Assembly: GCA_903906365.1 (NCBI GenBank)
Contig: CAIVKC010000069.1
Coordinates: forward strand, 1 to 64,000
Reading direction: 5' to 3'
Length of the DNA: 64,000 nt
Source: an uncultured Bacteroidota bacterium
GTDB lineage: Bacteria > Bacteroidota > Bacteroidia > Chitinophagales > Chitinophagaceae
In this document: positions 1-64,000 of the stretch, piece by piece
Layout: the number at the start of each line of letters is the position of its first letter
How positions within the stretch are numbered: position 1 is the stretch's first letter
The notes under the pieces: model-generated
Seen by the model: the letters and a program-made list of their open reading frames with translations, nothing else
Databases searched by the model: none
What the model was told of the DNA's origin: nothing
Translations under genes and position numbers: made by a program

Positions 1-1
1 A

Positions 2-223
2 ACACCCGCCACCATTGGCAACGGATACGCTGATAAAAAGAACGGCATTTTGCCGAAGGATCTTTGGGAAGCTTCGCAGGTTATGAAAAAATCGGCCATT
101 GCCGCTGAATTGTTCGGGGATACCTTTGTGGAGCATTTCACCGGTACCCGGGAGTGGGAATGGAAACAGTTTTCAAAAGTGGTGACCGATTGGGAACTCC
201 GCAGGTATCTTGAAATCATATAG
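2..223 (+). CDS. Glutamine synthetase family protein, C-terminal end (partial)
   Basis: The gene runs in from the left edge; only the last 73 codons are present. The visible residues include TPATIGNGYADKKNGILPK, a TGTREWEW segment and the ending DWELRRYLEII, which fit the C-terminal helices of a GlnA/PuuA-type ligase. The family joins glutamate to ammonia or an amine using ATP. Downstream lie an alcohol dehydrogenase, a gamma-glutamyl hydrolase and an aldehyde dehydrogenase. I therefore infer that this is a gamma-glutamyl-amine or -aminoalcohol ligase rather than the nitrogen-assimilating enzyme. The active site lies outside the window, so this rests on context. The stop is TAG at 221-223. 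Confidence 0.75.
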   Translation, partial: TPATIGNGYADKKNGILPKDLWEASQVMKKSAIAAELFGDTFVEHFTGTREWEWKQFSKVVTDWELRRYLEII

Positions 224-275
224 TTGGCCTTTGCAGGAACTACTGGTTATAAAGAATAAAAAACAAAATAATATA

Positions 276-1427
276 ATGATTGATTTTAATGTAATCCGGC
301 AATACAATTTCCCTACCACCATTCGTTTTGGGGCCCATGCCATCCTGGAATTACCGGATCATCTGGCCAGCCAGGGTTTGCATAAACCGCTCCTGGTTAC
401 AGACCCCATGGTAGCGCAGCTGGATTTTTTTAAAAAAATAACAGGAAGGCTGCAGGCTAAATCCATTTCAACTGAGGTATTCTCCTCCATACATAAAAAC
501 CCTGTCAAAACAGACGTGCTCACCGGAGGGGACCAATTCAGGGAAACCGACCGGGATTGCATCATCGGAATTGGGGGAGGCGCTGCCATGGATGTGGCAA
601 GGGCAATAGTGCTGCGGGTGAATCACCACCGCGATTTATTTGATTATGACGACCTCATTGGAGGAGATCAATATGTTACTGAGCCTGTTCCGTATTTCAT
701 AACGGTTCCCACAACCAGTGGTACGGGCAGTGAGGTGGGCAGAAGCGCCATTATTTCCGAAGATGATACCCACCGCAAAAGAATCCTATTTTCCCCCAAA
801 TTGCTGGCAAAAATTGTCTATGCCGACCCCATGCTTACCATGGAATTGCCGCCTTTCATCACGGCTGCAACCGGCATGGATGCCCTGACCCACAACCTGG
901 AAGCCTATGTGGCCAAAGGATTTCATCCCATGGCGGAGGGAATCGCCCTGGAAGGCATCTCACTCATAAATGCATCCATAGCCGGTGCTGTAAACCAACC
1001 TACCCTGGAGGGGAGAGCCAAGATGATGATCGCTTCGCTCATGGGTGCAGTGGCATTTCAAAAGGGGCTGGGAGTGGTGCATTCACTGGCCCATCCACTT
1101 TCCTCCCTGCTGGATACCCACCATGGTCTGGCCAATGCCGTTAACCTGCCTTACGGGATGCGGTTCAATGTAGAGGGATTTGAAGACAAATTCAGGAAAA
1201 TCGCCAGGGCCATGGAATTAAAGGATGAAAATGCAGCAGCAGTTATTGAACGCCTGTTCGCCTTGAACGCAGAGCTAAGTCTCCCCGTGCATCTGCGAGA
1301 TATTGGAGTCAAACAGGAACATATTGAAACGCTTTCTGATCTCGCTTTTGCTGATTTTTGCCATCCCAATAATCCCAAACCGGTTTCCAGGGAAGATTTC
1401 AAAAAGCTCTACCTGGAGGCCTTGTAA
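276..1427 (+). CDS. Iron-containing alcohol dehydrogenase
   Basis: This 383-residue protein belongs to the group III (Fe-dependent) alcohol dehydrogenases, cytosolic NAD(P)-dependent enzymes that interconvert alcohols and aldehydes. Visible signatures are the nucleotide-binding GIGGGAAMDVARA, the PTTSGTGSE motif, the metal region GMDALTHNLEAY, and the histidines in SLAHPLSS and DTHHGLANAV. An earlier in-frame ATG at 210 overlaps the end of the upstream gene, but the family normally starts close to MIDFNVIRQYNFP, so ATG 276 is chosen. Five bases separate it from the next gene, so the two are probably one transcript. Between a glutamine-synthetase-like ligase and an aldehyde dehydrogenase, it would oxidise a gamma-glutamylated amino alcohol. 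The substrate is inferred. Confidence 0.88.
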   Translation: MIDFNVIRQYNFPTTIRFGAHAILELPDHLASQGLHKPLLVTDPMVAQLDFFKKITGRLQAKSISTEVFSSIHKNPVKTDVLTGGDQFRETDRDCIIGIGGGAAMDVARAIVLRVNHHRDLFDYDDLIGGDQYVTEPVPYFITVPTTSGTGSEVGRSAIISEDDTHRKRILFSPKLLAKIVYADPMLTMELPPFITAATGMDALTHNLEAYVAKGFHPMAEGIALEGISLINASIAGAVNQPTLEGRAKMMIASLMGAVAFQKGLGVVHSLAHPLSSLLDTHHGLANAVNLPYGMRFNVEGFEDKFRKIARAMELKDENAAAVIERLFALNAELSLPVHLRDIGVKQEHIETLSDLAFADFCHPNNPKPVSREDFKKLYLEAL

Positions 1428-1432
1428 TTGCT

Positions 1433-3511
1433 ATGAAAAAAAGAATAGGAATAAGTTTCACGACTACCAACTATCCGTTTTACCAGGGGTGGTTTACCCA
1501 AAAGGATCTGGGGGATGATGTGCAACTGGAGGAATTATCCTTTCTAAGAAACAACATGGAGGACATTTACCGTTGCGATGGCTTTATACTGACTGGCGGC
1601 ATTGACCTGGATCCGTCCTTGTATGGAGGAAAGGAAACCTACCCCAATAAGCCCCAAAGCCATCAGGAACAAAGAGATCTGTTTGAATCTCGCATATTCC
1701 GGTATGCCCAAATGAACAAAATCCCATTGCTGGGCATATGCCGGGGTATGCAACTCATCAATGTCCTGGAAGGCGGAGATCTGGTTCAGGACCTGGGTGA
1801 TGCTAATTCAATCCACAGGAAAAAAGAGGAAAAGGACCTGGAACATGAAATAGACATCCTGCCCGGCAGTCTCCTTCACCAGATAGGAAATAGAACAAAA
1901 GGACTGGTAAACAGTGCCCATCACCAGGCCATCGATGAGCGGTTCATAGGCAGGGGCCTTCGGGTGAATGCCTACGGCCCTGACAAAACAGTCGAAGGGC
2001 TGGAATATGCTGACAAAGAAAATAACGGTTTTATGTTGTGTGTTCAGTGGCACCCGGAGCGCCTTAAAACCGAGGATCATATCCCGTTTTCCGAAAATAT
2101 TAAAGAACGATTCCTTTATGAAGTCAGAAAAAATAATATGAACAAATTAACCATCATCAATCCTGCAACAGAAACGGTGATCACTGAGATCAATGAAGAC
2201 TCCAAAGACACCATTGACCGGAAGTATCAATCGCTAAAAACCGGACAAATAGCCTGGTCTGCCCAGACCACACAAAAGAGAATCGAATGCCTGATACGCT
2301 TTAATGATTTGCTGGAAGAAAAAAAAGAGGAATTGGCCGGTTTACTGACTGCAGAAACAGGGAAACCCCTGCAACAAGCATACAATGAACTGAACGGTGC
2401 CAGAAACCGGATCAGGTTTTTCACGGAACATGCTCCAAAATACCTGGCCGATGAGTGGATTACCCCGGATGGAGTGACCAAGGAAAAAATCGCCTACGAA
2501 CCGCTGGGGGTTATCGGCAATATTTCCGCATGGAACTACCCCTACCTGGTGGGTGTAAATGTATTCATACCTGCCCTGGCGGCCGGAAATTCGGTCTTTT
2601 ACAAACCATCAGAATACGCCACACTGACCGGCCTGAAAATCCAGGAGCTTCTTTATTTGTCCGGAATCCCTCAGGATTGTTTCCAGGTGGCCATCGGAAG
2701 GGGTACAGTGGGGGCTGAGCTGCTTCAATTACCATTGAATGGCTATTATTTCACCGGCAGCTACCGAACAGGAAAATACATTCATGAGGCGGTGGCCCAC
2801 AAACTGGTCCCCTGTCAGCTCGAACTGGGCGGCAAGGATCCTTTATATGTGATGGATGACATCGAGGACCTGGAATCCGCGGTTGCAGCCGTACTGGAAG
2901 GGGTCATTTATAATAATGGCCAAAGTTGCTGTGCAGTGGAAAGGGTGTATGTCCATGAGGGTATATATGATCGTTTTGTAAGCAGCTATGTCAAACAACT
3001 CGCCCTGTTAAAACTGGGCGATCCCACTGATCCGGCCACCGAAATCGGCCCCTTGAGCAGGAAAGAACAAAGGGATTTCCTGCTGGACCAGATACAAGAT
3101 GCGGTCAGCAAAGGAGCCAGGCTGCTGGCAGGGGGTACAATCCCCGAGAGGAAAGGTTACTTCATGGAGCCGGCAGTCCTCACACAGGTGGATCACAGCA
3201 TGAAAATAATGACTGAAGAATCCTTTGGGCCGGTAATAGGCATACAGAAAGTCCGCGATGATGAAGAAGCGCTGCAACTCATGCAGGATACCGTGTATGG
3301 TCTGACAGCGGCCGTATATTCCCGCAATTTTCAAAGAGCCGAAAGCATCTTACAAAGAATGAACACAGGGACCGTCTATTGGAATTGCTGCGACAGGGTC
3401 AGTGCCACCCTGCCCTGGTCTGGCAGAAAGCATTCCGGCTTAGGATCCACCCTTTCCTACCACGGGATAAGGGCTTTTACCGTGCCCAAAGCCTACCACC
3501 TCAGGGGGTAA
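1433..3511 (+). CDS. Fused gamma-glutamyl hydrolase (PuuD/peptidase C26-like) and aldehyde dehydrogenase
   Basis: One open frame of 692 codons carries two complete enzymes. Residues 1 to about 228 form a class I glutamine-amidotransferase-like hydrolase of the PuuD type: GGIDLDPSLYGG, the nucleophile cysteine in GICRGMQ, and the QWHPE histidine/glutamate pair. Residues 236 to 692 form a full-length aldehyde dehydrogenase: WNYPYLVG, FTGSYRTGK, the general-base glutamate in ELGGKDP, and the nucleophile cysteine in NNGQSCCAVERV. The second part begins with its own methionine (ATG at 2138). The gene could be a true fusion, or two genes joined by the loss of a stop codon through mutation or assembly error. 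The expected roles are oxidation of a gamma-glutamyl aldehyde and removal of the glutamyl group. Confidence 0.85.
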   Translation: MKKRIGISFTTTNYPFYQGWFTQKDLGDDVQLEELSFLRNNMEDIYRCDGFILTGGIDLDPSLYGGKETYPNKPQSHQEQRDLFESRIFRYAQMNKIPLLGICRGMQLINVLEGGDLVQDLGDANSIHRKKEEKDLEHEIDILPGSLLHQIGNRTKGLVNSAHHQAIDERFIGRGLRVNAYGPDKTVEGLEYADKENNGFMLCVQWHPERLKTEDHIPFSENIKERFLYEVRKNNMNKLTIINPATETVITEINEDSKDTIDRKYQSLKTGQIAWSAQTTQKRIECLIRFNDLLEEKKEELAGLLTAETGKPLQQAYNELNGARNRIRFFTEHAPKYLADEWITPDGVTKEKIAYEPLGVIGNISAWNYPYLVGVNVFIPALAAGNSVFYKPSEYATLTGLKIQELLYLSGIPQDCFQVAIGRGTVGAELLQLPLNGYYFTGSYRTGKYIHEAVAHKLVPCQLELGGKDPLYVMDDIEDLESAVAAVLEGVIYNNGQSCCAVERVYVHEGIYDRFVSSYVKQLALLKLGDPTDPATEIGPLSRKEQRDFLLDQIQDAVSKGARLLAGGTIPERKGYFMEPAVLTQVDHSMKIMTEESFGPVIGIQKVRDDEEALQLMQDTVYGLTAAVYSRNFQRAESILQRMNTGTVYWNCCDRVSATLPWSGRKHSGLGSTLSYHGIRAFTVPKAYHLRG

Positions 3512-3516
3512 TCCTT

Positions 3517-3564
3517 CCCTGGAGGCAACGCCATAAGTCCGCGGATTTCTGATGGCCTCCGGGG
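3517..3564 (+). terminator. Possible hairpin after the gamma-glutamyl cluster
   Basis: CCCTGGAGGC and GCCTCCGGGG can pair over ten positions (one G-T pair) around a loop of about 28 bases, a few bases after the stop codon at 3511. No run of T follows, so it is a weak terminator candidate, or only a transcript-end stem. Confidence 0.3.
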
Positions 3565-3605
3565 TAGAGGATAATAGTAAATACCAGAATTCTGCAACTA
3601 TTCTA

Positions 3606-3614
3606 TAGCTTTGC
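3606..3614 (+). promoter_or_regulatory. Bacteroidota -7 box before the first response regulator
   Basis: TAGCTTTGC matches the Bacteroidota -7 consensus TAnnTTTG exactly and lies 17 bases before the start codon at 3631. No clear TTTG is present at -33. It suggests housekeeping-sigma transcription of the regulator with a very short leader. Confidence 0.5.
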
Positions 3615-3630
3615 ATTCACTTCTATATTC

Positions 3631-4977
3631 ATGTCTACAGGAAATATCTTACTCATTGATGACGAGGATAAATTGCGGACGCTCCTAAAGCGCATCATCA
3701 GCCTTGATGGATTTACCATATTTGAGGCAAACAGCCTGAAGGCTGCCAACAAGGTCTTGGAAAAAGAGCATATTGACGTGGCCCTTTGTGACGTAAAACT
3801 TCCCGACGGCAACGGGGTTGAATTCACACAGCAGGTAAAATCCAGGTTTCCGGATGTGGAAATTATCATCACTACGGCCTATGGCAATATTGCAGACGGG
3901 GTGCAGGCCATGAAAAACGGTGCTTTTGACTACCTGCTCAAAGGCGATGACAATGATAAAATAATTCCCCTGCTTGAAAAAGCGATTGAAAAAGTACGGT
4001 TACACAAACGAATAGAGCAATTGGAAAAGCAGGTCGGAAAGAAGTACAGTTTTGAAAATATCCTCGGCGAATCCTCCCTGATCATTGAGGCGGTCAATCT
4101 TGCCAAAAAAGTGGCACCCACCGACGCCACAGTTCTTTTACTTGGTGAAACGGGCACGGGAAAGGAAGTCTTTGCCCAATCCATCCATAACGGAAGCAAA
4201 AGAGCGGGGAAACCCTTTTTGGCCCTCAATTGCAGTGCCTTTGGTAAAGAATTGCTTGAAAGCGAAATATTCGGTCATAAGGCAGGTGCCTTTACCGGTG
4301 CCATAAAAGACAAAAGAGGTCTCATTGAAGAAGCTGACGGGGGCACCCTTTTTCTGGATGAAATCGGAGAAATGTATTTTGACCTGCAGTCAAAACTGCT
4401 TCGGGTCCTTGAAAATAACGAATTCATAAAAGTAGGTGACACCAAATCCACCCACGTCAACGTCCGCATCATCGCTGCCACCAACCGGGACCTCCAGCAG
4501 GAGGTCCGCAACGGGCACTTCAGGGAAGACCTCTTTTACAGATTAAATGTATTTACCATCCAGTTACCCGCTTTAAGGGAGCGAAAAAAAGACATACCGC
4601 TGCTCGCGGAATATTTCCTGCATCTTTTCTCACAGAAAACCAACCAGCGGATAGAGGGGATGACAAAAGAGTTCCAGGATCACCTCCAACAACATGACTG
4701 GAAAGGTAATATCAGGGAGCTCAAAAATGTCATGGAAAGAGCCGTGATTTTGGCGAGCACGCCCCTGCTCACGGTAGATAGCCTTCCGTTGGAAATGCAA
4801 ACAAACAGTTATAAATCGCAGTCGCTCTCCGCCTTTGACCTGGCGAGCGTGGAAAAACTTCATATCCAGCGCGTTTTGAATCATACCAAGGGAAATAAGA
4901 CAGAGACCGCCAAATTGCTCAATATCGGACTGACCACTCTTTATAGAAAAATAGAAGAATTTGGCTTATCCCATTAA
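3631..4977 (+). CDS. Sigma-54-dependent response regulator (NtrC/AtoC type), copy 1
   Basis: The 448 residues show a receiver domain (acidic pair D10/D11, phospho-acceptor D54, T82, K104), then an AAA+ sigma-54 activation domain (Walker A GETGTGKE at 172-179, GAFTGA loop at 219-224, GGTLFLDEIGEM, RIIAATNRDL, FREDLFYRLN), and a Fis-type helix-turn-helix at the C-terminus. When phosphorylated, such proteins form rings that open sigma-54 RNA polymerase promoters. A close paralog lies at 8350-9708 and aligns with it without gaps through the receiver. The next gene is a porin behind a 795-base gap with candidate binding sites and a sigma-54-like element, so the porin is the likely target. The partner kinase is not adjacent; the one at 16230 is a candidate. 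Confidence 0.93.
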   Translation: MSTGNILLIDDEDKLRTLLKRIISLDGFTIFEANSLKAANKVLEKEHIDVALCDVKLPDGNGVEFTQQVKSRFPDVEIIITTAYGNIADGVQAMKNGAFDYLLKGDDNDKIIPLLEKAIEKVRLHKRIEQLEKQVGKKYSFENILGESSLIIEAVNLAKKVAPTDATVLLLGETGTGKEVFAQSIHNGSKRAGKPFLALNCSAFGKELLESEIFGHKAGAFTGAIKDKRGLIEEADGGTLFLDEIGEMYFDLQSKLLRVLENNEFIKVGDTKSTHVNVRIIAATNRDLQQEVRNGHFREDLFYRLNVFTIQLPALRERKKDIPLLAEYFLHLFSQKTNQRIEGMTKEFQDHLQQHDWKGNIRELKNVMERAVILASTPLLTVDSLPLEMQTNSYKSQSLSAFDLASVEKLHIQRVLNHTKGNKTETAKLLNIGLTTLYRKIEEFGLSH

Positions 4978-5355
4978 ATTTTAATCCCCGAAAGGTAAGT
5001 CTAAAAGAATGCCCACTGTGAAAACAGCGGGCCATTAACCAAATTGCGATACTAAGAAATCGTTCACACCCAAACCCCCGTCGGGTCTTTATTCCCAAAC
5101 CAAGAAGTTTGTAGTAATATCTTGTTGCCCTTACCCAGATGCCGCTTCAATGAAGGTCGAATATTACAGTTTTTATCGAACCATTTAGCCAACTGAGCAA
5201 GGGTTCCTTTCTTTTGCCGGCTTTGGCCAAAGGGTTACAAATTCTGTACCGCCTTGGCCTACATACATCCCCCATCCCCGCTGCATGCAATACTGTCCTG
5301 CAATACAGCCTGCTGTTTGAAACTACCTCTTTTTCCCTCCTGTCAGCACCGGGGC

Positions 5356-5389
5356 TTCCAAAATGAAAATTTCATTCCAAAATGAAAAT
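5356..5389. repeat. Tandem direct repeat upstream of the porin (candidate activator sites)
   Basis: TTCCAAAATGAAAAT occurs twice, at 5356-5370 and 5375-5389, with a period of 19 bases, close to two helical turns. The core CCAAAATGAAAA resembles the pair upstream of kdp (10002-10013 and 10022-10033), giving the shared form CCRAWWTGAAAR. A related inverted copy, TTTTCATTATGG, lies at 5496-5507. The repeat is seen directly; its role as an enhancer for the sigma-54 regulators is inferred. Confidence 0.5.
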
Positions 5390-5613
5390 ATTTTTCAAAT
5401 TATTATATACGCAAATATTAAAAAAAACATAGATCCGGGTCATTACTTTAAAATCGGCTATACACTCCCTTTGTGTTTATCGATTTGACAATACATTTTC
5501 ATTATGGTATTATCCATGGGACCTGTCTAAAAAAATGACAGCGATTGTATGAAGAACCAGAACCCTTGCTGATAAAGGTTTTTCGTATGAGTGGCCATCC
5601 TGTCACCAGGCTC

Positions 5614-5629
5614 TGGTATGTAATTAGCA
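5614..5629 (+). promoter_or_regulatory. Candidate sigma-54 (-24/-12) promoter for the porin gene
   Basis: TGGTATGTAATTAGCA has the required GG-N10-GC spacing (GG 5615-5616, GC 5627-5628) and agrees with TGGCACGNNNNTTGCA at nine of twelve fixed positions. It lies about 145 bases before the porin start and downstream of the tandem repeat. GG-N10-GC is common by chance, so the call depends on context. Confidence 0.4.
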
Positions 5630-5772
5630 ACAGGGTATGCGGGTTTACACATCTCAGTAAACCATTTTTAAAACGATGGCTTTGCGAATGAATGGCAGGC
5701 ACCCATTTTTGGTAATGGCCTGATTGTTTCAAATAATAACACATTACCAAACTAATTAATTAATCACTCATT

Positions 5773-7368
5773 ATGAACAAGCATTCATTTATTTGCGTCT
5801 TATCATTCCTGTATGTATTCTGTGGTTATAGCCAGGAAAAATCACTGGCCAGTTTCGAGGGCAGAGCAGGCAGCGAGGTGGCTGCTGCTTCCCTGACCGC
5901 TGAAAAAACGTCTACTCCCAGCCGGCTAGTACCGGCCAGCGAAAAGCCCGGTTTATTTTCAAGGCTATTCAAACCCCTGCATTTTACACAAAATGACACC
6001 AATCTCACCGCCAGCGCAGACACAGTTGCCAGTGAACCATTTGCATTCGGAGATTTTTCCTGGCTCAACGGGGCCAGCCGTAAAACATCCCCTCCTGCTT
6101 TTGATTCCAAGTATTTTACCGGGGATGTGACTTTCGACTTAAATTATACCCATTCCTATAATCATCCCATCGATAACACCGTTGTCGGATCGACTGCCCT
6201 TGCCCGCAACAATGAACTGCAGCTATCCTTTGCAGGGATTGGAGGGGATATACATGTGAATAATGTTCGCGGCCGTATCATGATGCAATTTGGTACGCGC
6301 TCTACGGTAGTGCCCCGCAATGACGGAAGCTCCTATAAAGGCCAGTATGATCTGCAAACGATCTACCGCTATATCAGTGAGGCTTATGCAGGATACCATT
6401 GGAACAAATGGCATGGCATCAACCTGGATGCTGGCATTTTCATGTCATACATAGGATTGTTTTCCTACAATAATTTTGAAAACTGGGGGTATCAGCCATC
6501 CTATACCTCCGACAATACCCCCTGGTTTTTCAACGGTCTGCGTCTTCAGACCTTTCCAACCGATAAACTCAAAGTGGAATTCTGGCTGATAAACGGCTGG
6601 CAGAGTTATGGCATGTTCAACCACTCTCCGGGAGTAGGCGTGTCCATATATTACCGGCCAAAGGAAAATGTGGACTATGTCTTCAACAACTATTATGGCA
6701 AAGATGACCAGGGCGCCCCGGACCGCTACCGGCTCCACCTGGATTACAGTTACCAACGCCGTTACTACAACAATCCGCATGCAAAATTCTTAAAAAAGGC
6801 TGCCTTTTCCCTGACCACGGATTTCGGCTTTGAAAATGGCGACGGCGTTACGCCATTTGGAACCAAATCGGCCGCTGACAGACCAGGAAAACCTGCGCAG
6901 AATTTCATCAGCGGAATGTTTTACAACCGCCTGTGGCTTTCAGACAAATTTGCCTGGACTTTTGGCGGGGGCTATATGCATAATCCCGGTCAATACCTGG
7001 TGCTTGCTCCCACCGGATATGCCGATACCCTTTACCAGGCGCAAACCGGCCCGGGATCGACATTTGATGCCTGGGATTTTTCGACCACCTTTGAATACAT
7101 GGCTGGTCAGAACATGACCCTTAAACTCGAATTTGTCCACAGGGCAATTCAAAACATCGGAGCGGCCCCCAATACCACCCCCCTAACGGGGTATTTTGCC
7201 GGACCCGGCGGAGTCACCTCACCTTCAGGATATGCCAATACGGGGGGATACACTTATAGTTCCAGCGGTGCCTCGGTAGCCCCGCCACTGAGCAGCTGGG
7301 GTGGATGGCAGCCTGATCTGCAGAAAGCAGAATCCAGGATCATACTGGCCTTCCTGGTCAGATTCTAA
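5773..7368 (+). CDS. Outer-membrane beta-barrel porin, BBP2/OmpL-like
   Basis: The 531-residue protein begins with a signal peptide (MNKHSFICVLSFLYVFCGYSQ), then a low-complexity stretch to about residue 90, then a region rich in alternating aromatic and polar residues (SEAYAGYHWNKWHGINLDAG, NFENWGYQPSYTSDNTPWFF, LINGWQSYG). That pattern matches the putative beta-barrel porin-2 family. It ends ILAFLVRF, with a terminal phenylalanine as usual for barrel proteins. It lies inside a potassium-uptake island between two sigma-54 regulators, so I infer that it lets K+ or an accompanying solute through the outer membrane. The family assignment is fairly firm; the substrate is a guess from location. 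Confidence 0.8.
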   Translation: MNKHSFICVLSFLYVFCGYSQEKSLASFEGRAGSEVAAASLTAEKTSTPSRLVPASEKPGLFSRLFKPLHFTQNDTNLTASADTVASEPFAFGDFSWLNGASRKTSPPAFDSKYFTGDVTFDLNYTHSYNHPIDNTVVGSTALARNNELQLSFAGIGGDIHVNNVRGRIMMQFGTRSTVVPRNDGSSYKGQYDLQTIYRYISEAYAGYHWNKWHGINLDAGIFMSYIGLFSYNNFENWGYQPSYTSDNTPWFFNGLRLQTFPTDKLKVEFWLINGWQSYGMFNHSPGVGVSIYYRPKENVDYVFNNYYGKDDQGAPDRYRLHLDYSYQRRYYNNPHAKFLKKAAFSLTTDFGFENGDGVTPFGTKSAADRPGKPAQNFISGMFYNRLWLSDKFAWTFGGGYMHNPGQYLVLAPTGYADTLYQAQTGPGSTFDAWDFSTTFEYMAGQNMTLKLEFVHRAIQNIGAAPNTTPLTGYFAGPGGVTSPSGYANTGGYTYSSSGASVAPPLSSWGGWQPDLQKAESRIILAFLVRF

Positions 7369-7428
7369 GTGAGATAAAGTATATACAGCAAACTAGTCAA
7401 GCCAAAGAAGCGCTCAAAACACACTACC

Positions 7429-7689
7429 ATGGAAAATATGGATACAGGTGCCGAAGACATGGTTCTCCGGATCAAGGAAATAATGGTATCCAAACTGGGT
7501 CTGCAGGAAAACCAGCTGATCCAGGAGGCCAGCTTCAGTAATGACCTCCATATTGATTCCCTGGATCTGATTGAATTGCATATGGATCTGGAAAAAGAGT
7601 TCAACATCACCATTCCGGATGAGGAAGGAGAGAAACTGACCACGGTTGGTTCTGTGATCAACTATATCAACCGTAAGGTCACCCATTGA
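7429..7689 (+). CDS. Acyl carrier protein
   Basis: This acidic 86-residue protein has the acyl-carrier fold signature: a DSLD motif with S44 as the expected 4'-phosphopantetheine site, preceded by NDLHI and followed by the helix LIELHMDLEKEFNITIPDEE. Acyl carrier proteins hold growing or activated acyl chains as thioesters in the cytosol. No fatty-acid, polyketide or acyltransferase gene lies beside it. It sits 60 bases after the porin gene and just before a secreted unknown, so it is probably a specialised second carrier rather than the main AcpP. What it carries cannot be told from the sequence. Confidence 0.88.
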   Translation: MENMDTGAEDMVLRIKEIMVSKLGLQENQLIQEASFSNDLHIDSLDLIELHMDLEKEFNITIPDEEGEKLTTVGSVINYINRKVTH

Positions 7690-7749
7690 TCATTTTATAA
7701 AAATGAAAATCAATGCTATTTATTCATGTCACCATCAAAAAAATATGTT

Positions 7750-8343
7750 ATGAAACCGATTATAATATCAGTTCTTATTATCGCCATTGTTTCCCTGTCC
7801 TTTACCCGTAAATACGGTGAGGGCCATTTCGACAAGGGCGGTTTATATGCCAGTTCCGGTGATTTTCTTAAACACAGGTTAACCTATGCCTTTGAATGCA
7901 GCGCCAAAGAGGGCTACATACATTTCAATGGCCTGCTCGGTGCTGACAAGGGTTATGTGATGGTCAGGGGTGAGAAACATCCCTTTTCCAAAGAAAGCGT
8001 CTACGGATACCGGGACTGTCAATCCCACGATTACAGAATCTATCTAAAAAGAGCATATCAAATTCTGGATACTGCCGGATTTTACCTCTATTACCAATAT
8101 GAATATGAGCAACCGGTATATGGAAAGGGTATGGTAAAAGCAGACCACTATTATTTTAGTACCACCCCTGAAAGCAAACTGCAAAGAATGACCCTGGAAA
8201 ATCTGAAGATCGCCTTTGCGGAAAACACCAAATTCCAATATGCACTGGACGCCGGTTTCCGCTCAGACAATGAACTGATCAGTTATGACCGGTATTTGCA
8301 CAGTTACAAAATAAAATACTTATTCGGTCAAAGTATCAAATAA
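7750..8343 (+). CDS. Secreted or membrane-anchored protein of unknown function
   Basis: I do not recognise this 197-residue protein. It starts with a hydrophobic segment (PIIISVLIIAIVSLSF), which is a signal peptide or anchor, followed by a Tyr-rich soluble part with two cysteines. ATG 7750 is preferred over the in-frame ATG at 7726 because it puts the hydrophobic segment right at the N-terminus. It lies between the acyl carrier protein and the second regulator, whose ATG follows the stop by only six bases. That spacing suggests the porin, carrier, unknown and regulator genes share a transcript. A role with the porin or in envelope sensing is possible but unsupported. Confidence 0.7.
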   Translation: MKPIIISVLIIAIVSLSFTRKYGEGHFDKGGLYASSGDFLKHRLTYAFECSAKEGYIHFNGLLGADKGYVMVRGEKHPFSKESVYGYRDCQSHDYRIYLKRAYQILDTAGFYLYYQYEYEQPVYGKGMVKADHYYFSTTPESKLQRMTLENLKIAFAENTKFQYALDAGFRSDNELISYDRYLHSYKIKYLFGQSIK

Positions 8344-8349
8344 TTGCCG

Positions 8350-9708
8350 ATGCCATCTGGAAATATTTTGCTAATTGATGACGAAAGCAAGCTGCGCAGC
8401 CTGCTGAAAAGGATCATTTCCCTGGAGGGATATTCCGTATTTGAAGCCGCAGACATTAAGTCAGCTTTGAGGATTTCCACCAGGGAAGACATTGAGGTAA
8501 TCGTTTGTGACGTGAAACTCCCCGATGGCAACGGCATCGACTTTACACGAACCATTAAAAACAAACTGTCAGCCGTTGAAATCATACTTTTGACCGCATT
8601 TGGCAACATTGCGGATGGCATCCTGGCCATGAAAAGCGGGGCTTTTGATTACATTACCAAGGGGGATGACAATCATAAACTGGTGCCCTTGATTGACCAT
8701 GCCATGGAAAAGGCCAGGTTGCAAAAAAGGGTAAAACAGTTGGAAAAACAGGTAACACAGGCCTTTAGTTTTGACCATATCATTGGAGAGTCCGCGATCA
8801 TACGAAGTACCATAGAACTTGCCAGAAAAGTCGCCTCCACAGACACGACGGTTTTGTTATTGGGAGAAACAGGCACGGGCAAAGAGCTTTTTGCCCGTGC
8901 CATTCATGGCTCAAGCCCCAGGGCGGGTAAGCCTTTTATTGCCCTGAACTGCAGTTCTTTTTCCAAACACCTGCTGGAAAGTGAAATATTCGGGCATAAA
9001 CATGGTGCCTTCACCGGGGCGGTAAAAGACAAAAAGGGTTTAATTGAGGAGGCCCACGGAGGAACCCTATTCATGGATGAAATTGGGGAAATGCATATTG
9101 ATCTCCAATCCAAATTACTCAGGGTCCTGGAAACCAAAGAATTCATTAAGGTCGGTGATACAAGCTCCACCAAGGTGGATGTTCGGTTCATTTCAGCTAC
9201 CAACCGTGACCTAAGGGAGGACATCAAATCAGGTAAATTCAGGAGTGATCTTTATTACCGGTTACATGTTTTTACCATTTCGATGCCCCCCCTCAGGGAA
9301 AGGAAAAGGGATATCCCCTTGATTGCGAACTATTTTCTGCAATTGTTCGCCAAAAAGATGAATAAGAATATTATGGGAATGAGCAGCGGGTTTCTGCGTT
9401 ATCTGGAAGATCAGTATTGGAAAGGAAACATCAGGGAGTTGAAAAATGTGATTGAAAGAGCTGTTATTCTCTCAGACCAGGAGATGCTTCAGGTAGAGGA
9501 CCTTCCTTTTGAGTTTCAATTAGTTCAGCATGAAAACAACCATTCCCTATCCCTGCTCGATCTGGCCTCTGTAGAAAAAACCCATATCCAGCGTATCCTG
9601 CACTTCACCAAAGGCAATAAGGCGGAGGCGGCCCGGTTGCTCAATATTGGCCTGACGACCATTTATCGAAAAATGGAAGCCTACGGGATCCGGTATCCAC
9701 CTGAATAA
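8350..9708 (+). CDS. Sigma-54-dependent response regulator (NtrC/AtoC type), copy 2
   Basis: The 452 residues repeat the plan of the regulator at 3631: receiver with D10/D11, phospho-acceptor D54 and the ITKGDD lysine; AAA+ domain with GETGTGKE, GAFTGA and GGTLFMDEIGEM; Fis-type helix-turn-helix ending NIGLTTIYRKMEAYGI. ATG 8350 is chosen; a TTG two codons earlier is also in frame. The gene is the last before the kdp region. Standard KdpE, an OmpR-type regulator, is absent from the window, so I infer that this protein replaces it and activates the sigma-54-like promoter at 10137. Helix-turn-helix differences from copy 1 are small, which fits shared or overlapping binding sites. Confidence 0.93.
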   Translation: MPSGNILLIDDESKLRSLLKRIISLEGYSVFEAADIKSALRISTREDIEVIVCDVKLPDGNGIDFTRTIKNKLSAVEIILLTAFGNIADGILAMKSGAFDYITKGDDNHKLVPLIDHAMEKARLQKRVKQLEKQVTQAFSFDHIIGESAIIRSTIELARKVASTDTTVLLLGETGTGKELFARAIHGSSPRAGKPFIALNCSSFSKHLLESEIFGHKHGAFTGAVKDKKGLIEEAHGGTLFMDEIGEMHIDLQSKLLRVLETKEFIKVGDTSSTKVDVRFISATNRDLREDIKSGKFRSDLYYRLHVFTISMPPLRERKRDIPLIANYFLQLFAKKMNKNIMGMSSGFLRYLEDQYWKGNIRELKNVIERAVILSDQEMLQVEDLPFEFQLVQHENNHSLSLLDLASVEKTHIQRILHFTKGNKAEAARLLNIGLTTIYRKMEAYGIRYPPE

Positions 9709-9996
9709 TAGAAGGGCCCCCAAACCTCCTTATTCTGCTGCTGTCATAAATTCCCCGTCCCAATACCCTCACTTGACATTCTAGCCAAAAAAATAAGTTT
9801 ATCCCGTATAATACCCGTAACTTATACCGTCACACTTTTCTGGCCCGGGCAATTTCTCATGGGCTGATTACACGCTTACCATGAAAATGGCCTCTCTGGT
9901 TGCATGGATTTGATAGTGCGCCGGATATAGGATACACCTCTCAGCGACCAAGGGGTGAAGAAAGCGCCTCGTGGGGAGTTGTGTCAAAAAAAGAGT

Positions 9997-10033
9997 CCCT
10001 GCCGAATTGAAAAAGACCCTGCCAATTTGAAAG
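9997..10033. repeat. Imperfect 20-base tandem repeat upstream of kdp (candidate activator sites)
   Basis: CCCTGCCGAATTGAAAA and CCCTGCCAATTTGAAAG start at 9997 and 10017, a period of 20 bases. Their cores, CCGAATTGAAAA and CCAATTTGAAAG, match the pair upstream of the porin. They end about 105 bases before the sigma-54-like element, a normal distance for an NtrC-type enhancer. GACCC/GGGTC arms also flank the second copy. Alternatively, this is the end of a decayed insertion sequence whose termini carry repeated transposase sites. Confidence 0.5.
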
Positions 10034-10136
10034 GGTCCGTCGGGGTATATTCCCCAGGACCGTAAGCACCCCGATCCCCTGAAACCAATGACTGTATTGA
10101 CCTTAGCTATACCCCCCTTGATTATCCCATTACATT

Positions 10137-10152
10137 AGGCATCTCCTTTGCA
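10137..10152 (+). promoter_or_regulatory. Candidate sigma-54 (-24/-12) promoter of the kdp operon
   Basis: AGGCATCTCCTTTGCA has GG at 10138-10139 and GC at 10150-10151, giving the GG-N10-GC spacing. It keeps GGCA and TTGCA of the consensus TGGCACGNNNNTTGCA, nine of twelve fixed positions. It follows a sigma-54 activator gene and a tandem repeat, and precedes the Kdp genes on the same strand. Confidence 0.55.
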
Positions 10153-10258
10153 ACCAGTGTTCCGACAATGCTCCGGGCTTATTGTTCCAACAGGTCCAGG
10201 CATGTAAGAAATTCCGGCGGAACGTATAGAAAGGCATCGTTGGGACTGCCGGTCCGGT

Positions 10259-10277
10259 CGCCTGGCCTAGTCAGGCG
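10259..10277 (+). promoter_or_regulatory. Hairpin in the kdp leader
   Basis: CGCCTG and CAGGCG pair perfectly around a seven-base loop, 19 bases before the first small frame of the operon. No T run follows, so it is unlikely to be a simple terminator. It could protect or occlude the start of the message; no known riboswitch was recognised. Confidence 0.3.
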
Positions 10278-10295
10278 TTCCAGCTATTGACCAAC

Positions 10296-10427
10296 ATGAA
10301 ACACATGCGATTCATGAATCTGGACAAAAGTCATATAAAGGAAAAGCTGGTGGTGGTTCTGGCCTGGTTATGGGCTCTTTCCATGGTATACCTGGTGTAT
10401 ATCAAATTCAAGATGCTATTTCATTGA
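10296..10427 (+). CDS. Small single-span membrane protein (43 residues) ahead of kdpF
   Basis: ATG 10296 opens a 43-codon frame, MKHMRFMNLDKSHIKEKL followed by a hydrophobic stretch (VVVLAWLWALSMVYLVYI) and a basic end. It reads as one membrane helix with a charged N-terminal arm. I do not know a family for it. Support comes from position (first frame after the candidate promoter, two more tiny membrane frames directly behind) and from its membrane-protein composition. Inner ATGs at codons 4 and 7 could also be the start. It may be a Kdp accessory peptide; it could also be chance. Confidence 0.5.
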   Translation: MKHMRFMNLDKSHIKEKLVVVLAWLWALSMVYLVYIKFKMLFH

Positions 10428-10450
10428 AAACAGGACTTAAAACTGAACAT

Positions 10451-10534
10451 ATGCTCACGATACTTCTTTTGCTGGCAGCCTTTATTTGTTTTGCGATATT
10501 TTTTAAATCCATTGATTTCTTCGATAAAATCTAA
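10451..10534 (+). CDS. Tiny membrane protein (27 residues) directly before kdpF
   Basis: This 27-codon frame begins MLTILLLLAAFICFAIFF and ends KSIDFFDKI: one hydrophobic helix and a short charged tail. KdpF starts four bases after its stop codon. The size and pattern resemble KdpF itself, so it may be a second KdpF-like stabilising peptide of the KdpFABC complex. It is below the length normally annotated. The start, stop and tight spacing support a real gene, but the function is inferred. Confidence 0.6.
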   Translation: MLTILLLLAAFICFAIFFKSIDFFDKI

Positions 10535-10538
10535 ACTC

Positions 10539-10616
10539 ATGACTATTTTATTCATTTTATCCATCCTGGTATTCCTATACCTGTGTTACGTTCTGGTAAA
10601 ACCCGAAAAATTCTAA
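10539..10616 (+). CDS. kdpF: Potassium-transporting ATPase subunit F
   Basis: The 25-residue protein MTILFILSILVFLYLCYVLV-KPEKF has the KdpF form: one transmembrane helix ending in a short KP-containing tail. In known Kdp systems KdpF is a lipid-like peptide that stabilises the KdpABC complex in the inner membrane. It precedes kdpA by 75 bases, the usual gene order. It is too short for most gene finders. Identification rests on size, sequence pattern and position. Confidence 0.85.
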   Translation: MTILFILSILVFLYLCYVLVKPEKF

Positions 10617-10691
10617 CCGTACAGGAAAGCCGGGAAATTATTCCGGTAAGTTTTAATTATACAACCATTTACAGTTTTTCAAATCCTAGTT

Positions 10692-12392
10692 ATGAATACA
10701 GAACTTATAGGGGTCGCGTTAATGTTTGTAGCAGCCATTTTACTGGCCATTCCACTGGGCCGTTACATAGGGAAAGTCTATGAAGGGCATACTACCTGGC
10801 TCGATCCGCTATTCAACCCGCTGGACAGGTTAATCTTCAAGGCCGGTGGCATAAGGCCTGAGAAGGAAATGAACTGGAAACAGCACCTCCTTGCCCTATT
10901 GGTCATCAATGTGGTTTGGTTTCTGCTGGCCATGTTTGTTTTGATGAATATGAACTGGTTGCCGTTGAACCCGGATCATAATCCCTCCATGGGGGCAGAC
11001 CTCGCCTTCAATACGGCAGTCAGTTTTATTTCCAATACCAATATTCAGCATTATTCCGGGGAATCAGCCGTTTCCTACCTGGGTCAGCTTACCCTGATGC
11101 TGTTTCAATTTACCAGTGCGGCCATTGGTATGGCTGCCTGTGCGGTAGTATTTCATGCGATGAAGGAAAGGAGCAGCGAAAAACTCGGGAATTTTTATGT
11201 GTATTTCGTAAAATCCTGCACTAGAATTTTACTGCCTGTTTCCATTTTGGTGGCCATTATGCTGGTATTTAACGGCGTACCCATGACCTTCAAGGGGAAA
11301 GATCAATTCATCTCCATGCAGGGAGACACCGTCCAGGTTAGCCGCGGTCCTGCAGCTGCAATGGTAGCCATAAAACAACTGGGTACAAACGGCGGAGGAT
11401 TCTTTGGAGCCAATTCCGCACACCCTTTTGAAAACCCGACCTATTTCACCAATATGGTTGAAAACATTTCAATTATATTGATACCCATCGCGCTCATTTT
11501 TGCTTTGGGATATGTTTTAAACCGGAAAAGACTGGCCTGGGTTATATTCTTTGTCATGACAATCGGATTTTTGTCGTTCCTATTGCCTACTATGTACTTT
11601 GAGATGAAGGGCTCCCCCGGCATTGCACATATGGGCATATCACAACCCATGGGAAATATGGAAGGAAAGGAAGTGCGTTTTGGCTCGGCCGCTTCAGCTT
11701 TCTGGGGGATCACCACAACAGTAACCTCCAACGGGTCCGTAAACGCAATGCATGACAGTTTTATGCCGCTGTCGGGCATGTTTACGATGCTGGGTATGAT
11801 GGTTAACTCCTTTTACGGAGGGGTGGGAGTAGGTTTTCTTAATTTTTACATTTTCATCATCATTGCCGTATTCATCAGTGGATTGATGGTCGGGCGTACG
11901 CCTGAATTGCTGGGCAAAAAAATTGAAGCCAAGGAAATGAAGATTGCGGCTATGATCGCCCTGCTTCATCCCCTGCTTATTCTGGCCGGAACGGCCCTTG
12001 CCTCCCATCTATACGCAGCAGATCCGAAAGCCTATGCCGGATGGCTTTCCAATCCCGGATACCATGGCTTTTCTGAAATGCTCTATGAATATTCCTCCGC
12101 ATCTGCCAACAACGGGTCTGAATTTGCGGGACTGGGTGCCAATACCCTGTTCTGGAATATTACCGATGGGCTGGTCATGCTGCTTTCCCGCTTCCTTCCC
12201 ATTATTGGCCCGGTGGCGATTTCAGGTATACTGGCAAAGAAAAAATACATTCCCCAAAGCGCCGGGACGCTGAAAACAGATACGGGCACATTCGGGATTA
12301 TGGTATTTGCCGTAATCATCATTGTTGCAGCCCTGTCCTTTTTCCCTTCCCTGGCCCTGGGGCCTATAGCCGAATATTTTAGCACGAAATAA
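10692..12392 (+). CDS. kdpA: Potassium-transporting ATPase subunit A (K+ channel subunit)
   Basis: The 566-residue, many-span membrane protein is the K+-binding and translocating subunit of the high-affinity KdpFABC pump. The four selectivity-filter segments are visible: [42 protein letters not shown] and [10 protein letters not shown]. The length equals the family norm. In E. coli it passes K+ through an internal tunnel to KdpB when external K+ is scarce. It follows kdpF and is separated from kdpB by 14 bases, so the subunits are co-transcribed. Confidence 0.97.
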
Positions 12393-12406
12393 TAAATACC
12401 CAAAAG

Positions 12407-14452
12407 ATGAAAAGAAATATAAATACCCGGTTATTTGAGGCGCCGCTGGTTAAAGAGGCTCTGAAAGAGTCCTTTATCAAACTGGACCCCAGAAAAATGG
12501 TACACAATCCCGTCATGTTTACCGTAGAAATTGGTACAGGGGTTATGCTGGCTGTTTGCCTGTGGATTCTGGGTGGCGAAAAGTCCCAGGGAAGTCTTGC
12601 CTACAACCTGATCATATTCTTTGTCCTGCTGCTGACGCTGCTGTTTGCCAATTTCGCCGAGGCCATTGCAGAAGCCAGGGGTAAGGCCCAGGCAGACAGC
12701 CTGCGGAAAACCAGGGAGGACACCCCTGCCAAAAAGATATTCGCCGTGGGGGAAATTTTTGTCAATGAAGTGAAGGTGGTGCCTTCCTCACAATTAAAGA
12801 AAGGGGACTTCTTTTTATGTGAAGCAGGAGATACCATTCCGATGGATGGGGAGATAGTAGAGGGACTGGCCACCATTGATGAAAGTGCCATTACCGGTGA
12901 GAGCGCCCCAGTTATCAGGGAATCGGGGGGTGATAAATCCAGCGTTACCGGTGGTACCAAGGTACTTTCAGACAAAATAAAAGTAAGGGTTACTACCGAA
13001 CCGGGTGAAAGCTTCCTGGACAAGATGATTGCCCTGGTAGAGGGAGCTTCCCGGCAAAAGACTCCCAATGAAATAGCGCTTACCATTTTACTGGCTGGTT
13101 TTACGCTGATATTCATTATTGTTTGTGTGACCCTGAAGCCCTTTGGCGATTATGCCAATACGCCCATCACCATAGCCGCATTTATCTCACTGTTTGTTTG
13201 TCTTATTCCCACCACTATTGGAGGGCTGCTGAGTGCCATTGGCATCGCCGGAATGGACCGGGCGCTGAGGGCAAATGTTATAACCAAAAGCGGAAAGGCG
13301 GTGGAAACGGCAGGGGACCTGGATACCCTGTTGCTCGATAAAACAGGAACCATTACCATAGGCAACAGAAAAGCCACCCATTTCTGGGCCTCTGCGGGTA
13401 TAGACAGCGCTGCCTTTTTGGAGACATGTACCCTGGCCTCCCTGGCAGACCAAACCCCGGAGGGTAAATCCATAATTGAATTGGCGGGCCTCAATCCCAA
13501 TTCCTTCGAAACAGGCGGAGCCCGTTTCATTGCATTTAGTGCCGAAACCAGGAGCAGTGGAATCGATCTGCCAGGCGGGACAAAAATCAGAAAAGGGGCC
13601 TATGATGCCATCAAAAATATTGCAAGCAGGGCGGGCCATGCATTCCCGGAGGACACGGACCAGAAAGTAAAGGAAATATCCAGTAACGGGGGGACCCCGC
13701 TGGTAGTTAGCCGAAATGAGCAGATCCTGGGAGTCATTGAATTGCAGGACATCATCAAGCCCGGCATTTTTGAGCGATTTGACCGGCTCCGCAAAATGGG
13801 TGTGAAGACGGTCATGGTCACCGGAGACAATCCCCTTACTGCCAGGTACATTGCACAGAAGGCCGGAGTAGATGATTTCATTGCAGAGGCCAAGCCTGAA
13901 GACAAAATGAACTATATTAAAAAGGAGCAGCAGGGAGGAAAACTGGTGGCTATGATGGGTGATGGCACCAATGATGCCCCGGCCTTAGCCCAGGCCGATG
14001 TAGGAGTGGCCATGAACAGCGGGACACAGGCGGCCAAAGAAGCGGGCAACATGGTTGACCTGGACAATGATCCGACCAAACTCATTGAAATTGTTGAAAT
14101 AGGCAAGCAATTGCTCATGACCCGCGGCACGCTGACCACCTTTTCCATTGCCAATGATGTTGCCAAATATTTCGCCATTGTTCCGGCCTTATTTATTGTT
14201 TCCATCCCGGGTTTACAGGCCCTCAATATTATGCATTTGCATAGTCCGGAAAGCGCCATACTGTCAGCGGTGATTTTCAATGCCATTATCATTCCCCTGC
14301 TGATTCCCCTTGCGCTGAGGGGTGTGGCTTATAAACCCATCGGCGCCAGTGCGCTGTTAAGGAGAAACCTGCTGATATATGGCGTTGGTGGTGTCATGAT
14401 ACCCTTTGGAGGCATCAAATTAATTGATTTGCTGGTTAGTCTCTGGTTTTGA
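12407..14452 (+). CDS. kdpB: Potassium-transporting ATPase subunit B (P-type ATPase)
   Basis: The 681-residue P-type ATPase subunit supplies the energy for KdpFABC. Visible motifs are the actuator loop [14 protein letters not shown], the intramembrane [11 protein letters not shown], the phosphorylation site DKTGTIT with D311 as acceptor, and the hinge [24 protein letters not shown] serine of this type is the site of inhibitory phosphorylation in E. coli KdpB; its serine is kept here. The length is normal and no active-site residue seems to be missing. Confidence 0.97.
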
Positions 14453-14487
14453 AAAACAGACCTGATAACCCATTAAAATATTAAATC

Positions 14488-15051
14488 ATGAAACAAATTA
14501 TTTTACCTGCGCTCCGGATCACACTGGTAAGCATCGTTCTTTTTTGCGGAATCTACACCATGGTCATTTGGCTGTTTGCACAATTCAGCCCGGCAAAAGG
14601 GGAAGGGGAAACGATATCTGTCAATGGAAGGACGGTCGGTTATTCACTGGAAGGCCAGCAATTCAATCAGGACCAATATTTTTGGGGCAGGCCTTCAGCT
14701 GCAGGATACAATGCCGCCGGCAGCTCGGGGAGCAACAAGGGTCCGGGCAATCCGGACTTTCTCAAAGACATACAGTCCAGGATTGACAGCTTCCTGGTGC
14801 ATAACCCAGGAACAGCTAAAAAAGATATTCCTTTTGAACTGGTTTCAGCCTCTGGAAGCGGTTTTGACCCTGACTTGTCGCTGGAGGCTGCCTCCATTCA
14901 GGTTCCGAGAATCGCCAAAGCCAGACATCAAACCATAGACAGGATCAAAGCCCTGGTGGAAAACCATTTTCAGCAGCCATTGTTACTCTTGTTGGGCCCC
15001 GGCAGGGTAAACGTTCTTCAGCTGAATGCGGACCTTGACAAACTCAGATAA
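14488..15051 (+). CDS. kdpC: Potassium-transporting ATPase subunit C
   Basis: This 187-residue protein has one N-terminal membrane helix (IVLFCGIYTMVIWLFA) and a periplasmic domain with the KdpC signature FNQDQYFWGRPSAAGYNAA and the GPGNPDFL segment. KdpC is needed for assembly and function of the KdpFABC complex, although its exact mechanistic role is debated. It starts 35 bases after kdpB and completes the transporter genes. Confidence 0.95.
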   Translation: MKQIILPALRITLVSIVLFCGIYTMVIWLFAQFSPAKGEGETISVNGRTVGYSLEGQQFNQDQYFWGRPSAAGYNAAGSSGSNKGPGNPDFLKDIQSRIDSFLVHNPGTAKKDIPFELVSASGSGFDPDLSLEAASIQVPRIAKARHQTIDRIKALVENHFQQPLLLLLGPGRVNVLQLNADLDKLR

Positions 15052-15104
15052 ATTAGGTTAATATCGTTGATTCATCTTAGATTTAAAACCAGATTTTCCA
15101 TGTC

Positions 15105-16229
15105 ATGGCTGACCGAGACCAAAATGTACAGCACTTCCTGCAACTGATCCGCCAGTCAAGGCGGGGTAAATTCAAAATATACATAGGCATGAGTGCCGGG
15201 GTAGGCAAAACCTTCAGAATGCTTCAGGAAGCCCATACCCTGTTGAGAAACGGAGTGGATGTAAAGATTGGCTATATAGAGACCCACAACCGGGAGGAGA
15301 CCAAGTCCCTGCTGGAAGGATTGCCGGTAATACCCAGAAGAACCCTTTTTTACAAAGGCAAAGAACTCGATGAACTCGATGTACAGGCCGTACTAAATCT
15401 CCATCCCGAAGTAGTAATCATCGATGAACTGGCCCATTCCAACATTGAAGGCAGTAAAAATGAAAAGCGCTGGCAGGATGTGATGGAAATTCTGGACGCC
15501 GGTATAAATGTAATCAGTGCCGTAAATATCCAGCACATAGAAAGCCTTCACAAGGAAGTAAAGGCCATTACAGGCGTTGACGTGTCTGAAAGGATTCCCG
15601 ACAGTGTCCTGAAGGAAGCGGATGAAGTGGTTAATATCGACCTGACGGCTGATGAGCTTGTTACCCGCCTGAAGGAGGGCAAAATATACACTTTGGACAA
15701 AATCCAGATTGCGTTGAAGAATTTCTTCCAGTCGGAAAAAATCCTCCAGCTGAGGGAATTGGCCTTAAAGGAGGTGGCCTCCCAGGTGGAGAGAAAAATT
15801 GAAACGGAACTACCCAGGGGGACCCATCTGCGTGCCGAACGATTTATGGCCTGCATCAGCAGTAATTATGAAATTGCCACCAAAGTCATTCGAAAAACAG
15901 CCAGGCTTGCCAGCTATTACCATTCAAAATGGTTTGTCTTATATGTCCAAACCCCAAAGGAGCATGGAGACAGGATAGGGCTGGCAGCGCAAAGGCATTT
16001 AATAAACAACTTCAAACTGGCTACCGAATCAGGCGCCGAGGTGCTGAAAATAAAACAATCCAATATTGCCAAGGCAATCATCGAAATTGCCGAACAAAGG
16101 GAAATCACAACCATTTGCATCGGCAAACCGCATCTTAATTTATTCAGTGTAATTTTGAATACGGCCGTTTTCAATCAACTTTTAAAAAAGCTATCCGCAT
16201 CAGATATTGACGTGGTAATTTTATCTTAG
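15105..16229 (+). CDS. kdpD: Short KdpD: N-terminal sensor domain plus USP-like domain, no kinase
   Basis: The 374 residues match only the cytosolic N-terminal half of KdpD. They contain the KdpD domain with Walker A GMSAGVGKTF at 28-36 and the Walker B-like VVIIDELAHSN, then a universal-stress-protein-like domain from about residue 245 (RFMACISSNYEIATKVIRKT). There is no membrane segment and no histidine-kinase domain. The kinase is the next gene, whose ATG directly follows this stop codon. In full-length KdpD this half binds ATP and tunes the kinase. I infer that it acts here in trans on the partner kinase. This is a natural split, not a truncation, because both halves are complete. Confidence 0.9.
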   Translation: MADRDQNVQHFLQLIRQSRRGKFKIYIGMSAGVGKTFRMLQEAHTLLRNGVDVKIGYIETHNREETKSLLEGLPVIPRRTLFYKGKELDELDVQAVLNLHPEVVIIDELAHSNIEGSKNEKRWQDVMEILDAGINVISAVNIQHIESLHKEVKAITGVDVSERIPDSVLKEADEVVNIDLTADELVTRLKEGKIYTLDKIQIALKNFFQSEKILQLRELALKEVASQVERKIETELPRGTHLRAERFMACISSNYEIATKVIRKTARLASYYHSKWFVLYVQTPKEHGDRIGLAAQRHLINNFKLATESGAEVLKIKQSNIAKAIIEIAEQREITTICIGKPHLNLFSVILNTAVFNQLLKKLSASDIDVVILS

Positions 16230-17933
16230 ATGGGAGTACGTTTAAAAACAAAATTGTCCCTGGGGTTAATATTCCTGTTCCTGGTCATTCTTTTATTTGG
16301 AATACTGGGGATCTTTTACATCAACCGGCTCAGCAATGATGCCCAATTGATTTTGAAAAACAACCACGAATCCCTTGTCTACGCCAACAATATGCTCACT
16401 GCCCTGGAAAACCTGAAAGTGAGAAAAGATGCCCTGGAACAATTTGCCGCCAATCTGAAACTGCAGCAAAAGAACATAACTGAAACCGGAGAAAAGGAAG
16501 CAACGGAGCTGTTAACAAAGAATTTTGGTGAGCTGCTTTCCAACCCGCAGGACCCCAGTAATTACCCTGAAATCAGGCGGTCCCTTTACCGGATCCTGGA
16601 CCTCAATGAGATGGCTATTCTCCGAAAAAATGAAACGGCAAAAAAAACGGCCGACCAGGCCAAATTGGTGCTTACCATCATTTTTACGATCCTCACCCTG
16701 ATTGCATTCACCTTTATCTTCAATCTTCCCGGGATTATTTCCAGTCCAATCAGGAGCCTTTCGGAGGGTATTGCAGAAATTGCCAATAAGAATTACAGTA
16801 AACGCATCTATCTGAAGCAAAGTGATGAGTTTGGAGACCTGGCAAATGCATTCAATATAATGGCCGGAAAATTATATGAATATGAAAGCAGCAACCTGGC
16901 CCAGATCAAATTTGAAAAAAGCCGCATCGAGACTATTATCAATCAGATGAGAGACGGAATTATCGGACTTGACGACAAGAACAATATCCTGTTTTTGAAT
17001 GCAGTGGCCGAAAAACTACTGGGGATCAGGGAATCTGATATCCTGTCCAAATACGCTCCGGATGTGGCCCTGAAAAACGATCTGATGCGTACTTTGCTCC
17101 AGGAACAGGAGGAGAAAACCGAACTCAAGATTTTTGCCGATAATAAGGAAAGCTATTTTATTAAAGACATCCTGAATGTGACCAATAATAACCAGGCCAT
17201 CGGTAAAGTGATCGTCTTAAGAAACATAACGCCCTTTCATGAACTCAATGAGGCAAAAACCAATTTCATTGCAACGGTGAGCCATGAACTGAAGACCCCC
17301 ATTTCTTCCATCAAGATGAGCGCCCAGCTGTTGAACGACGAAAGAATCGGCCCCCTCAATAACGAACAAAAGGAACTGTCCAACAGTATCCAGGATGATG
17401 CGGAAAGGCTGCTGAAAATAACCGGGGAATTGCTGAACATGACCCAGGTTGAAACGGGAAATATCCAACTTAAACTACAAAATACGGCCCCTGAGGTAAT
17501 TGTAGAACAGGCTGTTCAGGCCGTGTTGTTTCAGGCCCAGCACAGGAATATCCGTTTGACAAAGCACCTGGAGCATCATCTCCCCCTGGTACATTGTGAT
17601 GCCGAAAAAACCATTTGGGTACTGATCAATTTTTTAACCAATGCCATTAAATTCTCCCCTGAAAAGATGGAAGTGGAAATCCATGTTTACCAAAAGGGGG
17701 ATTCGGTGGATTTCCTGGTCAGGGATTATGGCAGGGGCATCGAAGGGAAATACCTGCCCAGGATATTCGACCGCTATTTCAAGGTTCCAGGCAGCCAGGA
17801 AAGATCAGGTACAGGGCTTGGACTGGCCATCTCCAGGGAATTTATTGAAGCCCAGGGCGGAACCATCTGGGTTCAGAGTGAACCGGGGGAAGGCAGCAGT
17901 TTCGGTTTCGCCTTTAAAAAATCGGAGGCGTGA
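16230..17933 (+). CDS. Membrane sensor histidine kinase of the kdp operon
   Basis: The 567 residues show a first membrane helix (about 9-31), a periplasmic loop, a second helix (about 147-170), a HAMP linker (SSPIRSLSEGIAEIANKNYS), a PAS-like domain (MRDGIIGLDDKNNILFLN), a HisKA domain with phospho-acceptor H352 in SHELKTP, and an ATPase domain with NFLTNAIKFSP, RDYGRGI and GTGLGLAIS. The start codon touches the stop of the short KdpD, so the two are translationally coupled. It probably autophosphorylates in response to potassium or turgor signals and passes phosphate to one or both sigma-54 regulators upstream. That pairing is inferred. Confidence 0.92.
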   Translation: MGVRLKTKLSLGLIFLFLVILLFGILGIFYINRLSNDAQLILKNNHESLVYANNMLTALENLKVRKDALEQFAANLKLQQKNITETGEKEATELLTKNFGELLSNPQDPSNYPEIRRSLYRILDLNEMAILRKNETAKKTADQAKLVLTIIFTILTLIAFTFIFNLPGIISSPIRSLSEGIAEIANKNYSKRIYLKQSDEFGDLANAFNIMAGKLYEYESSNLAQIKFEKSRIETIINQMRDGIIGLDDKNNILFLNAVAEKLLGIRESDILSKYAPDVALKNDLMRTLLQEQEEKTELKIFADNKESYFIKDILNVTNNNQAIGKVIVLRNITPFHELNEAKTNFIATVSHELKTPISSIKMSAQLLNDERIGPLNNEQKELSNSIQDDAERLLKITGELLNMTQVETGNIQLKLQNTAPEVIVEQAVQAVLFQAQHRNIRLTKHLEHHLPLVHCDAEKTIWVLINFLTNAIKFSPEKMEVEIHVYQKGDSVDFLVRDYGRGIEGKYLPRIFDRYFKVPGSQERSGTGLGLAISREFIEAQGGTIWVQSEPGEGSSFGFAFKKSEA

Positions 17934-17975
17934 TCCAAATAAATCATATTGTTATTCAATGATTTATAAGGGAAC

Positions 17976-18005
17976 TTTGTATTATATTTAATAATGATAA
18001 CTTTG
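17976..18005 (+). promoter_or_regulatory. Bacteroidota-type promoter before the outer-membrane protein gene
   Basis: TTTG at 17976-17979 and TAACTTTG at 17998-18005 are separated by 18 bases, close to the phylum consensus. Both elements lie inside a direct repeat, AACTTTGTAT, seen at about 17974 and again at 17999. The start codon follows at 18023. Confidence 0.6.
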
Positions 18006-18022
18006 TATCATTAAATCAAGCG

Positions 18023-18790
18023 ATGAATAGCTTTAGGTGTCTGCTGCTTATGTTTGTTTACTGGCCGGCGATTGTTTTTTCACAGGATAGCAGTGCTCAA
18101 AGGCATGCTTTTCCCAGGGAAGAAAGTCATTTGCCCCTCAACAAATTCCCGGAGGATTCAACCTTTGCGATCCTGTTTAATATCAGCGATCAATTCTATA
18201 CGGCCAATGATCCCAAGATAAACAGGTTTTTGAGCAAATATGGCTATGCAAAGCCACAGGCAATACCCGTGGGAATCAATATTGAACTTGCAGCCGTTCC
18301 ACAGAACAGTAAGATGCTCTATAGCCTCAATGCCAGTACCGTTGTTTCCAAACAGGATATTGCGGAATCCTATTTTATTGCCGGCTTTTTCAGAAAACTT
18401 ATTGACAAGAGCTCATTCTGGGTATTGGCCGGATCCGGCATCGGCACTCATGGGAGCAGGATTGTACTTAATGGAAATTTACCGCCCTCCTTTGACAGTC
18501 TGGCCAATCAATACCACCGCTTATTATCACTCAGGCGCCGGGGTTTATTAATTGAACCTGCCCTTCGACTCTATTGGTACCCGCTGCAGCTGCACAAATT
18601 ACAGCTTGGTATATTTGCCCATGCAGGCTATGACTTTTCCTTTAACACCCCCTGGCGACTGGGCTATTTTAGCCAGAATGGTCAGTTCACCTCTTTTAAC
18701 AGAATCAGAAAATCCTCTAATGTTCAGACTGTCCAGGAATACGGATGGGTGTTGAGCAATGGCCTGAGCTTCTGTTTTAAATTTGACTAG
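18023..18790 (+). CDS. Predicted outer-membrane beta-barrel protein, unknown function
   Basis: The protein has 255 residues, a signal peptide (MNSFRCLLLMFVYWPAIVFS) and a body with alternating hydrophobic and polar stretches (LHKLQLGIFAHAGYDFSF) ending in SFCFKFD. This suggests a small beta-barrel or a periplasmic-facing outer-membrane protein. No family is recognised. It has its own promoter, so it need not belong to the kdp operon although it follows on the same strand. Its 3' end faces the leftward metal-related gene set. Confidence 0.7.
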   Translation: MNSFRCLLLMFVYWPAIVFSQDSSAQRHAFPREESHLPLNKFPEDSTFAILFNISDQFYTANDPKINRFLSKYGYAKPQAIPVGINIELAAVPQNSKMLYSLNASTVVSKQDIAESYFIAGFFRKLIDKSSFWVLAGSGIGTHGSRIVLNGNLPPSFDSLANQYHRLLSLRRRGLLIEPALRLYWYPLQLHKLQLGIFAHAGYDFSFNTPWRLGYFSQNGQFTSFNRIRKSSNVQTVQEYGWVLSNGLSFCFKFD

Positions 18791-18844
18791 TCAGGCCATT
18801 GCTTCATCCCCTCTTCTCTCTGAGGTGACAACTGATTTTTCTGC

Positions 18845-19162
18845 TTATTTTCCCGAACGCCTTGCCCTGGCCTCCCCTGCCCTGATGTTAGCATGGGGAT
18901 CCTTATAAAATTCCTCCTTGCATTCCTTTGAACAGAATCCATATACTTTTCCATCAACCATGGCGGTATCTTCAATGCCGGCAGTCAAAGGCATATAACA
19001 CCCCAGGTCAAGGTCCAGGGCAAATTTAACATGACTGAAATCCCTGCCCGGCAACCTGGAGGTTTTGGAGGAATAAGCCGGTTTTTCGGGTTGTTTGTTG
19101 GGTGCATGGCAGGATGCCAGTAAAAGGGCGGCCAGAACCGGCCATAATTTTAAGTGCTCCAT
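18845..19162 (-). CDS. YHS-domain lipoprotein, putative metal-related
   Basis: ATG 19162 begins a lipoprotein signal peptide (LAALLLASC, lipidation cysteine in the lipobox); an upstream in-frame ATG at 19240 would bury that signal. The 105-residue product ends in a YHS-like domain, GCYMPLTAGIEDTAMVDGKV followed by YGFCSKECKEEFYKDP. Related domains bind metal through cysteines. The usual VCGM segment reads GCYM, but one cysteine and the CSKEC pair remain. It is the last gene of a leftward set with a CPICGC barrel and a Cys-rich protein, so a role in copper or other soft-metal handling in the envelope is plausible. Confidence 0.75.
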   Translation of the reverse strand: MEHLKLWPVLAALLLASCHAPNKQPEKPAYSSKTSRLPGRDFSHVKFALDLDLGCYMPLTAGIEDTAMVDGKVYGFCSKECKEEFYKDPHANIRAGEARARRSGK

Positions 19163-19236
19163 ACGCGTGGTATCGATTCCTGGATGGTAAAATAAAGTGA
19201 TCAAATGTCTAATAGGCGCGGACAAACCGGAAATAC

Positions 19237-20154
19237 TCAAAATGCCACAGTCACATGCATCATGGCCTTGAGTTTCAATTTTGTCTGTCCGCCCGCAAAG
19301 TCCTGGGCAACCGGTAGTTGCGCATTACATCCGATGCCCCATTTTTTCAGGCTGTATTCAATACCGGCTATCAGCGTGGTGACATGGCTGCCGGTAAATT
19401 CGACCCTTTTATTGTGTAATACATTTCCAGCCACTGATTCATAACCAATGCCGCCATTGGGAGAAACTGCATTCTTTTTGACTGGAATCCGGTAGTATGC
19501 AATGAGATTTTCTGATAACACATTCCCATACTTATAATTGCTTCCATTAATCGTATTGATTTTGTAATTCAGGGAATTAGTCAATCCAAATTTTCCGATT
19601 TTGAGACTATACGTCCCGTTTAACAGGAAATCCAGGCTTCCGGTGCCCAGCTGGGCATTGATGTCTGCCACCGTGGTGCTTGAATCACTAACCTGTACGT
19701 TAAAAGAGCCGGTTGGTGCCTTCAGGCCGCCTCCCAGCCAGAGTTGCTGGTCCAGCAACCGGTGGTTTTTTAATGGTTTCAGCCACCTGAATACCTGGTA
19801 TTGCCCGATCACAGTGATATCACCCAGTCCGGCAGGCCTGCTGATGCCATCATCATCAACCTGCTTATTCTGATAGTACGGCACAAAAGCGAGGATTTGT
19901 ATTTTTTCGCCTACCCGGAATCCGCCCCACAATTCGATGGCATTGTAGTAGTTGTTGCTGTGCTGCGTTGGATCACTGAACAGCTGGGTGTGGTATTGCG
20001 CATAATGGTACCGGATTCCAATAAAATGGTGCTGGAAATCAGGCATGACCCCCATGTACAGATTCCCGCCCCCGCATCCGCAGATAGGGCATGCCTGCAG
20101 GGTGTTAAATAAAGAAAAGAGGGCAATGAATATTAGTATGATTTGTTTTTTCAT
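19237..20154 (-). CDS. Outer-membrane beta-barrel protein with N-terminal CPICGC motif
   Basis: The 305-residue product has a signal peptide (KKQIILIFIALFSLFNTLQA) followed at once by CPICGCGGGNLYMGV and then a barrel-like body (HHFIGIRYHYAQYH, NSLNYKINTINGSN). ATG 20154 is preferred to 20202 because it places the signal peptide at the N-terminus. The mature N-terminus would carry three cysteines, a likely metal or heme site. Proteins of this form are common in Bacteroidota, but I know no proven function. It stands between a Cys-rich protein and a YHS lipoprotein; export or import of a metal is the likeliest idea. Confidence 0.75.
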   Translation of the reverse strand: MKKQIILIFIALFSLFNTLQACPICGCGGGNLYMGVMPDFQHHFIGIRYHYAQYHTQLFSDPTQHSNNYYNAIELWGGFRVGEKIQILAFVPYYQNKQVDDDGISRPAGLGDITVIGQYQVFRWLKPLKNHRLLDQQLWLGGGLKAPTGSFNVQVSDSSTTVADINAQLGTGSLDFLLNGTYSLKIGKFGLTNSLNYKINTINGSNYKYGNVLSENLIAYYRIPVKKNAVSPNGGIGYESVAGNVLHNKRVEFTGSHVTTLIAGIEYSLKKWGIGCNAQLPVAQDFAGGQTKLKLKAMMHVTVAF

Positions 20155-20251
20155 GATTGTATACTTAAAAATAAGAGACAGATGGCCTTGCTTGAAGAGC
20201 AAAGCATATCATAGCTGGGCAAGGATTTCCTGCCGGTTGCTTACAGGGAAC

Positions 20252-20623
20252 TCAGATTTTTCCGGGGGGATGGAAAATAGGGGATAAAACGGAATTACAG
20301 GGATTCTCAGCAAACTCAGGCCACAAAACGGAAACGGCATAACCTCTTAGGGCCGGCATTTCACTGCCTTGGAGGCAGAAAAGCGTTTGATACTCATTTT
20401 TATCGGGGAGGGAATTTGATTTTCCCGGTGCTTCTTCCTTTTGCAGCTGCTTTTTTAGAAAACACTTGCCATGACAGCAGGAGGCCGGTTTATTGCGGTT
20501 CTCGCACAAACTAGCGGCTATATACCGGTTGTTTAATTGAAAATCAAGCAGCACGATGAATTTGCTGAAGCTGGTGCAGGCAACAACCAGTAACAGAAAG
20601 AGAGATGCCGCTTTGAGCCACAT
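20252..20623 (-). CDS. Small Cys-rich exported protein, putative metal-related
   Basis: The 123-residue protein has an N-terminal hydrophobic segment (WLKAASLFLLLVVACTSFS) and a conserved-looking core, ASLCENRNKPASCCHGKCFL followed by KKQLQ. The spacing of four cysteines and a histidine suggests a metal site. Similar small proteins are familiar from Bacteroidota metal gene sets, but none is characterised to my knowledge. ATG 20623 puts the hydrophobic segment first; ATG 20671 is the alternative. It is the first gene of the leftward set and has a well-formed promoter in front. Confidence 0.7.
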   Translation of the reverse strand: MWLKAASLFLLLVVACTSFSKFIVLLDFQLNNRYIAASLCENRNKPASCCHGKCFLKKQLQKEEAPGKSNSLPDKNEYQTLFCLQGSEMPALRGYAVSVLWPEFAENPCNSVLSPIFHPPGKI

Positions 20624-20656
20624 GGGATTGAAACTTAGATACAGTTGGTTACCCGA

Positions 20657-20689
20657 CAAATGTAAATACAAAATGACTTAAGCCACAAA
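20657..20689 (-). promoter_or_regulatory. Bacteroidota-type promoter of the leftward metal-related set
   Basis: On the minus strand, TTTG (20689-20686), a 21-base spacer and TACATTTG (20664-20657) fit the phylum consensus. The -7 box lies about 34 bases before the start codon at 20623. Confidence 0.55.
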
Positions 20690-20790
20690 TTTTATTTTCC
20701 AACGCCACAAAATACAGCATTACCTCTAGGTTGCCATCCATGAATTTTATACATTGCTGTTTTCATCGGAAAATCTTGAAATGCCCTTTT

Positions 20791-21450
20791 ATGACAAAAC
20801 CCAAAGCCTTTCTTTTTGACCTGAATGGCACCATGATTGATGACATGCAGTATCATATCAGGGCCTGGTCCGATTTACTGAACAACGACCTGCATGCCGG
20901 GCTCAGTTATGAGCAAGTCAAAGCCCAAATGTATGGCAGTAACGATGAATTACTCATACGGGTCTTTGGCAAAGGGCATTTTACCCAAAAGCAAATGAGA
21001 GAACTCTCACTTGAAAAAGAGAGAAGATACCAGCAGGCATTCCTTCCGGAACTTAAGCTCATAGCCGGGCTTGAAGAATTTCTGAATATGGCAGCGGAAA
21101 AAAACATCCAAATGGCAATTGGTTCGGCTGCCCTTCGGCTCAATATTGACTTTGTGCTGGATAACCTGCCCATTCGCCATTTTTTTCAGGCAATAGTAAG
21201 CGCCTCCGACGTACAGGTAAGCAAACCGCATCCGGAAACCTACCTGCGGGCAGCCGGACTCCTGAAGGTTGATCCGTCTTCCTGTATGGTATTTGAGGAT
21301 GCCCCCAAGGGGGTAGAATCTGCGGCCAATGCCGGCATGCAATCCATCGTACTTACCACCATGCATGGCCGGGAGGATTTTACCAGCTACCCTAACATTC
21401 TCAGCTTCATTGAAAACTATCATTACCCCGGATTGCAGGCCTTGTTCTGA
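20791..21450 (+). CDS. HAD-family hydrolase, beta-phosphoglucomutase-like
   Basis: The 219-residue protein has the HAD fold with a helical cap: motif I FDLNGTMID (nucleophile D10), a cap beginning QYHIRAWSDLL, motif II IGSAA, the SKPHPETYL lysine, and the FEDAPKGVESA acid pair. It resembles beta-phosphoglucomutases and small sugar-phosphate phosphatases. The second motif I residue, normally the acid/base aspartate (DxD), is N12, which should weaken or change catalysis. ATG 20791 is chosen; longer in-frame starts add a tail without similarity. It converges with the FAD/Fe-S gene downstream and gives no operon clue. Confidence 0.88.
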   Translation: MTKPKAFLFDLNGTMIDDMQYHIRAWSDLLNNDLHAGLSYEQVKAQMYGSNDELLIRVFGKGHFTQKQMRELSLEKERRYQQAFLPELKLIAGLEEFLNMAAEKNIQMAIGSAALRLNIDFVLDNLPIRHFFQAIVSASDVQVSKPHPETYLRAAGLLKVDPSSCMVFEDAPKGVESAANAGMQSIVLTTMHGREDFTSYPNILSFIENYHYPGLQALF

Positions 21451-21484
21451 TGGAGCAGCTGTTAAGAGGGCGGTATATTATGTC

Positions 21485-24409
21485 TTAGAGCAGGGACTCA
21501 TACAGGACTTCCACCGGATGCAGGGCCTTTCGTCCCGTTCCATCCTTAATCTGATGGCGGCAACTGGTTCCCGGTGCCGCAATAATCACGTCCTGCCCCA
21601 GCTTTCTGACCGCAGGCAGCAATACCAGTTCCCCGATTTTCATGGACAATTCAAAATGCTCCTTTTCAAAGCCAAAGGAACCTGCCATTCCGCAGCATCC
21701 GGAGGGAATAATTTCTACCGAATAATTCTCCGGCAGCGACAGCATCTTTACCGCCGGGGCCAGAGATGACAACGCTTTTTGCTGGCAGTGCCCGTGTAGT
21801 TTAATAAGTCTTTTTTCCCTGGTAAACCGGGAAGGGGAAATATGGCCCTTTTCTATTTCAGAAGCAATGAATTCGTCGATCATAAAAACGTTCTTTGCCA
21901 GTGAACGGGCAGATTCCAGCAGGGCGTCATCCGCCAGATCCAGGTATTCATCCCTGAATGTCAAAATAGCCGAGGGTTCGATGCCGATCAGTGGTGTTTC
22001 TGGACTGATCAGGGGACTGAGCAGGCTTATGTTCCTGTTGGCAATTGATTTGGCTTTCCTGATTAAGCCTTTTGATAACCAGGCCCTCCCGCTTTCCTCA
22101 TGGGCCGGTATCAGCACTTCATAGCCCAGTTTTTCCAGTAACAAGATGGCTTTGATGCCCGCAGGGGTATCATTGTAGTTGGTAAACTCATCGCAAAATA
22201 AATAGACCTTTCTGGCGTGGCCGGAGCCATTGCCTTGCTTTTTAGGATGCTGATTTTTATGCCAGGCCAAAAGTGTCTGGGAATGCATCAAAGGCATGGA
22301 ACGCTTTACGGAAAAGCCGGATAATTTCTTAACCCATGTACTGATCACGGGGGCCTTCATCAAGAAATTATACGCCCAGGGAGCCTTGGACCCGATGCGG
22401 GCCGACCACGCAAAATTTGCGATGAGCCTTGATCGGAAAGGAACGCCGTTGGCATCGTAATAATGCTGCAGGAACTCAGCTTTCAATTTGGCCACATCCA
22501 CATTGGAGGGGCATTCTGATTTACAGCCTTTGCAGCTCAGGCAAAGATCCATAATCTCATAGATCTCCTTATGATTGAACCGGTTGGTCTGGCTGGAATG
22601 GGTGAGAAACTCCCGCAGAATATTGGCGCGGGCACGGGTTGTGTCCTTTTCGTTTCTGGTTGCCATAAAGGAAGGGCACATAGTACCCCCGGACAGATGG
22701 GTCTTCCTGCAATCTCCGGATCCATTGCACTGTTCGGCATGCTGAAGCACATCCTGATCATGGAACCGAAATATCGTCTGAAAGGCTGGGGTCCGCTGGC
22801 CGGGAGTATAGCGCAGCATGCTGTCCATGGGGGGAGTGTCAACAATCTTATGGGGATTGAAGATTTGCTGTGGATCCCAGCTATGTTTTATTTGCCTGAG
22901 CAACTCGTAATTACGGGGCCCTATCATCAGGGGGATGAATTCTCCCCTCAAACGACCGTCACCATGTTCTCCGCTCAGGGAACCCTGGTATTTTTTAACC
23001 AATGCGGCAATCTCTTCGGCAATTTTCCTGAACAGACGGTTTCCTTCAATGGTCTTCAGGTTAAGGATGGGCCGAAGATGGATTTCCCCGCTTCCGGCAT
23101 GGGCATAATGTACCGAAAACAGGTTGTGCTTTTTCAATATGACATTGAAATCCCGAATATAGGCAGGAAGGTCCAACACATCAACAGCCGTGTCTTCTAT
23201 AACCGGCACTGCCTTTTCATCCCCAGGCAGATTGCTGAGTAATCCCAAACCGGCTTTTCGGAGAGACCATATTTTCTTGCTGTCTTCCCCGAAAAGCAGG
23301 GGGAAATAATACCCTAAACCATGGGCTTTCATCTTTTCTTCCACCTGTTTTGCCATTTCGGCAATGTCCTCCCTCCGGTTCCTGGCAAACTCAATGACCA
23401 ATATGGCCCCGGGATCGCCTTTGACAAAAAAACGGTTTTTACGCTGCTCTATATTGTCTTTGGTGCATTCCAGGATAAAATGATCAATCAGTTCACTGGC
23501 ACTGGGGTGGAATTCCATGGCAATAAGATTTGCCCTGAGGGCCTCGTCCACTGAATGGAAATGCACGCAGAGCAGTCCCACTTCGGGGGGAGGAAGGGGT
23601 ACCAGGTTGAGTTTGATCTCCGTCAGGATCGCCAGAGTGCCTTCGGAACCGGCTATAAGTTGGCAAAAATTGAAATCAGGCCCTCCGGCACAAAAGGGAG
23701 CCGTCTCCACCAGGAGGTCTACAGCATAACCGGTATTCCTTCTTTCCACTGATTTTTTAGGAAATTCCTTTCTTATCTCCTGCTGGTTTTCATGGTTTCC
23801 CAGCAGGCTTCGTAGGGTTCGATAGATATTGCCCTCCAGATTGGGTTGTTCGCACTTGTCATGAAATTCATCCAAATTCACGGATTTGAAGGTAGCCTCA
23901 GACCCGTCGCTTAAAATGGCCCGGACTTCCAGCAGATGTTCCCTGGTGCTGCGGTAAACCACCGAATTGGAGCCACAGGAATTATTGCCCACCATTCCAC
24001 CTATCATCGCTCGGTTGGCCGTGGAGGTTTCCGGTCCAAAGAACAGGCCAAAAGGTTTCAGGTACATGTTCAGCTCATCGCGAATGACACCCGGCTGAAC
24101 CCTTACCCATTTTTCCTGCTCATTGAGTTCCACAATACCGGTAAAATGCTTTGACATGTCCAGGATGATCCCGTTTCCTACCACCTGCCCTGCCAGGGAA
24201 GTGCCGGCTGTCCTGGGGATTAGGCAGGTGCCTTCCAGGCGGGCAAATTCGATCAGTCTTTTCAGGTCCCGCTGGGAGGCAGGAATGGCTACTGCCAGCG
24301 GCATTTCCCGATAGGCGGAAGCATCTGTCGCATACAAAATGCGCATGGCCTGATCAAAGTGTAAATCCCCGTCCAGTTGGGCGGCAAGCCGCCTGAGCTT
24401 TTCATTCAT
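21485..24409 (-). CDS. FAD-linked oxidase with C-terminal Fe-S and CCG domains (D-lactate/2-hydroxyacid dehydrogenase-like)
   Basis: The 974-residue enzyme joins a GlcD-like FAD domain (PRTAGTSLAGQVVGNGIILD, GNNSCGSNSVVY, GSEGTLAILTE, HAGSGEIHLRP, SGEHGDGRLRG) to ferredoxin-like clusters (CNGSGDCR...CPSF and CLSCKGCKSECP) and a CCG domain (ending CCGMAGSFGFEKEH). Enzymes of this design oxidise D-lactate, D-2-hydroxyglutarate or glycolate and pass electrons to the respiratory chain. The substrate cannot be fixed here. ATG 24409 is used; ATG 24445 adds twelve residues. The gene is alone on its strand and divergent from the glycosyltransferase. Confidence 0.9.
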   Translation of the reverse strand: MNEKLRRLAAQLDGDLHFDQAMRILYATDASAYREMPLAVAIPASQRDLKRLIEFARLEGTCLIPRTAGTSLAGQVVGNGIILDMSKHFTGIVELNEQEKWVRVQPGVIRDELNMYLKPFGLFFGPETSTANRAMIGGMVGNNSCGSNSVVYRSTREHLLEVRAILSDGSEATFKSVNLDEFHDKCEQPNLEGNIYRTLRSLLGNHENQQEIRKEFPKKSVERRNTGYAVDLLVETAPFCAGGPDFNFCQLIAGSEGTLAILTEIKLNLVPLPPPEVGLLCVHFHSVDEALRANLIAMEFHPSASELIDHFILECTKDNIEQRKNRFFVKGDPGAILVIEFARNRREDIAEMAKQVEEKMKAHGLGYYFPLLFGEDSKKIWSLRKAGLGLLSNLPGDEKAVPVIEDTAVDVLDLPAYIRDFNVILKKHNLFSVHYAHAGSGEIHLRPILNLKTIEGNRLFRKIAEEIAALVKKYQGSLSGEHGDGRLRGEFIPLMIGPRNYELLRQIKHSWDPQQIFNPHKIVDTPPMDSMLRYTPGQRTPAFQTIFRFHDQDVLQHAEQCNGSGDCRKTHLSGGTMCPSFMATRNEKDTTRARANILREFLTHSSQTNRFNHKEIYEIMDLCLSCKGCKSECPSNVDVAKLKAEFLQHYYDANGVPFRSRLIANFAWSARIGSKAPWAYNFLMKAPVISTWVKKLSGFSVKRSMPLMHSQTLLAWHKNQHPKKQGNGSGHARKVYLFCDEFTNYNDTPAGIKAILLLEKLGYEVLIPAHEESGRAWLSKGLIRKAKSIANRNISLLSPLISPETPLIGIEPSAILTFRDEYLDLADDALLESARSLAKNVFMIDEFIASEIEKGHISPSRFTREKRLIKLHGHCQQKALSSLAPAVKMLSLPENYSVEIIPSGCCGMAGSFGFEKEHFELSMKIGELVLLPAVRKLGQDVIIAAPGTSCRHQIKDGTGRKALHPVEVLYESLL

Positions 24410-24762
24410 GTCAAAAATTTCCTGTTTTGGCAGTTTTGGCCGCAAAATTAAGTTCTTTTTTCACCAACGGGAGGGTATTTCAGGTATTTCAGATCCAGCC
24501 ACGGACGAGTCCATTACCCCCCGGGGGAGTCAAAGGGCACAAAATGCAATAAGAGCCTGTTGCAAAGCGCCTTGCATGGCGGAAAACAAAAGGTTGTCCA
24601 CATTAAGACAACAAAAAACACATCCCGTCCTACATTCCAATAAATGTTGTTAATTTGTTGTGAAGAAATGGAGGATGCCCGGCATGCCCAGGATGCTACA
24701 ATGCAAATCAAATCCGGCTCTTGGCATTTCAAACCGTAACCTTATTTAGAAACACTTCACCT
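24410..24762. other. 353-base divergent intergenic region
   Basis: The gap separates the leftward FAD/Fe-S gene from the rightward glycosyltransferase and must hold both promoters. I found no exact TAnnTTTG box, no strong hairpin and no gene with coding character. Confidence 0.5.
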
Positions 24763-25986
24763 ATGCAAGAAGTCCTGCACTTATTATGGAAATTATTAAT
24801 TGCATTTCAGGTAGTGCTGGTATTCTATTTGCTTCAACCCTTTTTACTCATCCTGATATTAGCCCTTCGTAAGATGGTTGGGCTGGATCTCAAGAAGGAA
24901 CCCGAATCGCTGCCTGTCAAGCAATTTCAGTTTGGTATTGTAATCACGGCCCACCAGGAAACCTTATTTATTCCCCCCATTGTTGATTCGCTACTCAAAC
25001 AAAGTTACCCGCATTTCAACGTGTATGTCATTGCCGATGACTGTGACATCAGTAACCTGCATTATGAGGATCCCAGGATCCATATTCTGAAACCTCCCGA
25101 AGCATTTAATACAAACAGCAAATCCATTGCATTCGGGGTTAATCATTTCAGGGATTCCGACGAAATCCTGGTAATTTTTGACCCGGACAACCTGGTACAT
25201 CCAAAATTTCTGGAAACACTGAACGTCTATTATAACAAGGGATACAAGGCGGTGCAGGGCAACCTCTATTCCAAGAACATCCAGGGTACTTATGCCAAAA
25301 TTGATACCGTCGGGGTCGTATTTAACAGTTTCATGGAAAGGGATGCCCGCTCAGCCCTTGGCCTGTCGGTATCACTTTGGGGTTGTGGTGTATCCGTGGA
25401 TGTAAACATCTACCGGAAAATTGCCTACGATAACCGCAGTCTCATGGGCGGATTTGATAAGAGAATGCAGTCGGAAATCGTAAAAAATATCCCTGTTACC
25501 GGATATGCGAAGGATGCCATTGTGTACGATGAAAAAGTGATCGATGCAAAGAATTTTGAAAAACAGCGCATCCGTTGGATCAATTCCTATTTCAGGTTCC
25601 TGGGTGAATCCTTAAATCTGCTGGTTACCGGGCTGAGGCGAAGGAATCTTAACCTGATCTATTTTGGCATAAACCTGGTCCGCCCACCGTATTTCATCCT
25701 TATCCTGCTTGCCCTGTTTTTTTTGGACCTCAATTTCTACTTCAGCCCCCTGCTCCTGAAAATATGGCTGGTGGCCCTGATTATCTTCTTTTCATCACTC
25801 ATTGGCATTATTTGCGCCAGATCAGTACATAAATCAGTCACCAAAGCCATATGGTACATGCCTTTTTTCTTTCTGCTGCAGATTAAGTCCTTTCTCAGGC
25901 TTAATGCCAACAAGAAGTCCATCCTTAAAACCGGGCATTCTGAAGTGATTTATATTGACGAGATTCTGAAAAATGAGCCCAGTTAA
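24763..25986 (+). CDS. Membrane glycosyltransferase, family 2 (processive type)
   Basis: The 407 residues contain an N-terminal membrane helix (LLIAFQVVLVFYLLQPFLLI), a GT-A catalytic domain (VITAHQETLFIPPIV, VIADDCDI, the FDPDNLVHP metal site, KAVQGN) and a QRIRW motif matching the QxxRW of polysaccharide synthases, then C-terminal membrane helices. It probably polymerises a sugar at the inner membrane. ATG 24763 is preferred over an in-frame TTG at 24721. The following deacetylase gene overlaps its end by 14 bases, so the pair is likely to make and modify one polymer. Confidence 0.88.
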   Translation: MQEVLHLLWKLLIAFQVVLVFYLLQPFLLILILALRKMVGLDLKKEPESLPVKQFQFGIVITAHQETLFIPPIVDSLLKQSYPHFNVYVIADDCDISNLHYEDPRIHILKPPEAFNTNSKSIAFGVNHFRDSDEILVIFDPDNLVHPKFLETLNVYYNKGYKAVQGNLYSKNIQGTYAKIDTVGVVFNSFMERDARSALGLSVSLWGCGVSVDVNIYRKIAYDNRSLMGGFDKRMQSEIVKNIPVTGYAKDAIVYDEKVIDAKNFEKQRIRWINSYFRFLGESLNLLVTGLRRRNLNLIYFGINLVRPPYFILILLALFFLDLNFYFSPLLLKIWLVALIIFFSSLIGIICARSVHKSVTKAIWYMPFFFLLQIKSFLRLNANKKSILKTGHSEVIYIDEILKNEPS

Positions 25987-27001
25987 GCAATTTGTTTTCT
26001 CCGCAGTGGCATCGGTAGACATTGGCTGGCTCAAGAGAAACTCGCCGCTGGAAGTCCTCATTCCCTATCATCACCTGGTCTGTGATGAATACCTGCCCCA
26101 TATCAGGCCATTGTATGCCTATAAGAATACCAGGCAGTTTGAACAGGATCTGGACTTCCTGCTGAAGCATTTCAATCCGGTTAGCCTGACAGAACTCATC
26201 GACCACCAGGCAAAAAAAATCCCTTTGCCGCAAAAGAGCTTCCTGATTACTTTTGATGATGGTCTCCGGCAGGCATACCAGGTGGCTGCCCCGATATTAC
26301 AACGTAAAGGCATTCCAGCTGCTTTTTTTGTTAATCCGGCATTTGTCGATAACAAAACACTGTTCTATGATTTCAAAAAAGGGCTGATACTGGATAAGCT
26401 TTCCGGAATGACCCTGAAAAAAAACCTCCGGGAGGCACTGAAAAGCCTATTTCCGGATGCAAAGGAACCATTCAGCCCGCAGGCCGCTGTCCGGTCCATC
26501 CATTATCTCAACCAAAGCCTGGCGGACTCGGTGGGAGAACTGCTCGACATTGATTTTGCGGCATTCTCAGCCAAATACAGGCCCTTTATGACCAGCGATG
26601 AAATCAGGGATCTTATTTCCAAAGGTTTCCAGATAGGATCCCACAGTATGGATCATCCCTTATATGCACTGATTCCACCCGATGAACAGCTCAGGCAGAC
26701 CCTGGAATCAACCCAATGGGTCAACCGTCATTTTCAACCCGGTTATAAAGCCTTTGCCTTTCCCCATACTGACCAGGGGGTATCACATGGTTTTTTCAAC
26801 CAGGTGGAAGCCGGAACCAAATCAGGGCTGGACCTGCTGCTGGGAAATAGGACTGCCATGTTGGAAAACCACCCCGGTGTCCTGCATCGCTTCATCGGTG
26901 AAAATCCGTCTGTTTCAGCAGAGAGGATGACAAAGGCTGTCCTGATGTACAGTATTTTGCGGAAGGCTTGGGGGAACTCCTATGTAAAGAGAGGGCAATA
27001 G
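25973..27001 (+). CDS. Polysaccharide deacetylase (NodB homology)
   Basis: The 342-residue protein contains the NodB motifs: LITFDDGLRQAY (metal aspartate and catalytic base), GSHSMDHP (HxxxH metal histidines) and AFAFPHTDQG. Such enzymes remove N-acetyl groups from polymers such as poly-N-acetylglucosamine or chitooligosaccharide. ATG 25973 lies inside the glycosyltransferase frame, an overlap of 14 bases that indicates coupling. No clear signal peptide is visible before the catalytic domain, so it may act in the cytosol on the precursor; this is unusual for the family. The neighbour on the other strand ends two bases away. Confidence 0.87.
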   Translation: MSPVKQFVFSAVASVDIGWLKRNSPLEVLIPYHHLVCDEYLPHIRPLYAYKNTRQFEQDLDFLLKHFNPVSLTELIDHQAKKIPLPQKSFLITFDDGLRQAYQVAAPILQRKGIPAAFFVNPAFVDNKTLFYDFKKGLILDKLSGMTLKKNLREALKSLFPDAKEPFSPQAAVRSIHYLNQSLADSVGELLDIDFAAFSAKYRPFMTSDEIRDLISKGFQIGSHSMDHPLYALIPPDEQLRQTLESTQWVNRHFQPGYKAFAFPHTDQGVSHGFFNQVEAGTKSGLDLLLGNRTAMLENHPGVLHRFIGENPSVSAERMTKAVLMYSILRKAWGNSYVKRGQ

Positions 27002-27003
27002 GT

Positions 27004-28143
27004 TCACAATCTTGTCTGAAGGATTTTTACCTGGTCGTTTTTCCAGCTTTCAAAATCACCCTCCAAAATATGGGCACGGGCCTGTGTCATGAGATGAAGG
27101 TAAAATGCGAGATTGTGTACGCTGGCAATTGTCAGGCCCAGTATTTCCCGGGATTTTACCAGATGGCGCAGGTAGGCCTTGCTGTAGAAATGGCTGGGTT
27201 CGCTGTCAATGCCATCATCAATCGGGGTAAAATCCTTTTCCCATTTCTTATTATCTATGTTAATAATCCCTTTGGACGTAAAAAGCATGGCATTCCGGCC
27301 GTTCCTGGTTGGCATGACACAATCAAACATATCCACACCCAGCGATATGCATTCCAGCAGGTTGACGGGAGTACCCACCCCCATCAGGTAGCGTGGTCTG
27401 TCGGCAGGCAGGTTCTCACAGCATAAGGCGCACATTTCATATAACAAGTCATCCGGCTCTCCCACGCTTAGTCCGCCGATGGCATGTCCGGCAGCCTGCC
27501 TGGAGGATACGTACTGGCAGGATTCCCTTCGAAGGTCTGCATAGGTACTGCCCTGTACAATCGGAAATAGATGCTGGTCATACCCATACAGGGGGGTGGA
27601 CTGATCCATCTGCAGGAAACATCTGTCCAGCCAGCGGTGGGTCAGTAACATCGAAGACCGGGCGTATTGATAATCACTGGGATAAGGAGGGCATTCATCA
27701 AAAGCCATGATAATATCCGCACCAATTACCCTTTGGATGTCTATGACCTTTTCGGGGGAAAATAAGTGACGGGACCCGTCAATATGGGATTGAAACAAGA
27801 CACCCTGTTCGGTAATCTTTCGGGTACCGGACAGGGAAAAAACCTGGTAGCCTCCGCTGTCGGTCAGGATGGGACGGTCCCACCCGTTAAAGCGATGAAG
27901 TCCACCCGCAGCCTGAAGCACTTCCAGCCCCGGACGCAGGTAGAGGTGGTAGGTATTTCCCAATATAATCTGGGCCTGTACATCTTCCTTCAATTGTTGC
28001 TGGCTAACGGCTTTCACGGTTCCGGCCGTTCCTACGGGCATAAATACAGGCGTAAGGATCTGTCCGTGGTCAGTCTGTATCTTACCAGCCCTTGCCTTGG
28101 ATAGTTTGTCGGTACCAGCTATTTCAAATTTCAGCCCTGCCAT
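27004..28143 (-). CDS. tgt: Queuine tRNA-ribosyltransferase
   Basis: The 379-residue enzyme exchanges guanine-34 in GUN anticodons for preQ1 during queuosine synthesis. Visible signatures are NTYHLYLRPGLEVL, LTDSGGYQVFSLS, MAFDECPPYP, GGLSVGEP, YLMGVGTP and MFDCVMPTRNGRN, with the catalytic aspartates in DSGG and MFD. The zinc-site cysteines (CxCxxC before AYLRHL) are absent; the region reads PIDDGIDSEPSHFYSKAYL, as in other Bacteroidota Tgt proteins I know. A perfect -7 box precedes the gene. Confidence 0.96.
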   Translation of the reverse strand: MAGLKFEIAGTDKLSKARAGKIQTDHGQILTPVFMPVGTAGTVKAVSQQQLKEDVQAQIILGNTYHLYLRPGLEVLQAAGGLHRFNGWDRPILTDSGGYQVFSLSGTRKITEQGVLFQSHIDGSRHLFSPEKVIDIQRVIGADIIMAFDECPPYPSDYQYARSSMLLTHRWLDRCFLQMDQSTPLYGYDQHLFPIVQGSTYADLRRESCQYVSSRQAAGHAIGGLSVGEPDDLLYEMCALCCENLPADRPRYLMGVGTPVNLLECISLGVDMFDCVMPTRNGRNAMLFTSKGIINIDNKKWEKDFTPIDDGIDSEPSHFYSKAYLRHLVKSREILGLTIASVHNLAFYLHLMTQARAHILEGDFESWKNDQVKILQTRL

Positions 28144-28162
28144 GCGATTTCATTAATAACCT

Positions 28163-28192
28163 GCAAATATAAAGCAGCCGGCGGCAAATCAA
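28163..28192 (-). promoter_or_regulatory. Bacteroidota-type promoter of tgt
   Basis: On the minus strand TATATTTGC (28171-28163) is a perfect -7 box. TTG at 28192-28190 lies 18 bases upstream as the -33 element. The start codon follows 20 bases further on, at 28143. Confidence 0.6.
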
Positions 28193-28293
28193 TTTATTTG
28201 AACTTGTAGATAGCAATAATCACCCAAATCAACAGTTCTCCTTATTTTCGCAACTTGGTTTGGTACCCTTTGTGTTTAAACCTGGAGATAGTT

Positions 28294-29421
28294 ATGGAGA
28301 AATTTTACCCGCATTTACAAAACATCCTTTTTACTCTTTTTTGCCTGGTGACACTCACTCAGCTGTTTTATTACGGATGGTTCTTCCGGCGGCTCGCATT
28401 TTTCCGGCCACCGGTGAAGGTGAAAAACCAGCAGCATCCGGTGAGCGTAATCATCTGCGCGCGGGATGAGGCAGCCAAACTGGCAACGAACCTGCCCGGT
28501 TCCCTGGTTCAGAATTATCCTTCCACCCACGAGGTAATTGTAGTAAACCATAACAGCCAGGATGACACGCGTTACCTGCTGGATGAGTTCAAAAAGACTT
28601 TCAAAGGGCTGCACATTGTCAATCTGACCCAGGAAGCCATCGGCATTCCGGGTAAAAAATACCCCCTCTCGATGGGCATCAAGGAAGCCGTTCATGAAAT
28701 TCTGCTGCTCACCGATGCTGATTGCGTGCCGGCGAGCGAATACTGGATCCAGAAAATGCAGGATGGTTATGACGAAAAAACAGAAATTGTACTTGGATAC
28801 GGTGCATACAACAAGAAGCCGGGGTTTCTCAATAAACTCATCCGCTTTGAGACCTTTCATGCCGCGCTTCAGTACCTTTCCTTCGCCCTGGCCGGGGTTC
28901 CCTATATGGGAGTCGGCAGAAATCTTTCCTACAAAAAGGATCTGTTCCTGCGCAACAAAGGATTCTCTTCCATCAACCATATCCCGGGAGGCGATGATGA
29001 TCTGTTCATAAATATGGTTGCCACAGCCCAAAATACCAGGATAGTCATTGATCCGGACGCCTTTACGCTCTCCGAACCAAAAAAGAATTTCAGCGACTGG
29101 ATGCGGCAAAAGGCCAGGCATTATACCACCGGAAAGTACTATAAGGCCAAAAACAGGTTTCTGCTGACCCTTTATGCTGTTACCCACTTCTTTTTTTATC
29201 CGCTCTTTATTGCCAGCCTTTTCCTGTTTGACTGGAAAATAGTGCTGCTGATTTTTTTGACGCGTTTCACCATCCAGGCTCTTATTTACTATAAGGCCAT
29301 GGAAAAACTACATGAAAAGGACCTGTTCCCCTGGTGGTGGCTCCTGGATATCTGGATGATACTTTATTATATCATTTTTTTACCCTCAACATGGAAGAAA
29401 CCCCGGCCAAACTGGCAATAA
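28294..29421 (+). CDS. Membrane glycosyltransferase, family 2
   Basis: The 375-residue protein has an N-terminal membrane helix (ILFTLFCLVTLTQLFYYGWF), a GT-A domain with VSVIICARDEAAKL, HNSQDDTRYLL and the LLTDADCVPAS metal motif, a later GGDDDLFI acid motif, and C-terminal membrane helices (YAVTHFFFYPLFIASLFLF). It transfers a sugar to a membrane or surface acceptor; the substrate is unknown. ATG 28294 is preferred to ATG 28255. The rsmG start codon lies inside its last 31 bases, so translation is coupled although the functions are unrelated. Confidence 0.85.
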   Translation: MEKFYPHLQNILFTLFCLVTLTQLFYYGWFFRRLAFFRPPVKVKNQQHPVSVIICARDEAAKLATNLPGSLVQNYPSTHEVIVVNHNSQDDTRYLLDEFKKTFKGLHIVNLTQEAIGIPGKKYPLSMGIKEAVHEILLLTDADCVPASEYWIQKMQDGYDEKTEIVLGYGAYNKKPGFLNKLIRFETFHAALQYLSFALAGVPYMGVGRNLSYKKDLFLRNKGFSSINHIPGGDDDLFINMVATAQNTRIVIDPDAFTLSEPKKNFSDWMRQKARHYTTGKYYKAKNRFLLTLYAVTHFFFYPLFIASLFLFDWKIVLLIFLTRFTIQALIYYKAMEKLHEKDLFPWWWLLDIWMILYYIIFLPSTWKKPRPNWQ

Positions 29422-30074
29422 TCACCCGCTTTTTTGAGGATTTCAGCCCTTCCCAGCTTGAAAAGCTAGGGGCACTTGAGCCGTTGTACCGGGAATGGAA
29501 CGAAAAGATCAATGTGATTTCCAGAAAAGATATAGACAGTCTTTACGAAAAGCACGTTCTGCATTCCTTAAGCATCGCCGCTGCCTTTGATTTTACCGGT
29601 GGTTCCCAGGTAATTGACATCGGAACAGGCGGCGGATTTCCGGGGATTCCGCTGGCGATCTTTTTTCCGGAAGTGCATTTTCACCTGGTGGACAGCATTG
29701 GCAAGAAACTAAAGGTGGTAGATGCCATTGCCAGCGAACTGGGGCTCACCAACGTCAGCACCATGCATACCCGGGCCGAAGACATAAAAAACCGGAAATT
29801 TGACGTGGCTGTTTCCAGGGCGGTAGCCCCCCTGAAGGATTTGTGGACCTGGTCCAAACCCTTGCTGCACAAAAATCCCAGAAAGCAAATGCCCCAGGCC
29901 CCGCCCACGGGTGAAACCCTGCCCAGGGCGGCCGGTCTCATCTGCCTGAAAGGGGGCGATTTGCATCAGGAAATTGCCGATTCCGGGTGCAGGCCAAGAA
30001 TGATAGAAATACAGGACATATTCCCCCTACCCTATTACCAGGGTAAATTTATGCTGCAGGTCCTGCCATTATAA
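29391..30074 (+). CDS. rsmG: 16S rRNA (guanine-527-N7) methyltransferase
   Basis: The 227-residue protein is RsmG (GidB), which methylates G527 of 16S rRNA using S-adenosylmethionine; loss of it can give low-level streptomycin resistance. Visible motifs are LYREWNEKINVISRKD, HSLSIA, VIDIGTGGGFPGIPLAI, LVDSIGKKLKVVD, and AVSRAVAPLKDL. A Pro/Arg/Gly-rich insert (PRKQMPQAPPTGETLPRAA) precedes the LICLKGGD strand. ATG 29391 is chosen because it begins at the normal RsmG N-terminus; it overlaps the glycosyltransferase by 31 bases. Confidence 0.95.
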   Translation: MEETPAKLAIITRFFEDFSPSQLEKLGALEPLYREWNEKINVISRKDIDSLYEKHVLHSLSIAAAFDFTGGSQVIDIGTGGGFPGIPLAIFFPEVHFHLVDSIGKKLKVVDAIASELGLTNVSTMHTRAEDIKNRKFDVAVSRAVAPLKDLWTWSKPLLHKNPRKQMPQAPPTGETLPRAAGLICLKGGDLHQEIADSGCRPRMIEIQDIFPLPYYQGKFMLQVLPL

Positions 30075-30146
30075 GGATTTTACCTTAATCAGATATTACC
30101 TGAAAATGGTATTTATTATTAGGTTAAATGATTAGACCTTTGCTTT

Positions 30147-30812
30147 ATGGAAATATCGGTATGTATTGTAGATGACAATAAAGATATCCGTTCTGCCCTG
30201 GAGCAGATAATCCTGATGACCGAAGGCTATCATCTGGCTGGCAGTTTTTCCAATGCCCAGGAGGCCCTGTTGAAAATTCCGATGGTAAAGCCGGATGTGG
30301 TGCTGATGGATATCAACCTGGGCGTGGGTGAAAGCGGCATCGATTGCGTGGCACAAATAAAACCCCTGCACCCGGAAATACTCTTCATGATGTGCACGGT
30401 ATATGAAGAGGACGAAAAAATCTTTGAGGCCCTCTCCGCCGGTGCCAGCGGTTATATCCTAAAAAAGACAGCCCCCCTCCAACTGCTGGAAGCAATCAAT
30501 GAATTGTACCATGGCGGGGCCCCCATGAGCAGCCAGATTGCCCGCAAAGTAGTGAGTGCCTTTCAGAAGCGGAATGGCGCCGTGGCTGAACCTTTATCGG
30601 ATCTTCAACAGGAGACAAAGCATCTTAAAGTGCTATCCAACCGGGAAAATGAAATCCTGCTGTTGCTGGCCAAAGGCCTGCTCTACAAGGAAATCGCCTC
30701 CCTGGTTTTTATCAGCCAGGAAACGGTACGTAAACACGTTTATCATATTTACGAAAAACTGCATGTTAATAACCGGGTAGAGGCCGTAAACAGGCTATAT
30801 GGACGGCCCTGA
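30147..30812 (+). CDS. Response regulator with LuxR-type helix-turn-helix (NarL/FixJ)
   Basis: The 221-residue regulator has a receiver domain (VDDNKDIRSAL, phospho-acceptor aspartate in VLMDINLGV, the KKTAP lysine) and a C-terminal LuxR domain (LSNRENEILLLLAKGLLYKE, SQETVRKHVYHIYEKLHVNN). It would bind DNA as a dimer after phosphorylation. No kinase gene is next to it, so it is an orphan within this window and its target is unknown. It starts 72 bases after rsmG and ends before a strong hairpin. Confidence 0.92.
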   Translation: MEISVCIVDDNKDIRSALEQIILMTEGYHLAGSFSNAQEALLKIPMVKPDVVLMDINLGVGESGIDCVAQIKPLHPEILFMMCTVYEEDEKIFEALSAGASGYILKKTAPLQLLEAINELYHGGAPMSSQIARKVVSAFQKRNGAVAEPLSDLQQETKHLKVLSNRENEILLLLAKGLLYKEIASLVFISQETVRKHVYHIYEKLHVNNRVEAVNRLYGRP

Positions 30813-30991
30813 CATTTTAGAATACTTTACATATTACATAATTATAAACTGCATCCTAAAATACCACTAAAGTGGTATTGCCTGCCTGCATCCGGAAATC
30901 TAACTTTAATCCATTGAAGAAGATCTTGCCGTTATGCCCTGTGCAACGGGGCATCCAATTCATATTCATTGACCATAACCTTGTCGGCTTG

Positions 30992-31028
30992 AAAAAAAGC
31001 CATCCTCCGGGATGGCTTTACTTTTTTT
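30992..31028. terminator. Bidirectional terminator between the LuxR regulator and the M1 peptidase
   Basis: GCCATC (30999-31004) pairs with GATGGC (31011-31016) around a six-base loop. An A run lies on the left and a T run on the right, so it can end transcripts from both convergent genes. Confidence 0.8.
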
Positions 31029-31042
31029 ACCAAACAGTGCAA

Positions 31043-32902
31043 TCACCAGTTCAGCTCAAGTCTGTTATTTTTTCTGTCCACATCTGCCATCCGAAGACTC
31101 GGATCAATTTCTATTATTTTCAGGTCGGTCAACCTGTGGTTGATGGTAAAGGTAAAAGTGGGGTCGGTCCATTTCCAGGGTGCTGTGACCTGGCGGGGAA
31201 CCGAGGGGTCCTCCACCGGCTTTTCGCCAAACATAAGGTACTGCGGTATATAAACGATTTCCCTGCTGCTGTCCTTAAATTGCATCTGAACATCGATGGG
31301 CATGGGTACCTTACCAATCATTTTTAATCGGATCCTGGTTTTCCCGTTTTCTTCCCAAAGACTGTCAATGCCGTAATCAATGGTTTTGGTGCCATTTACC
31401 CAGAATTCCTTATACCAGTCCAATTTCAAACCGCTCACCTTTTCGGCGACCCTGAAAAAATCACTGGCATTGGGATGCTTGAACCTCCAAAGTTTGTAAT
31501 ACTGCAGCAATATCCTGTCCCTGACCTGGGCCCCGGTAATATAGCCAAGCTGTTCCAGGAATACAGCGCCTTTGGAATAGGAGGACAAGGAATAGGAAAA
31601 ATTATAATTGTAATGGTCCGCGTGGGTAGTCAGCGGTTCCTCCTTTCCACTTTTGACCAGGCTGTAATACCCGGCATAATTGTCAGCCTGGGCAAAGCCC
31701 TGATGATCGCCAAGGAAAGCCGATACCCTGGCCGCACTGTACTGGGTAAACCCTTCATCCATCCATGGGTACAAAGACTCATTGGTGCCCAGCATCCCCT
31801 GGTACCAGCTGTGCATCCATTCATGGATGGCCGCCCCGGGTCCAACGATGAGGGTGGCCATGGGATATTCCATGCCCCCGTCTCCCCCGTGAACAAAGGA
31901 ATACTGGCGATACGGGTAGGGGCCAAAGGTCCTTTCAATAAAGGGCAGTGCCTTTTGGGCCATATCCAGAAGACCTTCCCATTCCTTGGCATTGGGAGCG
32001 GTCGCCTTGTAAAGAACATGTACGGTCAGGCTGTCCCTTAGTTTGCGGGAGACATGCCTGAATTCAGGATCGGCTGCCCACATAAAATCATGTACGTTGG
32101 GGGCAACGAAACGCCAGGTGAGTTTTTCCCCTGCAGGCCTGTTAACCACGGATCCCGGAGCTTCATAACCGTACCCGATCTGGCCGGCATTTTGGAGATA
32201 TCCGGTTCCTCCCAGGATGTATTTTTTGTCAATGGTAATGTTTACCTGAAAATCCCCCCAAACCCCGTAAAATTCCCTGGCCACATAGGGAGTGGGATGC
32301 CATCCCTCATAGTCGTATTCGCAAATTTTCGGATACCACTGGCTCATGGAATACCTGACCTTTGTGGAAGGGTTGTCCCTGCCGGATCGTCTGATCTGCA
32401 GGGGGACCTGGGCTTCAAAATCCAGGTCAAAAACAACTTTCGACCTGGGCAGTATGGGTTTGTCCAGATCGACCACCAGGATGGTTTCTTCAACCCTGAA
32501 TTGCTGAGGCCGCCCGTTCATCTTGAGAGCATGTATTTTTTGGTAGCCCTCTTCTTCGGGTTTGAGATTTAAGATCCTGTCACGGATTCTCTGGTCCCAG
32601 TCCACCTGGTCATTCCCGTTCTTGTCTGTACGGAGCACCAGGCTGCCCTGCCTGCGGCTGCGCATATCCATCATAGATCCCGGCTGAAAGGCATTCCAGT
32701 ATAAATGGTAATAAACCCTTTTGAGCGTATCGGGGGAATTATTCCAGTATTCCAGTTTTTGCTTTCCGGTGAAGCGGTTGGTTTCCACATTCATGTCTAT
32801 ATCCATCAGATATTTTACCCGTTGCTGCCAGCGGTCGGGCTGACCGGCCGCAGTCTGGCAGAGAAGCAGGAACAATAGCGCCAAATGGAACATTGTTTTC
32901 AT
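31043..32902 (-). CDS. M1-family zinc metallopeptidase, exported
   Basis: The 619-residue protein starts with a signal peptide (MKTMFHLALLFLLLCQTAAG) and has the gluzincin site: the exopeptidase motif GGMEYP, HEWMH, and the third ligand glutamate exactly 18 residues later in PWMDEGFTQYSA. These aminopeptidase-like enzymes cut N-terminal residues from peptides in the periplasm or at the surface. ATG 32902 gives the better signal start; ATG 32908 adds two residues. It lies alone on its strand, with the shared hairpin terminator 27 bases beyond its stop. Confidence 0.92.
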   Translation of the reverse strand: MKTMFHLALLFLLLCQTAAGQPDRWQQRVKYLMDIDMNVETNRFTGKQKLEYWNNSPDTLKRVYYHLYWNAFQPGSMMDMRSRRQGSLVLRTDKNGNDQVDWDQRIRDRILNLKPEEEGYQKIHALKMNGRPQQFRVEETILVVDLDKPILPRSKVVFDLDFEAQVPLQIRRSGRDNPSTKVRYSMSQWYPKICEYDYEGWHPTPYVAREFYGVWGDFQVNITIDKKYILGGTGYLQNAGQIGYGYEAPGSVVNRPAGEKLTWRFVAPNVHDFMWAADPEFRHVSRKLRDSLTVHVLYKATAPNAKEWEGLLDMAQKALPFIERTFGPYPYRQYSFVHGGDGGMEYPMATLIVGPGAAIHEWMHSWYQGMLGTNESLYPWMDEGFTQYSAARVSAFLGDHQGFAQADNYAGYYSLVKSGKEEPLTTHADHYNYNFSYSLSSYSKGAVFLEQLGYITGAQVRDRILLQYYKLWRFKHPNASDFFRVAEKVSGLKLDWYKEFWVNGTKTIDYGIDSLWEENGKTRIRLKMIGKVPMPIDVQMQFKDSSREIVYIPQYLMFGEKPVEDPSVPRQVTAPWKWTDPTFTFTINHRLTDLKIIEIDPSLRMADVDRKNNRLELNW

Positions 32903-33023
32903 ACACATGACTTGATTTAAGGAGTAAATTTCGATAATTACCGGCTAAGCAAAAAACAAAATAGTCCAGCCCTTCCCCCCTGCGGGCTGGGGCGCTGACC
33001 ATTTCAGCAGGCAGGCGGGTTTC

Positions 33024-33476
33024 TCAGAGGGTAATGCTGTCCTTGAGCAACTGCCCCATTTCATTGAACAAAAGATATTTTTTCTGCAAATCTGACTTTG
33101 ATACCAGCAGGCGGTATTGAATCTTATCCCCCGGCAGCTCTATTCTAACTACCGACTTGACCGGCCATTCTGCATACTTGCTTTTACCAATGCCGTCCTT
33201 TACCCCGTCGGGCAGTTCATCCTCGCTGATCGGCCTTTCGGTGCTCTGCCAGGCACCTTTGGAATTGAAGCGTGCTTCGTATTGCAGGTTATTCATTTCG
33301 AAGCTGGCGGCAAATACGGTTATTTTGTCTTTCCAGGTGACTTGGGCAGCGTCCGGGTATTTGGTTTTCAGGGCTTCAGTAACCTCTGCCGGTATTTTCC
33401 GAATCTGGGCAACACCCAGCTGCCATCCTAAAAACAGAAATGCACAGGTGAGGGTGAGGGTTAAGCATTTTTTCAT
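33024..33476 (-). CDS. Exported PepSY-like domain protein
   Basis: The 150-residue protein has a signal peptide (MKKCLTLTLTCAFLFLGWQL) and a PepSY-like body: IPAEVTEALKTKYPDAAQVTW, then YEARFNSKGAW and the repeat-like YRLLVSKSDLQKKYLLFNE. Members of this family are periplasmic and common in Bacteroidota; no function is established. ATG 33476 is chosen over 33488. A perfect -7 box precedes it, so it is probably transcribed alone. Confidence 0.8.
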   Translation of the reverse strand: MKKCLTLTLTCAFLFLGWQLGVAQIRKIPAEVTEALKTKYPDAAQVTWKDKITVFAASFEMNNLQYEARFNSKGAWQSTERPISEDELPDGVKDGIGKSKYAEWPVKSVVRIELPGDKIQYRLLVSKSDLQKKYLLFNEMGQLLKDSITL

Positions 33477-33495
33477 GGTCGTTTTCAATTTTTGG

Positions 33496-33504
33496 GCAAA
33501 TATA
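33496..33504 (-). promoter_or_regulatory. Bacteroidota -7 box of the PepSY-like gene
   Basis: The minus strand reads TATATTTGC, a perfect TAnnTTTG box, 20 bases before the start codon at 33476. No clear -33 TTTG was found at the right distance. Confidence 0.5.
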
Positions 33505-33546
33505 ATCTGCCACCCTGCTAAAAAAATCTATACAAAACCTTAAAGT

Positions 33547-34212
33547 TCACTCCCTTCCTCCCAGGACAACAACAATCTCCCCTTTCACTGTTTTTCCCTT
33601 AAAATATTCAATCACCTCAGATAGCGTGCCACGACGGTTCTCCTCATACATTTTGGTCAGTTCACGGCTTACGCAGCAGGGCCGTTCACCCCCCAGGTAA
33701 ACCATGAATTCTTCGAGCGTTTTGACAAGCCGCAGGGGGGATTCATAAAATACCATGGTCCGTTCTTCGGTTGCCAGCTTTTTCATCAGGGTCTGCCTGC
33801 CTTTCTTCAGCGGCAGGAAACCCTCAAAACAAAACCGGTTCATCGGAAGCCCGCTGTTAACAAGGGCTGGCACAAATGCCGTCGCCCCGGGGAGGCATTC
33901 CACGCGGACCCCTACTTTAATGCATTCCCTGATCAGCAAAAAAGCCGGATCCGAAACGCCCGGCGTGCCGGCATCCGTGAGAAGGGCCATTGTTTTGCCC
34001 TGCATCAGCTGATCGGTCAGGTGGTGCAGCACCTTATATTCATTATGCTGGTGGTAGGGAGAAAGGGCCTTGATGATCTGGTAATGATTCAGCAGCCTCA
34101 CAGAGGTGCGCGTGTCCTCGGCCAGAATCAGATCAACTTTCTTTAATACCTCCAGGGCACGAAAAGTAATATCCTGCAGGTTACCAATGGGTGTGGGAAC
34201 AATATAAAGCAT
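33547..34212 (-). CDS. rsmI: 16S rRNA (cytidine-1402-2'-O)-methyltransferase
   Basis: The 221-residue protein begins MLYIVPTPIGNLQDITFRAL and continues with LILAEDTRTS, LLTDAGTPGVSDP, LPGATAFVPALVNSGLP, FEGFLPLKKGRQ and FYESPLRLVKTL. These are the signatures of RsmI, a tetrapyrrole-methylase-fold enzyme that methylates C1402 of 16S rRNA. It is shorter than the E. coli protein and lacks that protein's C-terminal extension; the catalytic fold looks complete. Confidence 0.95.
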   Translation of the reverse strand: MLYIVPTPIGNLQDITFRALEVLKKVDLILAEDTRTSVRLLNHYQIIKALSPYHQHNEYKVLHHLTDQLMQGKTMALLTDAGTPGVSDPAFLLIRECIKVGVRVECLPGATAFVPALVNSGLPMNRFCFEGFLPLKKGRQTLMKKLATEERTMVFYESPLRLVKTLEEFMVYLGGERPCCVSRELTKMYEENRRGTLSEVIEYFKGKTVKGEIVVVLGGRE

Positions 34213-34320
34213 GGGGAAAAGTTAGGAACAATCATGAATCCTCCGGGCTGGCCGGTCCCGGTTTGCAATGGGCATCTGCTGCCCAACCAGGAGCCGGTAG
34301 GGGAAAACCACTTCCCTGAT

Positions 34321-34566
34321 TTACTGGACAGATACCTCGAAATATTCCATCACCGGGTTGGCGAGCAGCTTTTTACTGGCTTCTTCTGCCAACAACCGGG
34401 CCTGCTCTGCGGATTCTGCCTCTACCTGCAGGGTAATATTCTTGCCCACCCTTACATCTCCCACCGATTGCAGGCCCAGGTTCCGTAATCCGCTCATTAC
34501 CGCTTTTCCCTGGGGATCCAATAATTCTTTAAGGGGCATCACTTTTACCTGTACCGAAAATGTCAT
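34321..34566 (-). CDS. purS: Phosphoribosylformylglycinamidine synthase subunit PurS
   Basis: The 81-residue protein MTFSVQVKVMPLKELLDPQG... with LGLQSVGDVRVGKNITLQ fits PurS, the small subunit that links PurL and PurQ in step four of purine synthesis. The start codon overlaps the pssA stop (ATGA), so translation is coupled; a longer frame from 34635 would run inside pssA. PurL and PurQ are not in the window. The pairing with a phospholipid gene has no obvious functional reason. Confidence 0.88.
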   Translation of the reverse strand: MTFSVQVKVMPLKELLDPQGKAVMSGLRNLGLQSVGDVRVGKNITLQVEAESAEQARLLAEEASKKLLANPVMEYFEVSVQ

Positions 34567-35327
34567 GTCGTTTTGTTTTTGAAGGCCAAAGATAGTATAA
34601 TGTAAAGGAGGAAGGCCAGCGGAACGGCAAGCCATTTCAAAAATAGGGCAGCCAGTATTGTCAGCGCAGCCAGCAGGATTTTGGGCAGGTTGCTTTTCAG
34701 GGAAAAGTCCCTGAATTTGAGCGCCATGATGGGAAGGTTACTCACCATCAGATAGCTCAGGCAGGCAATTAAGCCATATAACACCCATTTATTGAGCATC
34801 AGGCCAATGAGGAGGCCATTATTGGAGTTCCAGTAGATCAGGGGCAGGGATGCAACAAACAATCCAACAGCCGGGGTAGGCACGCCCCGGAAGCCATATT
34901 GCTGGGTATCATCCAGGTTAAATTTGGCAAGCCTGAAAGCCGAGGCACAGGGTATTACCAGGGCAGGCATCAGCGCCCACCATGAAACGTCCAGCCCGTC
35001 TTCCTGGCGCATATAACTGAGTCGCAGAAACTGGTACATGATCATACCCGGGGCCACACCGAAACTGACCACATCGGCCAGCGAATCCAGCTGTTTGCCC
35101 AATGGGGAAGCCACTTTGAACATCCGGGCCACAAAGCCATCCAGAAAATCAACCAAACCGGCCAGTCCTATAAACAGGGAAGCAAACCACAGTCTTTCCG
35201 GCATGGCTACAAATTGAACCCCCTCTGCACCCTCCATGACCGTCAGTCCGTTCTGCAGGGTGAAAATGACTGCCAGGCAACCAAAAAACAAATTAAGCAG
35301 TGTAAACAGGTTAGGGATTTGCTTCAT
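34563..35327 (-). CDS. pssA: CDP-diacylglycerol-serine O-phosphatidyltransferase
   Basis: The 254-residue membrane protein has the CDP-alcohol phosphotransferase motif: DFLDGFVARMFKVASPLGK followed by QLDSLADVVSFG, with its four aspartates. It makes phosphatidylserine, the precursor of phosphatidylethanolamine, at the inner membrane. The early MKQIPNLFTLLNLFFGC segment is typical of PssA rather than PgsA. Several hydrophobic helices follow. It is the first gene of a two-gene unit with purS. Confidence 0.92.
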   Translation of the reverse strand: MKQIPNLFTLLNLFFGCLAVIFTLQNGLTVMEGAEGVQFVAMPERLWFASLFIGLAGLVDFLDGFVARMFKVASPLGKQLDSLADVVSFGVAPGMIMYQFLRLSYMRQEDGLDVSWWALMPALVIPCASAFRLAKFNLDDTQQYGFRGVPTPAVGLFVASLPLIYWNSNNGLLIGLMLNKWVLYGLIACLSYLMVSNLPIMALKFRDFSLKSNLPKILLAALTILAALFLKWLAVPLAFLLYIILSLAFKNKTT

Positions 35328-35399
35328 GTAAATAAGTGATTTGAAAATGGAAAGTACAGCTAATTTATATTTGAATTCGTTTGCAGACGGTTAAAAATA

Positions 35400-36689
35400 T
35401 TATTTCTTCATTACCCGTTCGATGTCCTCGGCGGTTATGGGAATCTGGCTCATCAGGTCCTTATTTCCAGTTCGGGTAATCCACACATTGTTTTCTATGC
35501 GTATTCCCATTTGCTCTTCCTGGATATAAATTCCGGGTTCCACGGTCAATACCATGCCGGCCCTGAGGGGTTCGGTGCGTGTTCCCAGGTCATGCACGTC
35601 AATGCCAAGATGATGGGAAATCCCATGGTATAAATAACGTGTATAAGCCGGGCTTTCAGGGGACTGGTTGCTGATGTCCGACTTGGTCAATAGCCCGATT
35701 CCCAGGAAGACCTTGGTGGCTTCGAGGCCGACCATTTTATGGTATTCATTCATAATAACCCCAGGCTTTAAAAGGCTCTTGGCATAATTATGCAAATGCA
35801 GGCATGCATTGTAGACCTGTTTTTGTCTTTTGGTAAACCGGCCATTTACCGGAACGGTCCGGGTCAGGTCGGCGCAATAGCCTCCGTATTCCGCCCCAAA
35901 GTCCATTAATAATAATTCGCCGTCCGCACAAACCTGGTTATTGGAAACATAATGAAGGGTCCTTGCCCGGTCACCGCTGGCGATGATGCTGTTATAGGCC
36001 GGCCCCGTGGCCCGCTGCCGCAGAAAGGAATGCCAGATTTCAGCTTCCACTTCGTATTCCATGACTCCGGGACGGATGAATTTGAGCAGGCGCTCAAAGG
36101 TCGAGGCCGTAATATCCACCGCCTGCTGCAATACCTCCACTTCCATGGGGGTTTTAACCGAGCGAAGCTGTTTGAGAATGGGTGCAGCCCGGTGATAGGC
36201 ATGCAGGGGATATCTTTTCTTCATTTCCTCAATAAAACGGTACTCCCTTGTCTGGATCAGACTGGATTTACGGTCATTTTCATTGGAATCCAGGTATATA
36301 TTACCTACCAGATGTATCCAAACCTGGAGCTGCGCGTCCAGGGCATCGAGCCAAACAATGGTGGAAATGCCTGAGATCCTGGAAGCCTCCTCAGACCGAA
36401 GCCTGGTGCCATCCCATTTCTCTTTGAGTTCATTGGGTCTGACAACCACCAGGACCTCCCTGTATTTGGGGTCGGGATGGCCGGGAAATAATATCAGCAT
36501 GCTGTCTTCCTGGGTAATGCCCGTGAGCCAGAACAGGTCACTGTTTTGTTTAAAAGTGTAAATGGCATCCCCATTGCTGGGCACCTCATCGTTGCTCACA
36601 AAAATGGCCAGGGAATCAGGTATCATTTCTTTGACAAAACGTTGCCGGTTCTTAATGAATATTCCTGGATTGAGGGGCAGATATTTCAT
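35400..36689 (-). CDS. pepP: Xaa-Pro aminopeptidase (M24 family)
   Basis: The 429-residue enzyme has a creatinase-like N-terminal domain and an M24 pita-bread catalytic domain. The five metal ligands are visible in order: two aspartates in LMDFGAEYGGYCADLTRT, a histidine in GISHHLGIDVHDLG, and glutamates in TVEPGIYI and GIRIENN. It removes the N-terminal residue from peptides with proline at position two. No signal peptide is seen, so it is cytosolic. It is divergent from pckA across 314 bases. Confidence 0.93.
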   Translation of the reverse strand: MKYLPLNPGIFIKNRQRFVKEMIPDSLAIFVSNDEVPSNGDAIYTFKQNSDLFWLTGITQEDSMLILFPGHPDPKYREVLVVVRPNELKEKWDGTRLRSEEASRISGISTIVWLDALDAQLQVWIHLVGNIYLDSNENDRKSSLIQTREYRFIEEMKKRYPLHAYHRAAPILKQLRSVKTPMEVEVLQQAVDITASTFERLLKFIRPGVMEYEVEAEIWHSFLRQRATGPAYNSIIASGDRARTLHYVSNNQVCADGELLLMDFGAEYGGYCADLTRTVPVNGRFTKRQKQVYNACLHLHNYAKSLLKPGVIMNEYHKMVGLEATKVFLGIGLLTKSDISNQSPESPAYTRYLYHGISHHLGIDVHDLGTRTEPLRAGMVLTVEPGIYIQEEQMGIRIENNVWITRTGNKDLMSQIPITAEDIERVMKK

Positions 36690-36862
36690 GGTGGTGGAAT
36701 TGGGGGGTGATAAGATGTAAAAATACTAAAATGATTCGCTTGATCGGTCTTTAAGCGGATAAAGCCGTTGATAAATCCGCGGGCAGGGTGCACCGGGACA
36801 AAAAGGCCACAACGCAGGTTTAGTTTTCATTCACCAAACGAAATCCTTCCGTGGATTTCCTT

Positions 36863-36886
36863 TTTAACTAACGATCGTTAGTTAAA
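36863..36886. promoter_or_regulatory. 24-base perfect palindrome, likely operator
   Basis: The half site TTTAACTAACGA is followed by its exact complement. The core AACTAACGATCGTTAGTT resembles operators of TetR-family repressors. It lies about 60 bases before the pckA -33 element and 175 bases before the pepP start. No TetR gene is in the window, so its regulator is encoded elsewhere. Confidence 0.65.
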
Positions 36887-36947
36887 TATATTCAATTAAA
36901 AAGGGTACTTCGTTAGTATTTTTTCAATTTAGGCGGATTTAGCAGCC

Positions 36948-36978
36948 TTGTTTTAGATAAATTTAAATTTTACCTTTG
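36948..36978 (+). promoter_or_regulatory. Bacteroidota-type promoter of pckA
   Basis: TTG at 36948-36950, a 20-base spacer and TACCTTTG at 36971-36978 match the phylum consensus. The start codon at 37004 follows at 25 bases, giving a short leader. Confidence 0.65.
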
Positions 36979-37003
36979 AAACTTAAACAACCGATTGCCT
37001 GCT

Positions 37004-38608
37004 ATGCCTATACCTGCTGTTACCATCCCAAAATACCATTTGGTCAGGCTTGGTCTGCGAACCGCCGAAAATATCCATTATCAGTTGAGCCCGGAGGAAC
37101 TGGTTCAATATGCCCTTCAACGGGGGGAAGGTTCCTTAAGTGATACGGGCGCCCTGGTCATCCAAACCGGGGCATTTACCGGACGCAGCCCCAAGGACAA
37201 ATACCTGGTGAAGGATGCCGGTACGGCCGGCAATGTAAACTGGAACGAATTTAATATTCCCATCGAAGAGAAGTTTTTTGACGTCATCCGCCAGAAAATG
37301 GTGGATTACCTCAACCATCTGCCCGATATATGGGTCAGGGATTGTTATGCGTGCGCTGATCCCGCCTTCAGGATGGGCATCCGTGTTATTACCGAAACAC
37401 CTGCCATGAACCTATTCGCCCACAACATGTTCCTGCGGCCTTGTGAGGAAGAATTGGAAGGGTTTACCCCCCAATGGCATGTCATTGCGGCGCCGGGTCT
37501 GAAATTACAACCTTCAGAATGCGGAACCAGGCAATCCAATGCGGCCCTAATATCGTTCACCCATAAAATGATCCTGATTGCCGGCACCGGTTATACCGGG
37601 GAAATCAAGAAAGGAATTTTTACGGTACTTAACTATATCATGCCCATGCAGAACCATGTTTTAAGCATGCATTGTTCCGCAAACATGGGCAAAAAAGGAG
37701 ATACAGCGATATTTTTCGGCTTAAGCGGAACCGGCAAAACAACCCTGAGCGCGGACCCAAACCGAAAACTGATTGGGGATGATGAACATGGGTGGAACGA
37801 TGATGGCATTTTCAATTTTGAAGGGGGATGCTATGCCAAGTGCATCAACCTCCGGGAGGAAAAGGAACCCGAAATATATCATGCCGTAAAACCGGGTGCC
37901 CTGGTGGAAAACGTCTGCTTTTTTCCAGGAACCGACCGGATCAACTTTGACAACGGCTCGATCACTGAAAATACCAGGGTCTCTTATCCATTGTATTACA
38001 TCAGCAATGCGCTGGAACAATCCGTCGGGAACATTCCAAAGAATGTTTTCTTCCTGACCTGTGATGCCTACGGTGTGCTGCCACCGATTTCCCGGCTGAC
38101 ACCAGGACAGGCCATGTACCAGTTTATTTCCGGTTATACGGCGAAGGTAGCCGGAACCGAAACCGGGATTACAGAACCCAAGTCTACTTTCAGCGCCTGC
38201 TTTGGGGCTCCTTTTCTGCCCTTACATCCAGGCAGGTATGCCCAGATGCTGGGAAGCAGATTGAGGGAAAACCAGGTTAAGGTATGGCTGATTAATACAG
38301 GATGGACCAAGGGTCCCTACCTGGTGGGAAGCAGAATCAGTCTTACGCATACCCGGGCCATGATCAGCGCGGCCCTGGAAGGCAGGCTTGATGAGGTGGA
38401 CTACCAGATTCATCCCGTTTTTGGCTTTGCTTTTCCAAAAAGCTGTCCCGGGGTTCCTGACCAGTTACTGGATCCGGAAAAAACCTGGGCCGATCCGGAG
38501 GCTTACCACAGGCAGGAGGCGGTCCTGGCCAGGCAATTCATGGAGAATTTCAAAAAATACGCCGGGGGGCTGGATCCGGAAATCCTGTCCTCGGGTCCAA
38601 AACTTTAA
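37004..38608 (+). CDS. pckA: Phosphoenolpyruvate carboxykinase (ATP)
   Basis: The 534-residue enzyme interconverts oxaloacetate and phosphoenolpyruvate with ATP, the entry to gluconeogenesis. Visible motifs are GAFTGRSPKDKYLV, the P-loop FGLSGTGKTTLSADP, the metal-binding IGDDEHGW, and FEGGCYAKCINL. ATG 37004 is chosen; a TTG three codons earlier is also open. It has its own promoter, a palindromic operator upstream and a strong terminator downstream, so it is a single-gene unit that is probably regulated by carbon source. Confidence 0.97.
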   Translation: MPIPAVTIPKYHLVRLGLRTAENIHYQLSPEELVQYALQRGEGSLSDTGALVIQTGAFTGRSPKDKYLVKDAGTAGNVNWNEFNIPIEEKFFDVIRQKMVDYLNHLPDIWVRDCYACADPAFRMGIRVITETPAMNLFAHNMFLRPCEEELEGFTPQWHVIAAPGLKLQPSECGTRQSNAALISFTHKMILIAGTGYTGEIKKGIFTVLNYIMPMQNHVLSMHCSANMGKKGDTAIFFGLSGTGKTTLSADPNRKLIGDDEHGWNDDGIFNFEGGCYAKCINLREEKEPEIYHAVKPGALVENVCFFPGTDRINFDNGSITENTRVSYPLYYISNALEQSVGNIPKNVFFLTCDAYGVLPPISRLTPGQAMYQFISGYTAKVAGTETGITEPKSTFSACFGAPFLPLHPGRYAQMLGSRLRENQVKVWLINTGWTKGPYLVGSRISLTHTRAMISAALEGRLDEVDYQIHPVFGFAFPKSCPGVPDQLLDPEKTWADPEAYHRQEAVLARQFMENFKKYAGGLDPEILSSGPKL

Positions 38609-38709
38609 AATAATTTGTAAAAAAATGTATTATTTTAAAAATAAAACCTGATATTGGCATCCAAATTAAAACTGCTTTAACGAAGTCTCTAACATTGTTT
38701 GCCAAAATA

Positions 38710-38741
38710 AACTCCATCAAATCATATTGATGGAGTTTTTA
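38710..38741 (+). terminator. Terminator of pckA
   Basis: AACTCCATCAA pairs with TTGATGGAGTT over eleven bases around a six-base loop, and a T run follows directly. It lies about 100 bases after the pckA stop codon. Confidence 0.85.
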
Positions 38742-38814
38742 TTTGCGGGGATGCCACGAAATTTATGGCTGTTTCAGGCGTTATGTAAGCCAATTACCCA
38801 AAAAAAGCCAACAT

Positions 38815-39348
38815 ATGAATACTGTGTGGATGCTGCTGCTGATGATGCTGAACTGCCTTCCTTCCAGGGATAAGAACAATCTAATAGATTGGGATCCCTC
38901 CCGGAGGCTAGTTTGGGAGGATTTCCAGGCTTCCGCCGACGACCGGTCAGCCAACGCTGCGCTTACCAGCACCACCCTTAAATTTTCCTATTCCTACCGT
39001 GAGGGGAAGCTTACCTGTCATATTCTTTGTCAATTCGATAAATCCAGGTCCTGGGGAAGGGTCAGAAACCCATATATTCTTTCCCATGAACAGGGTCATT
39101 TTGACATCGCAGAAATCAATGCCAGGAAATTCAACCAATCCCTCAAACAATACAGGATCGGGGAACTGTCCTCCCTTCCCGGAGACCTCAACGGCATGTA
39201 TGAAAAAGCCATGAATCAATTAAAACAGCAACAGGAAAGCTACGACAGGGAGACCCGAAACTCTTTGGATACGGCGGGTCAGGAGAAATGGCTCCGGAAG
39301 ATTTCAGATCAGCTAAGGGAACTGGAAGCTTTTGCCGGCTATCATTAA
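38815..39348 (+). CDS. DUF922-like putative zinc-dependent protease, exported
   Basis: The 177-residue protein has an N-terminal hydrophobic segment (MNTVWMLLLMMLNCLP) and the motif LSHEQGHFDIAEI, an HExxH site typical of gluzincin-like proteases, after a region beginning WDPSRRLVWEDFQA. The whole fits the DUF922 family. ATG 38815 is chosen because it places the hydrophobic segment at the N-terminus; ATG 38743 is the alternative. The 3' end overlaps the convergent kinase gene by four bases. Confidence 0.78.
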   Translation: MNTVWMLLLMMLNCLPSRDKNNLIDWDPSRRLVWEDFQASADDRSANAALTSTTLKFSYSYREGKLTCHILCQFDKSRSWGRVRNPYILSHEQGHFDIAEINARKFNQSLKQYRIGELSSLPGDLNGMYEKAMNQLKQQQESYDRETRNSLDTAGQEKWLRKISDQLRELEAFAGYH

Positions 39349-39980
39349 AACAGCCCGTAGAGCTGTGCATCAATTTTTGTGATTATTTCGCCCAGGTGTT
39401 CTTCGTTTTCGGCAAATTTGTTTTTATCAATATTGACTACCAGCAGAGGGCCCTCCTTATAACTGTCAATCCATTTGTTATAGTAATCATTGAGACGCTT
39501 GAGATAGTCAAGCCTGATATTCTCTTCGTATTCCCGGCCTCGTTTCTGAATCTGGGCCACCAGCGTTGGAACGGAAGCCTGCAGGTAAATAAGCAGGTCC
39601 GGGGGTTGTACCATCCGCTTGAGGGTCTGAAAAAACTGGAAGTAATTATTATAATCCCTTTTGTTCATCAGCCCCATTTCATGAAGGTTGGGAGCAAAAA
39701 TGTGGGCATCTTCGTAAATGGTCCGGTCCTGCACCACCGTTTCAGTTCCTGTCTGGATTTCCAGCAACTGGTTCAGGCGGCTGTTCAGAAAGAAAACCTG
39801 CAGATTAAAACTCCAACGCGGCATGTCTTCATAAAAATCATTGAGGTAGGGGTTATGGTCAACATCCTCAAATTGCGGAATCCAGCGATAGTGTTTGCTC
39901 AGCAATTCTGTAAGGGTCGTCTTGCCCGCACCAATATTTCCCGCTACTGCAATGTGCTTGGGTTTCTTACTTTTTGACAT
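39345..39980 (-). CDS. Deoxynucleoside kinase
   Basis: The 211-residue enzyme has the P-loop VAGNIGAGKTTLTELL, the substrate-site EDVDHNPYL, the DRTIYEDAHIFA motif (DRS-type) and the lid arginines in QKRGREYEENIRLDYLKRLN. This is the deoxynucleoside kinase family that phosphorylates deoxyadenosine, deoxyguanosine or deoxycytidine for dNTP salvage. The exact base preference cannot be read. The last four bases overlap the convergent DUF922-like gene. Confidence 0.92.
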   Translation of the reverse strand: MSKSKKPKHIAVAGNIGAGKTTLTELLSKHYRWIPQFEDVDHNPYLNDFYEDMPRWSFNLQVFFLNSRLNQLLEIQTGTETVVQDRTIYEDAHIFAPNLHEMGLMNKRDYNNYFQFFQTLKRMVQPPDLLIYLQASVPTLVAQIQKRGREYEENIRLDYLKRLNDYYNKWIDSYKEGPLLVVNIDKNKFAENEEHLGEIITKIDAQLYGLF

Positions 39981-40064
39981 GCCTAAATGTAAAATCTAAA
40001 TTTTAATATATAAAATCTAAAATAGACTTTTGGTGGTAAGAATCCCGATTTTTGCGATTTCTGC

Positions 40065-41069
40065 CTAATAGTATTTCAGCCCTATGGCATCTCTAACCAG
40101 CTGCAGGGTGGCTTTTGCACTGGTCCTGGCTTTGGCGGCCCCCTGTTCCATAACCATCCTCATATATTTCTCATCAGCCCGTATGGATTCGGTTTTTTGC
40201 CTGATGGGTGTAATGAATCGGACCATGTCCTCGGCCAGCTGCTTTTTCAGGTCCCCATACCGAATGGTACAGGCATTGTAATCAGCTTCAAATTTGTCGA
40301 CTACCGCCGGTTCACTGACAATTCTAAGCAGGGTATACAGACCCTCAATATAATCCGGTTTGGGGGAATGGGGCACAACCGGGCCGCTGTCTGTTGTGGC
40401 CCGCATGATCTTTTTTCGGATGGCATCATCTTCATCAGCCAGGTAGAGCGTATTCATCTGGTTTTCACTCTTGCTCATCTTGCCTTTTCCATCCAGGCTC
40501 ATAATCTTAATAAGGTCCTCACCATAATTAAAGGCATAGGGCATGGGGAAAATCTCGCCATACCGGTGATTGAAACGCTCGGCAAAATTCCGGGTCATTT
40601 CAATATGCTGTTCCTGGTCCTTGCCAACCGGGACTTTCACCGCCCGGTGGATCAGGATGTCGGCAGACTGCAGTACCGGATAGGTGAGTAATCCGGCATT
40701 GACATTGTCAGGGTTCTGACGCACCTTATCCTTGAAAGTAGTCGTCTTGTCCAGTTCCCCCTTGTAGGCCAGCATATTCAGATACAGGTATAATTCAGCA
40801 ATTTCAGGCACATCACTTTGAATATACAGCACACATTGATCAGGATCCAGCCCGCTGCCGATCAGTTCGGAGAGCAATCGAATGACATTGGCGGGTAATT
40901 CCCTGGTATCCGGGTGGGTAGTGAGGCTATGCCAATCGACAATACAATAAAAACAATTGAATTCCCGCTGCATATTGACCCAATTGCGAATGGCCCCGAA
41001 ATAATTACCCAGGTGTACAAAACCGGTTGGCCGGATGCCGCTTAATACTATTTCCTTTTTCTGGTTCAT
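40065..41069 (-). CDS. trpS: Tryptophan-tRNA ligase
   Basis: The 334-residue class I aminoacyl-tRNA synthetase shows SGIRPTGFVHLGNYFGAI (HLGN as the HIGH motif), FYCIVDWHSLTT, the PVGKDQEQHIEMTR segment and the KMSKS loop (GKGKMSKSENQ). It charges tRNA-Trp in the cytosol. ATG 41069 (MNQKKEIVLSGIRPTG) is chosen; a longer frame to 41408 runs antisense into gatC and has no similarity. It stands alone, divergent from gatC. Confidence 0.95.
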   Translation of the reverse strand: MNQKKEIVLSGIRPTGFVHLGNYFGAIRNWVNMQREFNCFYCIVDWHSLTTHPDTRELPANVIRLLSELIGSGLDPDQCVLYIQSDVPEIAELYLYLNMLAYKGELDKTTTFKDKVRQNPDNVNAGLLTYPVLQSADILIHRAVKVPVGKDQEQHIEMTRNFAERFNHRYGEIFPMPYAFNYGEDLIKIMSLDGKGKMSKSENQMNTLYLADEDDAIRKKIMRATTDSGPVVPHSPKPDYIEGLYTLLRIVSEPAVVDKFEADYNACTIRYGDLKKQLAEDMVRFITPIRQKTESIRADEKYMRMVMEQGAAKARTSAKATLQLVRDAIGLKYY

Positions 41070-41221
41070 AAAGAGGGCGAAGATAGGAAAAGTCAGTAGA
41101 GCAGCGGAGGGGCTGCCCGTTTTTTTGGGGTTCTCCCTATGGAAAAATCCCCGCTCTCCGGGGGCGACCGGTAAGCGCTGACCATTTATACAAATCCCGT
41201 GAAAAGTAGGACTTATTCCTT

Positions 41222-41229
41222 TATTTTTG
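41222..41229 (+). promoter_or_regulatory. Bacteroidota -7 box before gatC
   Basis: TATTTTTG matches TAnnTTTG and lies 17 bases before the gatC start at 41247. A -33 TTTG was not seen. Confidence 0.5.
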
Positions 41230-41246
41230 TTTATTAACCATTTATT

Positions 41247-41546
41247 ATGGAAGTCAATGACGCATTGGTAGATAATTTGTCCAACCTTGCCCGTCTGAAA
41301 TTCGAGCCATCGGAAAGGGCTGAGATCCTGAGGGACCTTCAGGGAATGATTTCCTTTGTGGACAAACTCAACGAACTCCGCACCGAAGGGGTGGAACCAC
41401 TGATGCATATGAGCGGAAGGCTCAATATATTAAGGGAGGATATCCCGGGAGGATCCGTTAGCCGTGAGGAGGCCCTCGGAAATGCCCCTCAGTCGGATGG
41501 TTCCTTTTTCAGGGTACCCAAAGTGATCTCTAACCCCTCCAAATAA
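41247..41546 (+). CDS. gatC: Aspartyl/glutamyl-tRNA amidotransferase subunit C
   Basis: The 99-residue protein begins MEVNDALVDNLSNLARLKFE and continues with ILRDLQGMISFVDKLNEL and LREDIPGGSVSREEALGNAP, the GatC pattern. GatC stabilises the GatAB amidotransferase, which turns misacylated Glu-tRNA-Gln or Asp-tRNA-Asn into Gln- or Asn-tRNA. GatA and GatB are not in this window. An ABC ATPase gene follows after 45 bases and is probably on the same transcript. Confidence 0.9.
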   Translation: MEVNDALVDNLSNLARLKFEPSERAEILRDLQGMISFVDKLNELRTEGVEPLMHMSGRLNILREDIPGGSVSREEALGNAPQSDGSFFRVPKVISNPSK

Positions 41547-41591
41547 GAAAATAACAGATAAGGAACCTTCCACCCAATACAAGCAGACACT

Positions 41592-42293
41592 ATGACCAAT
41601 TCAATAATAAAGCTGGAGGACTTGCGCAAGAGTTACTTTATGGGTAAACAGGCCCTTCCTGTACTCAAGGGTATTACGCTGAATATAAACAAAAACGAAT
41701 ATGTAGCCCTGATGGGTCCTTCCGGTTCCGGAAAAAGTACCCTCATGAATATTCTGGGATGCCTGGACTCGCCTACAGAAGGCACCTATATCCTCAACGG
41801 CCAGGATGTCAGTAAGATGATCGATGACGACCTGGCTGAAGTGAGAAACAAAGAAATTGGATTTGTTTTTCAGCAGTTTAACCTGCTTCCCCGCCTTACC
41901 GCCCTGGAAAATGTGGCGCTTCCCCTTGTTTATGCGGGTGTTCCAAAGAAACAGCGTCTGGAAATGGCCATGCAGGTTTTGGAGAAAGTAAGCCTGACCG
42001 ACAGAAGCCATCATAAACCCAACGAATTATCGGGAGGGCAGTGTCAGCGTGTGGCCATAGCCAGGGCACTGATTAACAATCCTTCCCTGATCCTGGCCGA
42101 TGAACCCACCGGAAACCTGGACTCCAAGACATCGGTAGAGATCATGGATATATTCAATGCCATTCAGGCAGCTGGAAATACGGTTGTGCTGGTCACCCAT
42201 GAAGAAGACATTGCCAACTATGCGCACCGGGTCGTTCGACTCCGGGATGGCCTGATCGAAAGCGACCGGAAAAATGTGGCCATGGCCATGTAA
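41592..42293 (+). CDS. ABC transporter ATP-binding protein, MacB/LolD type
   Basis: The 233-residue ATPase has Walker [14 protein letters not shown], the Q-loop [18 protein letters not shown], signature [15 protein letters not shown], Walker [13 protein letters not shown] and the H-loop VLVTHEED. The FVFQQFNLL and TGNLDS forms point to the MacB-type family that powers lipoprotein release or efflux through FtsX-like permeases. No permease is next to it, so its partner is encoded elsewhere. A hairpin terminator follows. Confidence 0.9.
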
Positions 42294-42322
42294 GCCCGCT
42301 TTTTTTGCACATTTTATTATAT

Positions 42323-42352
42323 GGAGCCAACGAACAATTGGCTCCTTTTTTT
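42323..42352 (+). terminator. Terminator after the gatC-ABC unit
   Basis: GGAGCCAA (42323-42330) pairs with TTGGCTCC (42338-42345) around a seven-base loop, followed by seven T residues. Confidence 0.85.
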
Positions 42353-42390
42353 ATTCTATATTTTTACAATTCCTACTTTAAATAGAATAG

Positions 42391-42951
42391 ATGGCTTTTA
42401 AAATATATACCAAAACCGGAGATAAGGGAAAAACCAGTCTGATTGGGGGAACCAAGGTCCCCAAGAGCCATTTGCGGATAGAATCCTATGGAACCGTCGA
42501 TGAATTGAATTCCTTTATTGGCCTGCTGGGGGATTCCTTCCCCGATCCCCATAGTCTTAGCGTGCTGCGCGAAATCCAGGATCGGTTGTTTACCATTGGG
42601 TCCTCCCTGGCCTGCGATCCCGACAAGGAGCCTGCCATGAAGATTCCCGACCTGTTGGAAACTGATGTCCAATTACTTGAAAATGAAATAGATAGAATGA
42701 ACGAGGTCCTTCCGGTCATGAAATCGTTTATCCTGCCCGGGGGGCATGCCTCGGTTTCCACTGCCCATATTGCCCGCTGTGTATGCAGAAGGGCCGAAAG
42801 GGTTTGTGTACACCTGCAGCAAAATGAACTCTTCGTAGAACCCTTGGTGATAAAATACCTCAACCGGCTCAGTGATTATCTGTTTGTGCTGGCCAGATAT
42901 GCCGGGCACCTCCTGCAAGTTGGCGAGATTCCCTGGAAACCAAGGGTTTAG
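42391..42951 (+). CDS. Cob(I)alamin adenosyltransferase, PduO type
   Basis: The 186-residue enzyme begins FKIYTKTGDKGKTSLIGGTK, the ATP-binding start of PduO/MMAB-type adenosyltransferases, with YGTVDELNSFIG, HIARCVCRRAERV and NRLSDYLFVLAR further on. It moves the adenosyl group of ATP to cob(I)alamin to make coenzyme B12. It lies between two oppositely oriented ABC ATPases and carries no B12-dependent gene beside it. Confidence 0.94.
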   Translation: MAFKIYTKTGDKGKTSLIGGTKVPKSHLRIESYGTVDELNSFIGLLGDSFPDPHSLSVLREIQDRLFTIGSSLACDPDKEPAMKIPDLLETDVQLLENEIDRMNEVLPVMKSFILPGGHASVSTAHIARCVCRRAERVCVHLQQNELFVEPLVIKYLNRLSDYLFVLARYAGHLLQVGEIPWKPRV

Positions 42952-42978
42952 ATTCTAATTTTTAGCCAGCGGGGTTGT

Positions 42979-43629
42979 TCAGACTATTTTTCCATCCTTC
43001 ATATGGAATATCCGGTCGCTCATCCTGGCCAGTTCCTCATTGTGCGTTACAATCAGAAAAGTCTGGCTGAAGCGGTTCCTGAGCTCAAAAAAAAGTTCAT
43101 GTAAATCCCTGGCATGTGCCGAATCGAGATTTCCGGTAGGCTCGTCCGCAAACACGATATCCGGGTCATTGATAAGGGCCCTGGCGACCGCCACCCTTTG
43201 CTGTTCCCCTCCTGAGAGGGCATTGGGCTTGTGCTCCAGTCTGTCACCCACGCCCAGGGTCTGCAGGAGCCCCCTGGCCTTTTCCATGACTTCCTTTTTT
43301 TTGCTGCCGGCAATCCAGGCGGGAATACAAACATTTTCCAAGGCTGTGAATTCAGGCAGGAGATGATGGAACTGGAAAACGAAGCCGATATGGCGGTTTC
43401 GGAAGGCGGCCAGCGATTTACCCTTAAGTTCAGTAACTTTCTTCCCTTTCAGCAGGATTTCTCCACTGGCGGGTGCGTCCAGGGTCCCCAGGATATGGAG
43501 CAGGGTGCTTTTTCCGGAGCCGGACGGCCCGGCAATACTGACTATTTCACCCTTTGCAATGTCTACATCCACCCCTTTGAGGACCCACAAATCACCATAA
43601 TACTTATGAATACCCCTGGCTGTAAGCAT
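42979..43629 (-). CDS. ABC transporter ATP-binding protein, LolD-like
   Basis: The 216-residue ATPase has Walker [32 protein letters not shown], signature [15 protein letters not shown], Walker [13 protein letters not shown] and H-loop LIVTHNEE. The [13 protein letters not shown] form is typical of LolD, which powers lipoprotein release from the inner membrane. No LolC/E permease lies nearby. ATG 43629 is chosen over 43647. A TAGGTTTG box lies upstream at 43663-43670. Confidence 0.88.
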
Positions 43630-43662
43630 ACTATACAAATTGAACATGGAACTCTGATACTA

Positions 43663-43670
43663 CAAACCTA
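43663..43670 (-). promoter_or_regulatory. Bacteroidota -7 box of the LolD-like gene
   Basis: The minus strand reads TAGGTTTG, a perfect TAnnTTTG, about 34 bases before the start codon at 43629. Confidence 0.45.
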
Positions 43671-43745
43671 CAGGTTCACGTTGGAATATCAGTTGACAAA
43701 ATGGTAAAAATTGGGAATCTGTTTATCCCCCTTTATAACAATTGA

Positions 43746-43777
43746 TTTGGAGTTTTCATTTTAAAAATTACTTTTGC
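43746..43777 (+). promoter_or_regulatory. Near-perfect Bacteroidota promoter before a DUF2795 gene
   Basis: TTTG at 43746-43749, a 19-base spacer and TACTTTTGC at 43769-43777 match the phylum consensus in sequence and spacing. The first gene starts at 43887, which leaves a leader of roughly 100 bases. Confidence 0.7.
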
Positions 43778-43886
43778 GGAAAATTAATAAGTGGCAAGGG
43801 GTTGAAATGGGGGGTGCCGGTTGCATCCAGCGGGCATACTTTCAGCCATATTTCATATATTTTCAGATAATTAAAACAAGGAAACG

Positions 43887-44111
43887 ATGTTCTGGACACT
43901 TGAATTAGCGAGCTATTTGGAAGATGCTCCCTGGCCGGCTACCAAAGACGAGCTGATCGATTACGCCATTCGTTCCGGAGCCCCGATTGAGGTAGTGGAA
44001 AACCTCCAGGAGCTGGAGGATGAGGGTGGAGAAATATATGAAGGCATCGATGATATCTGGCCGGATTATCCCTCCCAGGAAGACTTCTTTTTTAACGAGG
44101 ACGAATACTAG
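43887..44111 (+). CDS. Small acidic protein, DUF2795 family
   Basis: The 74-residue acidic protein MFWTLELASYLEDAPWPATK... fits the DUF2795 family, whose members share the DAPWPATKDELIDYAIR core. The C-terminal half is rich in Asp and Glu and ends FFFNEDEY. Its function is unknown. It has a strong promoter, a leader of about 100 bases and a bidirectional terminator, so it is an independent and probably well-expressed gene. Confidence 0.85.
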   Translation: MFWTLELASYLEDAPWPATKDELIDYAIRSGAPIEVVENLQELEDEGGEIYEGIDDIWPDYPSQEDFFFNEDEY

Positions 44112-44170
44112 ATTTCAGTTTCCAAATGAACGCGGCTGTCTTCATGCGCAAAGACAGTTATATTACTTAA

Positions 44171-44214
44171 AAAAAAGGTGTGCCCTCTCATGGAGGAGGC
44201 ACACCTTTCTATTT
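44171..44214. terminator. Bidirectional terminator between the DUF2795 gene and fabI
   Basis: AAAGGTGTGCC (44174-44184) pairs with GGCACACCTTT (44198-44208) over eleven bases around a thirteen-base loop. An A run precedes it and a T-rich stretch follows, which suits the two convergent genes. Confidence 0.85.
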
Positions 44215-44251
44215 TGGTATGATCGTAAAATGCAATATATAACCCGTCGGG

Positions 44252-45064
44252 CTATTTTTCCATTTGGGAAATAACAGCTTCAGTTACTCCGGTAAGGGAA
44301 AACCCTCCGTCATGAAAGAGATTCTGCATGGTGACAAAGCGGGTTAGGTCACTAAAGAGGGTGGCGCAATAAGCGGCACAGGCCTCCGAACTGGCATTAC
44401 CCAGCGGGCTCATCTTTTCTGCATAATTCATAAATCCGTCAAAACCCTTCACTCCGCTTCCGGCTGTGGTACGAACCGGTGATTGGGACACGGTATTGAT
44501 TCGAACATGTTTATTGAGCCCATAGTAATACCCAAAACTCCTGGTAATGCTTTCCAGCAGGGCCTTGGCATCCGCCATTTCATTGTAATTCGGGAAAACA
44601 CGCTGTGCCGCAATATAGGTAAGGGCTACCACACTGCCCCACTCATTGATCGCATCCAGCTTATAGGCGGTGGCCAGTAAACGGTGGAGGCTGGTGGCGG
44701 AAATATCCAGGGTCTTTTGGTTGAAGCCATAGTCAATTTCAGTGTAGGATTTTCCTTTTCGCATATTCACACTCATGCCGATGGAATGGAGAATAAAGTC
44801 AACTCCGCCCCCAAAATGTTCCATAGACTTTGTCAATAGGTTCAGCATGTCTTCGTTGCTGGTGACGTCACAGGGAATAACGGGCGCACCCACCAGGGAG
44901 GCGAGTTTATTGATTTCTCCCATCCTTAGGGCAACCGGTGCATTTGTCAATACCAGACTGGCACCTTCTTCATGGCATTTCAGCGCTGTCTTCCAGGCGA
45001 TGGATTTATCATCCAGTGCACCGAATATGATTCCCTTTTTTCCTTTCAACAGGTTATAAGACAT
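44252..45064 (-). CDS. fabI: Enoyl-[acyl-carrier-protein] reductase (NADH)
   Basis: The 270-residue short-chain dehydrogenase-type enzyme begins NLLKGKKGIIFGALDDKSIA and carries the catalytic YxxxxxxK in NYNEMADAK, with ILHSIGMS and SPVRTTAGSGVKGF. It reduces enoyl-ACP in the last step of fatty-acid elongation and is the target of triclosan-type inhibitors in other species. It probably uses the housekeeping ACP, not necessarily the one at 7429. The small membrane protein and recN lie upstream on the same strand. Confidence 0.95.
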   Translation of the reverse strand: MSYNLLKGKKGIIFGALDDKSIAWKTALKCHEEGASLVLTNAPVALRMGEINKLASLVGAPVIPCDVTSNEDMLNLLTKSMEHFGGGVDFILHSIGMSVNMRKGKSYTEIDYGFNQKTLDISATSLHRLLATAYKLDAINEWGSVVALTYIAAQRVFPNYNEMADAKALLESITRSFGYYYGLNKHVRINTVSQSPVRTTAGSGVKGFDGFMNYAEKMSPLGNASSEACAAYCATLFSDLTRFVTMQNLFHDGGFSLTGVTEAVISQMEK

Positions 45065-45102
45065 ACGTTAACTTTTTGTTTTATGGCCGTAAAAATAAGA
45101 AC

Positions 45103-45324
45103 TTATTTTATTGCAACGGGGAATAAATGGGATATAGTGAAGGTTACCAGAAAAGTATATATAAAAATGAACAAAAGGATGATCGTCAGGTAAGCCAGCA
45201 AACCTGTTGCTGATTGGCGGGGCTGAAATTTTTGTCTCAGGAATTGATCGAACTTAGCTACCACTATCAGGGAAAGGAGGACCAGTAATCCTACGAGCAG
45301 GGAGGTCAGCTTTAGGTGGGTCAT
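45103..45324 (-). CDS. Small two-span membrane protein, unknown
   Basis: This 73-residue frame has two hydrophobic helices (LTSLLVGLLVLLSLIVVA and LAYLTIILLFIFIYTFLV) separated by a basic loop. It starts 14 bases after the recN stop codon and ends 38 bases before fabI, all on one strand. It is likely a real gene; I recognise no family. A role in the membrane is all that can be said. Confidence 0.6.
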   Translation of the reverse strand: MTHLKLTSLLVGLLVLLSLIVVAKFDQFLRQKFQPRQSATGLLAYLTIILLFIFIYTFLVTFTISHLFPVAIK

Positions 45325-45338
45325 CTCAAGGGGGGGCT

Positions 45339-46994
45339 TTAATTCATCACCATTTCCCGGGCATTTTCCAGGGCGGCCGCAGTGGGTTTCTCACCGCCGA
45401 GCATCTTGGCAATTGCCGTAATTCGCTCCTCGGCTGCCAGTAACCGGATCTTGGTGGTAATGGCGCCACCCGTAACCTCCTTGTAAACATAATAGTGAGC
45501 GTTGGCTTTTCCCGCTATCTGCGGCTGGTGGGTAATACATATAACCTGGCGGCGGGCGGACAGCCCTTTCAAAATGATACCTACCTGCCTGGCTGCCTCC
45601 CCTGAAATTCCGGAATCAATTTCATCAAAGATCAGGGTGGGCAAATCAATGGACTGCGCAACCAGTGACTTGATACAAAGCATAAGCCTGCTTAATTCCC
45701 CCCCGGAAGCCACTTTCCTGATGGGTTCAAACCGGTTGCTCTTATTGGCGTCAAACAGAAATTCTATGGAATCCTTTCCCGTAATGCCCAATTCCACTTC
45801 CCTGATCTGTACTTTAAGACGGGCATTGGGCATCCCTACCTGTTTAAGCAGCTTGTTGACCCTTTCTTCCAGCGGTGCGGCCTGAAGATGTCTTCTCCCG
45901 GATATGGCTGCAGCCAGGCGACCGGCCTGGAGCTCCAGATCTGCTGAAAGTTTATCAGCTGCCAGGATTTGTTCGTCCACACTTAATACAGCCTGTAATT
46001 TGGCTTCCAGCAGGTTTCGAATCCCGATGAGTTCATTGGTGGTTTTAACCCCGTGCTTTTTAAGCAATTTGTATCCATGGGAAATCTTTTGATTAATTTC
46101 CTCTATGCGAACAGGGTCATACTGCACTTGGTCATTCATGCGCTCCACTTCACCGGCAATATCCTGCAATTCAATCTGGGCAGACTGCAGTCTCTGCAGC
46201 AGGGAGGGCAGCCCGGCATGATAGCTGGAGAATGGCTGCAGTTTATTCAAAGAAATTTTCAGCTGCTGGACCAGTGGCTGTTCGCCTTCTTTCAAATCGA
46301 AGTACACTTTGTTTAAGGCGCTTTTTATGCCTTCCGCATGATTGAGCAATTTAAGCTCCGCCTCCAGGTTTTCCAGTTCGTTTTCCCCTAATTGGGCATC
46401 CTGTAGTTCATCGAAGAGGAATTTATTATAATCATATTCCTTTTCAAGGGCCAATTTTTGCGCCTGAAGTGCCGCCCGTTCCCTTCTTGCCTTACTGAGG
46501 TTCATAAATAGCCTTGCATACTCGCTGAGTTCATTTCCATGGCCGGATAGCGCATCCAGGACTTCCATTTGAAAATCGGATTTCCCCAGAGCCAGGGTGT
46601 CAAATTGCCTGTGCAGGTCCACCAGCAATGAACTCAGTTCCCTGAGCTGCTCCAAATTCACCGGTGTATCATTTACAAATGCCCTTGATTTTCCATTGGT
46701 ACTAATTTCCCGCCGGATAACCAGTTCATCGTCTGCATCCAGGTCATTTGATTTCAAAAATTCAATCACCCCCTTGCTGCTCCCAGCGTCAAACTTACCC
46801 TCTATGAAGCATTTTTTATCGCTGTTTAGCAAGGCGGACGTATCTGCGCGGTCACCCAAAATCAGGGATAGCGCTCCCATAAGGATGGACTTGCCAGCAC
46901 CCGTTTCCCCGGTAATCACATTGAGGTTTCCGGAAAAATCAATCAGGATCTCCTCAATGATCGCATAATTTATGATGTGCAACTGTTTGAGCAT
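45339..46994 (-). CDS. recN: DNA repair protein RecN
   Basis: The 551-residue SMC-like ATPase has Walker A VITGETGAGKSILMGALSL, a central coiled coil (about residues 150-370) and Walker B LIFDEIDSGISGEAARQVG. RecN gathers DNA ends during double-strand break repair in the cytosol. ATG 46994 is chosen because MLKQLHIINYAIIEEI is the family N-terminus; the frame also opens at 47012. It heads a leftward set with the small membrane protein and perhaps fabI. Confidence 0.95.
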   Translation of the reverse strand: MLKQLHIINYAIIEEILIDFSGNLNVITGETGAGKSILMGALSLILGDRADTSALLNSDKKCFIEGKFDAGSSKGVIEFLKSNDLDADDELVIRREISTNGKSRAFVNDTPVNLEQLRELSSLLVDLHRQFDTLALGKSDFQMEVLDALSGHGNELSEYARLFMNLSKARRERAALQAQKLALEKEYDYNKFLFDELQDAQLGENELENLEAELKLLNHAEGIKSALNKVYFDLKEGEQPLVQQLKISLNKLQPFSSYHAGLPSLLQRLQSAQIELQDIAGEVERMNDQVQYDPVRIEEINQKISHGYKLLKKHGVKTTNELIGIRNLLEAKLQAVLSVDEQILAADKLSADLELQAGRLAAAISGRRHLQAAPLEERVNKLLKQVGMPNARLKVQIREVELGITGKDSIEFLFDANKSNRFEPIRKVASGGELSRLMLCIKSLVAQSIDLPTLIFDEIDSGISGEAARQVGIILKGLSARRQVICITHQPQIAGKANAHYYVYKEVTGGAITTKIRLLAAEERITAIAKMLGGEKPTAAALENAREMVMN

Positions 46995-47056
46995 AATTAA
47001 CAGAAGTGCCAAATTAGGAAATTAGCCAATTACCGAATCGAAAAAATTCCCACATT

Positions 47057-48565
47057 CTATTCATTTTCACACCTGGAAATCCCTGCCTTGGCTTTTTGAT
47101 CCAGGGAGTTCTTGTAATCATGGTTTTTCAATGAAATACACTTTTTAAAATAAACGATTGCATTGGATTTCTGGCCCTTTGATTCATAAATATAGCCAAT
47201 CTGGAGGGCTGCCCTGGCAGCAAAATACCGGCTGCTCTGTGAACCGGCCTGCAAGGTAGTGAGATAGGCGGTGATGGCGTCCTGCTTTCTGCCTGAATCA
47301 TCATAAATCCGGCCAAGCCAGTAAGTAAATTCCAGTTTATCTTCCGGGGCCGCAAAATCACGGATGCTCCTGCCCTCCAACAGCTGAAGGGCCTCCTGGT
47401 GATACCCGCCGTCATTGAGCAGACGGGCCTTAAGCAAGAGCCTGTTTGGCCAGGTTCCACGCGAAGCTTCTTCCTGGGCCTGCTTGTCGGCTTCCGCCTC
47501 TGTCCCTCCCCTCTTTAGAATCAGGGCACGGTAGGCAAGCGCATTTTCCATATCCCCTTTCAGGTAATAAAACCAGCTCAGTTTTTGAAGGACATCTTTC
47601 ACATAAAACCGGCCCTTGAACTGCCTGATAAAACGCTTCAGGTAAAAATCAGCATCCCCGTCCAGGTGATTGAGGGCCGCATACCCCATTTCCATGTCCC
47701 AGACAGGCATATCCAGGTAAAGGGGGGCGTCATTTTTTTGGGTCAGTACCTTTTTGGCATAAGCTGAATGCTGTCCGTTGATGCCCAGGTTTGCAGCCAG
47801 GTAGGTAAATAGATGGTTATTGACCACATCCAGCTTGTTGCCAGACAGGTAATCAAACACTTCTTCCTTCCTGTTTGCTATGTAGAACTTAAGGTAGAGA
47901 TAATAAAAAAGGGCCTCGTCGTGGTATAGCCCTGCCATGTCATCCCCGGGTTCCAGAAACTGGCCCAACTGCTGCATACCCTCGCGGATACTTCCTTTGA
48001 TCCCCAAGAGGCTGCTAAGCCATTTGTACCCTTCTGGAATGGTTCCTGCAACTACCTGCATGGATCCGTTTAGCATGGCATTGGGGGAAAAGGATGGAAA
48101 CTTATGCTGGTTTTCCCTGCCCTGGATGAATGATCTTCTGAATTCCCAACCGGCGTCCCAGTTATGACCGAACTTTATTTTTACCGCCGCCCACTGAAAA
48201 TGGATGACAGATTTGGTAAACAGGTAAAAGGGGGAGGAATCCGGGCCCAGGCTCATCAGGGATAATCGCTTCTCCTCATTTTCCTCCCTTTGTTTGTAGA
48301 CTTCCGGGTCCTCATTAAAGAAAAGCTCAAAAAAGTCGATGTAATTTTCCAGAAAATAGGGAATGAGGTTGTCTGGATGGGCCTTCTTTTCCAAAGCGAG
48401 GATCTGCTGGCCAGATGGGAGTTTAAGCCGTATGATTTCTCCATAGGCCTGACGGCAGGCTGCATTAAAATCAAAAACTTTAGCCGCCTGGCCGGATATT
48501 GGGAAACATGGTAGCAGCAGCAGTGCCAGCAGATAGGGGTAACTGTTAAATTTGAACCTTTGCAT
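47057..48565 (-). CDS. Exported tetratricopeptide-repeat-like protein, unknown function
   Basis: The 502-residue protein has a signal peptide (LLALLLLPCFPISGQA) and a helical body whose C-terminal third looks like TPR repeats (EALQLLEGRSIRDF, EFTYWLGRIYDDSGRKQDAI, GYIYESKGQKSNAIVYFKKC). ATG 48565 is chosen; the frame also opens at 48730, where the extra residues look non-coding. It probably works in the periplasm as a scaffold or peptide-binding protein. It lies between recN and the zinc-ribbon gene on the same strand, with a terminator between it and the latter. Confidence 0.75.
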   Translation of the reverse strand: MQRFKFNSYPYLLALLLLPCFPISGQAAKVFDFNAACRQAYGEIIRLKLPSGQQILALEKKAHPDNLIPYFLENYIDFFELFFNEDPEVYKQREENEEKRLSLMSLGPDSSPFYLFTKSVIHFQWAAVKIKFGHNWDAGWEFRRSFIQGRENQHKFPSFSPNAMLNGSMQVVAGTIPEGYKWLSSLLGIKGSIREGMQQLGQFLEPGDDMAGLYHDEALFYYLYLKFYIANRKEEVFDYLSGNKLDVVNNHLFTYLAANLGINGQHSAYAKKVLTQKNDAPLYLDMPVWDMEMGYAALNHLDGDADFYLKRFIRQFKGRFYVKDVLQKLSWFYYLKGDMENALAYRALILKRGGTEAEADKQAQEEASRGTWPNRLLLKARLLNDGGYHQEALQLLEGRSIRDFAAPEDKLEFTYWLGRIYDDSGRKQDAITAYLTTLQAGSQSSRYFAARAALQIGYIYESKGQKSNAIVYFKKCISLKNHDYKNSLDQKAKAGISRCENE

Positions 48566-48710
48566 ATGTATATAGCCGGAACAAAAATAGGTTAAGTTAA
48601 GCGTTTGAATCATCGGAGCCCCTCTGGTGGCGGTCTTCCCCCAAGTCGGAGTAATGGGAAACTGCCAGTTTCCCGGTGGATAAAGAACCTGCCTGCAGGG
48701 TAGCTTCAAC

Positions 48711-48741
48711 AAAAAAGGATACTTGTCCAAAGTATCCTTTT
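48711..48741. terminator. Hairpin terminator between the zinc-ribbon gene and the TPR gene
   Basis: GGATACTT (48717-48724) pairs with AAGTATCC (48730-48737) around a five-base loop. Six A residues precede it, which become a T run on the minus strand after the zinc-ribbon gene. Confidence 0.75.
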
Positions 48742-48786
48742 AAAAAATTCATGACAGCCCGGCTGAAACATCCAGACGGGTAAAGG

Positions 48787-49542
48787 CTATTTTACCTCTA
48801 CCGCATCATTGAGGTCATTGTCCACCAGAATGCGCCCGCAGTTTTCGCAAACAATTATCTTCTTGCGTTGCTTGATCTCACTTTGCCTCTGAGGGGGGAT
48901 GGCATTAAAACAACCTCCGCACGCATCACGCACCACCGGAACGACAGCCAGGCCATTGCGGTAATTTTTGCGGATACGATCGTATGAATGAAGTAAACGG
49001 GGTTCCACTTTCTCCCTGGCATCGGCAGAAAGCTTATTGAAATGTTTTTCCTCTTTTTCGGTTGTAGCGATGATTTTGTCCAACTCGTCCTTCTTATTTT
49101 TCAGCACACCTTCCTTGGTAGTAATGTTCTTTTTTGCGCGTTCCAGCAAAACCACCTTCTCTGCGATCTCCTCGTTGGTATCCTTTATATGCTTTTCAGC
49201 CAGCTTCACTTCCAGCTGCTGCATTTCAAGTTCCTTGTTAATGGCTTCAAATTCCCGGCTGTTTTTTACATTCTGGGATTGCTTTTCATATTTTTTGATC
49301 AGAGCATCTGCTTCCTTGATGACTTCCTTTTTCTGGTTGATGAATTCCTGAATGCCGTTGATTTCTTCCTCAATCCTGGTCTGGCGGGCATGCAGACCTG
49401 TAATCTCATCTTCCAGATCGGAAACCTCCATTGGCAATTCGCCCTTGAGTATTTTATATTCGTCTAACTTGGATTCAATTTTTTGCAGGGTAACCAGCGA
49501 ACTGAGTTTTTCCTCCACTGAATATTCTTTTACGTTGGACAT
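48787..49542 (-). CDS. Coiled-coil protein with C4 zinc ribbon
   Basis: The 251-residue protein has a long coiled coil (about residues 30-180, rich in Glu, Lys, Ile and Leu heptads) followed by a C4 zinc ribbon, CGGCFNAIPPQRQ and CENCGRILV. The plan matches the zf-RING_7/CdsZ-like family found widely in bacteria. Its function is unclear; a link to cell division or nucleic-acid binding has been suggested for relatives. It lies next to the Nif3 gene on the same strand and may be co-transcribed. Confidence 0.9.
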   Translation of the reverse strand: MSNVKEYSVEEKLSSLVTLQKIESKLDEYKILKGELPMEVSDLEDEITGLHARQTRIEEEINGIQEFINQKKEVIKEADALIKKYEKQSQNVKNSREFEAINKELEMQQLEVKLAEKHIKDTNEEIAEKVVLLERAKKNITTKEGVLKNKKDELDKIIATTEKEEKHFNKLSADAREKVEPRLLHSYDRIRKNYRNGLAVVPVVRDACGGCFNAIPPQRQSEIKQRKKIIVCENCGRILVDNDLNDAVEVK

Positions 49543-49647
49543 ATTAAAATTTAAAATTTGACGATTTAATACCCTACTATATTGACTCCCAAAAGCATCT
49601 ATACAAACCCTCCCCTTTTTCCGGACTGCCCCCGAACTCTTTTTGGT

Positions 49648-50745
49648 TCAGGAAAAGTAATGCACCGGGTTGGTTTTCACCGTTGATTTTAGGACGGCAA
49701 AGGTAGGGAATTTTTCCTGCAAAATCCTACAAAGTAGGTCACTGGTAAATTGCTCACTTTCAAAATGGCCTATATCGGCCATCACCAGGGAATTGCCGGC
49801 ACAGAAAAACTCATGGTATTTCAGATCGGCAGTTATAAAAAAATCGGCTGAAGCAGCTAAAGCATTGTAAATGAGAAAACTACCAGTACCCCCGCAAAGG
49901 GCCACCTTCCGAACGGGGCGTCCAAGCAAAGGGGTATGCCTGATCAGGGACAGGTTGAATGTGCGCTTAATTTTCTCCAGGAAGGCGCTTTCGTCCATGG
50001 GCATTTCCAGCTCACCCACCATACCTGACCCAATACCAGAGGCGCTGTTGGACAGTTCCACAATATCGTAAGCGACTTCCTCATAGGGGTGAGTTTTTAT
50101 AAGTGATTGAATAACTGCATCTTGCAGATAAGCCGGGAAGATAACCTCCAGTTTGGCCTCCGGTTCATGATGTGTTTGCCCCAAATGGCCCACGAATGGA
50201 TTTGCCCCGGCTCCTGCCTGGAAGGTACCTGTTCCCTCGTTGCTGAAGCTTACCTCGGAGTAATGTCCAATTCTTCCGGCGCCGGCCTGGAATAGGGCCT
50301 TTCGAACCGTTTCCAGAAAAGCATGGGGAACAAAAGTATATAACTTGCGGAAGGCAGATTTTTTGGGAAGCAATATGCGCCGGTTGGTCAAACCCAGCCG
50401 GTCAGCCATTTCGCCATTTACCCCCCCTTCCACATTGTCAAGATTGGTATGAATGGCATAGAGGGCGATATCGGATTTGATGGCCAGAATCAATGCTTTT
50501 TCCACATCGTTTTGACCGGTAATCCTTTTTAGTCCCCTGAAAATCAGCGGATGGTGGGAAACGATGAGATTGCATTTTTTTTGGGCAGCCTCCCGTACCA
50601 CCGCTTCGGTTACATCCAGGCTTACCAGGACTCCGGTGGTCGACCAGTTCCGGTCTCCTGCAATCAATCCCGCATTGTCATAATCCTCCTGGTAACTCAG
50701 CGGGGCCAGCGCTTCCAGCTCCCTGATAATCTGTGAAATTTCCAT
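49648..50745 (-). CDS. Nif3-like dinuclear metal centre protein
   Basis: The 365-residue protein begins ISQIIRELEALAPLSYQEDY, has the metal residues in IVSHHPLIFRGLKRI and NLDNVEGGVN, an inserted CutA-like domain in the middle, and the C-terminal metal segment FFITADLKYHEF...MADIGHFESE. It is the long form of the YbgI/YqfO family, hexameric proteins with two metal ions whose reaction is not settled. It lies 144 bases after ftsZ, past the terminator, so it is a separate unit. Confidence 0.92.
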   Translation of the reverse strand: MEISQIIRELEALAPLSYQEDYDNAGLIAGDRNWSTTGVLVSLDVTEAVVREAAQKKCNLIVSHHPLIFRGLKRITGQNDVEKALILAIKSDIALYAIHTNLDNVEGGVNGEMADRLGLTNRRILLPKKSAFRKLYTFVPHAFLETVRKALFQAGAGRIGHYSEVSFSNEGTGTFQAGAGANPFVGHLGQTHHEPEAKLEVIFPAYLQDAVIQSLIKTHPYEEVAYDIVELSNSASGIGSGMVGELEMPMDESAFLEKIKRTFNLSLIRHTPLLGRPVRKVALCGGTGSFLIYNALAASADFFITADLKYHEFFCAGNSLVMADIGHFESEQFTSDLLCRILQEKFPTFAVLKSTVKTNPVHYFS

Positions 50746-50811
50746 CGCCTAAAGATAAGAAAGGGGAGTCAAATGCCAGTGGGGCCGAAGGCCTGGTGCT
50801 TTAACCGGCCC

Positions 50812-50842
50812 CAAAAAAAATACCCCCCGGAAATCCAGGGGG
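50812..50842 (-). terminator. Terminator of the division cluster after ftsZ
   Basis: On the minus strand CCCCCTGG pairs with CCGGGGGG around ATTT, followed by TATTTTTTTT. It lies about 50 bases after the ftsZ stop codon and closes the long leftward transcript. Confidence 0.85.
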
Positions 50843-50888
50843 AATTAACAACTAAAAACAAACTATGATGCCCGGGTAAAACAGGAAA

Positions 50889-52781
50889 CTAATCCGGCTT
50901 TTTACCGTCCAGGAATGTATTGATGGTACTGATTTCGGTGTGGTTGTTTTCGTCGGTCTTTACTTCGTAGTTACTGTAAAAATTCTCAACGTTGGAGATG
51001 GTATTGTATAATTCCAAATTACGGCGGATGTAAGCCGGCACGGTTTCAAACTCATTGTTGGGATCGGCACCATTGATGTTGAATGACAGGTTTCGCAACT
51101 TGTTTATTCTTTCAGATGCCCGGCGTTTCTGTTCTTCCGCTTCGTCCTGCAGCGCAGGTGCCTCAGCTGGTGGTTCCGCCATCACAACAGGTTGTGGAGG
51201 TTGTTGGGCCCTAGGCTCATCCGCCGCTGGAATATCATCTTTAAATACCAATTGCATATCGGCGGAAGGTTCTTCTTCCTTAGACGGATTAACAACAGTG
51301 GTACTTAAGATCGGTTCCTTCACCGGTAAGTGTTCCGGTATGGATTCTTTTTGTGAAATCGGTTCTTCTGCATAAATATTGGAAGGCCTGGCAAGATACC
51401 CACCGGAAACCGAAGCTGACGGGGAATTCTTTTCTGCCTTTTGCTCTGACCTGGTTTCCTCCTTGCGGTAGGCAGGCTCTTGCGAAAGTACCCATTCTAT
51501 CTTCTGTTCCATTTCCTTTTTTTCCACAGGCATTTCCACGCTGCTTTTCTGGGCCGGTTCTGAAGCCATGGCAATCAGGGGCATCATCTCCTGCGACGCT
51601 GCCTGCATTTCGACCCTTGCCGGCTGGGTTTCCCGAAAGTCATTTTCAGCTTCCCTATGCACAGGTTCAGCCGCCTTGGGCATTTCCGCAGCAGGGGCCA
51701 GGAAAACGGGTTTGCTTTCTGGCAAATCTGCCTCAGGCGCGGTTCCCAGCGTCATGATGATTTTCTCTTCCTTCCTGGTATCAGGTTTGGAAGGCTGGAA
51801 TTTAGCAAAGGGGTCCCGGTGTTCAAAGCCAGTGGCAATCAGGGTGATGCCAATTTTCGGACCCAGGGTATTATCATAACCAAGTCCCAAAATGACATCC
51901 GTATGTTCCCCGGCCCGGGTAAGCAGGTAATTCTGAATAATTTCAACCTCGTCCATGGTGAATTCATGGTCTCCTTCGGAGGAGTTGATATTAATCAAAA
52001 TCCATTGTGCTCCGCGAATATCGTTATCATTAAGGAGCGGAGAATTTAACGCCTCCTCTATGGCCCTCTGGGCCCTGTTCTCCCCTTCCGTGGCCGCGCT
52101 GCCCAGGATCGCTACCCCTCCATTGCGCATGACCGTGCATACATCCGCGAAGTCAACGTTGATCTGCCCTGTACTGTTGATGACATCTGTAATACATTTT
52201 GCAGCCGTCGCAAGCACATTGTCTGCCCTTGAAAATGCTTCCTTCATTTTCAAATTGCCAAACTGGTGCCTAAGTTTATCATTGCTGATTACCAGCAGGG
52301 TATCCACATATTGTTTCATGACCCTGATTCCTTCTTCGGCCTGCAGCTGCCTTTTCTTGCCTTCATAGGAGAACGGGGTGGTTACAATACCGACCGTAAG
52401 GATACCCAGGTCCTTGCATATCTTGGAAATAATGGGCGCTCCGCCAGTACCTGTTCCGCCGCCCATACCCGCGGTGATGAAAGCCATTTTCGTGTTGACC
52501 TCCAGTATCTGTTTAATTTCTTCGAGGCTTTCTTCTGTGGCCTGCCGCCCGATATCGGGATTGGCCCCGGCTCCCAGGCCCTGGGTCAAATGCGGCCCGA
52601 GCTGTACTTTGTTGGGAACATTGCTCTGCGCTATGGCCTGCGCATCCGTATTGCAGATAATGAAATTAACCCCATCGATGTTTTGGTTGAACATATGGTT
52701 AACCGCATTGCTGCCGCCACCACCTACACCAATTACTTTGATGATAGATGATTTTTCCTTTGGTAGATCAAAATGAATCAT
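50889..52781 (-). CDS. ftsZ: Cell division protein FtsZ
   Basis: FtsZ is the tubulin-like GTPase that forms the division ring. The GTPase domain (residues about 10-330) shows VGGGGSNAVNHM, the tubulin signature GGGTGTG at 108-114 and NVDFADVC. The 630-residue length comes from an acidic, Pro/Glu-rich linker of about 250 residues. The C-terminal peptide VPAYIRRNLEL begins at about 581 and is not at the end; some 40 residues follow (to FLDGKKPD). ATG 52781 is chosen; ATG 52805 adds eight residues. Confidence 0.97.
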   Translation of the reverse strand: MIHFDLPKEKSSIIKVIGVGGGGSNAVNHMFNQNIDGVNFIICNTDAQAIAQSNVPNKVQLGPHLTQGLGAGANPDIGRQATEESLEEIKQILEVNTKMAFITAGMGGGTGTGGAPIISKICKDLGILTVGIVTTPFSYEGKKRQLQAEEGIRVMKQYVDTLLVISNDKLRHQFGNLKMKEAFSRADNVLATAAKCITDVINSTGQINVDFADVCTVMRNGGVAILGSAATEGENRAQRAIEEALNSPLLNDNDIRGAQWILININSSEGDHEFTMDEVEIIQNYLLTRAGEHTDVILGLGYDNTLGPKIGITLIATGFEHRDPFAKFQPSKPDTRKEEKIIMTLGTAPEADLPESKPVFLAPAAEMPKAAEPVHREAENDFRETQPARVEMQAASQEMMPLIAMASEPAQKSSVEMPVEKKEMEQKIEWVLSQEPAYRKEETRSEQKAEKNSPSASVSGGYLARPSNIYAEEPISQKESIPEHLPVKEPILSTTVVNPSKEEEPSADMQLVFKDDIPAADEPRAQQPPQPVVMAEPPAEAPALQDEAEEQKRRASERINKLRNLSFNINGADPNNEFETVPAYIRRNLELYNTISNVENFYSNYEVKTDENNHTEISTINTFLDGKKPD

Positions 52782-52902
52782 AGTCTTAATATTTGCTTCT
52801 TTCACTCCTACCGGTAATCCCCGGAAAAAGAGAACAGAAGCGATTTAGAAATAGAACGGGTTAGTATCATACAAAAAGTCAGCCGGGATTTTTTTACCTG
52901 CT

Positions 52903-54276
52903 TTATAAGGCATGGTCTTCCTCTTCCTTAAAGAGGTCAATGATGCCATCTTTGAATTTACCCCAGAAATCCTTTACCCCTTTCCGGTTGCGCATTTTGA
53001 CCTCCTGTAACACTTCCTCGGTTTCCAGGACTTCCTCCACCACTTCGTTTTTCCGGAGGTTTTCTGGAATATCGACTTTAACATGCGTCTGTTCGAACTG
53101 TTTGCGGTTATGCTCGTAGTCACTGTAACCCTTCAGAATCAAACCAATACAGGTTGAATAGGTGGGTTTTGCCAGCTCTTCAATATGCCCGGCTGTCAGA
53201 TGTTCGGTCGGATAACCAATCCGTGCATTCAGGCTGGTCACATATTCTGTAAGTTGTATAAGGTGCTTTAGCTGTGAGCCCCCTCCGGTTAACACGATAC
53301 CGCCATTGAGCATTTTATGATCAAGCCCAACCTGCTTGAGATGATAGGTAACAAAATCCATGATCTCGCTCATCCTGGCCTGAATAATATTGGCCAGGTT
53401 TTTCACACTGATTTCTTTGGCAGGCATGCCTCTCAGGCCTGGAATGGTAATAAAGGCATTGGTCTTTGCCTCATTTGACAATGCCGAACCAAACTGGACT
53501 TTCATCTGCTCTGCCTGTGTCTTGAGCACCCCAAGCCCTGTTTTAATATCATTGGTGATATTTTCACCGCCAAATGGTATGACGGCGGTATGTTTGAGAA
53601 TCCCCTCATAAAATACGGCCAGGTCAGTGGTTCCTCCCCCGATATCCACGATGGCAACCCCTGCTTCCAGGTCCTCCTGCCCCATCACTGCTGCTGCTGA
53701 GGCCAAGGGCTGCAGTACCATATCCTTGGTTTGCAGTCCGCTTTTTTCAACAGCCCGGTTGATGTTCCTTATGGCATTCTTGTCTCCGGTAATGATATGA
53801 AAGTTTGCGCCCACCTTGACACCGCCGTATCCGATGGGGTTAGGGATATTCTGGAAGTTATCCACCGTAAACTCCTGCGGGATTACATCAATAATCTGAT
53901 CCCCCGCCGGAATATATGTTTTATACTGGTCCGCTATTAACTGGTCTATTTCCCGCTGCGTGATTTCATCATCGGTGTGCTGTCGGACAATATCGCCCCT
54001 TGTTTGCAGGCTTTTAATATGATGACCCGCAATACCCACGTATACTTCGCTGATAGCAAGATTCGGATTTGAGGCATAACAATTGTCGAGCGCCATGCGA
54101 ATGGCCTTTATGGTCTCGTCAATATTAAGCACCTGTCCGTGCTTTACGCCATTGGAATTGGCTCTTCCAAACCCGAGAATTTCAAGCTTGCCATACTCAT
54201 TCTTACGGCCGGCTATTGCAGCAATTTTGGTAGTACCAATGTCGAGTCCGACAATAATGGGTTGTTCGTGATTCAT
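52903..54276 (-). CDS. ftsA: Cell division protein FtsA
   Basis: The 457-residue actin-like ATPase begins IIVGLDIGTTKIAAIAGR and has VDIGGGTTDLAVF and GIVLTGGGSQLKHL as nucleotide-binding loops, with the insertion 1C domain between. It tethers FtsZ to the membrane through a C-terminal amphipathic helix, here GVKDFWGKFKDGIIDLF. The gene lies 121 bases upstream of ftsZ on the same strand, the usual order. Confidence 0.96.
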   Translation of the reverse strand: MNHEQPIIVGLDIGTTKIAAIAGRKNEYGKLEILGFGRANSNGVKHGQVLNIDETIKAIRMALDNCYASNPNLAISEVYVGIAGHHIKSLQTRGDIVRQHTDDEITQREIDQLIADQYKTYIPAGDQIIDVIPQEFTVDNFQNIPNPIGYGGVKVGANFHIITGDKNAIRNINRAVEKSGLQTKDMVLQPLASAAAVMGQEDLEAGVAIVDIGGGTTDLAVFYEGILKHTAVIPFGGENITNDIKTGLGVLKTQAEQMKVQFGSALSNEAKTNAFITIPGLRGMPAKEISVKNLANIIQARMSEIMDFVTYHLKQVGLDHKMLNGGIVLTGGGSQLKHLIQLTEYVTSLNARIGYPTEHLTAGHIEELAKPTYSTCIGLILKGYSDYEHNRKQFEQTHVKVDIPENLRKNEVVEEVLETEEVLQEVKMRNRKGVKDFWGKFKDGIIDLFKEEEDHAL

Positions 54277-54454
54277 AGTTTATGTTTGTTTTAGTTGTTT
54301 AATATTCGTCAGCATTTTAAGGTACGCTCAACCTGATTTTTTTGCGGCATGCTTTAACGGCCTGCACAGATTACTTTGTCAAAAAGTCAGTACCGCCTCA
54401 CGGTTCATTTTAAGAGTCAATCCTACCTGCAGCCCCAACAGTCCCTTTGCACTG

Positions 54455-55588
54455 TCAATTCTTTGGCGGCATTACAGCACGGGGTTTTTGACTGTTTACA
54501 TGAATCGGCAACGCCTTTGGTTTTGGCATAGGGATGTTGGATCTGGAAACTGGCCTGGATTGCGATGTGGCCGTTTTTTTGATTGGTTTTTCAAGGGTTG
54601 GATGGATGGCTGCAGGCGGTACATTTTGAATCGAGTCCCCGCTGCTTGGAATGAGATCATAATTGGTTAAAGTCTGTTCTGTTTCAGTGTTTCGTTCCAA
54701 AGGGTTCACATGCTGGCTTCGAAGGGTATCCTCCTGCATCTGGCGTGCGGACCTGATCAACTGCTGAATATTTTTTATAGCTTGTAAGGAATCGGATTTA
54801 GGAATCCCACTGCCCTTTCTGGTACCTACGACCTGTCCATCATAGGCTACATCTATTTTAGCGTATCTGTCAAACCCTGTCCTGCTAAGAACCTCTTTAT
54901 AAAAGAGTAATAACCGATGAAATTTCCTTTCCAGATCTGTTGCCTCGCCCAGGTTAATGAGGTGGTTACCCACAACGGGTGACAGTTCAAAAGTCCTGGA
55001 GGGCGTGATGTCCGCCTGGGCTATCTGTGCATTCCAAAAGGGATCCGAACGTATAAAACTGCTTAATGACTTCATCTGCACAAAAAGTAAACTGTCGGCA
55101 CCCCGGGTCCTTAACTTCTCATATGGATACCCCGTAAAAACGGGCAACCTGAGGACAAGCTTTTCTGAAAGCGGCAACTGGACCCCATTGCTGTCCATAT
55201 AAAAACTGCTCCCCCCCAGGGTGAATACCCTGGCTACCGGCTCACGCTGGGTGATACGGATTCTCAGTACCTCATTGTTATCAAAGAACAGCATCGCTTT
55301 TTCCACCCAGGGATTACGGCTGATACTTTCTTCCATATTCTTCAGGTTAAAAGAAGATATCGCCTTACCGGTCAATTTATCCTGCCCGTTTTTAGTCAGT
55401 ACGTTTATCAGTTCCTTTTTGTCGATAGTAGCTTCGGATGACTTTGGGGTAAATTCAATCACATAGGCTTTGCAGGAACGGTTGTTTCTCCGGTTGATAG
55501 CAGCCAGCAGCAATACCAGTATAGCCGTACCCATCACCCCCCAAAGGGTGACAAATAATGCTTTCCTGATATTTCCTTTTAGCTTCAT
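54455..55588 (-). CDS. ftsQ: Cell division protein FtsQ/DivIB
   Basis: The 377-residue protein has one N-terminal membrane helix (VTLWGVMGTAILVLLLAAI), a POTRA-like periplasmic domain (KELINVLTKNG, NLKNMEESISRNPWVEKAML) and the FtsQ segment FYMDSNGVQLPLSE with VFTGYP. It bridges FtsA/FtsZ-side and wall-synthesis-side proteins. The C-terminal 100 residues are polar and Pro/Ser/Lys-rich, likely disordered. It is divergent in sequence, so the call rests partly on its place between murC and ftsA. Confidence 0.9.
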   Translation of the reverse strand: MKLKGNIRKALFVTLWGVMGTAILVLLLAAINRRNNRSCKAYVIEFTPKSSEATIDKKELINVLTKNGQDKLTGKAISSFNLKNMEESISRNPWVEKAMLFFDNNEVLRIRITQREPVARVFTLGGSSFYMDSNGVQLPLSEKLVLRLPVFTGYPYEKLRTRGADSLLFVQMKSLSSFIRSDPFWNAQIAQADITPSRTFELSPVVGNHLINLGEATDLERKFHRLLLFYKEVLSRTGFDRYAKIDVAYDGQVVGTRKGSGIPKSDSLQAIKNIQQLIRSARQMQEDTLRSQHVNPLERNTETEQTLTNYDLIPSSGDSIQNVPPAAIHPTLEKPIKKTATSQSRPVSRSNIPMPKPKALPIHVNSQKPRAVMPPKN

Positions 55589-55733
55589 ACTATTCGTTTA
55601 TATGCCTGCAACATTTTTTTTGGCGCTGCCCCATCATTTGTTGGTACTTTTGGTACCCACCCGACAGCCCCGTTCCGACCGTCAGATGGGTACAATATGT
55701 CTGGGTTATCTGCCCGGGCACAAAAGCTTCATA

Positions 55734-57095
55734 CTATCCTGCTTTGAGTATATCCCTTATCGGACCCACCAGCATATCAATATCCCCCGCACCGGATGTA
55801 ATGACCAGTTCCATTTTCTTTTGCTTCAAAAGGCTGATTAATTCATCTTTACCGACCATCTTCCGGTTTGGGTTGGTCATTTTATCGGCTATCAGCCTGC
55901 TGGTAACACCCTCCAGAGGCAATTCCCTTGCAGGATAAACAGGAAGTATCCATACCTCATCGGCCAGATCCAGGCTTTGGGCAAACCCATCCGCAAAATC
56001 CCGGGTTCTGGAAAAAAGGTGTGGTTGAAAGATGACGGTGCATTTCAGATCAGCAAACAATTGCCTGGCGCTTGAAATCAACGCCCGGAGCTCCTCCGGG
56101 TGATGTGCATAATCATCAATAAATACAAGCCTGTCCTCTTTTATAATATATTCAAATCTGCGTTTAACTCCCCGGAATGCGGCTACAGCCAATTTGATTC
56201 GATCGTCTTCGATCCCCAGTGTATGAGCCACCGTAATGGCCGCTGTAACATTTTCAACATTGTGCATTCCGCCCATATTCAGGTATACACCCCGCAAGCT
56301 CCAATCTTTCATGACAACGTCAAATTGATAACTTCCGTTCAGGGCAGTGATGGATTCAGCATGGACCTCTGCCCTTTTATCCGTTAGACTGTATGTCAGG
56401 TGTTTAGTATCGCTCCGGCCGAGCTCTCCGGTCAATCCCCATTTACTCATCAGTAGTCCACCTTCCTTTACCCGGCGTGAAAACTCCATAAAAGCATTAC
56501 GGACTTCCAGTTCAGTTCCATATATATCAAGATGGTCTGCATCCATGGCCGTTATTAAAGCCACATCCGGACTGAGTTTTAAGAAACTCCGGTCGTACTC
56601 GTCGGCTTCCACCACACAGACGTTTCTTTCATCACTCCAATAGTTGCTGTTATAATTCACTGCGATACCGCCCAAAAAAGCATTACAACCATACCCGCTG
56701 TGTCTCAGAATATGTGCAATCATGGTGGTAATGGTCGTTTTCCCGTGCGTCCCGGCCACACATATATTAAAGGAACTGTTGGTAATCGCACCCAATACCT
56801 CACTCCGTTTCAGGATTGGGTAACCGTTATTCCGGAAAAAGGCAAGCTCTTCAGAATCCTTTGGAATAGCGGGTGTATAAACCACCATTTCGGCGTCCTT
56901 TTCAAGCAGACTGATGCTGTCCTCATAGTGTATGGGGATGCCTTCACTCACCAGCTGCCTCGTTAAAGCAGTTTCCGTTTTATCATAACCGGCCACTTCT
57001 TTCCCATGAAATTTGAAATAGCGCGCCAGCGCGCTCATGCCAATGCCGCCAATTCCGATAAAGTAAATTTTTCTTATGTCCTTAATATCTTTCAT
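55734..57095 (-). CDS. murC: UDP-N-acetylmuramate-L-alanine ligase
   Basis: The 453-residue Mur ligase has the N-terminal GIGGIGMSALARYF, the P-loop AGTHGKTTITTMI, the DADHLDIYG motif and the C-terminal FQPHLFSRTRDF. It adds L-alanine to UDP-MurNAc in the cytosol. It starts 22 bases after murG and lies upstream of ftsQ in the leftward cell-wall run. Confidence 0.97.
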   Translation of the reverse strand: MKDIKDIRKIYFIGIGGIGMSALARYFKFHGKEVAGYDKTETALTRQLVSEGIPIHYEDSISLLEKDAEMVVYTPAIPKDSEELAFFRNNGYPILKRSEVLGAITNSSFNICVAGTHGKTTITTMIAHILRHSGYGCNAFLGGIAVNYNSNYWSDERNVCVVEADEYDRSFLKLSPDVALITAMDADHLDIYGTELEVRNAFMEFSRRVKEGGLLMSKWGLTGELGRSDTKHLTYSLTDKRAEVHAESITALNGSYQFDVVMKDWSLRGVYLNMGGMHNVENVTAAITVAHTLGIEDDRIKLAVAAFRGVKRRFEYIIKEDRLVFIDDYAHHPEELRALISSARQLFADLKCTVIFQPHLFSRTRDFADGFAQSLDLADEVWILPVYPARELPLEGVTSRLIADKMTNPNRKMVGKDELISLLKQKKMELVITSGAGDIDMLVGPIRDILKAG

Positions 57096-57117
57096 CCTTC
57101 CCAGTATTGATTACCGG

Positions 57118-58209
57118 TTAATTAATAATATGTAAAATTTCCTGGGCGATGGCCTTATCTGCCCCGGTTACTGCCAGTCTCGAAATATTTTTCCCCAACT
57201 CCTCCAGCCTGGTCTGGTCTTTGGAAAGCGCAATGACGGCAGAAACCAGTTTTTGGGAGGTTTCCTCATCCCTGATAAGTACCCCGGCATTTTGGTCAAC
57301 CATGGTTTTTGCATTGGCTGTCTGATGGTCTTCTGCAGCGAAGGGGAAAGGCACAAATATCACCGGCTTTCCTGCGACACTCAGTTCAGCCACCGACATG
57401 GCACCTGACCTTGATATCACCAAGTCAGCGGCGGAAAAGGCATATTCCATCCTGTTGATAAAATCCCCGGTCCAGATGTTTTTCCTTCCCGCACATGATC
57501 TGGCGGCTTTATCGGCGTATAGACGCCCGGTTTGCCAAATCAGCTGCAGATGGTTTGATTCAAATGCTCCGATCTGGCTGTCAATGGCTTCATTAATACT
57601 CTTTGCCCCAAGACTTCCGCCCAATGAAAGGATGGTCTTTACGGCGGGATCCAGGTTGAAAAACCTGATGGCTTCTTCCCGGCTTATCCTGCTGTTCACT
57701 ATATCCTGCCGCACAGGGTTACCCGTAACCATTATCTTATCCCCGGGGAAAAACCTCTCCATACCAGGTGTCGCGGTAAAAATTTTGACCGCCTTCTTAC
57801 CCAGAAGGATATTGGATTTTCCGGCGAATGAATTGGACTCGTGGATGAAGGTGGGAATTCCTTTTGCCTGGGCATACCGTAAAACCGGAAAACTGGAATA
57901 TCCTCCCACACCGATTGCGGCATCCGGCCTGAAGGAATTGACAATCCCCCTTACCTGAATGAAACTCCTGAGCAGCTTGAAAGGCAGGCCGACATTTTTA
58001 ATCAAAGAACTACGGTTGAACCCCGCTATATCTATACAAGCTATCTTATATCCGGCCTGGGGTATTTTTTCCATTTCCATTTTTCCCCGGGCACCGACAA
58101 AAAGCAATTCCGTATCTGGTTGAAGGCGGATCAAAGCATTGGCTATGGCAATTGCCGGGAAAATATGGCCGCCGGTTCCGCCGCCTGCTATGATTATTTT
58201 TTTTGTCAA
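57118..58209 (-). CDS. murG: UDP-N-acetylglucosamine:lipid I N-acetylglucosaminyltransferase
   Basis: The 363-residue peripheral membrane enzyme makes lipid II from lipid I. The G-loop GGGTGGHIFPAIAIA at the N-terminus, GVGGYSSFPVL, SLGGSLGAKSIN, and the C-terminal RSGAMSVAELSVAGKPVIF identify MurG. It lies between ftsW and murC with short gaps. Confidence 0.97.
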   Translation of the reverse strand: MTKKIIIAGGGTGGHIFPAIAIANALIRLQPDTELLFVGARGKMEMEKIPQAGYKIACIDIAGFNRSSLIKNVGLPFKLLRSFIQVRGIVNSFRPDAAIGVGGYSSFPVLRYAQAKGIPTFIHESNSFAGKSNILLGKKAVKIFTATPGMERFFPGDKIMVTGNPVRQDIVNSRISREEAIRFFNLDPAVKTILSLGGSLGAKSINEAIDSQIGAFESNHLQLIWQTGRLYADKAARSCAGRKNIWTGDFINRMEYAFSAADLVISRSGAMSVAELSVAGKPVIFVPFPFAAEDHQTANAKTMVDQNAGVLIRDEETSQKLVSAVIALSKDQTRLEELGKNISRLAVTGADKAIAQEILHIIN

Positions 58210-58248
58210 GATTCAGTTTTTCACCATGTTAATTGTCCATTTTTCCAT

Positions 58249-59547
58249 TCATAGAGCAACCAGTCCTTCCCCATCTTCGATTTCTTCCCCTTGAGCCTCC
58301 TCTTCGGTACCGAGTATCTTTTCACCTTCCGTCTGCTCCACGTTCCTGGCGACACTCAAAATGATTCCAATGGCCAGACAGGTAAACAGAAAAGAGCTTC
58401 CTCCCATACTGACCAGTGGGAGCGTTACACCGGTTACCGGAAACAGGTTTACGTTTACCGCCATATTGGCCAGGGCCTGTATCATGAGCGTGAAACTCAA
58501 CCCGAGGGCAAGAAAAGCACCGAAGGCAAAAGGGCATTTCCTGAAAATCCGGATACTCCTGAAAAGAAAAACCAGGTATATAAATACGATAAAAGCACCC
58601 CCTACCAAACCATACTCCTCAATTATAATTGCATAGATAAAATCCGAATAGGGATGTGGTAAAAAATTACGTTGCTGGCTGTTTCCAGGCCCCAGTCCTA
58701 TCAAGCCGCCTTTGGCAATGGCAATTTTGGCCTGGTTAACCTGATAGTTATTGTCTTCGCTGCTTTCCTTTCCTCCATAAATGAAAGTCTCCACTCGGTT
58801 AATCCAGGTATCGACCCGGACCAGCAGCCTGTGACTATTTTCCGTCCGGGATTTTTCCGCGGGTGCTTCATCGGACCTGTGCCTGAGAACTGCTGCCATG
58901 ATAAGTATGAAAACCGGTATCAAGACCACCCCTATTGTCAACAACAGGTGTTTGGCACTTATCCTCCCGATGAACATCAGCATCAGGCTGGTTGCGCCGA
59001 TCAACAAGGATGTTGATAAATTAGCAGGTGCTATCAAAAGGCAAACAACCCCTACCGGCACGATAACTGGAATAAATCCCTTTTTAAAATCCTTTATAAC
59101 GTCCTGCTTCTTGCTCAGAAGCCGGCTCAGATACATGAAGAGCGCGAGTTTGGCCAGATCCGATGTCTGGAAAGTCAGATTGATGATAGGCAGCCGGATC
59201 CAGCGGCTACCCTCATTTAGTTTGACCCCGAAAAAGAGTGTGTAAACCAGCAGTGGGATCGAAATAAGAAACAGTATTTTGGCCACTTTGGAATAGATGG
59301 TATAATTCACCTGGTGGGCAAAATAGATAATCAAAATTCCCACCAAAATGAATGCAAACTGCTTGAACAGATAGATCTCCGTATTGCCTTTATACATTTT
59401 ATAGGCCAGTAATCCGGTTGAGGAATAAACCGCAAGCAGAGACACCAGTGCCAGCAGCAATACCGTAGCCCAGATCACCTTATCACCTTTGGTGCGGGAT
59501 CCGATATTGCTGAACGGACTTTTTTCTATGGAGGACAAATCACTCAT
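58249..59547 (-). CDS. ftsW: SEDS-family cell division protein FtsW
   Basis: The 432-residue protein has about ten membrane helices and SEDS signatures: GSRWIRLP, LIAPANLSTSLLIG (with its conserved aspartate position read as N), the long extracellular loop and GLGPGNSQQRNFLPHPYSD followed by FIYAIIIEEYG and GGSSFLFTCLAIG. SEDS proteins polymerise lipid II, here at the septum with FtsI. The family aspartate in the PDLSTS-type motif appears as ANLSTS and merits a check. The position between murD and murG supports FtsW. Confidence 0.93.
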   Translation of the reverse strand: MSDLSSIEKSPFSNIGSRTKGDKVIWATVLLLALVSLLAVYSSTGLLAYKMYKGNTEIYLFKQFAFILVGILIIYFAHQVNYTIYSKVAKILFLISIPLLVYTLFFGVKLNEGSRWIRLPIINLTFQTSDLAKLALFMYLSRLLSKKQDVIKDFKKGFIPVIVPVGVVCLLIAPANLSTSLLIGATSLMLMFIGRISAKHLLLTIGVVLIPVFILIMAAVLRHRSDEAPAEKSRTENSHRLLVRVDTWINRVETFIYGGKESSEDNNYQVNQAKIAIAKGGLIGLGPGNSQQRNFLPHPYSDFIYAIIIEEYGLVGGAFIVFIYLVFLFRSIRIFRKCPFAFGAFLALGLSFTLMIQALANMAVNVNLFPVTGVTLPLVSMGGSSFLFTCLAIGIILSVARNVEQTEGEKILGTEEEAQGEEIEDGEGLVAL

Positions 59548-59607
59548 TGGCGCTTATCATTATCCTGGTCAATTAATACTGCTGCTAACATATACCCCAA
59601 CCAATTT

Positions 59608-60948
59608 TCAAAGGTCCTTAACAGCTTCTTTGAACTGTTTGCCCCGGTCTTCATAATTTTTAAAAAGGTCGAAACTGGCGCATGCCGGGCTAAGCAAAAC
59701 CACATCCCCCTTTTTTGAAAAATGGAAAGCTGCCTTGACCGCTTCCTGGGCGCTGGCTGTATTTACCATCAGGGGGACATCATCATGAAAGGCCTCATGA
59801 ATCTTCCGATTATCAGTACCCATGCAAACAATGGCTTTTACTTTTTCTTTCACCAGCTCACGAATTAAGGAATAATCGTTACCCTTATCCACTCCCCCCA
59901 GTATGAGAACCACCGGTTTGGTCATGCTCTCCAGTGCATACCAGGTGCTGTTTACATTGGTGGCCTTGCTGTCGTTGATAAATTCGACGCCTCGAACAGT
60001 CAGAACATATTCCATTCTGTGTTCCAGCGCCTCAAAACTCTGGATGGCTTCCCGGATTTTCTGCTTTCGGATACCAATGGTTGATGCTGCGATTCCTGCT
60101 GCCATAGTGTTATACTGATTGTGGATGCCCTTCAGAGCAAAGTCGTAAATACTCATTTGCAGTTTTTCGCTTCCGGCGACAATAGACATCTGCCCGTTTT
60201 TGATGAAGCCTCCTTTGTTTAGTTCGTGTTGCATAGTAAATGGTAGTGGGTTAGTATGGATGGAATAACGTGAGATATACTGCTTGGTAACCGGATCGTC
60301 TTCACAATAAATAAAATAATCTTCCTCTGTTTGATTCATCACTATCCGGAACTTGCTATTGATATAGTTTTCGAATTTATAATCGTAGCGATCAAGATGA
60401 TCTTCCGTGATATTTGTCAGAATCGCAACATCAGGCCTGAATGTTTTAATATCGTCCAGTTGAAAGCTGCTGATCTCCGCGATATACCATTGTTTAGGAT
60501 CTGTGGCAACCTGTCTGGCAAACGAATACCCGATATTACCGACCAGTGCACAATCCAACCCACCAAGCTTACATATATGATATGTCATAGCAGTCGTGGT
60601 AGTCTTACCATTACTGCCTGTTATTCCAACAATTTTACTGTTACCCTTATAACGATAGGCAAGTTCAATCTCACTGATGACTGGAATTCCTTTCGCCCTG
60701 ATCTTCTTCACCATGTCGCTTTTCTCCGGAATACCAGGGCTCTTCATAACCTCATCGGCCGAAAGAATCGCCTCTTCCGTGTGAATGCCTTCTTCAAAGG
60801 AGATGCCTCTTTGTTTTAATTCATCCCTGTGTTCGCTCTTCAGCAAAGCCCCATCGGAGAGGAACACGTCATAACCCTGCTGCTGCGCAAGCAAGGCTGC
60901 ACCTGTTCCGCTTTCTCCTCCCCCTAATATGACAATACGTCCGGGCAT
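59608..60948 (-). CDS. murD: UDP-N-acetylmuramoylalanine-D-glutamate ligase
   Basis: The 446-residue Mur ligase begins RIVILGGGESGTGAALLA, has MKSPGIPEKSD, the P-loop GITGSNGKTTTTAM, NITEDHLDRY and the VFINDSKATNVNSTWYAL-type segment (seen as EFINDSKATNVNST). It adds D-glutamate to UDP-MurNAc-L-Ala. It sits between mraY and ftsW in the same run. Confidence 0.97.
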   Translation of the reverse strand: MPGRIVILGGGESGTGAALLAQQQGYDVFLSDGALLKSEHRDELKQRGISFEEGIHTEEAILSADEVMKSPGIPEKSDMVKKIRAKGIPVISEIELAYRYKGNSKIVGITGSNGKTTTTAMTYHICKLGGLDCALVGNIGYSFARQVATDPKQWYIAEISSFQLDDIKTFRPDVAILTNITEDHLDRYDYKFENYINSKFRIVMNQTEEDYFIYCEDDPVTKQYISRYSIHTNPLPFTMQHELNKGGFIKNGQMSIVAGSEKLQMSIYDFALKGIHNQYNTMAAGIAASTIGIRKQKIREAIQSFEALEHRMEYVLTVRGVEFINDSKATNVNSTWYALESMTKPVVLILGGVDKGNDYSLIRELVKEKVKAIVCMGTDNRKIHEAFHDDVPLMVNTASAQEAVKAAFHFSKKGDVVLLSPACASFDLFKNYEDRGKQFKEAVKDL

Positions 60949-61117
60949 AATCCTGAAAAAAAATATTTACAAATACTGTTTTACTTAAAAAACGGATTAT
61001 AGGGGGTTTTTCAAAAGCATTGGATAAAGACTGCACCACAATATGTTAAAGCGATCCGAACAAATCAGTAAACTTTCTTGCCTGTCTGCCATCCCGTCAA
61101 TCAGAGAACCACTGGTC

Positions 61118-62416
61118 CTACCTTATCTTCAGTGTTGCAATGGCAAACACCACGCACATAATCGTTACAATCCAAAACCGCGTAACTATCTTGCTTTCAT
61201 TATAACCCAGTTTCTGGTAGTGATGATGCAAAGGGCTCATTAGAAATATCCTCTTTCCCTCCCCGTATTTCCTTTTTGTATATTTGAAATAGGTTACCTG
61301 CAGCACCACACTCAGACTCTCTACCAGGAAGACGCTGCAAAAGATGGGAATCAGCAGTTCCTTGCGCACGATGATTGCCAGTGCAGCAATGATTCCGCCA
61401 AGGGTCAGGCTTCCAGTGTCACCCATAAAAACCTGGGCAGGATAAGCGTTATACCAAAGGAACCCCACACAGGCCCCGATCAGGGCCCCGATGAATATGG
61501 ATAATTCTCCCAGATTCGGGATGTACATGATATTGAGATACTCGGCAAACCTGATATTTCCACTTGTATACGCGAACAATCCAAGACAAACGCCAATAAT
61601 TGCACTTACCCCCGTGGCGAGACCGTCCAGACCATCGGTAATATTGGCGCCGTTAGACACGGCAGTAATTATAAAAATCACTACTAAGGTGTATAATATC
61701 CAGGTGTAGTTTTCCCTGAGTGCTTTTGGAAGCAATTTGGAATAATTGAATTCATGTGTTTTGACAAATGGAATGGTGGTAATTGGCGTCTTGACATTAT
61801 AGTATTTATGGGCCACGCCGTCTATTACCTTCATAGCGGTATCCCCTACCAGTTTTTCTTTCTCAGTGGATATAGTCAGCTGCTGGTTTGCTTCCCGCTG
61901 GACGACTACATTTTTATTAAAATACAGCGTATAAGCGACCACAATACCCAAAACAACCTGTCCAATGATTTTAAACCAGCCTGCCAGTCCATCCTTATCG
62001 CCTTTCTTATATGGAATACCCTGTTTTTGGGCCAGTCGCTTTGCCCTCAATTTGAGATAATCATCCACAAATCCAATGATGCCAAGCCACAGGGTGCTGA
62101 AAATCATAAGCCGGATATACGCCTTATTCAAATTGGCCAATAACAGCGTTGGTATGAGTATGGCAAGAATTATTATGATACCGCCCATAGTGGGAGTTCC
62201 CTTCTTCTGTTGTTCGCCAGCCAGGCCCAGTTCCCGAACACTTTCACCCACCTGTTTGCGGCGGAGGATACTAATAAGCCTCTTTCCGTAAACCATGGTG
62301 ATCACCAGGGAGAGCAGTACAGCCAGCAATACCCGAAAGGTTATATAGAGGAATAATGCTCCCCCGGGTATCTTTATGCCGCTTTGTTTAAACCAATCAA
62401 ATAAATGGTAAAGCAT
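61118..62416 (-). CDS. mraY: Phospho-N-acetylmuramoyl-pentapeptide transferase
   Basis: The 432-residue membrane enzyme makes lipid I. The catalytic motifs are GFVDDYLKLR, NGANITDGLDGLATG, FMGDTGSLTLGG and SPLHHHYQK. It is about 70 residues longer than the E. coli enzyme because of an insert of polar sequence (about residues 178-235, NQQLTISTEKEKLVG...) between two helices; Bacteroidota MraY proteins commonly carry one. Several early ATGs are possible; 62416 is used. Confidence 0.96.
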   Translation of the reverse strand: MLYHLFDWFKQSGIKIPGGALFLYITFRVLLAVLLSLVITMVYGKRLISILRRKQVGESVRELGLAGEQQKKGTPTMGGIIIILAILIPTLLLANLNKAYIRLMIFSTLWLGIIGFVDDYLKLRAKRLAQKQGIPYKKGDKDGLAGWFKIIGQVVLGIVVAYTLYFNKNVVVQREANQQLTISTEKEKLVGDTAMKVIDGVAHKYYNVKTPITTIPFVKTHEFNYSKLLPKALRENYTWILYTLVVIFIITAVSNGANITDGLDGLATGVSAIIGVCLGLFAYTSGNIRFAEYLNIMYIPNLGELSIFIGALIGACVGFLWYNAYPAQVFMGDTGSLTLGGIIAALAIIVRKELLIPIFCSVFLVESLSVVLQVTYFKYTKRKYGEGKRIFLMSPLHHHYQKLGYNESKIVTRFWIVTIMCVVFAIATLKIR

Positions 62417-62472
62417 CCTGTTTTCTGTTTCTGGTTTCGTTTATTACCTTAATTCTTGTTTTGTTCGCACAT

Positions 62473-63939
62473 TTATTTTCCGAACACGCTGAAAGTTTCC
62501 CGGAGAACCTCCTTGTCATCAAAGGGGTACTTTATTCCCTTTATATCCTGGTACTTTTCATGCCCCTTCCCCGCAATCAGGATGATATCTTCGGGTTTAC
62601 TCAGACTCACTGCGGTTTTAATCGCCTCCCTCCTGTCAACAATGGATAAAAATTTTCTTTTTGCAGCGGTGTTTAGGCCCTCTTCCATTTCCTTTAAAAT
62701 CTGTTCAGGCTGTTCACTTCTTGGATTATCGGAGGTGAAAATGACCCGGTCGCTATATTCACAGGCCGTAGCCCCCATAATGGGACGCTTGGTCTTATCC
62801 CTGTCCCCTCCGCATCCTACCACGGTTATAATTTGTTCATGCCCTTTCCTAAGCTTCTGGATGGTTTCTAAAACATTAACCAGCGCATCCGGGGTATGCG
62901 CGTAGTCTACTATACCGATCACCTTTTGCTTTTCAGAAACGATATAGTCAAACCTGCCCTCCGCGCCGCTTAACATACTCAGACACCGTAACACTTCCTG
63001 TTTGTCCTCACCCAGGCAAATGGAGGCGCCATAGACGGCCAGCAGGTTATAGGCATTGAATTCCCCGATCAGCCGGAAATGAACTTCCTGGTCGTTGACC
63101 GTCATCACCAGGCCCGTTAAATTGTTTTCCAGGATTTTCCCTTTAAACTCTGCCACAGTTTTGAGGCTGTACAGGTATTTGGAGGCATGTGTATTCTGAA
63201 GCATCACCGCCCCTCTTTTGTCATCCGCGTTGGAGATGGCAAAAGCCCCGGAGGGTAAGGAATCGAAGAATGATTTTTTTACGCGGATATATTCCTCAAA
63301 AGTTTTATGGTAATCCAGGTGGTCATGGGTAATATTGCTAAAAATCCCCCCTGCATAGTGAAGGCCTGCAATCCTGTGCTGGTGGATCGCATGTGAGCTG
63401 GTTTCCATAAACACATGGCTGCAGCCAGCATCGGCCATCTGTTTTAACAGGGCATTCAGGCTGATGGCGTCAGGCGTCGTATGGGTGGCGGGCAGGATAT
63501 CTGCACCCACGTGATTCTGCACGGTACTTAACAAACCACACTGGTATCCCAGGACTGTAAATAATTTATATAATAGGGTCGCAATCGTCGTTTTCCCATT
63601 AGTTCCGGTCACTCCGACCAATTTCATTTTTTCCGAAGGCTGCCCATAAAAATTATGCGCTATGAATCCGGCCGCTATCGCTGAATTTTCCACCTGAACA
63701 TAGACTACCGCCGGGTTTAGGGAGGCAGGCAAAACTTCACAAACGATGGCTATGGCGCCCTTTTCAATAACTGAGTTAATATATTGGTGACCATCGGCGC
63801 TCACTCCCTTGATGGCAATAAACAGGGATCCTGCGGAGACTTTCCTGGAATCCAGCTGAAGATCCCCGATTTGCAGATCAAGGCTGCCTATCACTGACCT
63901 GAGGCTTACTTTATACAATATGTCCTGTAGCGTATTCAT
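62473..63939 (-). CDS. murE: UDP-N-acetylmuramoyl-tripeptide synthetase (meso-diaminopimelate type)
   Basis: The 488-residue Mur ligase has IAIKGVSADGHQY, the P-loop GVTGTNGKTTIATLL, THTTPDAISL, NITHDHLDYH and VDYAHTPDAL. The recognition motif DNPR (FTSDNPRSEQPE) marks enzymes that add meso-diaminopimelate rather than lysine, so the peptidoglycan is probably of the A1gamma type. Its ATG shares one base with the stop codon of the upstream gene (TAATG), so translation is coupled. Confidence 0.97.
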   Translation of the reverse strand: MNTLQDILYKVSLRSVIGSLDLQIGDLQLDSRKVSAGSLFIAIKGVSADGHQYINSVIEKGAIAIVCEVLPASLNPAVVYVQVENSAIAAGFIAHNFYGQPSEKMKLVGVTGTNGKTTIATLLYKLFTVLGYQCGLLSTVQNHVGADILPATHTTPDAISLNALLKQMADAGCSHVFMETSSHAIHQHRIAGLHYAGGIFSNITHDHLDYHKTFEEYIRVKKSFFDSLPSGAFAISNADDKRGAVMLQNTHASKYLYSLKTVAEFKGKILENNLTGLVMTVNDQEVHFRLIGEFNAYNLLAVYGASICLGEDKQEVLRCLSMLSGAEGRFDYIVSEKQKVIGIVDYAHTPDALVNVLETIQKLRKGHEQIITVVGCGGDRDKTKRPIMGATACEYSDRVIFTSDNPRSEQPEQILKEMEEGLNTAAKRKFLSIVDRREAIKTAVSLSKPEDIILIAGKGHEKYQDIKGIKYPFDDKEVLRETFSVFGK

Positions 63940-64000
63940 TAGTTTAACTCCAGTCTGACATTTTGATTCTTAACCAACAATGATCCCGGCTCTATGCTTT
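63939..64000 (-). CDS. ftsI: Penicillin-binding protein FtsI, C-terminal end (partial)
   Basis: The minus strand at the right edge reads ...SIEPGSLLVKNQNVRLELN and a TAA that overlaps the murE start by one base. The residues fit the last strand of a PASTA domain, as found at the end of FtsI-type transpeptidases in this phylum, and ftsI is the normal neighbour of murE. Only about 19 codons are visible, so the call depends on context. Confidence 0.65.
   Translation of the reverse strand, partial: SIEPGSLLVKNQNVRLELN

Follow-up and report, generated by a model that had tools for sequence, protein, structure and literature searches.

Gene organization of the locus

The window (the whole stretch of DNA analysed, 64,000 nucleotides of a contig from an uncultured Chitinophagaceae bacterium) carries two paralogous regulator genes interleaved with genes for transport, all on the forward strand. 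RR1 (3631-4977) encodes an NtrC-type response regulator and is followed by a "porin cassette": a BBP2-family outer-membrane porin (5773-7368; PF07642, E 1.8e-41), an acyl-carrier-like PP-binding protein (7429-7689; PF00550) and a protein of unknown function with no Pfam match (7741-8343, start inferred, longest frame from 7726), which has counterparts in three other loci (L047, L070 and L133). RR2 (8350-9708, start inferred, longest frame from 8344) comes next. Receiver, sigma-54 activator AAA+ and Fis helix-turn-helix domains (PF00072, PF00158 and PF02954) were above cut-off in both regulators, and the translations of both contain GAFTGA, the loop that contacts sigma-54. A single rpoN gene was found in the genome (PF04552, E 2e-52).

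The kdp genes lie downstream of RR2. A leader of three small membrane ORFs, read from the sequence (10296-10616; 43 aa at 10296-10427, 27 aa at 10451-10534 and KdpF at 10539-10616), precedes kdpA, kdpB and kdpC (10692-15051; TIGR00680 and TIGR01497 above cut-off, and PRK00315 above cut-off for KdpC, the other KdpC models being just below theirs). A KdpD-like sensor in which the kinase domain is absent follows (15105-16229; PF02702); it reached 357 bits against NF038185, "KdpD-like non-kinase potassium sensor", below the cut-off of 550. The adjoining gene (16230-17933) encodes a separate membrane histidine kinase with HAMP, PAS, HisKA and HATPase domain matches, which, judging from gene order, is the likely partner of RR1 and RR2.

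Paired palindromes before the porin and kdp

The sequence-only reading had described a 12-bp direct motif in tandem, one pair before the porin and one before kdp, and the four 12-mers were indeed present as exact matches (5358-5369, 5377-5388, 10002-10013 and 10022-10033), each pair following its own sigma-54 regulator gene and preceding a likely target. Conservation across kdp loci led to a different definition of the site, a 15-bp palindrome close to TTTYCAWWWTGRAAA, repeated in tandem about 20 bp apart, neither strand being assigned. The kdp operator pair occupies 9999-10033 (sites 9999-10013 and 10019-10033, 20 bp apart), and its second site forms the middle of a longer dyad (GACCCT...AGGGTC). 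Porin pair A occupies 5355-5388 (palindromes 5355-5369 and 5374-5388, 19 bp apart). The reversed near copy (5496-5507) also exists, with one mismatch, and because the site is palindromic it represents the second half of a further tandem pair, porin pair B (5477-5510; sites 5477-5491 and 5496-5510, 19 bp apart). The porin therefore has two pairs. With a search profile built from 25 operator pairs, the kdp pair and pair A, both in the training set, scored 25.4 and 23.9 bits, and pair B, outside it, 18.2 bits.

Five matches to CCRAWWTGAAAR were found in the window against 0.53 expected, a number reached in none of 100 shuffles; the fifth was a lone site (22480-22491). Single matches in the whole 4.66-Mb genome numbered 43, against 13 for a reversed-pattern control, and pairs at 6-10 nt spacing occurred only twice, both inside the window (control 0). 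As this pattern was derived from the very sites counted, conservation provides the fair test.

Conservation of the operator in relatives

Of 40 stretches upstream of kdp, that of the window included, 28 contained the more degenerate pair YCRWWWTGR-N9-13-YCRWWWTGR (shuffles: mean 0.08, maximum 1), the window's stretch being among the 28; one of the 12 stretches lacking this strict pair (L063) was only 100 nt long. At 60 new kdp loci the pair score was at least 19 in 49 and below 19 in 11. Pairs also stood before the syntenic BBP2 porin in both relatives in which the regulator-to-porin gap was read (L047 and L062). Eighty extra loci from a contig scan for named relatives (three of them Bacteroidota near relatives) were left out of all counts.

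A de novo search of 29 regulator-to-kdpA gaps, to which the originally described motif was not supplied, returned TTTCATTTTGaaAgGG at width 16, ranked directly behind the coding signal of kdpF; at width 34 the motifs listed for the same gaps were leader coding signals only, and no operator was among them. Chance or a low-complexity repeat as the origin of the pairs was ruled out by conservation and the shuffle controls.

Putative sigma-54 promoter elements

Sigma-54 promoters have a -24/-12 consensus of GG-N10-GC, near TGGCAC-N5-TTGC. Putative elements of this type were found on the forward strand before the porin (TGGTATGTAATTAGCA, 5614-5629) and before kdp (AGGCATCTCCTTTGCA, 10137-10152), 107 nt after pair B and 107 nt after the kdp pair, respectively. 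The counterpart of the porin element in L047 and L062 is TGGTACATTTTTGGCA, and pair B is placed relative to the promoter as in these two loci. In many relatives the -12 position reads TTGG or TTGA.

Of 45 chosen stretches running from pair to gene, 39 had a sigma-54-like element after the pair (shuffles: mean 1.5, maximum 6), at 100-107 nt in 30 cases, 81-83 nt in four, 60-61 nt in two, and 70 and 95 nt in one each, with one further case outside the distance measurements. Among the 60 new loci, the element was at 100-107 nt in 22 and at 81-83 nt in 4; the fixed promoter pattern was present at other distances only in 9 more and absent in 25. It was also unmatched in three of six porin entries: the two pairs of the window, where TTAGCA stands instead of TTG, and L047, whose porin was entered with its distant pair.

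Predicted members of the regulon

The best profile match in the window's genome lay before kup, a K+ transporter gene (PF02705), at a site outside the training set. Across 58 genomes, 34 of the 40 distinct strong sites (E<=1e-3) preceded kdp (17), kup (12, plus one at the end of a contig, assigned by gene order alone) or a BBP2 porin (4). Three of the six sites not associated with K+ genes were within genes, in other families (L103, L108 and L115); the other three (L113, L120 and L123) were intergenic, in the window's genus and with uninformative neighbours, and are possible further targets. Around weaker matches (E 1.1e-4 to 0.018), 14 of 20 stretches had no K+ gene beside the site, and the rest contained kup (3), a BBP2-like porin (2) or a cassette of acyl-carrier protein, unknown protein and RR2 (1). 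Two pairs retrieved with the originally proposed exact pattern (L003 in G045 and L005 in G008) lay within unrelated genes and were excluded from the regulon.

At the level of sequence, the proposal of one operator shared by the porin and kdp is supported; kup is a further member, which would make the predicted regulon of this genome a three-part rather than a two-part one.

Recognition helix and operator class

RR1 and RR2 share the recognition helix LLNIGLTT[LI]YRK, differing only by L/I and I/M beside the core; the three other activators of the genome with a readable helix (L220, L225 and L226) have different ones, L223 and L224 not being readable and so left out of the comparison. In the regulator tree, RR1 was nearest to the regulators at relatives' kdp loci, the surrounding forks being without good support, and RR2 fell in a small branch of its own.

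One residue of this helix followed the class of operator: kdp-linked NtrC-type regulators had T with TGAAA operators and A with TGAGA. The first-set loci with an operator were all consistent (T 28/28, A 8/8), five of the eight A loci being the source of the idea itself. The helices of six distant regulators, forecast from operator class, were all correct, and 42 of 44 new loci agreed (T with the unaltered operator 28/28, A with the altered one 14/16), the altered operator being absent at L294 and L301. In the new set the pair was present at all 23 loci with a GLTT helix; IALTT-helix regulators mostly had a single site and no pair. The forecast that kup of A-helix genomes would bear the altered operator was not borne out (0/30); in 22 such genomes kup lacks the site. 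Independent helix changes with good tree support numbered two to three, too few for significance in a phylogenetic sign test.

Proposed regulation and alternatives

These data point to the paired motif as the enhancer, or upstream activating sequence, of a K+-uptake regulon that depends on sigma-54 and is controlled by RR1 and RR2, a reading to which we assign a probability of roughly 85%. Low K+ would be sensed by the KdpD-like non-kinase protein together with the separate histidine kinase, which would phosphorylate RR1 and RR2. Regulator dimers would then occupy the paired 15-bp palindromes, which lie some two turns of the helix apart; these sites are defined by conservation, and binding to them is suggested by the covariation of helix and operator. 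Gathered on one face of the DNA, the dimers would loop to the sigma-54 polymerase at a -24/-12 promoter whose element and phased distance downstream were observed and whose activity is presumed. The targets would be two inner-membrane systems, the K+ pump Kdp and the K+ transporter Kup, together with the BBP2 porin, through which K+ may, as a guess on its specificity, cross the outer membrane. As the RR2 gene lies downstream of the porin, positive feedback would follow.

The duties could instead be split, with RR1 acting on the porin and RR2 on kdp, each through its own adjacent operator and with no shared regulon. The regulator gene preceding each pair and the separate branch of RR2 fit this arrangement, but the nearly identical helices do not, and kup bears the operator with no regulator gene within the 3 kb read around the site (L076); moreover, relatives whose fetched kdp locus contains a single regulator have sites at kdp and kup (G018) or at kdp and the porin (G026), so that split duty seems unlikely. 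Still less probable is that a different factor, a repressor or another Fis-type activator, binds the site and that the proximity of the regulators is incidental: repressors commonly use palindromic AT-rich sites, but this operator covaries with the recognition helix of the kdp-linked regulator, cases forecast in advance included, and keeps its spacing to a sigma-54-like promoter. Functionless AT-rich repeats, a chance duplication or a leader RNA element are hardly credible. The motif is AT-rich, its single copies are frequent in the genome, and regulator and operator were perhaps copied along with the porin cassette; against this stand the family-wide conservation relative to shuffle controls, the position of the motif upstream of the proposed start site and an Rfam scan of positions 1-20000 of the window, which gave no family above threshold.

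The enhancer reading may extend further. The whole family could have replaced KdpE in K+ control by a sigma-54 activator, here jointly driving the outer-membrane BBP2 porin and the inner-membrane Kdp and Kup, with DNA specificity set largely by one helix residue (T/A) that changed several times together with the operators; we give this broader proposal an even chance. If true, the K+ regulon would use sigma-54 and ATP-dependent activation where Kdp control is the textbook case of KdpD/KdpE, an outer-membrane porin would be tied to K+ import, and the natural series of operator-helix pairs would allow the evolution of Fis-type activator specificity to be measured.

Comparison with known systems

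NtrC-family enhancers, such as those of NtrC at glnA, have palindromic sites arranged in pairs ahead of a GG-N10-GC promoter, and their activators have an AAA+ domain with GAFTGA and a Fis helix-turn-helix. The locus described here has the same layout and activator domains, but would serve K+ uptake rather than nitrogen and has a different operator sequence.

The kdpFABC systems of E. coli and others resemble it in that the K+ pump operon adjoins two-component genes, and the KdpD-type sensor domain is found here too. KdpE is reported to be of the winged-helix class and to bind two direct-repeat half-sites, each AT-rich and 6 bp long (PMC3264566), whereas the kdp-linked regulators here are NtrC-type sigma-54 activators, not OmpR-type, with palindromic sites; KdpD has its own kinase domain, whereas the protein here has PF02702 only and the kinase is a separate gene. 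Among the matches listed in a literature search, judged by titles and the openings of abstracts and with subscription papers and preprints outside its scope, none described kdp of Bacteroidota as controlled through sigma-54 or by an NtrC-type regulator; in the relevant part of one match, kdp appears solely in a table of iron-responsive genes (PMC10434189).

The kdp system of Deinococcus radiodurans is described, in the relevant passages of PMC5716572, as having KdpD cut to its N-terminal half (KdpD-N), the kinase and the response regulator being separate, as here; the terms NtrC and OmpR are absent from that text, and "sigma" in those passages is only a supplier's name. Set beside these systems, a sigma-54/NtrC-type K+-uptake regulon appears, from the sequences compared, to stand in for KdpE inside one Bacteroidota family.

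Operator pairs upstream of kdp

The tandem 12-mers from which the sequence-only reading had proposed one operator for a two-part regulon were located exactly at 5358-5369 and 5377-5388, before the BBP2-family porin (5773..7368), and at 10002-10013 and 10022-10033, before kdp. The whole genome (4,657,888 bases, 69 contigs) contained 43 single matches to CCRAWWTGAAAR (13 for the reversed-pattern control) and two pairs with 6-10 nt spacing, both in the window (control, 0). The exact pair pattern matched 4 of 98 genomes, the window's own counted, because it was too narrow.

kdpA was present in 44 of the 98 genomes (the window's own among them). Forty stretches around kdpA were sampled from relatives (L numbers; G numbers are genomes), that of L068 ending before kdpA. 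With the window added, the upstream set comprised 40 sequences: 29 started at an NtrC-type regulator gene no more than 2.5 kb away, and the others were the final 1200 nt (100 nt for L063). A de novo motif search of the 29 regulator-kdpA gaps at width 16 gave the kdpF coding sequence first and TTTCATTTTGaaAgGG / CCcTttCAAAATGAAA second; at width 34 the motifs listed were all leader coding signals. The operator was a palindrome, approximately TTTYCAWWWTGRAAA, usually in two copies 18-22 bp apart, mostly 20 or 21. Strict degenerate pairs, both strands allowed, occurred in 28 of the 40 upstream sequences (shuffles: mean 0.08, maximum 1). The remainder of those loci (653,508 bases) held seven plus-strand strict pairs, all of them K+-linked: five before porins (two in the window, and L047, L055 and L062), one before kup (L048) and one before kdpA of L068. 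The minus strand added one, within a gene of L062. Sixty new kdp loci, hand-chosen from 77 new full-length ones with the sequence unseen and longer contigs favoured, reached a pair score of at least 19 in 49 cases and at least 21 in 38; the latter was never reached in three shuffles per locus. The operator was not found at the kdp loci of three genomes from other families (L036, L043, L046).

Small reading frames were also seen in the kdp leaders. A 43-aa single-helix leader peptide (10296-10427) lies between the sigma-54-like promoter and kdp, with similar short frames in some kdp leaders (L040, L049, L053, L062, L070) and, by eye from the DNA, before kup (L098, L106, L125). A 27-aa membrane peptide (MLTILLLLAAFICFAIFFKSIDFFDKI, 10451-10534) directly precedes kdpF and is possibly an extra small Kdp subunit; by eye, similar ORFs preceded kdpF in 37 of 40 leaders, and were not seen in L051, L065 and the short L063 stretch.

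The porin and the two regulators

Two operator pairs (5355-5388 and 5477-5510) precede the window porin; the near copy in reverse noticed earlier does exist, as part of the second pair and not as a lone site. Locus L047 had the gene order of the window (RR1, porin, acp, unknown, RR2, kdp) and two porin pairs, the second weaker, and L062 had one. All three have a -24/-12-like element (TGGTATGTAATTAGCA in the window, TGGTACATTTTTGGCA in L047 and L062) whose GG follows the end of the gene-proximal pair by 105-107 nt, a distance calculated from coordinates for the window and L047. A porin-like gene (23-55% identical pieces) lay between kdpC and the sensor genes in 11 of the relatives' 40 fetched loci (L036, L043, L044, L046, L061, L065, L067, L069, L070, L072, L073), which supports a link between porin and K+.

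By tree path, RR1 (3631..4977) was closest to the regulators at relatives' kdp loci, with no well-supported fork, and RR2 (8350..9708) formed a separate branch with regulators from L047 and L070 (100/100). Most simply read, a porin cassette carrying a second regulator would have entered the interval from RR1 to kdp by insertion or duplication, which would account for the position of each pair after a regulator gene. An operator-like pair (E 0.013) was seen before an acp-unknown-RR2 cassette at position 2001 of L133, from G024, a 97% complete genome in which a search for kdpA found none. Upstream of RR1, a single frame (1433-3511) is a fusion of an aldehyde dehydrogenase with a domain resembling class-I glutamine amidotransferases (Peptidase_C26) and adjoins an iron-type alcohol dehydrogenase; similar genes were upstream of the regulator in L042, L055 and L062.

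Covariation of recognition helix and operator

The helix of kdp-linked regulators was mostly LLNIGLTTLYRK. GLAT (L037, L069, L072) and GIAT (L070, L073) variants accompanied TTCTCA...TGAGAA-like (altered) arms. For six genomes with the regulator located elsewhere, the helix was predicted in writing, then read, and was correct in 6 of 6 (GLAT in G047, GIAT in G033, SLAT in G037, GLTT in G045, G055 and G041). Among 40 loci with known regulator, all eight with an A helix had the altered operator; of 32 with a T helix, 28 had an operator scoring at least 19, none altered, and the other four (L036, L043, L046, L074) had no convincing operator, L036 and L046 being altered by regular expression alone (Fisher 5.9e-7 with these two counted against, ignoring kinship).

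A second prediction, also written first, was tested on the 60 new loci with a helix pattern slightly broader than the written one. Where the score was at least 19 and the helix was read, the operator was altered in 14 of 16 A-helix loci (exceptions L294 and L301) and unaltered in 28 of 28 T-helix loci (Fisher 1e-9, ignoring kinship); near-copies were present among the loci (L263/L297, L283/L284). L299, outside this count, combined GAAT with an altered operator, and 7 of the 60 had no regulator within the fetched stretch. Pairs were found in 23 of 23 new GLTT loci. Five of 12 IALTT loci reached 19, and ten (L264, L267, L272, L273, L277, L278, L298, L303, L307, L315) had a single CTTTCAWWWTGAAAG-like site, not a clear pair. 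The trees offered 2-3 well-supported independent helix contrasts, nearly all in the expected direction and too few for power.

kup as a putative third target

A sequence-only pair profile was built from 25 pairs, all from kdp or porin genes except for a single kup pair from G018. Its best place in the window's genome (G000:C39:30030-30065, 26.5 bits) was upstream of kup, encoding a K+ transporter (PF02705), followed by the kdp pair (25.4), porin pairs A (23.9) and B (18.2), and a fifth distinct place at 14.6 bits (E 0.19); 150 of 5474 first-look candidates were scored, so weaker places may be missing. Porin and kdp do share the operator pairs, as had been proposed; kup adds a putative third target to what had been described as a two-part regulon.

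In 58 genomes (the window's own among them), with 117 candidates scored in each and strand duplicates merged by hand, 40 distinct sites had E<=1e-3: 17 at kdp (one, L112, also flanked by a gene on the opposite orientation), 12 at kup, 4 at BBP2 porins, 6 at other places, and L111, at a contig end adjoining a gene that elsewhere neighbours kup. The training set had already included many of the kdp and porin sites, but just one of those at kup. Counting profile matches, kup sites occurred in 15 of 33 genomes of the window's genus. Strong intergenic operator-like pairs were also seen there before genes of unknown function (L113, L120, L123).

Were kup a constant target of the regulator, the altered operator would be expected before it in A-helix genomes. 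It was found before none of 30 kup genes in 22 such genomes; 27 scored below 19, and three were just above with unaltered arms. Compared with Kup of the window's genome, 27 of the 30 proteins had 53-64% identity; the other three were closer (75-83%) and likewise lacked the altered site. Because these genes lacked it, kup is a candidate target in the window's lineage alone (15 sites).

A sigma-54-like promoter element at a preferred distance

Downstream of the pairs a common element, GGYAY-N5-TTG, was counted as GG[CT]A[CTA]-N4-5-TTG in 45 pair-to-gene stretches picked for having a pair (24 kdp, 15 kup, 6 porin). It occurred 60-200 nt from the pair start in 39 (shuffles 1.5, maximum 6) and at 120-145 nt in 32 (shuffles 0.28, maximum 2). 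From the pair end, 30 of the 39 elements were at 100-107 nt, four at 81-83, two at 60-61, and single ones at 70 (L037) and 95 (L118), L068 being left out. Spacing is stronger evidence than form, since the form was picked after the sequences were seen. With the form fixed beforehand, 35 of 60 further loci had an element 41-159 nt off, a count with no shuffle control (22 at 100-107, four at 81-83, two at 61 nt), and 25 had none. The window's genome has one RpoN.

Proposed mechanism and comparison with known systems

Beside the observed site, pairing, spacing, neighbouring genes, helix covariation and domain make-up, a mechanism may be proposed in which a K+ signal would pass through the KdpD-like protein, the neighbouring kinase would phosphorylate the regulators, and these would bind the operator pairs and activate via sigma-54, the porin probably having a part in the K+ regulon. 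Activation is favoured over repression for two reasons: the sites lie upstream of a promoter of sigma-54-like form, and a GAFTGA loop is present in the regulators.

No report of this sigma-54/NtrC-type K+ regulon was found in the portions of the open-access literature consulted. On sigma-54 functions, the available part of PMC3162934 mentions kdp only for E. coli, via PTS-Ntr. For Deinococcus, the available part of PMC5716572 already describes an arrangement of truncated KdpD, separate kinase and separate regulator. Sigma-54 enhancer control is likewise known; the regulon proposed here would apply it to K+ uptake.
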